Virus record (IMG/VR): IMGVR_UViG_3300043409_000965
Location: 1 to 28,942 of that record
Length of the DNA stretch: 28,942 nucleotides
Source of the DNA: a virus
Reading direction: 5' to 3' (one strand)
This document shows positions 1 through 28,942 of the stretch, in pieces. The notes beneath the pieces are model-generated. The model had not been told where the DNA came from, made no database searches, and saw nothing but the letters and a program-made list of their open reading frames with translations. Within the stretch, counting starts at the first letter, position 1, and each line of letters begins with the position of its first letter. Position numbers and translations under genes: made by a program.

Positions 1-1
1 A

Positions 2-511
2 GTCAGTGCACTCGGAAAAGCATTAACTAAAAAGTTTCCTGCATTTGTGGTGGAAGACCCATTCAACAGTAACGATATGATTATGCAAGTTCCCGTCAAA
101 CTGTATGACACCACATTACTACGCAGTCAGGAGACAGCTGTGCAGTGCCTTGAGCGTGTCAAGGAGCTCTACGACAACTGGATCACTCCAGGCCATATTG
201 AAGGCCCTAACACGCACAATATCAGCTTAACCATCAACTATCATGAACATGAAAAAGAAGCCATCAGGCGGTGGATGTTGGAAAACAGAAATTCTTATTA
301 TGGTATTAGTCTTATTCCATATGATGGGGGTGACTATAAATACCTGCCTTATAGCCAGCCGCCGCACCCTGAGGTATTTGAGATCCTTGATAAGGCCTTC
401 GTATTAATCGCTGAAGACTTCCGCTTTGAAGATATTAAAGAGCGTAAGGACAACACAGACTTCAAGGGAGAGGTTGCCTGTGCCGGAGGCGCTTGTTCTT
501 TAGAAATCTAA
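2..511 (+). CDS. nrdJ: Adenosylcobalamin-dependent (class II) ribonucleoside-triphosphate reductase, C-terminal fragment
   Basis: The reading frame is open from base 2, so this is the last ~169 residues of a gene that starts outside the window; the GTG at 47 is internal. The protein ends in CAGGAC followed by four residues. This matches the C-terminal CxxxxC redox pair of the monomeric Lactobacillus leichmannii-type reductase, which relays electrons from thioredoxin to the active site. The segment GISLIPYDGG followed by YKYLPY also matches this family's conserved C-terminal region (GISFLPYD...APYQ type). The enzyme reduces ribonucleoside triphosphates to deoxynucleotides with a radical made from adenosylcobalamin. 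Phages use such enzymes to supply DNA precursors. The adenosyltransferase gene at 1470 would supply the cofactor. The catalytic barrel is outside the window, so activity cannot be judged. Confidence 0.9.
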   Translation, partial: VSALGKALTKKFPAFVVEDPFNSNDMIMQVPVKLYDTTLLRSQETAVQCLERVKELYDNWITPGHIEGPNTHNISLTINYHEHEKEAIRRWMLENRNSYYGISLIPYDGGDYKYLPYSQPPHPEVFEILDKAFVLIAEDFRFEDIKERKDNTDFKGEVACAGGACSLEI

Positions 512-547
512 TCCCTTCGAATTCGACGGGTTTAGCTGATAGCTAAA

Positions 548-585
548 AAAAGGTCTGGTTTTCCCTTTCGGGAGCCAGACCTTTT
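548..585. terminator. Bidirectional intrinsic terminator between nrdJ and the leftward gene at 605
   Basis: An 11-bp stem pairs 548-558 (AAAAGGTCTGG) with 575-585, and CCC/GGG pairing extends it inside. On the minus strand the stem is followed by a run of seven T (A's at 545-551), so it fits termination of the leftward gene well. On the plus strand the T tract is interrupted. The flanking bases 532-546 form the short palindrome TTAGCT-GAT-AGCTAA. Confidence 0.8.
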
Positions 586-604
586 CTATTTATACCGACT
601 ATCT

Positions 605-1102
605 TTATCGAGTGATCGTGTACAACTTAATTAACCCCCTCCAAAACAGTTTGTGCTGCTTTGCCTTTCCGGCCGGAGTATGTAGAAAGTACCAACGTCT
701 ATCGACAGCGGTATACTTTTCTGCGTTGTCCGTAATAGCCAATCCAAGATCCCCCCTGAATTCAGGTGTATCTGGATTTTCACCTGACTGAAACCAATGC
801 CGGAACATGCAGCAGTTTTGATCCAGTTTCATTATCTCTTCCGCTATCTGAGCTGTTTTAAGATCGACCCGTCTGTTGATTTTCTCGTCTACAGCTACTG
901 ACAGGTAGCTCACAACTTCACCATCCAGTGGCCGTGCACCATATTTACTCGTCAGGGTCACGCATCCTTGGACACTGTTAATCCTGTCAATGTACTGCAA
1001 TACCTGATTATCAGGCTGCCAGAAGGTGTCCGACTGTCTCTTGCATTTCTCAAGCTCAGCAAGCACATAGTGCTTGTGTCCTGGTGTCAGTGGTATGTTC
1101 AT
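605..1102 (-). CDS. Hypothetical phage protein, 165 aa
   Basis: I do not recognise this protein. It begins MNIPLTPGHKHYVLAELEKC and has a balanced, globular composition with many aromatics (about five W plus many Y and F), three Cys and no membrane segment or signal peptide. It lies 21 nt downstream of the 68-aa gene at 1124-1330 and is probably co-transcribed with it leftward, ending at the hairpin at 548-585. The start codon has only a weak AGG nearby and no real Shine-Dalgarno. A rightward frame overlaps its 5' part but has a much less protein-like composition. This reading is preferred for its composition and its position in the pair. Confidence 0.7.
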   Translation of the reverse strand: MNIPLTPGHKHYVLAELEKCKRQSDTFWQPDNQVLQYIDRINSVQGCVTLTSKYGARPLDGEVVSYLSVAVDEKINRRVDLKTAQIAEEIMKLDQNCCMFRHWFQSGENPDTPEFRGDLGLAITDNAEKYTAVDRRWYFLHTPAGKAKQHKLFWRGLIKLYTITR

Positions 1103-1123
1103 AGCCTAATAGGTTATTGGAGG

Positions 1124-1330
1124 CTACTCCTCTTCTCCTCTTCCAAACATGTCCTCCCATTCTTGGTCCGTAATACCAGTCATTATGAACTCTCGTTGGC
1201 CGGGAGTGAGATCTGGGAATACGAGCTGGATACGGCTCCCGTTCTGCCATTCGATAATTTGCGCCGGCGTGATGGGCAGATCTACTGTGTTGATTTTGCC
1301 AGAGATTGGGGATTTTCTTGTGATTTCCAT
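1124..1330 (-). CDS. Conserved small hypothetical protein, 68 aa
   Basis: The protein begins MEITRKSPISGKINTVDLPI and ends in an acidic tail (MFGRGEEE). It has the pattern of a small conserved protein seen in many phages: an N-terminal [KR]-x-P-[IL]-[ST]-GK motif, a central LTPGQREFIMTGIT motif, then an acidic W-x-x-MF end. No function is established that I know of. It is the first gene of a leftward pair that diverges from the adenosyltransferase gene at 1470, so the ~139 nt between them should hold both promoters. No Shine-Dalgarno is visible. The sequence TAACCT lies six bases before the ATG. Confidence 0.8.
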   Translation of the reverse strand: MEITRKSPISGKINTVDLPITPAQIIEWQNGSRIQLVFPDLTPGQREFIMTGITDQEWEDMFGRGEEE

Positions 1331-1457
1331 ATGTGTAGGTTAAGTAAAGACTATTAAGTTAGTCATAGTATTATCCCAAATTATTAACTTGTTGTTGTGG
1401 GGGGGTACATGTGTGTAGAAAAGTGAGCTTTGCCTAGACTTCGTAAAGAAACTGGCG

Positions 1458-1463
1458 TATTTT
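1458..1463 (+). promoter_or_regulatory. Possible -10 element (TATTTT) placed for a leaderless start
   Basis: TATTTT lies exactly six bases before the ATG at 1470, which would put transcription start at or next to the start codon. No good -35 is seen. It is listed because better -10 elements occur at the same distance before the genes at 2546, 4409 and 27262. Confidence 0.3.
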
Positions 1464-1469
1464 TTGGTT

Positions 1470-2039
1470 ATGAGTATTGCAACTAAAACAGGAGATAAAG
1501 GTACAACTGGCATGCTGTTTGGTGCCAGAGTAAGTAAATGTGATCAACGTATCGCAGCGGTTGGAGACATTGATGAGCTGAATGCTTCGCTAGGGCTTCT
1601 ACGTCGTCAACTGTGTCGTGTAACTGAATACGCCAGCAATTTAGCCTACATTGAAACAGTTCAAAGACAACTTACATGGTTAATGGGTGAGGTGGTGACT
1701 GAGCCTGAAAAGCGTGCCGAGTATGTAGGGAAGTATCCATACATCACAATGGAACACTTGGAAGCTATGGAAGATGTGCTGCACAATTATGAAAATAGTA
1801 CTAACACAAAGCAGTCTGACTGGGTTATGTATGGTAGTAGTGATATTGGTGCGTTATGTGACTTTGCAGCTAAAGTCTGCAGAAGAGCCGAGCGTTCTTT
1901 CTTGGCTGCAAAAGATATTGAACTTCAAGAAAATATTGATTGCCAATACCGCCCATTAATCACTATGTATATGAATAGGTTGAGTGATCTGCTGTATGTA
2001 ATGGCCAGATACTTCGACTTCGTAGAAACACTAAAGTAA
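1470..2039 (+). CDS. pduO: ATP:cob(I)alamin adenosyltransferase, PduO type
   Basis: This enzyme transfers the adenosyl group of ATP to cob(I)alamin and so makes adenosylcobalamin. Seen directly: the N-terminal TKTGDKGTT motif, RVSKCDQRI, the GDIDELNASLG motif, a late RRAER motif (helix with the ATP-contacting Arg/Glu) and NRLSDLLYVMAR near the end. These appear in family order, and the ~189 residues are the usual length. TTG at 1464 would also be in frame, but the ATG at 1470 fits the family N-terminus. The gene lies about 960 nt from the class II reductase gene on the same strand. The cofactor made here is the radical source for that reductase, so the phage appears to boost cofactor supply during infection. 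Confidence 0.9.
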   Translation: MSIATKTGDKGTTGMLFGARVSKCDQRIAAVGDIDELNASLGLLRRQLCRVTEYASNLAYIETVQRQLTWLMGEVVTEPEKRAEYVGKYPYITMEHLEAMEDVLHNYENSTNTKQSDWVMYGSSDIGALCDFAAKVCRRAERSFLAAKDIELQENIDCQYRPLITMYMNRLSDLLYVMARYFDFVETLK

Positions 2040-2043
2040 AAAT

Positions 2044-2451
2044 ATGAGCACAAATAACAAAGCCAAAAAAGATATGGTAAATAGGTTGCGCAGTCTTCGT
2101 GCCAAGATTAGCGATATTAAGGATTTCCTGAAGCCTGCAGCTAAGGAAGAAACCTATCGTGAAGGTTGCTGTGAATGCGGTAGCCCTACTTGTATGTGGA
2201 ACAAGTACGACAACGTTGAAGACAGCGACTTTGAAATCAAGCCCTCTGACGATATTTACGGAGAAGCAGCGTTCTCTGATATGAGTAACGTCATCTTTGT
2301 CCCAGGGACAGATACAGACGACACCAAGGTGTACATCAATGATACTGACACGCAACTTCACGGAGTATCTAAAGCCACACTCAAATACGACGCAGAGTTA
2401 GGAATCCCTATCCTTAAACTTGAAATTGTCGCACCGCAGATTCGACGATAG
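2044..2451 (+). CDS. Hypothetical protein with a CxECGxxxC motif, 135 aa
   Basis: I do not recognise this protein. It begins four bases after the adenosyltransferase stop and is probably co-transcribed with it. The N-terminal ~35 residues are basic and helical. Residues 42-50 (CCECGSPTC) hold a cluster of four Cys that could bind a metal or be redox active. The rest is acidic (many D/E) and predicted to be beta-rich, ending PILKLEIVAPQIRR. A strong hairpin terminator follows 30 nt after the stop. The position next to two B12-linked genes makes a link to that module possible, but nothing in the sequence proves it. Confidence 0.75.
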   Translation: MSTNNKAKKDMVNRLRSLRAKISDIKDFLKPAAKEETYREGCCECGSPTCMWNKYDNVEDSDFEIKPSDDIYGEAAFSDMSNVIFVPGTDTDDTKVYINDTDTQLHGVSKATLKYDAELGIPILKLEIVAPQIRR

Positions 2452-2480
2452 CTTCGTTAAGCCTAGAGTATAAGCCAGTA

Positions 2481-2519
2481 AACCAGCCCATAGTCCTAGT
2501 GATTATGGGCTGGTTTTTT
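2481..2519 (+). terminator. Intrinsic terminator
   Basis: A perfect 12-bp stem pairs 2481-2492 (AACCAGCCCATA) with 2504-2515, with an 11-base loop. The run of T at 2514-2519 follows directly. It closes the rightward unit of the adenosyltransferase and the 135-aa gene. Confidence 0.9.
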
Positions 2520-2533
2520 ATTGCACTATTTAG

Positions 2534-2539
2534 TATAAT
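2534..2539 (+). promoter_or_regulatory. -10 element TATAAT, possible leaderless transcript
   Basis: A consensus TATAAT follows the terminator and ends six bases before the ATG at 2546. Transcription would then start at the first bases of the coding sequence. The -35 region (TGGTTT about 17 bases upstream) is poor. Confidence 0.6.
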
Positions 2540-2545
2540 ATATGT

Positions 2546-3664
2546 ATGGCATTTATACTACTCGTAGCTTTTTCAGCTTTGTTTGTCGCAGGATGCGCCG
2601 CTTTTTTTAGCATAAAAGGGTTGATCGTTCTGTTTTCGGGGAGCGCGCTAGCTATAGGAATTATGGCTAGCTCGTTAGAGATCGGTAAGTTGGTAGCCGC
2701 TTCATTTTTACACACTCACTGGAAAAGGATTAATTTCCTACTTAAGCTATACTTATGTGTAGCTGTTTTCGTGTTGATGTGTATCACCAGCCTCGGAATA
2801 TTTGGATTTCTTACAGGAGCATACCAAGTACATTCCGCTAAGGTAGGTACGTTTGACACGCAGATCACTGCACTTGTTAACGAGAAGACAACTATAGACC
2901 AATCTATCCTTGAACATTCCACTAGAATCAACGCACTAACAGAGATTCGCGCAACTCAAGAGCTTCGTGTGCAGACTGCCGGTAACTTAAAGATACCTAG
3001 AGACCAGGCATACAAAGCAATCACTGAAGCTAATGACGAAATAAAGAAAAAAGAGGATGAAATTTCTCAAGCTAGAGAGAAGAGCATCGCTATTGAAAAA
3101 GAGTTGGCGACTTTAAAGATTACGTTAAACACTACTACAGACATAGGCTCTTTTAAGTTTATAGCTGATGCTCTGCATACTTCAGTAGATACTGCTGTGC
3201 AGTATTTCATATTCCTGCTCATCTGTGTCTTTGACCCTTTGGCTGTTACACTGGTGCTGGCCTGGAACAACTTAACAGCTCACCGTGTAGCCACTAAAAA
3301 AGAAGAGGAAGAGGCTTATTTGCGAGGCCTGGAACAGTTGCAGTCTGCTTCGGTTGTTCCCGCTGTGGCGTTACCTGAGGAGCCTTCTGTGGTTCCTGTG
3401 CAGGGCTATCATTCACCTATAATCGCTGAAGCTATCGAAAGGGATAAGACTATTGAGCAGCCTGCTGTACAAGTTGTCGAGGAGGTCGCCACGGAAGAGC
3501 TGCAGCTTGAGCCAACAGCAGCCCCACCTATCCAAGAACAGGAAGGTGAGGCTGCAGATATTATTGAAGCTAAGAAGGCCCTTATTATTCAGGCCCGCAA
3601 AGATATCGAAGCAGCTAGAAGAAGAGCATCTGCAGGTTCGAACGACTCAGTCATGACTACTTAG
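2546..3664 (+). CDS. Conserved phage membrane protein with four TM helices and a coiled coil
   Basis: Hydrophobic helices lie at about residues 3-22, 25-45, 64-91 and 217-240. Between helices 3 and 4 is a ~120-residue charged coiled-coil region (residues 97-200, rich in K, E and I). The C-terminal ~130 residues are acidic and Pro/Glu-rich and end in a basic helix (ARKDIEAARRR). The motifs SLEIGKLVAASFL after helix 2 and FDPLAVTLVLAWN in helix 4 resemble a hypothetical membrane-protein family I recall from environmental phages; its function is unknown to me. It is a single-gene unit with its own TATAAT. Its last eight bases overlap the end of the convergent phoH gene, and there is no terminator between them. 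Confidence 0.85.
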   Translation: MAFILLVAFSALFVAGCAAFFSIKGLIVLFSGSALAIGIMASSLEIGKLVAASFLHTHWKRINFLLKLYLCVAVFVLMCITSLGIFGFLTGAYQVHSAKVGTFDTQITALVNEKTTIDQSILEHSTRINALTEIRATQELRVQTAGNLKIPRDQAYKAITEANDEIKKKEDEISQAREKSIAIEKELATLKITLNTTTDIGSFKFIADALHTSVDTAVQYFIFLLICVFDPLAVTLVLAWNNLTAHRVATKKEEEEAYLRGLEQLQSASVVPAVALPEEPSVVPVQGYHSPIIAEAIERDKTIEQPAVQVVEEVATEELQLEPTAAPPIQEQEGEAADIIEAKKALIIQARKDIEAARRRASAGSNDSVMTT

Positions 3665-4409
3665 TTTGAGGATGCAGCACTGCTGCGTTTTCATCAAACG
3701 TAGTTACGATGAACTTGCATAGTTCAGACCTCATAATGTCGTCATTGTTAAAGGCTAAGCTGTACATACCAAAGGCTGCTGCAGCTGTGGTATTGAACAT
3801 GTGGGAGATCTTCTCAAACCCTCCCTGCTTAGCTTTAGGTAAATCAGACTGGGCATTGTCTGCACATAAGATCATTTTCGTAAATTTACCTATACGGGTA
3901 AGTAGCGTTTGAATCTCGTTTACGGTCAGATTCTGCGCTTCGTCGACACAGATAAACCTGGCTGTCCAGCTGGCTCCACGGCAGAAGTTAATCGGCTGGT
4001 AAGTCACCCTATTCTCCCCCTTAAGACGCTTAACTTCCCCTGCAGGCAACAGCTCCTCAAGCTTATCTTCAAAAGGGCCCATGTAAGGTTCGTACTTTCC
4101 TGCAATATCTCCAGGCAGATAGCCCAACTTAGAATCTGCGGATTCTACGGCAGCACGTACAAAAACAAGATCAGACACTTTCTTCTTGTTCAATAACTCT
4201 AAGCCTATACGTACAGCAGAAAGTGTTTTACTGCTGCCTGCAGGACCAGACAGAAATATTACTCGGCTATCCCTGTCTGCTCCAAGCTCTATCAATGCTT
4301 GCTGCTTTTCAGTCCATGGAAGCTCTCTCACGTGGAGCTCAAAATCTATCTTCTCTCTCTGATATATTTTGGGGCTGTTGTCTGGTTTTGGTGTTTTAGG
4401 CTTAGGCAT
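3657..4409 (-). CDS. phoH: PhoH-like ATPase
   Basis: This is a P-loop protein of the PhoH family. The Walker A motif GPAGSSKT is at residues 55-62 (numbered from the ATG at 4409) and the Walker B motif FICVDEAQN at about 152-160. The family motif for the segment after Walker A (VFVRAAVES, then LGYLPGD) and the ADNAQSDLP motif are also present. PhoH-like genes are among the commonest auxiliary genes of aquatic phages; an RNA-linked ATPase/helicase role has been suggested but the role in infection is unsettled. An in-frame ATG at 4436 would add nine residues (MCRCPIIKI). I prefer 4409 because a TATAAT lies between the two and ends seven bases before 4409. Confidence 0.93.
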   Translation of the reverse strand: MPKPKTPKPDNSPKIYQREKIDFELHVRELPWTEKQQALIELGADRDSRVIFLSGPAGSSKTLSAVRIGLELLNKKKVSDLVFVRAAVESADSKLGYLPGDIAGKYEPYMGPFEDKLEELLPAGEVKRLKGENRVTYQPINFCRGASWTARFICVDEAQNLTVNEIQTLLTRIGKFTKMILCADNAQSDLPKAKQGGFEKISHMFNTTAAAAFGMYSLAFNNDDIMRSELCKFIVTTFDENAAVLHPQTK

Positions 4410-4416
4410 AATTTTG

Positions 4417-4422
4417 ATTATA
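4417..4422 (-). promoter_or_regulatory. -10 element TATAAT for phoH, possible leaderless transcript
   Basis: On the minus strand TATAAT ends seven bases before the ATG at 4409. It overlaps the codons of the alternative longer start at 4436, which argues against that start. No clear TTGACA is seen 16-18 bases upstream. Confidence 0.6.
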
Positions 4423-4451
4423 GGGCACCGACACATTAACTGATAGCTAAA

Positions 4452-4479
4452 AAAAGCCTGAGATTTAACTCAGGCTTTT
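4452..4479 (-). terminator. Intrinsic terminator of the leftward operon
   Basis: An 11-bp stem pairs 4452-4462 with 4469-4479 around a six-base loop, four bases after the stop codon of the gene at 4483. On the minus strand it ends in a run of T (A's at 4449-4455) and then AGCTATCAG, the same tail that follows the hairpin at 548-585. Confidence 0.88.
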
Positions 4480-4482
4480 AGG

Positions 4483-4746
4483 TTATTTAGGTTTGTTAAC
4501 TACTCTAGCAGGACGCGCTGTCACAGCCTTGGCAAAAGCGTATCGCAGGTCGTCCATATCTTCTCGCATACGCTCTATGTCTGTACACCTGGTCTCCAGG
4601 TCAGCTATTCTGGTCTGTAGCTCCGCCAGATTACCCAGCTCCACTTTTACTTGTGTGCTTTTGAACGTCCCACACGCGGCAAACGCAAGTAGTATCAGCA
4701 ATACCAAGTTATCCAATACTTGTTGTTTAAGCTTTTGAAAAAACAT
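4483..4746 (-). CDS. Small membrane-anchored coiled-coil protein, 87 aa
   Basis: A hydrophobic segment at residues 12-25 (NLVLLILLAFAACG) follows a short basic N-terminus. A coiled-coil stretch at about residues 36-72 (LAELQTRIADLETRC and onward) follows, then a basic tail. FAAC resembles a weak lipobox, so it is either a membrane-anchored protein with the coiled coil outside or a lipoprotein. The size and layout resemble small phage spanin-like or accessory lysis proteins, but nothing specific confirms that. Its first 20 bases overlap the end of the upstream 157-aa gene, and a terminator follows directly. It is the last gene of the leftward operon. Confidence 0.75.
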   Translation of the reverse strand: MFFQKLKQQVLDNLVLLILLAFAACGTFKSTQVKVELGNLAELQTRIADLETRCTDIERMREDMDDLRYAFAKAVTARPARVVNKPK

Positions 4747-5200
4747 AATTTTTATTATTTAGCACTAGCATGGTATATTTGCGACTAAGTGTACGCGCAT
4801 GTAGGGCATTTATTCGTAAACCTGCCGCACGGAAAGCCTCTTGGATTTTATGAGGCCGTCTAAAATTGCTGCCTTTATCTAAATACTCGCTTTTGAACTC
4901 TATATCGAACATCTTGAACAGTTCCAACCATACACGCCTGCGGTCGTAGAACTCTTGCACTGCATCAGCACAGCCCCGCAAGTCGAAGTCTTCTTTTATA
5001 GTTTGATAGTACCACATCTCGATACCAAATAAGACTTGCTGTGCCTCTAATGCTGCCTCTTTGAACCTGCACCTAGCTAACGCCTGTAACACCTCCCAAA
5101 CCTCTTGGGCGGTGTGTGTAATGTGGTAGCGTATAGGAAGTGTCCTGCCGCCTAAAATATCATTATGCACTGCAGAGGCCTTGCGATTGACGCTACTCAT
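4727..5200 (-). CDS. Conserved phage protein, possibly MazG-like helical fold, 157 aa
   Basis: The protein is helical, with a central block HITHTAQEVWEVLQALARCR, then EAALEAQQVLFGIEMW, then RRRVWLELFKMFDIEF. I recall similar proteins as conserved hypotheticals in environmental phages. The E-x-x-E spacing in the first block followed by a second helix resembles the all-alpha NTP pyrophosphohydrolase (MazG) pattern. However, the typical EExxD metal site is not clearly present, so function is uncertain. The start ATG overlaps the stop of the Nudix gene by four bases (5197-5200), which suggests translational coupling. The C-terminus overlaps the next gene by 20 bases. Confidence 0.75.
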   Translation of the reverse strand: MSSVNRKASAVHNDILGGRTLPIRYHITHTAQEVWEVLQALARCRFKEAALEAQQVLFGIEMWYYQTIKEDFDLRGCADAVQEFYDRRRVWLELFKMFDIEFKSEYLDKGSNFRRPHKIQEAFRAAGLRINALHARTLSRKYTMLVLNNKNYVFSKA

Positions 5201-5844
5201 TTATTATACAATTTACGCATGTCTGGTCCTATATAGTTAGCCCCAAAAGGAGAGGCATGCTCTAGTGTTATTATCGGATCTGATCCAAAAGTAGAATTGT
5301 AGTTTCCTGGCTGTATATTGTGCTCGGTGAGCTCAAGGTAATGTTGACCGTCGTGCTTACCGAGGTGTCTGAAAGCGTTAGGATTCACGTGAACACCGAT
5401 CTCTTCATTTAATTCTCTTGCAGCTGCCTGTATAGGAGTTTCACCTTTCTCTATTCCCCCGCCTATATGCCTAACTTTGCCTATATTCGCAGGCCATTGA
5501 GGATTGTTTAGCTTTTCTAGTAAATATTGTCCCTTGTAAGGCAATACCACTCTCACCCTTTCTTGTGCGGCTATTTTTTGTGTCATACGTTTTTCAACAT
5601 TTAACGGAATTAGCATTTTAGGTGCGTGTATCCGGAATCCGCTAGGCTTGTGTGTTAAGCCTACATATTTGTCGTTTGTCACGCTGTCTACCTTGAACTG
5701 CTTCGGATACTTCAGCATGAGACTGCCGAGAATCTCGTTTTTGCCCGCATAGTCGTTTTTATCGGAAAGCCGTTTGGCTTCAATAAGCTGCTTTAAAGCG
5801 TACGACTTGGCTATTTTAACTAAAAATGCAGGAAACACAGTCAT
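5197..5844 (-). CDS. Nudix hydrolase with an N-terminal phage-type domain
   Basis: Residues 129-151 hold a complete Nudix box, G-x5-E-x7-REL-x-EE-x-GV (GGIEKGE ... RELNEEIGV), so the metal-binding Glu residues are all present. Nudix enzymes cleave nucleoside diphosphates linked to another group; the substrate here cannot be told. Residues 1-90 are not Nudix. They form a separate region with a helical start and the motif KYVGLTHKPSGFRIHAPK, which I associate with other phage proteins of unknown role. The gene heads a small leftward group (Nudix, 157-aa, 87-aa) joined by 4- and 20-base overlaps and ending at the terminator at 4452-4479. A promoter lies just upstream at 5878-5906. Confidence 0.88.
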   Translation of the reverse strand: MTVFPAFLVKIAKSYALKQLIEAKRLSDKNDYAGKNEILGSLMLKYPKQFKVDSVTNDKYVGLTHKPSGFRIHAPKMLIPLNVEKRMTQKIAAQERVRVVLPYKGQYLLEKLNNPQWPANIGKVRHIGGGIEKGETPIQAAARELNEEIGVHVNPNAFRHLGKHDGQHYLELTEHNIQPGNYNSTFGSDPIITLEHASPFGANYIGPDMRKLYNK

Positions 5845-5877
5845 AGGTAACTAACGCTCATGTTCTGTAATCATGAT

Positions 5878-5906
5878 ATTATACCATGTTTACTACCGCC
5901 AGCTAA
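5878..5906 (-). promoter_or_regulatory. Probable sigma70-like promoter for the Nudix operon
   Basis: On the minus strand TTAGCT (5901-5906) and a consensus TATAAT (5878-5883) are 17 bases apart. The TATAAT ends 33 bases before the ATG at 5844, so this transcript would have a leader of roughly 25 bases. That leader contains a short frame reading MITEHER then stop. The promoter sits in the 74-base gap after the fibre array. Confidence 0.5.
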
Positions 5907-5918
5907 TAGTGGGGTGTG

Positions 5919-7235
<1,317 letters not shown>

Positions 7236-7253
7236 AATATATATAGTTTAGTT

Positions 7254-10200
7254 TTAAGTTGGAGGTGTTGACACTGCACCGTTACTATAATAGACTTCAC
7301 CGACATAGCCGGTAAAAGGAGATCCTGCTTCGTAGTACAAGTCGTTGAAGATACCGTTCCCACTCGCATTTAGTCCAGGTATCAGCGTACCTCCAATGTA
7401 CCAGCCATCAGTATCGTTTGTTCCTGTGTATGGGTAGCCTCCTTCGTAGTACAATTGGTCTGATTCTCTAGTACCATCTCCATTCTCATCTAGTCCAGTT
7501 ATCAGTACGCCCCCAATGTACCAGCTACTGCCAGAGCCTCCTGTGCCTACACTATTCAGGCCATCCATAAGTACACCCTCAATGTACCAGCCATTAGTAC
7601 CGTTTGTTCCTGTGTATATACTGCCTCCTACGTAGTACAGTCCTCCGCTAGTACCAGTCCCACTCGCATTTAGCCCAGTCATAAGTACTCCATCAATGTA
7701 CCAATACCCTGCATGAGCTCCTGTTCCTGGAGGATCTATCAAATTTGTGGCGTAGCCGCCGGATACGAAATAAAGAGACCCAAATTCATGCGGTGAAGTG
7801 AGATTCCATGGCGGTTGCGAATATAGATTCGCATTAACTAGCCCCGAGAATGGGGTACCATTGAGGAAATACTGCCAAGCGCCAGTTATTCCATTACCTG
7901 AGCTATCCAACGTAGTTGCTGCGCCTTGATAGTAATAGGTACCAGGTTCCGGTTCCGCCAACCATCCACTACCTGAGCTATTCAAAGCATACGGTACACC
8001 TGCGATGTAGTAAGGACCACTAGGTGTGAGCCATCCTGTACCTGCAACATTTAAGCCAGCAGCTATCAATCCTCCAATGTACCAACCATTAGTGCCGTTA
8101 GTTCCGGCGAATAGTGAGCCAGCCACATAATAGTAGCCTACAAAAGGCGAACCTGCAAGTGATACACCTGTACCGCTACTATTTAACCCGAAGTAAGGAT
8201 ACCCTCCAATACACCAGGATGTTCCGTTCCATCCAGTCAGTGGCGCGCCTCCAGAATAATAAAGCTCGCCAATCTGACCCGCGCCGAATTGGTCTAAGGT
8301 AAGCCGCTCTGTACCGTTAACGAAATAAGGGCCGCTAGGCGAAAGCCACCCTGTTCCGCTTTGATTCAATCCTATTTGTTTTACTCCTGAGACATACCAG
8401 CCGCCATCCCATCCACCCGTTCCTCCAGAGTTTAGAGTTGTCTCTGCTCCACCGATATGATAAATATCGGTTCCTGTAAGAGCATAGTCCACACCATTTA
8501 GAGCGTTCCCTACTTTATACCACAATAGCGGTTCAACTGTTCTGCGTCCGGTCCCTGACCCATTCAATCCGTCCACAATCGCACCAGCTATGTACCAGAC
8601 TCCGCTATACTGGTTATTTACTACAGCACCATTTCCTGTGTACAAGCTTCCGTTAATGTAGTACTTTTGGCTTGAGGTATGTAGACCTGTACCTTGGCCA
8701 TTTAACCCCCACATCCGTACACCCTCAATGTACCAGGCGTCTCCGTCCCCCCCTGTACCGGCACTATTTATCCCTGACTTATACACACCAGATATAAAGT
8801 ACTTTTCCTCACTGACTACCCAGCCTGTTTTCAGTACGTTTTGTACATAATAAAGCCCCCCAAGATAGCCTGTCCCTTCACCATTCAAGCCTTGCTGTAC
8901 CACACCTAGCACATAGGTCAGATCTCCGCTAGATCCTGTACCTTCACCATTTAATCCAGGGTAAGCGACCGTTAACATATAATATATGCCTAATGAGCCG
9001 CTGGTGTACTGAGGCGTATCGCCTACGTTGTTAGTGGTAATCCAGCCAGTACCCAGATAATTCACAAGGTCGCTATATACTCCTAGAATGTAGAACCTGC
9101 CACGATTGTAGTTGTTATCTTGCTGTGGGTCAGCATCATTACCTGTTACACTCCATCCTGTGCCCTCATTATTTAATCCTACCGTTAAACTACCGCTTAC
9201 AAAGTATTTGTATGGTGATCCAAAAGGGTGAGCTGCCCAGTAACCTGTACCAGTAGAGCCAAATGGAGAAAGCACTCCGGACACATAATAACGGCTAGTT
9301 GATGGCTGCCAACCTGTACCCGTATAGGGCAATTCAACTATGTAGTCACCAGCAACGTAATACTTACCGTAATTTCCAGAGTTATCTTGATTTGGGTCAG
9401 AAGTATTACCCGTTATATGCCATCCTGTGCCGCTGCTATCTAACCCGGTAATTATCACGGCTGCAATGTACCAATAGCCTCCGTTGGAACCTGTACCCTC
9501 GCTGTTCAATCCTGACTTCCAGACGCCTTCGATGTAGAATTTCGCAGAGGGTGCGTGCCAACCTGTACCTGCAGTGTCCAAGCCTACTTTGAGTTCTCCT
9601 GCTACGTAGTAACCTTCTCCCAAGCCGATAGTAGGATCGTTAGGATCTTCATAGTGATAGCCAAAACCTGGGATTGAAAGCTCTGGATATTTGTAACCAG
9701 CTATAAACCACGTCGATTCAGCTGCAGAGTAGCCTGTTTTGAGATTACCGTCAGTGTAGTAACGGTGCTGCCAGTAACCTAAACCGGCACTGTCTAGAGT
9801 TGTAGGGTTTCTACTGATGTAGTACGTGCAAAAGTTACAACGAATATTTGTCTCTAGTCCGGCTGCGAATAAATAAGCGGCCCCGCTTCCGTACACTCTA
9901 CCCAGGTCATAGAGCTCGTAAAACTCATCTAAAGTGTATAATCCTGCTGGTATATCATTAGGTGGAGTCACCTCACCACCACCAGCTATTCCAGATGTAC
10001 GAATGCGATACTCTCTTTCTATAGTTTCTCCACCTATCCATCCTTTGAACACTTTCGCCATGAAAAGATTAGATAAATCGGTGTTGAATGTTTGATCAGG
10101 AGGCATCCACCCCACTGCTCCATCTGAGTTAAATATAGCCCACGGTTGTATCTTATTTAAGAAGTAGTTTTTAGTTCTTAAATACATTGCCTGAGCATTT

Positions 10201-13200
10201 GTAATAGATCCTATTTGCTCTAGGCCGATAGCGTCTACTTGTATGTTAGTTATCTCAGCAAAATTTCCAGGGTCTAGCGCAGCAAACTGCTGCCCGGTGA
10301 GGCTTAGTAATTGGTCTGTGGTTATACCTACAAATTGTAGAGAATTAAACCCAGCTATCTGCTCCTCTGTAAAAGAACTGAGTTGCTCTGTTGTAATTGC
10401 CTGAATCTGTGTGGTAGAAAATGCCTGGATGCGGTTAGCAGGTATCACATCAATCTGCTCAATAGTCAGTGCAGGTATAGCGGAGGCGCTGATAGCTCTC
10501 AGTTGAGGTACGTTAAGTAATTCTATGGCTGTGGTACTTACATATGGAAGTTGCTCAAGAGATAATGCACCTATAGCTGTAGTTGTAAGCGCACTCACAG
10601 CTGTAGTATTAAGACTCAATGCCGTAACGTCTCCGACGGTCATGCCAGCTACCTGGATAGATGTTATTGCGCCTCCCTGCTCAAGTGTAAGTGCCGCAAT
10701 TTCTTCATCGGTCAGCACGCTAAATTGATAAGCTGACATCGCAGCGAAAGCAGTTGTAGTCATGCCAGGTAACGCCGCAGGAGACAAAAGACTTACCCAG
10801 TCACGGAAAAATTCGTCGTTTAGTCCGATTATTTGTGTACTAGTTAATGCCCCGATTTGACTTTCAGTTAATGCGCCTACAGCCGCGTTATTCAAGGCAG
10901 CCAGTTGTGGTGCACTGATACTGGCTATGGCAGATGCTGTAATTGCTGCGGCATCTTGAGGCTCGAGCGCGAAAATTTGTCCACCTGTAAACGCTGCAAC
11001 TTGTGCAGTCGTCATGGCCGCTACTTGTGCAGGGGTTAGCGACGGAATGTCCGCTACTTCTATAGTCCTGACCTGAGTTGAAGTTAACGAACGAATTTGT
11101 GTGGTGGTCAAAGCTGCAATTTGTGCAGCAGTTAATGCTATGATTTTGGGCAGGCTCAGTGTCGATATTACCGTTGTGGAAAACGCCGCAATGTCCCTAG
11201 GTTCCATTGCAGCTAGCTGAATTGTACTCAATGTAGCTACCTGTGTAGAGGTTAATGCCCTCGCTTGAGTAGTTGAAATCGCCTGCAGCTGCTCGACCGA
11301 AAACTGCGCAATAGGTATGGCTGCAATCGCCGCTGCTGACAACGCTGATATATCTGGAACCTCTATCGCTGCAAGCTGAAGAGTACTCAAAGCCTCCGCC
11401 TGTGTAGAACTTAGCGCACCTATTTGAGAATATGTCAGTGCCGGAATATCCACCAGCTCTAATACACCTAGCTGTGCAGTAGTCAGCGCCTGAATTTGTG
11501 GAACAGTTAGTGCCGATATTTGCAGCGTGGTCATCGCCTCAATATTGTCCGTACTTAACGAAGCAATGACTGTGGTTGAAAAAGCTGCAATGTCTCTAGA
11601 CTCCATCGACACCAATTGAAATGTGCTCAGCGTAGCCACCTGCACAGAAGTCAATGCTCTAGCTTGAGCTGTGGTAAGAGCTACTAGCTGTGTTGTAGAG
11701 AATTGAGATATAGGAATAACGGCTACCGCAGCTGGAAGCATGGCTGCCAGGTCTTGAGTTTCTAGTGCAGCTAACTGAGTGCTTGTAAATCCTACAGCTT
11801 GTGAGGCAGAGAACCCAGTCATTTGTGCGGCAGTAAGAACCGGAATGTCCTGCACTTCAATAGCCTGCACCTGCGATGTATTCAGCGCCTGAATTTGTGT
11901 AACAGTCAGTGCCGATATTTGCAGTGTGGTCAGCGCTTCAATCTTGTCTGTGCTTAGTGAAGCAATGACTGCGGTAGTCAAGGCTGCGACATCTCGCGAC
12001 TCCAGCGCTTCGAACTGCAGCGTACTCAGTGTAGCCACCTGTGTAGAAGTCAACGCGCTAGCCTGAGCTGTGGTAAGAGCTACTAGCTGTGTTGTAGAGA
12101 ATTGAGATATAGGAATAACGGCTACCGCAGCCGGGGTCAACGCAGCCAAATCCTGAGTTTCCATTGCCGCAAGTTGAGTGCTTGTAAATCCTTGTGCCTG
12201 TACAGCAGAGAAGCCTGCCATTTGTGCGGTGGTGAGAAAAGGGATGTCTCTGACCTCTATAGCTGCTAGTTGACTGGAAGTCAGTGCACCAAATTGGGTA
12301 AGGGTCATTGCGGCAATCTGTTGTTCCGTCAGCGCCTCAATTTTGGTTGATGTTAAAGAATTAATGACTGTGGTTGAAAGTACCGCTATGTCTCGAGGCT
12401 CTATAGCGTTGAGTTGTGAGGTAGTAAGCGATTCAATTTGAGTTGAAGTTAAAACAGCGACTTGTGCAGTAGTAAGCTCTGAGATCTGCTCTAGAGAAAA
12501 TTGCGAAATAGATATTTCTGCTATGACTGTAGTTGTAATTGCAGCCAGATCATGAGGTTCTAGTGCAGCTAATTGTGTAGTGGTTAATGCTTTTACTTGA
12601 GCTGAACTGAGCGCGGCAGCCTGTGTAGGAGTCAGTGCCACTATTTCAGCTGTTGTGAGTGCACTTATGTTCGTAGTAGAAATTCCAGAAATAGCTGCAG
12701 TAGTCAAAACTGCAAAATCATGAGGCTCCATACTGGCCAGCTGTGTGGAAGTGAGTGCGCTGACTTGTGTGGATGTTAATGCACTTGCCTGTGTAGTGGT
12801 CAGTGCAACTATACCTAAAGTATTCAATGCAGCTAACTGTGTAGTTGAAAAGGCTTCCAGCTGCGCAGTAGTCAGTGCAGCCACTTGTAAAGATGTAAGC
12901 GCTGCAATACTTGCTGTACTGAGACCAGCTAACGCAGCAGTGGACAGTGCTGGGATGTCTTGAGTCTCCAGAGCTGCAATCTGATTAGGTTGAAATCCTG
13001 AAAGTTGTGTAGATGACAACGTAGCTACTTGCGCAGTAGTCAACGCCGGGATATCTTGAACTTCAATTCCTGCTAGCTGTGTGCTTGTGAACGAACCAAC
13101 CTGTGTAGTAGTGAACGCCTCTATTTGAGACGAGGTCAATGCTGTCAGGTCAGCTGCAGTTAACCCAGTTAGCGCAGTGGTGGTAAGCACTACAATATCC

Positions 13201-14165
13201 CTTGTCTCTATCGCCTGCAGTTGCGTAGAAGTAAGACTGTTGAGCTGTGCAGACCCTAGTGCAGCTACCTGGTCAGTGGCCAAGGCTGTAATATCTTTAG
13301 GCTCAATCGCACTGAACTGTGTAGACGTAAATGAGTTTAATTGTGTAGATGTCAGCGCCTGTACCTGAGCCTCAGTGAGAGCCTGCATATCTCCTGTGTT
13401 AAGAGCTTGCAACGCTGATGTGGTTATAACTGCCAAGTCCCGAGGCTCGATGGTCTGTAACTGTGCCGAAGTCAGTGTTTCGATTTGCGCGGATGTAAGT
13501 ACAGCAGCTTGCTCGGTAGTTATGGCCACCAATTGAGTGCTTGAAAAAATTGTCAGCTGGGTACTGGTAAGATTACTGAAAGAACTGGTATTAAATCCAG
13601 CCACCTGTTCGCCTGTAAGTAAAGCTACTGCCGTAGTCGTCAGTGCAATAGATTGCTCCGAAGTCATGGACTTTACATCAAACGGTGTAAGATTCTGTAC
13701 TTCTTGGGTTGTGAGCGCAGCCACTTGTGAGGTTGTCTTTCCCACAACATCAGAAACAAATCTGAGTGCAGCATACTGTGGAGCAGTCAGTGCACTGAGT
13801 TGGGGCTGCAGTATACTGTTAACAGCTCCGGGAAGTATAGCTGCCAGCTGAGTTGTACTCATCGCCGACAACTGCGCTACGGATAAAGCTACAATGTTTG
13901 CCTCAGGAAATGCAGCTATCTGTGCGGTTGTGAGCGCTTGCACCTGCTCTACTGTCAACGCAGCTATCTGAGCTAAACTGAATGCAGCTACAACCTGAGG
14001 AGACAGAAGCCCGCTCAGTTGTTCCGGTGTAAGTGTGAGTATAGGTCCTGTACCCATACCTTTTACGTATCCCGCTGTCCATCTACTTGCAGGAAGTAAG
14101 ACAGGAACTAGAAAGAACCGCATCCCTGTAGATAAAGCCGCACCGAATGAAGATAAGAATGACAT
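7254..14165 (-). CDS. Giant two-part repeat protein (~2300 aa), putative virion fibre
   Basis: The start is taken at the ATG at 14165, seven bases after the upstream stop; an in-frame ATG at 14192 would add nine residues and overlap that gene. A ~45-residue non-repeat head leads into about 160 tandem octapeptides of the form [LF]-[ST]-[ST]-x-Q-[IVL]-x-[AS] (10185-14033). A bridging region of ~100 residues follows (MYLRTKNYF ... LFAAGLE, with one CNFC motif). The last ~870 residues are ~30 repeats of about 20-25 residues with the pattern W/Y-Y-[IV]-x-G-[VA]-x-x-x-G-L-[ND]-x-x-G-T-G. The second half recalls the aromatic-glycine rhythm of choline/glucan-binding repeats but is not clearly that family. 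I know of no protein that combines these two halves. The position inside a fibre array suggests a surface fibre that binds host polysaccharide; this is inference. Confidence 0.85.
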   Translation of the reverse strand: MSFLSSFGAALSTGMRFFLVPVLLPASRWTAGYVKGMGTGPILTLTPEQLSGLLSPQVVAAFSLAQIAALTVEQVQALTTAQIAAFPEANIVALSVAQLSAMSTTQLAAILPGAVNSILQPQLSALTAPQYAALRFVSDVVGKTTSQVAALTTQEVQNLTPFDVKSMTSEQSIALTTTAVALLTGEQVAGFNTSSFSNLTSTQLTIFSSTQLVAITTEQAAVLTSAQIETLTSAQLQTIEPRDLAVITTSALQALNTGDMQALTEAQVQALTSTQLNSFTSTQFSAIEPKDITALATDQVAALGSAQLNSLTSTQLQAIETRDIVVLTTTALTGLTAADLTALTSSQIEAFTTTQVGSFTSTQLAGIEVQDIPALTTAQVATLSSTQLSGFQPNQIAALETQDIPALSTAALAGLSTASIAALTSLQVAALTTAQLEAFSTTQLAALNTLGIVALTTTQASALTSTQVSALTSTQLASMEPHDFAVLTTAAISGISTTNISALTTAEIVALTPTQAAALSSAQVKALTTTQLAALEPHDLAAITTTVIAEISISQFSLEQISELTTAQVAVLTSTQIESLTTSQLNAIEPRDIAVLSTTVINSLTSTKIEALTEQQIAAMTLTQFGALTSSQLAAIEVRDIPFLTTAQMAGFSAVQAQGFTSTQLAAMETQDLAALTPAAVAVIPISQFSTTQLVALTTAQASALTSTQVATLSTLQFEALESRDVAALTTAVIASLSTDKIEALTTLQISALTVTQIQALNTSQVQAIEVQDIPVLTAAQMTGFSASQAVGFTSTQLAALETQDLAAMLPAAVAVIPISQFSTTQLVALTTAQARALTSVQVATLSTFQLVSMESRDIAAFSTTVIASLSTDNIEAMTTLQISALTVPQIQALTTAQLGVLELVDIPALTYSQIGALSSTQAEALSTLQLAAIEVPDISALSAAAIAAIPIAQFSVEQLQAISTTQARALTSTQVATLSTIQLAAMEPRDIAAFSTTVISTLSLPKIIALTAAQIAALTTTQIRSLTSTQVRTIEVADIPSLTPAQVAAMTTAQVAAFTGGQIFALEPQDAAAITASAIASISAPQLAALNNAAVGALTESQIGALTSTQIIGLNDEFFRDWVSLLSPAALPGMTTTAFAAMSAYQFSVLTDEEIAALTLEQGGAITSIQVAGMTVGDVTALSLNTTAVSALTTTAIGALSLEQLPYVSTTAIELLNVPQLRAISASAIPALTIEQIDVIPANRIQAFSTTQIQAITTEQLSSFTEEQIAGFNSLQFVGITTDQLLSLTGQQFAALDPGNFAEITNIQVDAIGLEQIGSITNAQAMYLRTKNYFLNKIQPWAIFNSDGAVGWMPPDQTFNTDLSNLFMAKVFKGWIGGETIEREYRIRTSGIAGGGEVTPPNDIPAGLYTLDEFYELYDLGRVYGSGAAYLFAAGLETNIRCNFCTYYISRNPTTLDSAGLGYWQHRYYTDGNLKTGYSAAESTWFIAGYKYPELSIPGFGYHYEDPNDPTIGLGEGYYVAGELKVGLDTAGTGWHAPSAKFYIEGVWKSGLNSEGTGSNGGYWYIAAVIITGLDSSGTGWHITGNTSDPNQDNSGNYGKYYVAGDYIVELPYTGTGWQPSTSRYYVSGVLSPFGSTGTGYWAAHPFGSPYKYFVSGSLTVGLNNEGTGWSVTGNDADPQQDNNYNRGRFYILGVYSDLVNYLGTGWITTNNVGDTPQYTSGSLGIYYMLTVAYPGLNGEGTGSSGDLTYVLGVVQQGLNGEGTGYLGGLYYVQNVLKTGWVVSEEKYFISGVYKSGINSAGTGGDGDAWYIEGVRMWGLNGQGTGLHTSSQKYYINGSLYTGNGAVVNNQYSGVWYIAGAIVDGLNGSGTGRRTVEPLLWYKVGNALNGVDYALTGTDIYHIGGAETTLNSGGTGGWDGGWYVSGVKQIGLNQSGTGWLSPSGPYFVNGTERLTLDQFGAGQIGELYYSGGAPLTGWNGTSWCIGGYPYFGLNSSGTGVSLAGSPFVGYYYVAGSLFAGTNGTNGWYIGGLIAAGLNVAGTGWLTPSGPYYIAGVPYALNSSGSGWLAEPEPGTYYYQGAATTLDSSGNGITGAWQYFLNGTPFSGLVNANLYSQPPWNLTSPHEFGSLYFVSGGYATNLIDPPGTGAHAGYWYIDGVLMTGLNASGTGTSGGLYYVGGSIYTGTNGTNGWYIEGVLMDGLNSVGTGGSGSSWYIGGVLITGLDENGDGTRESDQLYYEGGYPYTGTNDTDGWYIGGTLIPGLNASGNGIFNDLYYEAGSPFTGYVGEVYYSNGAVSTPPT
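7260..9890 (-). repeat. Aromatic/glycine repeats (Y-Y-[IV]-x-G ... G-L-N-x-x-G-T-G)
   Basis: About 30 degenerate units of 20-25 codons encode two aromatics, an x-x-G step and a GLN-x-x-GTG turn. Examples are WYIGGVLITGLDENGDG and YYVAGELKVGLDTAGTG. Some units are shortened to TNGTNGWYI. Units diverge in sequence but keep the spacing of aromatics and glycines. Confidence 0.85.
10185..14033 (-). repeat. Octapeptide (24-nt) tandem repeat array, ~160 units
   Basis: Units such as LTTAQVAA, LTSTQLAA and LSTLQFEA follow each other without gaps. Every 4-7 units one carries an acidic E-x-x-D variant (IEPRDIAV, LETQDLAA, IEVQDIPV). Hydrophobic residues fall at unit positions 1 and 6 and Ser/Thr at 2 and 3. 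The periodicity breaks near both ends, at about residues 110-150 and around the sequence NDEFFRDWVSLL. Confidence 0.9.
10920..12515 (-). repeat. Exact 399-nt (133-aa) super-repeat, four copies
   Basis: Four copies begin at 12515, 12116, 11717 and 11318 (minus strand) and run to 10920. Each opens with a 13-residue variant unit (ISISQFSLEQISE, IPISQFSTTQLVA twice, IPIAQFSVEQLQA) followed by 15 octapeptides with matching E-x-x-D positions. The spacing is exactly 399 bases each time. Confidence 0.9.
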
Positions 14166-14172
14166 AGGGTTA

Positions 14173-15342
14173 TTAACCGAAAAATGATACAACGTTACCC
14201 AGTATTAAGAAGTCTGCAGAAGCTTTTTTTAATATTGTAAAACTGTAATTAGTGTATGAATTTATCGATGATCCTGCAGGCGGTGTACCAGCCAGCCAAT
14301 AAACAGTTTTCAGTGCACCATCAACACTAACACTCGACATATTGTAGGCAGCATCTGCACCCTGTTTAACCATCAATACAAAACTCAAAGCTTGCCCAAT
14401 TCCCATAACTGTATTTAATGAGAATTCTCCATTCCCCCTAATATTCAATGCAAACAGGTTAGCGGCGTTACCCTGAAATACCAATATTTGTTGAGAAAGA
14501 ATATCGTAGTTTAAGGTTGAGGCAGGGCAACCTGAATCAAACATGCTAATTTCTCTAGCAGCTGCAGGTAGTACGGAATTGCCTGCCCCGTACGATGCAA
14601 TTGATCTGACTAATATCTGCGTACCTGGGGTAGGAGGTGCAGTAGTCAGTAATAGTGTCCCTCCGTTGGCTGCAGTTATAGAATAGTTTGTACCAGGCAC
14701 CTGGTCCATTGCACCCACACTTACAGTATAGCCATCTGGATCTATACCATTATATCCAAGAATAGGATAGTATAATACCTGCCCAGCTATTGAAGTAAAT
14801 GTTGTAGATTTAGATCCTGTGGTGAGGAATATAACGCCTGTGGCACCTGTCGCACCAGAGCCTGCAGGTCCTGTGGCTCCTGTAGGTCCGTCTGGCCCTC
14901 CGCCGGCTCCTGTAGGGCCTACCACACCTGTGGATCCTTGGACCCCAGTAGCGCCATCGACACCAGTAGCTCCCGTTGCTCCGGTAGCTCCTTGCACGCC
15001 TGTGGATCCTTGCACGCCGGTAGATCCATCCACTCCACCTGATTCGCCCTTTGGTCCTGTAGATCCTGCAGGACCTGTTGCTCCTAATGAACCGGTCGCA
15101 CCTAGCGCGCCTGTCGCTCCGGCAGTTCCTCCTGCACCAGTACCTACTTCAGTCCAACCTGCTCTGTCTGTATTTAATTTATATGCTTTATTGTCTTCTA
15201 AGCATGCTACGATTTGGCCTGCGTATCTGGCATTATTGGCTAAATACGCAGTTAGTTCGACGTTTGTGGCGAAAACGCTATGTAGGTCTAACGGTCCAGG
15301 GTATTGTCTTGAAAATTGAAGTGGGAATTCGAAAAAGGCCAT
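14173..15342 (-). CDS. Collagen-like virion fibre protein, 389 aa
   Basis: Residues 1-68 form an N-terminal domain ([20 protein letters not shown], then [17 protein letters not shown]) that is clearly paralogous to the start of the protein at 15359-17272. It probably anchors both to the same site on the virion. Residues ~70-170 are collagen-like Gly-X-Y with many Gly-X-Thr triplets. Residues ~171-250 match the fibre domain also found in 5919-7235 ([16 protein letters not shown] against INGYNGTDPAGYLISVDG). The C-terminal ~120 residues ([30 protein letters not shown]) match that protein's C-terminal domain. The spacing to the neighbours is 16 nt upstream and seven nt downstream, so it sits in one leftward operon. 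Confidence 0.85.
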
Positions 15343-15358
15343 ATGTGTGAGAGAATAG

Positions 15359-17272
15359 TTAAATTACTACATTATAAGACATTGCCTGACCAATAGCGTT
15401 AGCTGGTACAAATCTGTAAACCTTATAATTTACAGCATAACCTGGACCTGCTCCCTCAACAGATGGCGTAAACAGGGTCCATGATCCTTTGACGTCAGTA
15501 TTAAGAACACTTTCTTTGATACTAGTAACTGCTCGAATAGTATCTGGGTATGCCAACCATATACTCGTAACACCTACAGCAACAGGAATTGAAAACGCGG
15601 TGCCAGCTCCTGGACTATTTGCTGTACCTGAAAGGCTTCGTATAAAACTACTTGTAGGCTCCTGCACAGGGTTAGCTTGGTTTATCACTGCCGAACTTGT
15701 ACCGTAGAAAAGCCTTCTATACCCTGTCATAGAGAATGCGCTCTCTGGTGTTGTAGCGCTACCGAGCGGTGCACCCGGCGGATAATCTGCACCAGTGCTG
15801 TCCTTAGCCTGCACACTACCCGCGGCGTAATCAACGGTAGCCCTGTAATAAACAGTGCTAGCTGTATAAGTAACGGCTCCTATAACTGACGTGTTTTGAG
15901 GCGCAGCCAGGGTTACATTGTTAATTGTATAATCTGTAGCTGCTCCTGCTCTTGCACCTTGTGTAGCACTCGTAGACCACGCGTTATTCACAATATTACC
16001 ATTAATACTTCCAGGGCTATAGGTCACTGTTAGCGTTAGTGACCCTGTTGTACCTACCTCAGCAGTTGATGCTAAATTAGCGATTAATACTCCCGAAGGG
16101 GGTGTGAGGGTTGGGTAGAAAGTTGACACCAGTAACTTTTGAATAAACCCACCCAAAGTTGTACCGGAGTTGATTATAAAGCCTGCAGGTAATGCTCCTA
16201 GCGCTATGTTTGTAGTGATAGAGTCGGCGGTAACAGTCAAACTGGATCCTTCAGGTACATTGATGCTTCCTGCAGGTCCTGTCGCACCCAAGGCTCCTGT
16301 GGCTCCTGCTCCTGTAGCTCCTGCTGGTCCTGTAGCTCCATCTGGGCCAGTAGCTCCTATTCCTGTAGCGCCAGTAGAGCCTAGTACACCAGTGGCTCCT
16401 GTGGATCCTAATACAACTCCTGTGGCTCCTGTAGGTCCCACTACACCTGTCGAGCCATCAACACCAGTAGACCCTGTTACACCAGTAGCTCCCGTTACTC
16501 CTGTAGCACCATCGACACCAGTAGATCCTGTTACTCCTGTGGATCCTTGGACTCCTGTGGATCCTTGGACTCCTGTAGCACCATCAACACCTGTTGCTCC
16601 TGTTACTCCTGTGGATCCTTGGACTCCTGTGGATCCTTGGACTCCTGTAGCACCATCAACACCTGTTGCTCCCGTTACGCCTGTGGATCCTTGCACTCCA
16701 GTAGCGCCATCAACACCTGTTGCTCCTGTCACACCTGTGGAGCCTTGCACGCCGGTAGATCCCGTTACTCCAGTAGCACCATCAACACCTGTTGCTCCCG
16801 TTACTCCAGTAGATCCTTGCACGCCTGTAGCACCATCCACACCAGTGGATCCTTGGACTCCTGTGGATCCTTGTACTCCTGTGGATCCTTGCACGCCTGT
16901 AGAACCATCCACACCAGTGGATCCTTGGACTCCTGTGGATCCTTGTACTCCTGTGGATCCGTCAACACCAGTAGATCCTGTTACTCCTGTGGATCCTGTT
17001 ACACCTGTTGCTCCTGTTACGCCTGTGGCTCCCTGAGAACCTGTAGCTCCGGTAGCGCCAGTACCCGAACCTATCCCAAGTTCTTCCCACGCAGTTCTAT
17101 CTGGATTTAACTTATACGCTTTATTTGTTGCGACGCATGCGACAATTTGTCCTGCATACCTTAAAGAATTACTTAAATAGGCTGTAAGTTCAGCTTCTGT
17201 AGCGAAAACGGCGTGAACATCTAACGGTCCAGAATATAGCCGAGAATATTGAAGTGGAAAATCTAAAGGCAT
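15359..17272 (-). CDS. Long collagen-like virion fibre protein, 637 aa
   Basis: The N-terminal ~68 residues ([20 protein letters not shown]) are paralogous to the protein at 14173-15342. Residues ~72-337 are almost uninterrupted Gly-X-Y triplets, roughly 88, dominated by [12 protein letters not shown] and GVD, with Thr very often in the third position. Residues ~338-637 form a beta-rich C-terminal region ([42 protein letters not shown]). It is paralogous to the C-terminal region of the next gene and is of a type I recall in many phage fibre proteins. The DNA of the collagen part contains a near-perfect 72-nt duplication (16531-16674). The gene is probably a trimeric fibre with a C-terminal receptor-binding or trimerisation head. 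Confidence 0.88.
15719..15890 (-). repeat. Highly similar block shared with 17628-17800
   Basis: About 170 bases encoding the conserved middle of the C-terminal domain are close to identical with 17628-17800 in the next gene. The first ~35 bases are identical and the rest differ mostly at scattered third positions. Flanking parts of the two genes are much more diverged. Confidence 0.8.
16531..16674 (-). repeat. 72-nt tandem duplication in collagen-like coding sequence
   Basis: Bases 16531-16602 and 16603-16674 differ by one base by eye. Each encodes 24 residues (eight Gly-X-Y triplets). The surrounding sequence is made of diverged copies of the same 9- and 18-nt units. Confidence 0.85.
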
Positions 17273-17276
17273 ATGA

Positions 17277-18893
17277 TTAGGCAGGTAAAGTTACTGAATA
17301 TCTGACAGCGCTATTGAAAGGAGCATCTCCTGTCCACGTATATACTTTATAAGCTATGCCAGCTTCTGAGTTTGCTCCCTCTACAGTGAAAGGGGTTTTA
17401 ACAAAGGTATTACCTACAGCCGTATTAGCCGCTTCTACGTATTTCACAGATTCATCCACTAGATCGCCATGGCTAGTAGCTGGATAGGCTATCCATATTT
17501 TAATAGAACCTGCAGGTATATTGATTGTGAAATTAGATGCTGTGCTAACAGCGGACCCTGTCAAACTACGTATGTTGTTGCTTGTTACTGGAGCCTTGGT
17601 ACTAGTAGCGCCGTAGAACAATTTTCTATACCCTGTCATAGAGAATGCGCTCTCTGGTGTTGTCCCGGCCTCTAACGGCGCACCCAGCAGATAATCTGCA
17701 CCGGTGCTGTCCTTAGCCTGTACACTACCCGCAGCATAATCAACGGTAGCCTTGTAAGAAACAGTGCTAGCTGTATAAGTAACGGCTCCTATAACTAACG
17801 TGTCTTGAGTCGCACCCAGGTTTACATTGTTAATTTTATAATTTGTAGCTGCTCCTGCCCTGAAGCCTTGAGAAGTGCTGGGACTCCATATGCCCCCTAC
17901 GGTTTGTCCCACTATGCTTCCTCGATTATAAGCTACAGTTAAAGTTAAATTTTCCGTGGTGCCGATTTCAGCAGAACTAGATATGCTCCCGGCTAGTGAG
18001 GCGGTTGGAGGATTTAAAGTTGGGTAGAAAGTTGATACCAATAGCTTCACAACAAATTCCTGAAACGTTGTCCCTGTATTGATTAGTGTGTTTGCAGGTA
18101 TTGAACCTACTGCGGTGTTTGAAGTGACCGATGACGATAGTGCAGCTAAAACTGTACCTTCAGGTATAGTAAGATCTCCTTTAGGTCCTGTCGCACCCAA
18201 GGCTCCAGTAGCCCCATCAACACCAGTAGCTCCTGTTACACCTGTTGCCCCTGCAACCCCAGTAGCTCCTAATCCTGTTGCGCCGACTGATCCAGTGGCT
18301 CCTGTGGATCCTAATACAATTCCTGTGGCTCCTGTAGGACCTACCACACCTGTTGAACCATCAACACCAGTGGATCCTGTTACCCCAGTAGCTCCCGTTA
18401 CTCCAGTAGATCCTTGGACCCCAGTAGCACCATCCACACCAGTAGATCCTTGCACTCCTGTGGATCCTGTTACCCCAGTAGATCCTTGAACGCCGGTAGA
18501 GCCATCAACACCTGTGGATCCTTGCACGCCGGTAGATCCTTGAACGCCGGTAGAGCCATCAACACCAGTAGACCCTGTTACTCCTGTCGATCCTGTTATG
18601 CCGGTAGCTCCTGTAGATCCTGCGATTCCAGTTGCTCCAGTTGCTCCGGCAGGACCTGTGGCACCAATAGCACTTCCGACCTTTATGACAAGATCTCCGT
18701 CGGCTATGCCGGTAGCAAACCAGTATTCAGCCATTATATTACTTACGGTACCTACACCCACTATCAAGCCATGATATCTAACGCTTGGTAGCAGTGCAGC
18801 TAGCGCTGCTTCTGGTCCAGTATATGGACCGTATCTATGGTCAGTAGGTCTAGGAGCAAGTACATTAATGTTGTCGCTAAGAGGAATAGGCAT
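17277..18893 (-). CDS. Collagen-like virion fibre protein, 538 aa
   Basis: The N-terminal ~76 residues ([20 protein letters not shown], then [10 protein letters not shown] and YWFATG) differ from the two downstream paralogues in detail but keep the same type of anchor layout. Residues ~77-238 are Gly-X-Y collagen-like, rich in GST/GVT/GVD/GAT. The C-terminal ~300 residues are a full paralogue of the C-terminal region at 15359-17272. One block ([30 protein letters not shown]) is almost unchanged between them, while the last ~100 residues have diverged. It lies four nt upstream of the next gene. It is probably an alternative or companion fibre; divergence at the tip fits a receptor-facing end. 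Confidence 0.87.
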
Positions 18894-18901
18894 AAACTAT
18901 A

Positions 18902-20515
18902 TTAGTTACGAAATTGTACTGGAGTTGTACCTGCATATGCAGCTGGAAAGGCACTTATATACACCCTAAAATTAGTTGTCCATTTACTTGCAGGTGCGAT
19001 AATAGACTTGGTTACTGGCGCTAATATAGCCTGCCCTGCACCTATAGGGGCATTGTCAAGGGCGCTAATGTAGTAATTTGTTTTATCTGAGTACATTGCA
19101 GCATGCGCAAACCAAATGTATTCGCTAGGAGTATTGTTAAAGGTTATAGTCACAGGCGATACTGATGCAGGCGCTAGTACTTTAGTTGCACCGATTCCTG
19201 TATTTATCGCCGCAGCTATAGTGTTTACGGTAGGTTGTGTAGCAGATTTACCGAAGTAATATGGATATATACCTGCAAATGAATATGGAATAGAAACGGC
19301 CGTACCGCCGCCAGCGTAAGGGTTATCTACCAGCACGCCTCTACTGTTTTTTAATTGTTGCCCTCCTGCCGGGTAAGTAGCTTCAAACTGCAGAGTGACT
19401 GGAGTCGTGGTAGCGGTGATTAATGGCGGATTATTTGGGCTACCATAGTTCATGCTCACACTATACTCTATATTCGGACCATTAGGGTTAGCATACCCGA
19501 ATTGAGGACCAAGGTAATAGGTTATCGCCGGGTTATTTAGCTCAATTGTATCAAAAATGTCCATAGTCCGCTTAACTTCCCCGTTTTGTTTAAGTACAAT
19601 AGTGGGTGCTCCAACATTGGCATTATTTTTAAAGTAGGTGGCAGAGACAGCGTTGAAGAAATCTCCTAGCCCATCAGCCGGCCGGCCGATACTTAATTTA
19701 TCTCCTACTTCTACGGTACCTAAATTAAACCTGCTCCACATCAGAGGGGCAGCTATCGTGGGTGCAGTCACTGGGAACAATAGCTCGTCGATTACATAGC
19801 TCATCGACTTATCTTTCCAATCTGACGCTGGTCTTGCTGTAGCTCCTCCTACAGTCGTACTCATCATCGCATCAATCACACTAGGTACGTAATTTCCCCC
19901 TGCTCCAGTAGCTCCTACTGGTCCTGTGGCCCCTTCCACACCGGTAGCACCAGTAGATCCTTGCACACCTGTGGATCCTTGTACTCCTGTTGCTCCTGTT
20001 GCTCCCGTTACTCCAGTAGCACCATCAACACCAGTAGATCCTTGCAATCCTGTGGCTCCTGTCGAACCCATAAGTCCTGTTGCACCTGATAACCCAGTTG
20101 CCCCATAAGTACCTGTTGCACCAGTTGCGCCAGTTGCCCCATTACCTCCTCCGCCAGCAAAGGACGCCAATGTCCAGTTAGCTATTGTATTTGGTACTGC
20201 CCCAGTACCTGTATTCCTAGACTGGGCCCCTATTAGTTTATACTTGTAATAGCTGTCACCGGCACGTTCAGTAGCTGGAACAGGAGGAGTAGCAGCTGGG
20301 TCTCCGTCAGCTTCAGTGTACGCTGTCTTCACGTACACAAGCATCCCTTCTTGTAGACGCTGCCCTGGTATGTTTAAGAGTTTATCTGTGCCTGTACCTG
20401 TAATGCTTTGTAATGTGCCTCGCAGATCAGTATCAAGTACTACAGGTGCTGGCGAGGCAGAGGTCCAAGTTCCTGGCCAGTAATTCGGAGACAGTCCGTC
20501 AAAATTTGCACTCAT
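18902..20515 (-). CDS. Collagen-like virion fibre protein, 537 aa
   Basis: Residues 1-125 form a distinct N-terminal domain ([44 protein letters not shown]) unlike the other fibres here. Residues ~126-205 are collagen-like with Gly-X-Thr triplets. The C-terminal ~330 residues are beta-rich and end with the same kind of domain as its neighbours: [35 protein letters not shown] near the end. The match to the paralogues is at the level of pattern (aromatic-FG, IWFA/IWIAYP, YxVY) rather than close identity. It is nine nt upstream of the next fibre gene and one nt downstream of the 830-aa one. Confidence 0.85.
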
Positions 20516-20516
20516 A

Positions 20517-23009
20517 TTAAGATATACTCACGTATGTTGTTCCTGGCTGCAGCGTGAAGCCCCAAAGTCTATAAGCTTCTTTAGTTTGGTCTGTAGGTAA
20601 AGGGTTAGGTCCTAGATCTACAGATCTTTGAACCACACCTGCAACGTTTGCTGCATCTTCAGCTTTAGTACCTGTCTTAAACGCAGTGGGAGGTGAAGCT
20701 GCATTGCGTACACCAAACCAGAATGCTACAGGATTTCCTGCAGGCACGGTAATGAGGCCTGCAAACGCTTTAGCTTGACTGTCGAGTACTTGCACACCTC
20801 CAGCAAACCCATCACCGCTGACGATAGTTGCCTCAGTAGGTACAATCGAAGTCTCCGCTGTAAACACATAGAATGACGGGTACGTGAACTGTGCATTTGT
20901 ATTTACGCTGGCTGACTCAGTCGGACCTAAAGTGACTGTGACAGGCGTATTTCCGATAACACTGCTGGGTCTTTCGCAGGTGGTAGTTAACGTTACGTTT
21001 GTAGTGGTGGATGCTGCATTGGTTTTATTGATTGGTGTATCAAAGGTCAATGTACCTGCATCAGTAGTGTTATAAGGAGCGCTAGCTTTGCTATTGTTTG
21101 CAGTGATACTGAACGTCCTGTTTGCAGCAAAAGAAATGTTTGGAGTAGATGGTGTATACGTGGTAGAGGTGTACGCTCTAAGAAATGTATTTCCTGTCAA
21201 TGGAGTGATTGCTATATTGTGAGTAGCGTCTCTCCATGTAAAAATGACTCGCGATTTGGCAGGGCTCTCAACTGTAGGCCATGGCCCCACTACCCCAGCA
21301 TTTGAATAATTTACAGTAACATCTGCGCTGGCTGTGCCTCCCAGATAATTATCAGATGTAGAAAGTATTTTCTCTGTACCTACAGGATATGTTAGTAGCA
21401 TGTTTGTTAACGAAGCTCCTATAGTTCCTGTCCTTGTATATTTATCTAACCCAGGGAACACACCTGTAATCGGTGTAAGACTCAGAGGCTCTGTAATAAA
21501 TTGGGCTGGAGTATCCGTCGGATTAGTGGCTGCAATGAACCATGACGCGACCGGAATATCCCAATTAAGAGTAATATTTGACTGTATTAACGTAGGATTG
21601 AAAGAAGCCAGCGTCAGTTCTAGGATACCATTCAGCAGCGAGACTGTACGGATAGGGGCTACTACATCTGGTGTACCGTTGTCACGAAAACCTGTTAACC
21701 TTCTTACAGAAGCTGCGGTAGTAAATACAAGGTTACCTGCAGCATTTCCTGGTGCTCCTGAAGCACCAGTAGCTCCTGTGGGTCCACCTGCCGGACCTGT
21801 AGCTCCTTCAGGTCCTGTTGCACCATAACCTGTAGCTCCAGCAGTACCGGTAGCTCCAGCGACCCCTGTCGCACCTGCGCCAGTTGCACCAGCAGGTCCT
21901 GACTGTGCGTATAATAGTTGTCTGATGGCTAACGTGGCTGAGGGTACAGGCACCCCGCCGTAAGCAATAGCTTTTACCAAATACATTACACCTGCACCGC
22001 TTGCCTGCTTTAGTCCGATATAAAATCCTGCACTTGTATCCGTTACATTTAAAATAAATGTATTAGCTACCTCTCTAATGGTAGTGGTTGCGATAGGAAT
22101 GTAATGAACTTCGGTGGTGTTAGGTGCTAACCCTGGACTTGTACCACCTACAAACTGACCATATACTGTCAAATTTCTAGCTACGCTAGAATTCGTAACA
22201 TAGAAGGTATATGAAATTTCGTAAATACCACCTTTGGCAAAAGAAATAATTCCGTTAGTTATAGTGATACCTTCAGCACTAGCTGCAGTAGCAGTAGGTC
22301 TCATCAACCGGACCTCAACATCTATAGGAATAACTACATCTGCATCAGATACAGCATTTTTAACAATAGCGTATGTACCTGGCACAACTACAGCAGGAGC
22401 TCCGGTAGCTCCAGTTAATCCTGTGGCTCCAATTCCTGTAGCTCCGGTTAATCCGGTAGCTCCGGTTAATCCGGTAGCACCAGTAGCTCCGCTAGGGCCT
22501 GTAGCTCCGTCTGGTCCAGTAGCTCCACTAGGTCCAGTAGCTCCACTAGGTCCAGTAGCTCCATCTGGTCCAGTAGCTCCGGTGGCACCTAGTCCTGTAG
22601 CTCCGTCTGGTCCAGTGGCTCCAGTTGCACCTAATCCAGTAGCTCCAGTTGCACCTAATCCGGTAGCACCGCTAGGTCCAGTAGCTCCTTCAGGTCCTGT
22701 AGCACCGCTAGGTCCGGTAGCTCCTGCACCTGTAGCTCCAGTTGATCCTAGACTGCCTGTGGCCCCGGTAGCTCCTAAAAATCCGGTAGCGCCTGTTGCC
22801 CCTAAACCAGTAGCACCGACTACCCCTGTTGCACCTAACGAGCCTGTCGCGCCAGTGGCTCCAATTCCAGTTGCACCAGTTGCCCCTAGTCCGGTAGCAC
22901 CTGTTGCTCCTCTAGCTCCTGTAGCGCCTGTTGCTCCATCTGCTCCTGCAGAACCTGTTATAAAAGTACCCGCCGTCCCGGCTGCTGGTGCTGATGTAGA
23001 AAAGAACAT
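20517..23009 (-). CDS. Large collagen-like fibre protein with C1q/TNF-like domain, 830 aa
   Basis: A short head is followed by a collagen-like segment (~21-205) built mainly of GAT triplets with regular one-residue interruptions (GLGATG, GIGATG). Residues ~207-365 ([38 protein letters not shown]) have the pattern of a C1q/TNF-like jelly roll, as in the trimeric C-terminal domain of Bacillus BclA. A second collagen segment spans ~368-421. The last ~410 residues are beta-rich and end in a domain related to the other fibres ([36 protein letters not shown]). A jelly roll between two triple helices suggests a trimeric rod with a knob part-way along it. It lies nine nt after the 180-aa gene. Confidence 0.86.
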
Positions 23010-23018
23010 ATATGTATA

Positions 23019-23561
23019 TTATGCTTCGTAAGCCACGTATCTTTTAGCGGCGCTACAAAAGACGTGTATTGCGTTGGTAGGTACGAAATTTTCCCATGCA
23101 ATCCCGCCTCCGCCGGCACCTATGACTATACCGTTTGAACCTTTGGCGTCGCCTATACTAATAAACATACTGATATCAGAAGGATTCTGAAAAAAGAAAT
23201 ATTGCCTTTCAGGGTTAGCGGCAACTATTTGTAGGCTGACACCAGCGGGGGTCAATGCACCGGTAGGATTGAGATTTGTAAACGAAGCAGCTTTAGGGGT
23301 GCCCGACACCATCAAATTACCTTCAATATCTGTACGTACAGGATTAATTGCGTTATCAGCACCTACCCCACACACAATGACAGTTTCGGTTTCAGGTGAA
23401 GCATACATTGCATCGATATTCTTCTCTATCCATTTTTCACCATCTGAATAGTAATATCTTCCAAGATCTGTAGCAAAAAAATAAGTACCGTACTGGCCTG
23501 GTGCGTTAGGCAGGAGGCGAGTAGCTAAAGGGCCTGAGTTGGTAGTCTTGTTCAGAGTCAT
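23019..23561 (-). CDS. Small phage structural protein, 180 aa
   Basis: This small protein probably belongs to the virion. Residues ~15-50 (NAPGQYGTYFFATDLGRYYY, then SDGEKWIEKN) resemble the short anchor regions of the neighbouring fibres. Residues ~105-180 (VAANPERQYFFFQNPSDISM, SIGDAKGSNGIVIGAGGGG, WENFVPTNAIHVFCSAAKRY) match a common phage structural domain of the form 'N-P-x-R-x-Y-x-x-x-Q-N-x-S-D ... P-T-x-A-I'. It has no collagen repeats. It is the first gene of the fibre array, nine nt before the 830-aa fibre gene, and may be an adaptor or a decoration protein. Confidence 0.78.
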   Translation of the reverse strand: MTLNKTTNSGPLATRLLPNAPGQYGTYFFATDLGRYYYSDGEKWIEKNIDAMYASPETETVIVCGVGADNAINPVRTDIEGNLMVSGTPKAASFTNLNPTGALTPAGVSLQIVAANPERQYFFFQNPSDISMFISIGDAKGSNGIVIGAGGGGIAWENFVPTNAIHVFCSAAKRYVAYEA

Positions 23562-23613
23562 AAAATTAAGTAGTGTAGGGTGATTATAACAAAGCCTAAC
23601 TATTTTGTCACAC

Positions 23614-24504
23614 TTATCCTACCAGAAGATTTAGCCAATTGTCGAGAGAGTATTTCCAGTCAAAATTATCTTTTGCGTACTGCTGAGCTCTTTCACACTC
23701 AGTTTTGTATACTTTTGGATCTGTGCACGCCAACAGAGCTTTCCTAGCATCTTCGACGAAACCCTCGTCGTCAGTTCTGCAGAGCATGCCTGCGGCACCA
23801 TTAAAATAACCTACTTCTGTAGATATCACCAACCTGCCTGCGGCAGCAGCTTCCATTGAAGGAAGTCCTGCTGTCTCGCTAGATGATGGCACCAGTATGG
23901 CGTCAATTGTCGGATAATATCCTGACATGCATATGTGATTATAAAACTCATGAACCTTAAAATTAAAAGGCATACCCTCCATTACAGGAGGAATAAGATG
24001 TGTGCGCTTACAGTCTACGTCATAAACGGTCTTGTGTGCACTATCTCCAGCGTAGCCTACAACTCTCAAAGACTCTGCTACAGGTGTGTAATAATGATCA
24101 AAGTCTATACCTACACGTACAAGCTCTGGTGTTCTTGCTATACCCCTAGCAAGAGAAGCCGCTATCAGATCAGAATGCACAACGCCATAGCTTTTTAACT
24201 CGTTGAACATCTGCACGCCCACTGTCTGAATTCCCCCTTCAATGTCTCTTTCTGAGTGCGCTATTGAAACTATTTTTGAAGGAGATATACCTGCAGCCAC
24301 TAACGCAAACACGGCTTCAGGTGTAGTGACGAACGTATCATATCTTGAGTTTAAAAGATTGTATTCATTGCTAGTATACGGCTGTGTCCAATCTAGTAGC
24401 TGTGAGAATATCTTATGTTCCCACAGTCTTTTAATCAACGCATGGTGTATTTGACCGAAAGCCCATCTATTTTGAGTAAAGAATAATACAGTGTGTTGTT
24501 TCAT
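23614..24504 (-). CDS. GT4-family glycosyltransferase, 296 aa
   Basis: This is a GT-B fold glycosyltransferase. Residues 210-218 (ETAGLPSME) form the E-x7-E motif of retaining GT4 enzymes, followed by AAAAGRLVIST as in the donor-sugar site. The N-terminal half is short (VLFFTQNRWAFGQI, then LLDWTQPYTSNEY). It is a clear paralogue of the gene at 25107-26003: both are ~297 aa, with the E-x7-E motif at the same residue numbers and the same ending (CERAQQYA, DW). The stop of the FkbM-like gene lies one base before this start, so the two are translationally linked. The donor and acceptor cannot be told. A role on virion fibres or on host surface sugars is possible. Confidence 0.88.
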   Translation of the reverse strand: MKQHTVLFFTQNRWAFGQIHHALIKRLWEHKIFSQLLDWTQPYTSNEYNLLNSRYDTFVTTPEAVFALVAAGISPSKIVSIAHSERDIEGGIQTVGVQMFNELKSYGVVHSDLIAASLARGIARTPELVRVGIDFDHYYTPVAESLRVVGYAGDSAHKTVYDVDCKRTHLIPPVMEGMPFNFKVHEFYNHICMSGYYPTIDAILVPSSSETAGLPSMEAAAAGRLVISTEVGYFNGAAGMLCRTDDEGFVEDARKALLACTDPKVYKTECERAQQYAKDNFDWKYSLDNWLNLLVG

Positions 24505-24505
24505 G

Positions 24506-25114
24506 CTATTTGCGAAATATTAATACCAATTCGTCACCTGATTGTGCTCCCGTCTCATATCCGTGTGATGCAGCCTGCGTGAGTAGCATCTGTAACTCTT
24601 TGCGACAAGTCATACCGTTATTTTCAAAAATAATCTTACGAGGTAGCCACTCTTTTTCTTTACCGCTGTGTTCAAAATATCTGAAAAAACTCATCAGAAT
24701 TCTACAATCAGCTCCCTCAGTATCTGTTTTAAGTGTTTTTATTCCCTCGACGTCATGCTCATCAAGTATTTTTCCTATAGGTAACTGGAGCACATTTTCT
24801 TTTCTAACAATGTCGCGGATGTTTAGCTTTAAGTGCTCTACATGGTAATCATCTATTCTATTACAACCTCTCAGCCACGAAGGTAAATTACGGCGAGCTA
24901 TATCGTCAGGATGTACGTAATATATTGTGCTTATTCTTTCAATATCGTCAAACGCTACAGCTAATTTTAATTTTTTAACGTTAGGTTTATCAGGTAATCT
25001 GTCTAGGTAGTAACCCAACGGCTCAATAACAAGGCCGACGCTGTCTTCAGCGCATGTCTGCACTATAGTGTCAAAATCACTAGTCCCTATTTCTATAAAA
25101 TCAAAATTACTCAT
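24506..25114 (-). CDS. FkbM-like SAM-dependent methyltransferase, 202 aa
   Basis: The start MSNFDFIEIGTSDFDT is a motif I-type SAM-binding loop and begins almost at residue 1, which is typical of short phage FkbM-like proteins. VIEPL at about 29-33 is the second SAM-contact motif. LKTDTEGADCRIL at 128-140 is the characteristic FkbM acidic motif. FkbM-type enzymes mostly O-methylate hydroxyls on sugars and natural products. The gene sits between two paralogous GT4 glycosyltransferase genes, with an eight-base overlap to the upstream one and a one-base gap to the downstream one. This placement suggests it methylates the glycan those enzymes make. I infer this from position only. Confidence 0.82.
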   Translation of the reverse strand: MSNFDFIEIGTSDFDTIVQTCAEDSVGLVIEPLGYYLDRLPDKPNVKKLKLAVAFDDIERISTIYYVHPDDIARRNLPSWLRGCNRIDDYHVEHLKLNIRDIVRKENVLQLPIGKILDEHDVEGIKTLKTDTEGADCRILMSFFRYFEHSGKEKEWLPRKIIFENNGMTCRKELQMLLTQAASHGYETGAQSGDELVLIFRK

Positions 25115-26003
25115 AGCTAGTAAGCAGTTCTACATATTTGTTTATTACGTTGTCCCAGTCATAATGCTCTCGCGCATACTGCTGGGCTCTTTCACAATTA
25201 TCTCTGTATACGACAGGGTCTTTACAACGTTCAAGATGAGAAACCGCATCAATTATAAACTCTTCATCTGGAAGCCTACACAGCAACCCAGAGCTACCAT
25301 CAAAGCTGCCGGCTTGGGCTGCAAGTACAAGCCTACCTGCTGCAGCCGCCTCCATTGCAGGTAGTCCGCAACCCTCATATTTCGACGTTACCAATAAACT
25401 ATCTATGGTCTCATAATAGCCAGCCACACACATGTGGTACATCCTGTTGTTTATTTTCAATGGTAGTTCTGCAGCTTCTGAAATAGGCTTTAAAAGATAC
25501 GACCTCTTAAAGTCTGAAAAATCGCTCATTTCGCTTGAAGCTGCTCCTGCATAGCCAAGTGTTTTGAGGCTAGGGCTTATTGAAGAATAGAAATAATCAA
25601 AATCTATACCGTTAGGTACAACTAAAGGTACACGAGATATGCCGGCTCTGTGTGACACATCGACCAAGTGCTCATGGATCACACCGTAAGCTTGCAACTC
25701 GTCATACATTCCTAGCCCGCACCTATTTATGCCAAATATAATATCTTTTTCATGATGTGCTACAGCAATAATTTTAGACTTAGGTATGTTGTACGACATT
25801 ACACTATCTATCGCGCTAGGTTCGGTAACTATTGCGTCGAATTTACGCATCAAGAACTCAAATTCTTGATGCGTGTAGCTTTTGCGCCAATCTAATATGT
25901 GGGCATAGATGCCGTACTTAGCCAGTCTTCTGGTGAGGGAGTTATAAATCTGCCCAAAGGCCCAGTCGTTCTCGAAAAAGAACAATACTCTTTTTTTATT
26001 CAT
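25107..26003 (-). CDS. GT4-family glycosyltransferase, 298 aa
   Basis: This is the paralogue of the gene at 23614-24504. The starts VLFFFENDWAFGQIYNSLTR and VLFFTQNRWAFGQIHHALIK align without gaps. The E-x7-E motif is at residues 210-218 (EGCGLPAME), followed by AAAAGRLVLA. The VPNGIDFDYFY segment matches the GT4 inter-domain linker. The two copies flank the FkbM-like gene, so duplication and insertion, or duplication around it, is likely. It is the first gene of the three-gene set. Upstream is the 113-nt gap that holds the inverted repeat at 26020-26102. No Shine-Dalgarno is seen; the start is preceded by AT-rich sequence. Confidence 0.88.
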   Translation of the reverse strand: MNKKRVLFFFENDWAFGQIYNSLTRRLAKYGIYAHILDWRKSYTHQEFEFLMRKFDAIVTEPSAIDSVMSYNIPKSKIIAVAHHEKDIIFGINRCGLGMYDELQAYGVIHEHLVDVSHRAGISRVPLVVPNGIDFDYFYSSISPSLKTLGYAGAASSEMSDFSDFKRSYLLKPISEAAELPLKINNRMYHMCVAGYYETIDSLLVTSKYEGCGLPAMEAAAAGRLVLAAQAGSFDGSSGLLCRLPDEEFIIDAVSHLERCKDPVVYRDNCERAQQYAREHYDWDNVINKYVELLTSYE

Positions 26004-26019
26004 AATAACTAAAGGTATG

Positions 26020-26102
26020 GGGTGGAGGAGGCGACTACGTGCAGCGTAATCCTAGGAGGTCAACTCCCGATCGGTATAACACCAGTCCAACCTCCTCCGC
26101 CC
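26020..26102. repeat. GC-rich inverted repeat in the gap between glycosyltransferase genes
   Basis: GGGTGGAGGAGG (26020-26031) can pair with CCTCCTCCGCCC (26091-26102): 11 of 12 positions are Watson-Crick, and the remaining T opposite G can wobble-pair. The 59-base interior holds a smaller GGAG/CTCC hairpin. There is no T run on either side, so it is not a normal terminator. It may form RNA structure in the leader of the 25107-26003 gene. On the minus strand the 17 codons after the stop at 26117 read open through the right arm. Confidence 0.5.
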
Positions 26103-26116
26103 AAAGTAAATATCAA

Positions 26117-27262
26117 TTACACATACAGAGCTTTGTAGTTAAGCCCTACACCTGTAGTCAAAGGACGGTTATGATCTTCATACCAGCCTGCTTTATTAAA
26201 CACGTCCGAGAAATCAGCAAAGGCTCGTTCAAACTTCGGACGCACTGCATCTAAGCTAAAGTTGTCTCTAGCAAAATTAGTCATTTTTGTGCGATCGACG
26301 GTATCAACCAATCTGATTGCGCGTTGAATGTCTCCCATAGTATTACAACGAAAACCGTTAACTCCATCCACCACGTACTCAGTCATCGCACCAACGTCTG
26401 AGCATACCGGGACACAACCACTGAGCATCATCTCTACAGCCGTGCCACCAAACGGCTCCCAGTAAGTAGAGAGTAGAAACCCGAACTTAGCACGACTCAT
26501 GAGATCTTTTCTTTTGTTAAGATCTGCATAGCCTAGATACTCGACATGTTCAGGCCAACTCTGCATGCCGATGTCTGTGGGTCCTCCCTGTCCACACACT
26601 TTAAGTTTAACTCCCATACGCTTGCACGCATCAATGGCGATATCCAACCCTTTATTTGTTCCAATTCTGCCAATATACAATGCAAAATCATCCCGCTCAG
26701 CCTTGGACTCAAAGTCATTCAAGTTAAAATAATTGGGCACTACCCGCCAGTACCACTGAGGATTACAATACGATACGCCGCTAGTTCCTACAAATGCTCC
26801 TCGTAAAGGATATGACTCATAGCATCTGAATTGAGCAAACGCCCAGCCACAGCCAATACCAGGCTCCACTATAATGAGATCTCCTTCATTAGCTCCTTGC
26901 GCAGCTGCTTGTGTGCCTCCCCAGAAACAGAGCACCAAGTCACCGCGCTTTTTACGCTTTTTGATTTCTACTGCAGCACGAGCATTAAACGTTACATGTG
27001 CGTGATCATCTGAGCTGTGCTTAAAAAAGTTCTTTTTCCAGTCGTACCCTCCGTATGCCTGCGCCAGCACGTCGTTGTCAGTTACATCAACTTGTTCGTG
27101 CGCATCAGTGACAGACTCGTTGTGGCCGTAATGAATTGTACGGTATTCTGTAGAATCTTTGAACATCGTCAAAAACTTACGAACTTTCTGGGTAAACGCA
27201 CACGCAACATATTCTTCGTTGGTGATTGTATGTGGTAGGGCTAAGCAGTGAATATTAGTCAT
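26117..27262 (-). CDS. GT4-family glycosyltransferase, 381 aa
   Basis: This is a full-length GT-B glycosyltransferase of the GT4 family. The C-terminal donor domain begins at about residue 193 (FALYIGRIGTNKGLDIAIDA). The E-x7-E motif is at residues 279-287 (EPFGGTAVE), followed by MMLSGCVPVCSDVGAMTEYV. It is longer than and not closely similar to the other two transferases here, so it probably acts on a different sugar or acceptor. It has its own promoter-like sequence (27269-27298) and lies downstream of a terminator. A collagen-like fibre gene precedes it and the other glycan genes follow it. Confidence 0.9.
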   Translation of the reverse strand: MTNIHCLALPHTITNEEYVACAFTQKVRKFLTMFKDSTEYRTIHYGHNESVTDAHEQVDVTDNDVLAQAYGGYDWKKNFFKHSSDDHAHVTFNARAAVEIKKRKKRGDLVLCFWGGTQAAAQGANEGDLIIVEPGIGCGWAFAQFRCYESYPLRGAFVGTSGVSYCNPQWYWRVVPNYFNLNDFESKAERDDFALYIGRIGTNKGLDIAIDACKRMGVKLKVCGQGGPTDIGMQSWPEHVEYLGYADLNKRKDLMSRAKFGFLLSTYWEPFGGTAVEMMLSGCVPVCSDVGAMTEYVVDGVNGFRCNTMGDIQRAIRLVDTVDRTKMTNFARDNFSLDAVRPKFERAFADFSDVFNKAGWYEDHNRPLTTGVGLNYKALYV

Positions 27263-27268
27263 ATTGAC

Positions 27269-27298
27269 ATATTACAGCTAATTTTCAAAAAAACGCAA
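27269..27298 (-). promoter_or_regulatory. Probable promoter for the 381-aa glycosyltransferase gene
   Basis: On the minus strand TTGCGT (27293-27298) and TAATAT (27269-27274) are 18 bases apart. The -10 ends six bases before the ATG at 27262, again the spacing of a leaderless transcript. It lies just past the terminator at 27321-27351. Confidence 0.5.
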
Positions 27299-27320
27299 TA
27301 CCTTATAAGTAAAAAAGCGA

Positions 27321-27351
27321 AGACCGCTCTATTTTTTAGATAGAGCGGTCT
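27321..27351 (-). terminator. Intrinsic terminator after the collagen-like gene
   Basis: An 11-bp perfect stem pairs 27321-27331 (AGACCGCTCTA) with 27341-27351, with a nine-base loop. On the minus strand a run of six T (27311-27316) follows four bases after the stem. It ends transcription from the gene at 27380. Confidence 0.8.
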
Positions 27352-27379
27352 CACCACAACTATACTGTCAGGCTACTAG

Positions 27380-28942
<1,563 letters not shown>

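Follow-up and report, generated by a model that had tools for sequence, protein, structure and literature searches.

The stretch of DNA analysed here, hereafter the window, is the viral record IMGVR_UViG_3300043409_000965 over its full 28,942 bases, and it encodes a long octad-repeat array in one uninterrupted minus-strand frame (7254-14192, 2312 codons). The first codon of this frame is a TTG at 14192, which overlaps the upstream gene, whose stop lies at 14173. Because TTG 14192 falls within that gene, we take the ATG at 14165 as the likely start of the array gene, no clear ribosome-binding site having been seen. The features of the locus are as follows.

7254-14165, minus strand: whole array gene, whose likely ATG start is residue 10 of the open frame, through its stop codon
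14034-14165, minus strand: N-terminal segment of 44 residues, partly hydrophobic and octad-free
10182-14033, minus strand: ALTTAQ (PF20080) octad array, residues 54-1337, delimited by profile match and tiling
11094-12500, minus strand: 133-residue super-repeat part of the array (approximate limits), with E-x-x-D units spaced 7-6-4
11565-12404, minus strand: array stretch folded with AlphaFold2, residues 597-876
7257-10181, minus strand: C-terminal second-repeat region of about 975 residues (1338-2312)
14173-15342, 15359-17272, 17277-18893, 18902-20515 and 20517-23009, minus strand: five upstream collagen-like genes with tail-fibre PHROG matches
5919-7235, minus strand: downstream collagen-like protein with tail-fibre PHROG matches
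23614-24504 and 25107-26003, minus strand: two glycosyltransferases, beyond the upstream fibre genes as seen from the array gene
24506-25114, minus strand: FkbM methyltransferase, between the two glycosyltransferase genes

The array gene is set among six collagen-like genes, on both flanks, whose tail-fibre PHROG matches run through the collagen-like stretches; the array protein itself matches no tail PHROG. The two fibre genes that flank it directly (5919-7235 and 14173-15342) have a common C-terminal domain, phrog_5906, of unknown function. At one end of the window lie a cobalamin adenosyltransferase gene (1464-2039; PF01923, E=6e-40) and, close to it, the C-terminal end of a ribonucleotide reductase (2-511, phrog_367); if that reductase depends on B12, its cofactor may come from the adenosyltransferase.

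A sequence-only reading of this DNA had described the array as an almost unbroken series of octapeptides, and the period is real. Across minus-strand positions 10185-14033 (residues 54-1336 of the 2312-codon frame), residues are identical at lag 8 with a frequency of 0.274, where shuffling gives a mean of 0.104 (sd 0.008) and, in 500 shuffles, never more than 0.135. Octads tiled over residues 54-1329 number 156; four 5-residue units and a final imperfect unit, which reaches residue 1337, complete the array. "Almost unbroken" holds for the period, with 147 of 155 octad junctions free of gaps and the remainder interrupted by 5 residues (four times), 1 (twice), 4 (once) or 2 (once), but not for the motif, since the strict consensus [LIFM][ST][ST]xQ[IVLFMA]x[ASG] fits at 43 places (shuffled mean 0.26, maximum 3). 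Ser and Thr together amount to 2.0 residues per octad, in the window and its relatives alike.

Contiguous octads with L1, T/S2-3, Q5, I/V/L6 and A8 are the pattern of the Pfam family PF20080, "ALTTAQ repeat", which matches the window protein with E=6.1e-165 and 535 bits (cut-off 26.4) over 41 stretches and which a six-frame search of the whole record places at 39 positions. The repeat had earlier been left without a named family, a view that its author held a confident family match would overturn, and this match does so. In addition, phrog_15773, of unknown function, matches both the window array and the array of one viral relative (L015), with best stretches of 46 and 100 residues respectively, and NCBIfam gave no match to the window protein at E<=0.01. 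Pfam matches of the window to CAAP1 and LRR_EndoS, and of a bacterial relative (L018) to Gp5_trimer_C and Sigma70_r4_2, were set aside as composition effects in which no single stretch passes. The Pfam and PHROG scans of the protein returned no family for the 44-residue N-terminal segment.

Overlooked by the earlier reading was a higher repeat of 133 residues, made of 16 octads plus ISISQ, IPISQ or IPIAQ; compared in blocks of 50 residues, lag-133 identity is highest, at 0.52-0.84, for block starts from residue 551 to 851. It corresponds to 17 units of which one has 5 residues instead of 8 (17 units minus 3 residues), and among relatives the commonest best super-lag is 136 residues, or 17 octads, in 39 of 90 frames of at least 600 aa. 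The array has 24 octads with D at position 5, and 19 of these also carry E at position 2. Scoring each 4-5-residue gap as one unit, these E-x-x-D units are spaced 6, 4, 6, 4, 10, 7, 7, 6, 4, 7, 6, 4, 7, 6, 4, 7, 6 and 4 units apart. The 7-6-4 spacing of D5 units also occurs in several relatives, most often L069, L053, L045, L070, L031 and L024, which we take to be Burkholderiales.

The C-terminal region carries a second repeat, mostly of 22-28 residues (YYVxGxLxxGLNxxGTG), that is unlike the octads. It has no Pfam or PHROG match, its last 813 residues have no match among PDB sequences, and AlphaFold2 on the C-terminal 976 residues yielded no usable model (pLDDT 28.9). When two C-terminal stretches were used as queries for related loci, a single contig (L003) was found, near-identical to the window (99.5% over 4331 bases), in which the repeat region is 137 residues longer (window 7257-8365 against L003 1-1520), a difference taken from metagenome assemblies, in which such a repeat region may have been mis-assembled. 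The C-terminal repeat thus seems to alter its copy number, and recently, as might be expected of a host-facing tip.

Relatives of the array were gathered by likeness to the ALTTAQ consensus for bacteria, where the best 80 of 371 candidates gave 76 loci, and with two queries for viruses, where 6 rows from an alignment query and 40 from a consensus query, two of them shared, gave 44 loci; a tiled array was present in 34 of these 44 and the other 10 were dropped. Users of these counts should be aware that some contigs were entered twice (L013/L100, L014/L106 and L015/L099) and that others have arrays of identical size and layout (L015-L017, L094-L097 and L102/L103). Tiling produced 20,065 octads in 125 open frames, which include weak viral rows (about L111-L124) that are perhaps not true members; the longest array has 563 octads and reaches past both ends of its locus (L050). 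The weak rows and duplicates were retained, where long enough, for the D5 spectrum, the couplings, the residue pairs, the E-x-x-D phase and the unit lags described below. The whole window array as query found no related locus. In tblastn searches of cultivated phages there was no match to the window array, which the low-complexity filter may mask, and none to the last 813 residues of the window protein or to the C-terminus of a relative.

The fold of the array was predicted with AlphaFold2 from 280 residues (two super-repeats) aligned with 42 other rows from the window and relatives, which gave a model with a mean pLDDT of 95.9 and a pTM of 0.88. According to DSSP the model contains 33 helices of 4-6 residues, with loops for the rest and zero strands. 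In its first octads the helices cover positions 3-7 or 3-8, making position 2 the N-cap and position 5 the N3 residue. A residue pair at N-cap and N3, the capping box, starts a helix; position 2 is T or S in 74% of octads, position 5 is Q, D or E in 78%, and an N-cap residue at 2 coincides with E, Q or D at 5 in 63%. The prediction therefore supports one short helix per octad, opened by a capping box of T/S2 and Q/E/D5, and agrees with one of the two folds first suggested for the array, a chain of short helices capped by T-x-x-Q. AlphaFold2 can be over-confident on regular repeats. The nearest solved folds listed for the model are helical solenoids, and its best VIA Z of 7.9 (to the engineered protein 4rv1) is inside the range that the tool rates common.

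Covariation offers a separate view of how the octads pack. Direct-coupling analysis of 16,831 unique, down-weighted windows of 13 octads from relatives (effective number 7571) revealed couplings between different octad positions at an offset of three octads (z of 6.0, 4.9 and 4.6 for pairs 6-5, 7-8 and 3-8) and of four octads (5.9 and 4.7 for pairs 7-2 and 7-5). They were weak at offset 1 (2.8) and no higher than 1.3 at offsets 2 and 5-10, and with octads shuffled within arrays the cross-position z was no higher than 0.6. Same-position couplings at offsets 7 and 10, for which the shuffled control reached 2.2 at k=8, may be a product of duplication. The coupled residues make chemical sense. In relatives E2 is coupled to D5 within an octad and to R7 of the next octad, and D5 to A6 three octads before and to V7 four octads before. 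In the window, A stands at position 6 three units before an E-x-x-D unit in 6 of 19 cases against 10 of 148 overall, and V at position 7 four units before it in 5 of 19 against 11 of 147. In the octad after E-x-x-D, R or K at position 7 has a frequency of 28% in relatives against 8%, likely reflecting a salt bridge there, and occurs in none of 19 cases in the window.

The couplings transfer from bacteria to phage. When 16,625 windows from bacterial loci alone served for training, the window array scored z values of 6.9 (k=3) and 6.1 (k=4), with other offsets no higher than 3.0; the part of the window array before the duplications scored 3.5 and 2.5, and its last 32 units 3.8 and 0.5. Among ten other viral runs k=3 was highest or tied in eight. 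Three of the ten (all L098) score high at many offsets, and in the seven others k=4 was at most 2.0, a value reached by L101 only, with five between -0.2 and 0.5.

The spacing of acidic units points to the same geometry. The D5 spectrum of 90 arrays has its strongest mean peak at 3.40 octads and further peaks near 2.43, 5.6-5.7, 2.13 and 8.5 octads, which are harmonics of 17. Same-residue identity at unit lags 2-16 tracks cos(2*pi*k/3.4) with a Spearman coefficient of 0.73 (P=0.002); six other harmonics give no fit at P<0.05. The best same-residue lags in 88 arrays are 17, 34, 51, 27, 10, 44 and 7 units. For runs with at least six E-x-x-D units, 35 of 59 are most concentrated at 3.4 among the six periods tried and 24 prefer another. 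The 19 E-x-x-D units of the window have a phase concentration of R=0.82 at 3.4 octads per turn, and the seven that precede the duplications R=0.84 (P=0.001). E-x-x-D units had been suggested to mark bends; recurring as they do in phase with the superhelix, they would instead form a stripe on one face.

On these data the array probably winds into a superhelix whose turns take about 3.4 octads (about 27 residues) each, with E-x-x-D units along one face. For the family, both pitch and face are firmly indicated by the repeat statistics. For the window, its period, unit lags, coupling scores and partner counts all take a 4-5-residue gap as one unit, and the pitch of 3.4 holds given this assumption, on which it depends because, with short units uncounted, the D5 spectrum of the window array has its maximum at 5.24 octads. 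Prediction and covariation together lend good support to the proposed fold and pitch. The couplings of octad n to n+3 and n+4, their transfer from bacteria to phage and the E-x-x-D phase at 3.4 are new in this analysis.

We favour, with moderate confidence, the explanation that the array is a PF20080 helical-superhelix rod of about 3.4 octads per turn that most likely serves as a virion fibre shaft in the window phage. The shaft role is proposed because the array gene stands among tail-fibre-like collagen genes. Each octad would form one short alpha helix (about positions 3-8) begun by its capping box, with L1, I/V/L6 and A8 presumably supplying the core. Successive helices would wind into a superhelix in which octads n and n+3/n+4 stack, the counterpart of the i to i+3/i+4 relation between residues of an alpha helix, and E-x-x-D octads would substitute for T-x-x-Q at spacings that hold one face. 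With a rise of about 1 nm for each turn, the roughly 47 turns made by about 160 units would extend to some 45 nm, and the very long rod that was originally envisaged is likely on this evidence. The short N-terminal segment would attach the rod, and the C-terminal repeat region would be its distal, host-facing part, possibly with a receptor role.

The same superhelix could instead be a decoration or spacer of the head or tail tube, an alternative that we regard as unlikely for the window yet that draws on the placement of array genes in other phages. In two viral loci the array gene lies directly behind a portal gene matching phrog_146 (L109, 7305-8792, and L015, 7680-9434), and in a third (L103, 7062-8723) a single frame of 210 residues separates it from the portal gene that precedes it. 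All three array genes lie in the head module, and in L109 the next genes are those for head morphogenesis (phrog_324), protease, minor head and major head proteins. A fourth locus has nine octads within a DUF3383/phrog_205 tail-sheath protein (L094, 2245-4353); L095 and L096 have the same frame size and octads and L097 is shortened, with L094 alone checked by profile. Phages therefore seem to place the ALTTAQ rod in more than one site, and a fibre shaft need not be its general role. The window gene, however, is flanked by tail-fibre-like collagen genes rather than head genes, and its 156 octads exceed the 41, 55, 48 and 9 of L109, L015, L103 and L094. The arrays of L109, L015 and L103 are accompanied by a C-terminal domain of about 120-140 residues, and the 975-residue second repeat of the window was not seen in any of the four.

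A second alternative, which we consider improbable, holds that the phage carries a surface rod that originated in bacteria, mucin-like and glycosylated, in which the sugars on Ser/Thr matter more for function than the rod. The Ser/Thr content of the octads is in keeping with it, as are the two glycosyltransferases and the FkbM methyltransferase near the window fibre genes and the neighbours of the array in bacteria. A GT41 (OGT-like) homologue is found near 26 of 63 bacterial array loci drawn from the best 80 of 371 candidates, a type I secretion ABC protein near 14, HlyD near 10, and any of GT41, ABC or HlyD near 32. This count leaves out 13 of the 76 loci, which have less than 3 kb outside the array; it includes the query locus (L018), partial matches (such as L019 and L083) and near-copies (L086, L090 and L091), and uses GT41 and type I secretion profiles built from matches among these same loci. 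A Pfam check of two loci confirmed GT41 homologues at L018 9760-11595 and L049 670-2769; in the corresponding genomes (G001 and G002) the GT41 matches lie in a single frame at the position of the array's neighbour. GT41 was present in all seven array-bearing genomes searched, and among 14 control genomes the array occurred in Caulobacter only and GT41 in two, Caulobacter being one of them. Whatever holds for the phage, we infer that bacterial arrays are exported, probably O-glycosylated surface rods. Against extending this to the window phage, no GT41 homologue was found in the 34 viral array loci (some of which come from one contig), the Ser/Thr of position 2, as the predicted N-cap, may be unavailable, and the substrates of the phage enzymes may be the collagen-like fibres or sugars of the host. 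Nor was a sequence-close bacterial donor found in the fetched loci, window blocks scoring 0.531 against these relatives and 0.522-0.537 when shuffled, with none above the control.

Two further readings are very improbable. A beta-solenoid rod as in ice-nucleation proteins, the other fold first suggested, would account for the eight-residue regularity with its T/S and aliphatic positions, and LRR_EndoS is matched with E=9e-9 (no single stretch passing), but the 280 residues modelled at pLDDT 95.9 are free of strands, the T2-x-x-Q5 capping box and Ala-rich positions favour helix, and the n+3/n+4 couplings and the helical solenoids nearest to the model point the same way. A tape-measure or internal length-setting protein, as a very long, predicted helical protein with internal duplications might be, is hardly to be expected where the adjoining genes match tail-fibre PHROGs and no tail-tube or tail-assembly-chaperone family is among the matches listed (16 window genes, up to 23561); to our knowledge its C-terminal repeat is not tape-measure-like either.

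Returning to the superhelical rod, we tentatively propose that ALTTAQ arrays form a distinct rod class that repeats the architecture of an alpha helix with alpha helices as its building blocks: about 3.4 octads would complete a turn, and octad n would pack on n+3 and n+4. Bacteria would deploy them as type I-secreted, GT41-glycosylated giant surface rods of hundreds of octads and phages as virion rods, with 17-octad super-repeats, equal to five turns, keeping E-x-x-D units in register on one face. The sequence-derived pitch, the E-x-x-D face and the neighbours (GT41, type I secretion and fibre genes) give a concrete, testable rod model. Protein designers should also take an interest in such very long natural rods, in which copy number determines length.

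Among known systems, TAL effector repeats begin LTPEQVVA, a likeness to the octad that had been put down to chance. Although one viral relative (L101) has a 14-residue match to PF03377 (E=0.0047; 17.7 bits, under the 28-bit cut-off), the window protein has none at E<=0.1, and TAL units of 34 residues differ from the window periods of 8 and 133; we therefore reject membership of the TAL family. Mesothelin, with stereocilin and otoancorin, shares the build of a short-helix solenoid and is the best Foldseek match to the array model in the PDB, where the eight best rows are all mesothelin (E 1.9e-4 to 6.7e-3). It is described as a coil of nine layers, a right-handed solenoid built from 24 short helices, with a repeating unit of two or three helices (PMC10035497). 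Its units are thus not octads, the TM-scores are 0.24-0.35 and no sequence relation is demonstrated; as far as the model goes, the similarity is one of build and not of family membership.

The closest solved relative appears to be 9zem, "HeliScrew4", the single chain that stands out in the PDB sequence set, with a phmmer E-value of 1.2e-11 (probably inflated by low complexity) for the window and 2.3e-16 for a bacterial array as query. The aligned chain is made of the window's octad and its name suggests a helical screw, whereas it is a single entry of 120 residues with an idealised sequence, compared here by sequence alone. It is absent among the Foldseek matches listed (library to 2026-04-08), and full-text literature searches found neither a paper describing it nor a reported function or geometry for PF20080 or the ALTTAQ repeat. 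The octad repeat of the window thus belongs to an already named family with an apparent solved relative. With the other members of PF20080, which in bacteria have up to 563 octads (in a frame open at both locus ends), the window array shares the octad motif; it differs from them in a super-repeat of 133 residues where 136 is usual, and in being joined to a second repeat, unlike the C-termini of the bacterial members inspected.

What the first reader, a model, noticed from the sequence alone, without database searches (positions are those of the whole stretch)
23614..27262. GT4-FkbM-GT4 cassette plus a third GT4 among collagen fibre genes: possible virion self-glycosylation
Three retaining-type transferases, each with an intact E-x7-E motif, and a sugar-type methyltransferase lie between collagen-like genes. 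Those collagens carry Thr in the Y position of very many triplets. Threonine in Gly-X-Thr is glycosylated in Bacillus BclA and in Riftia cuticle collagen, where the sugar stabilises the helix. The phage may therefore encode its own O-glycosylation and methyl-capping for its fibres. Alternatives are modification of host surface glycans or of DNA.
Basis: inference. Interest (0 to 1): 0.66.

Follow-up and report, generated by a model that had tools for sequence, protein, structure and literature searches.

The report
Phage enzymes that likely sugar-coat collagen fibres
This phage carries three sugar-adding enzymes and a sugar-methylating-type enzyme beside its collagen-like fibre genes, and across many viral sequences one of these enzymes turns up almost only where threonine-rich collagen also occurs, which suggests that some phages glycosylate their own collagen fibres.

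Summary
Window 23614-27262 (minus strand) holds GT4 (26117-27262, 'GTlong'), GT4 (25107-26003, 'GTshort1'), an FkbM-type methyltransferase (24506-25114) and GT4 (23614-24504, 'GTshort2'), between collagen-like genes. All three GTs keep an invariant E-x7-E; models of GTlong and GTshort1 are GT-B.

Comparison tested the interpretation. GTlong-carrying viral records of at least 28 kb carry Pfam Collagen in 25 of 29 cases, against 3 of 45 random records and 0 of 50 records with another phage GT4 family. Cyanophage S-CAM7 has the same order (collagens-GTlong-GTshort). GTlong is fused to FkbM or other methyltransferases in several phages. The only GTlong from the genome-contig scan lies divergent to a Thr-rich collagen in an apparently chromosomal Acidobacteriota contig. 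Collagens of GTlong records have more Thr in Y (median 0.60 against 0.25) and less charge.

Best reading: GTlong starts O-glycosylation of Gly-X-Thr, while GTshort and the methyltransferase extend and cap. The collagen link is well supported; the Thr site, sugar and cap are inferred. About 35 related loci lie beside terminase genes instead, and most collagen phages lack GTlong. No biochemistry exists, and I found no earlier report of phage collagen glycosylation in the library searched.

The parts
26117..27262 (-). GTlong: 381-aa retaining GT4 (phrog_3408); E-x7-E codons at 26458-26432; proposed enzyme for the first sugar on collagen
   Evidence: collagen co-occurrence
25107..26003 (-). GTshort1: 298-aa GT4 (phrog_18799); E-x7-E codons at 25376-25350; proposed glycan extension
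24506..25114 (-). FkbM-type SAM methyltransferase, 202 aa, overlapping GTshort1 by 8 nt; proposed O-methyl capping
   Evidence: FkbM fused to GTlong in L103 and L088
23614..24504 (-). GTshort2: 296-aa GT4, tandem paralogue of GTshort1 (43% identity); E-x7-E codons at 23877-23851
27380..28942 (-). Collagen-like protein whose 5' part runs off the window; 98 triplets counted, 72 with Thr in Y
27320..27352 (-). Terminator-like hairpin (13 pairs, T tail) between collagen and GTlong
23583..23611 (-). Promoter-like site (11 of 12, with TG before the second hexamer) downstream of GTshort2, ahead of the next fibre genes
23019..23561 (-). 180-aa protein without family match; a relative lies just after GTlong in phage contig L028
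20517..23009 (-). Collagen-like tail-fibre-type protein, 830 aa
18902..20515 (-). Collagen-like tail-fibre-type protein, 537 aa
17277..18893 (-). Collagen-like protein, 538 aa
15359..17272 (-). Collagen-like protein, 637 aa
14173..15342 (-). Collagen-like protein, 389 aa
5919..7235 (-). Collagen-like protein, 438 aa

Best explanation
The cassette most likely builds a glycan on the phage's own collagen-like fibre proteins. GTlong transfers the first sugar in alpha linkage (retaining GT4) from a host nucleotide sugar to Thr (sometimes Ser) in the Y position of Gly-X-Y repeats. This would stabilise the triple helix in place of hydroxyproline and charge pairs. GTshort1 and GTshort2 then add further sugars, and the FkbM methyltransferase O-methylates one of them as a cap. 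Shown: the enzyme families, fold and motif; conserved gene order; GTlong-collagen co-occurrence; the GTshort-with-GTlong hierarchy; fusion of GTlong with methyltransferases; enrichment of Thr in Y. Inferred: that collagen is the acceptor, that Thr is the site, the order of the enzymes, the methyl cap, and helix stabilisation.
For: Co-occurrence: PF01391 on 25 of 29 GTlong records of at least 28 kb, against 3 of 45 random records (Fisher p 1.7e-12) and 0 of 50 records with an unrelated phage GT4 family (p 1e-16). For the first 22 records grouped at 80% GT identity it is 15 of 16 groups. The only random record with GTlong has collagen just upstream of it. Gene order collagen-GTlong-GTshort recurs in S-CAM7. 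ACG-2014f has collagen near its GTlong. Among T4-like cyanophages collagen is in 2 of 2 with GTlong and 2 of 14 without. Bacterial context: the only GTlong in the genome-contig scan is a methyltransferase fusion divergent to a collagen with 44 of 63 Y-Thr, among metabolic and secreted-protein genes. A second genome of that phylum has GTlong right after a GPS/GPT collagen. Composition: Y-Thr median 0.60 (40 records) against 0.25 (39), p 3e-6; by GT groups p 0.006; charge 0.03 against 0.13. Hierarchy: GTshort is nearly always with GTlong. GTlong-FkbM and GTlong-methyltransferase fusions exist.
Against: About 35 of 80 GTlong loci lie between small-terminase and MazG/dCMP deaminase/large-terminase genes, not beside collagen. 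Four large GTlong records show no collagen: G011 at 95.7 kb and three fragments of 30-34 kb. Only 3 of 50 collagen-bearing records have a clear GTlong, so most phage collagens do without it. Thr in Y is common in bacterial collagens generally, and one GTlong record (G113) has only 10% Y-Thr. The sample is phylogenetically clustered: against proline-containing GTlong-negative collagens the group-level Y-Thr difference is weak (p 0.036). FkbM is near the Pfam cut-off. Nothing biochemical exists.
Confidence: 0.6

Rival explanations
1. The GTs and methyltransferase modify host surface glycans (O-antigen or capsule) to exclude superinfection, and lie among fibre genes because both belong to the hypervariable host-recognition island.
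For: Published reading for glycosyltransferases in pelagimyophage host-recognition regions (PMC7029224). GT4 and FkbM families are typical of polysaccharide pathways. In L474 the pair lies near secreted-protein genes.
Against: Does not predict collagen on 25 of 29 GTlong records but 0 of 50 records with another phage GT4 family, nor the Thr enrichment. No polymerase or flippase gene was recognised beside the cassette.
Confidence: 0.18
2. The GTs glycosylate other virion proteins (capsid, tail tube, or the Thr-rich ALTTAQ-repeat giant protein), as in mycobacteriophages, and collagen is only a correlate.
For: Virion glycosylation by phage GTs is reported for mycobacteriophages (cited in PMC12619734 and PMC11256854). 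About 35 GTlong loci sit beside terminase genes. The window encodes a 2312-aa Thr-rich repeat protein.
Against: Frequent collagen co-occurrence, and the bacterial GTlong next to collagen in an apparently chromosomal setting.
Confidence: 0.13
3. The GTs decorate modified phage DNA bases, with the methyltransferase as part of a base hypermodification path.
For: DNA glycosylation is a known phage GT role. dCMP deaminase and MazG genes lie near the gene in one related phage group. A phage GT (HY126) is among the structural matches of GTlong, at rank 46.
Against: No base-hydroxymethylating enzyme was recognised in the window, though it is a partial genome. Does not explain the collagen link or the bacterial copy beside collagen.
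Confidence: 0.06

Closest known systems
Bacillus BclA exosporium collagen glycosylation
   Same: Thr-rich Gly-X-Thr collagen that is O-glycosylated, with methylated sugars in the glycan (glycan detail from own knowledge; glycosylation of BclA in PMC8968730)
   Different: Cellular spore protein made with host pathways; here the genes are phage-borne, in the fibre region, with a distinct GT4 family
Mimivirus collagen hydroxylation and glucosylation (L230 and the galactosylhydroxylysyl glucosyltransferase)
   Same: A virus encodes both collagen and collagen-modifying enzymes (PMC9546862, PMC5802723)
   Different: Acts on hydroxylysine in a eukaryotic virus; the window's collagens have almost no Lys in Y (0.01) and the enzymes here are GT4 with no lysyl hydroxylase
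Mycobacteriophage virion glycosylation (Freeman et al. 2023, cited in PMC12619734)
   Same: Phage glycosyltransferases decorate virion proteins
   Different: Targets there are capsid and tail-tube C termini, not collagen repeats
Synechococcus phage S-CAM7 and ACG-2014f fibre region
   Same: Homologous GTlong (44% and 43%); S-CAM7 also GTshort (37%) in the order collagen-GTlong-GTshort
   Different: A 2OG-Fe(II) oxygenase follows instead of FkbM; annotated only as glycosyltransferase or hypothetical

Membership tests
Retaining glycosyltransferase family GT4 | Pfam Glycos_transf_1 or Glyco_trans_1_4 over the cut-off | tested here: met
   GTlong 62.2 bits PF00534 (cut-off 26.4); GTshort1 28.3 and GTshort2 29.6 bits PF13692 (cut-off 27)
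Retaining glycosyltransferase family GT4 | GT-B fold | tested here: met
   Models of GTlong and GTshort1 match BshA, MshA, PimA and tll1591 at E 1e-11 to 1e-18; GTshort2 not modelled
Retaining glycosyltransferase family GT4 | E-x7-E motif | tested here: met
   Present in all three and invariant in relatives
FkbM methyltransferase | PF05050 over the cut-off | tested here: met
   23.1 bits against 22.7 for the window; 26.4 in L005; 66.6 and 59.7 in the GTlong fusions L103 and L088
FkbM methyltransferase | O-methylation of a sugar hydroxyl | not testable with these tools
   Needs biochemistry
Collagen-modifying glycosylation system | Genomic coupling of enzyme and collagen beyond chance | tested here: met
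   25 of 29 against 3 of 45 and 0 of 50
Collagen-modifying glycosylation system | Glycan on Gly-X-Thr in the mature protein | not testable with these tools
   Needs glycoproteomics
Hydroxylysine-linked collagen glycosylation (mimivirus or animal type) | Lys in the Y position as acceptor | tested here: not met
   Y-Lys fraction 0.01 in the window
DNA base glycosylation system | Base-hydroxymethylating enzyme in the genome | tested here: inconclusive
   None recognised in the 28.9-kb window, but the genome is incomplete

The most novel reading that the evidence does not exclude
A widespread, mobile phage pathway for maturing collagen: GTlong initiates O-glycosylation on Gly-X-Thr, GTshort extends, interchangeable methyltransferases cap, and in cyanophages a neighbouring 2OG-Fe(II) oxygenase hydroxylates the same collagens. 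The same initiating enzyme is shared with rare bacteria that carry it beside their own collagen.
Probability: 0.35. Interest if true: 0.85.

Novelty: new variant of a known kind. Interest (0 to 1): 0.68.

Why it matters
Phage collagens are not expected to carry hydroxyproline, and how long Thr-rich, often proline-poor phage collagen fibres stay folded is an open question. A phage-encoded collagen glycosylation path would answer it for a subset, would give a third setting for collagen glycosylation beside animals with giant viruses and Bacillus spores, and would give many aquatic phage GTs, now read as O-antigen or DNA modifiers, a virion substrate. Cultured cyanophages such as S-CAM7 make it directly testable.

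Tried and rejected
A simple rule 'GT always next to collagen' was rejected: only 12 of 33 GTlong loci with at least 3 kb on both sides have collagen within 3 kb; the link holds per record, not per locus. My first tally of 21 of 22 came from records picked by hand; I completed the set with the other GTlong records of 28 kb or more, giving 25 of 29. A general 'phage GT goes with collagen' effect was rejected by the control GT4 family (0 of 50; 1 of 80 loci against 18 of 79). PF00534 in general is in 12 of 50 collagen records and 5 of 45 random ones, a weak difference. The 2OG-Fe(II) oxygenase as a firm part of the system was not accepted: it also stands beside fibre genes in S-CAM9, and a piuC gene annotated as ferrochelatase does so in P-SSM2; both lack GTlong, and the window has none. 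Lysine-linked glycosylation was rejected for lack of Lys in Y. FkbM alone found no relative among phage records. A T4-type late promoter word (TATAAATA) is no more frequent than chance. A control scan with the G062 GT gave only its own locus.
Full report
1. What is there. On the minus strand, reading downstream: a collagen-like gene that runs off the window (27380-28942), GTlong (26117-27262), GTshort1 (25107-26003), an FkbM methyltransferase (24506-25114, overlapping GTshort1 by 8 nt), GTshort2 (23614-24504, 1 nt gap), a 180-aa protein, then collagen-like genes at 20517-23009, 18902-20515, 17277-18893, 15359-17272, 14173-15342, a 2312-aa repeat protein, and a collagen at 5919-7235. Pfam and PHROGs confirm the enzyme families. 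GTshort1 and GTshort2 are paralogues (43%). E-x7-E is in all three and invariant in relatives. AlphaFold models of GTlong and GTshort1 are confident and match solved GT4 enzymes such as BshA, MshA, PimA and the alpha-1,2-glucosyltransferase tll1591. A 13-pair terminator-like hairpin lies between the upstream collagen and GTlong, and an 11-of-12 promoter-like site follows GTshort2, so the four genes may form their own unit.

2. Relatives. In isolated phages GTlong is found in ACG-2014f, S-CAM7 and, weakly, S-CBWM1; GTshort only in S-CAM7. S-CAM7 has collagen, collagen, GTlong, GTshort, 2OG-Fe(II) oxygenase, tail fibre; ACG-2014f has collagen, methyltransferase-like protein, GTlong, 2OG-Fe(II) oxygenase, fibre. 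In IMG/VR I fetched 21 GTshort and 80 GTlong loci; at least 412 GTlong stretches exist. The trio GTlong-methyltransferase-GTshort recurs with different methyltransferases, and GTlong is fused to FkbM in L103 and L088 and to another methyltransferase in L065. Loci with GTshort nearly all carry GTlong where enough upstream sequence exists, while only 32 of 100 loci with GTlong have GTshort. Contig L028 (GTlong 75% identical to the window's) has collagen, GTlong, then the relative of the 180-aa protein, without GTshort or FkbM, so the GTshort-FkbM-GTshort block looks like a module added in this lineage (inference).

3. Is collagen really linked? Not always locally: 12 of 33 GTlong loci with at least 3 kb flanks have collagen within 3 kb, and about 35 loci lie between small and large terminase genes. 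But per record the link is strong: Pfam Collagen on 21 of 22 large GTlong records and 4 of the 7 remaining ones of at least 28 kb, 25 of 29 in all. Controls: 3 of 45 random records of at least 28 kb (sampled by an arbitrary 14-mer), and 0 of 50 records with another widespread phage GT4 family. The single random record with GTlong has its collagen immediately upstream. Fisher p values are 1.7e-12 and 1e-16; they ignore relatedness, but 15 of 16 groups at 80% GT identity in the first set still have collagen. Within T4-like cyanophages, collagen passes the cut-off in both GTlong phages and in 2 of 14 others, P-SSM2 and S-CAM9 (p 0.05). The converse does not hold: only 3 of 50 collagen-bearing records have a clear GTlong.

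4. Thr in Y. Records with GTlong have collagens with a median of 0.60 Thr in Y (window 0.65) against 0.25 without, and fewer charged residues (0.03 against 0.13). After grouping by GT identity p is 0.006 against all GTlong-negative records and 0.036 against those with proline. The literature averages are 31.6% for bacteria and 48.3% for Gram-positives (PMC8968730), so a high value by itself is not proof.

5. A non-phage test. A scan of 84,980 bacterial and archaeal genomes with a GTlong-FkbM fusion found one relative: a GTlong fused to a methyltransferase in a Pyrinomonadaceae MAG, in a contig with a GMC oxidoreductase, other metabolic genes and secreted-protein genes, divergent to a collagen with 44 of 63 Y-Thr. 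That scan reaches close relatives only. A search of 396 genomes of that phylum found one more distant GTlong, on a contig with large repeat-type and phage-like ORFs, directly after a GPS/GPT collagen interrupted by a run of N. Host-surface or DNA modification during infection does not explain the first case.

6. Mechanism. The simplest model is that GTlong puts the first sugar on Thr (or Ser) in Y, GTshort enzymes extend and the methyltransferase caps. Steps shown are family, fold, gene order, co-occurrence, hierarchy and fusions; acceptor site, sugar, order and cap are inferred. That O-glycosylated Thr in Y can replace hydroxyproline in helix stabilisation (Riftia cuticle collagen, BclA) is established knowledge recalled, not tested here.

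7. Known work. I found no report of phage collagen glycosylation in the papers searched; GTs of aquatic phages are read as O-antigen or DNA modifiers or, in one paper, with virion glycosylation as a possibility. Mimivirus modifies collagen on lysine. The library lacks most subscription papers, so novelty is provisional.

8. Limits. IMG/VR records are fragments; contamination of the MAG contig cannot be excluded, although its neighbours look chromosomal; the FkbM score is marginal; the control GT4 family is a single family; no biochemical evidence exists.

Noticed in passing
window 2-511 and 1464-2039, plus strand: C-terminal part of a ribonucleotide reductase (phrog_367, 4.6e-15) followed by a cobalamin adenosyltransferase (PF01923, 6.3e-40): a phage that may encode both a B12-dependent reductase (class inferred) and the enzyme that makes its cofactor.
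   Followed up: partly
window 7254-14192, minus strand: 2312-aa protein with 33 ALTTAQ repeats (PF20080) followed by repeats of the type WYIxGxxxxGLNxxGTG; a giant Thr-rich putative fibre.
   Followed up: no
window 3657-4436 and 5197-5844, minus strand: PhoH-like ATPase and Nudix hydrolase close to the fibre module.
   Followed up: no
L474 (Pyrinomonadaceae MAG contig), 10792-19656: Several related small secreted proteins, an 821-aa secreted protein and a collagen-like gene beside a GTlong-methyltransferase fusion: possibly a bacterial surface-fibre locus.
   Followed up: partly
S-CAM9 L384 9252-10417; P-SSM2 L383 10678-11271: 2OG-Fe(II) oxygenases (S-CAM9), and a piuC gene annotated as ferrochelatase (P-SSM2), just downstream of collagen-containing tail-fibre genes in cyanophages without GTlong; possible collagen hydroxylases.
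   Followed up: no
L058, L062, L023 and similar loci: In one large phage group GTlong, often with a phrog_3603 methyltransferase or GTshort, stands near terminase genes while the collagens lie tens of kb away.
   Followed up: partly
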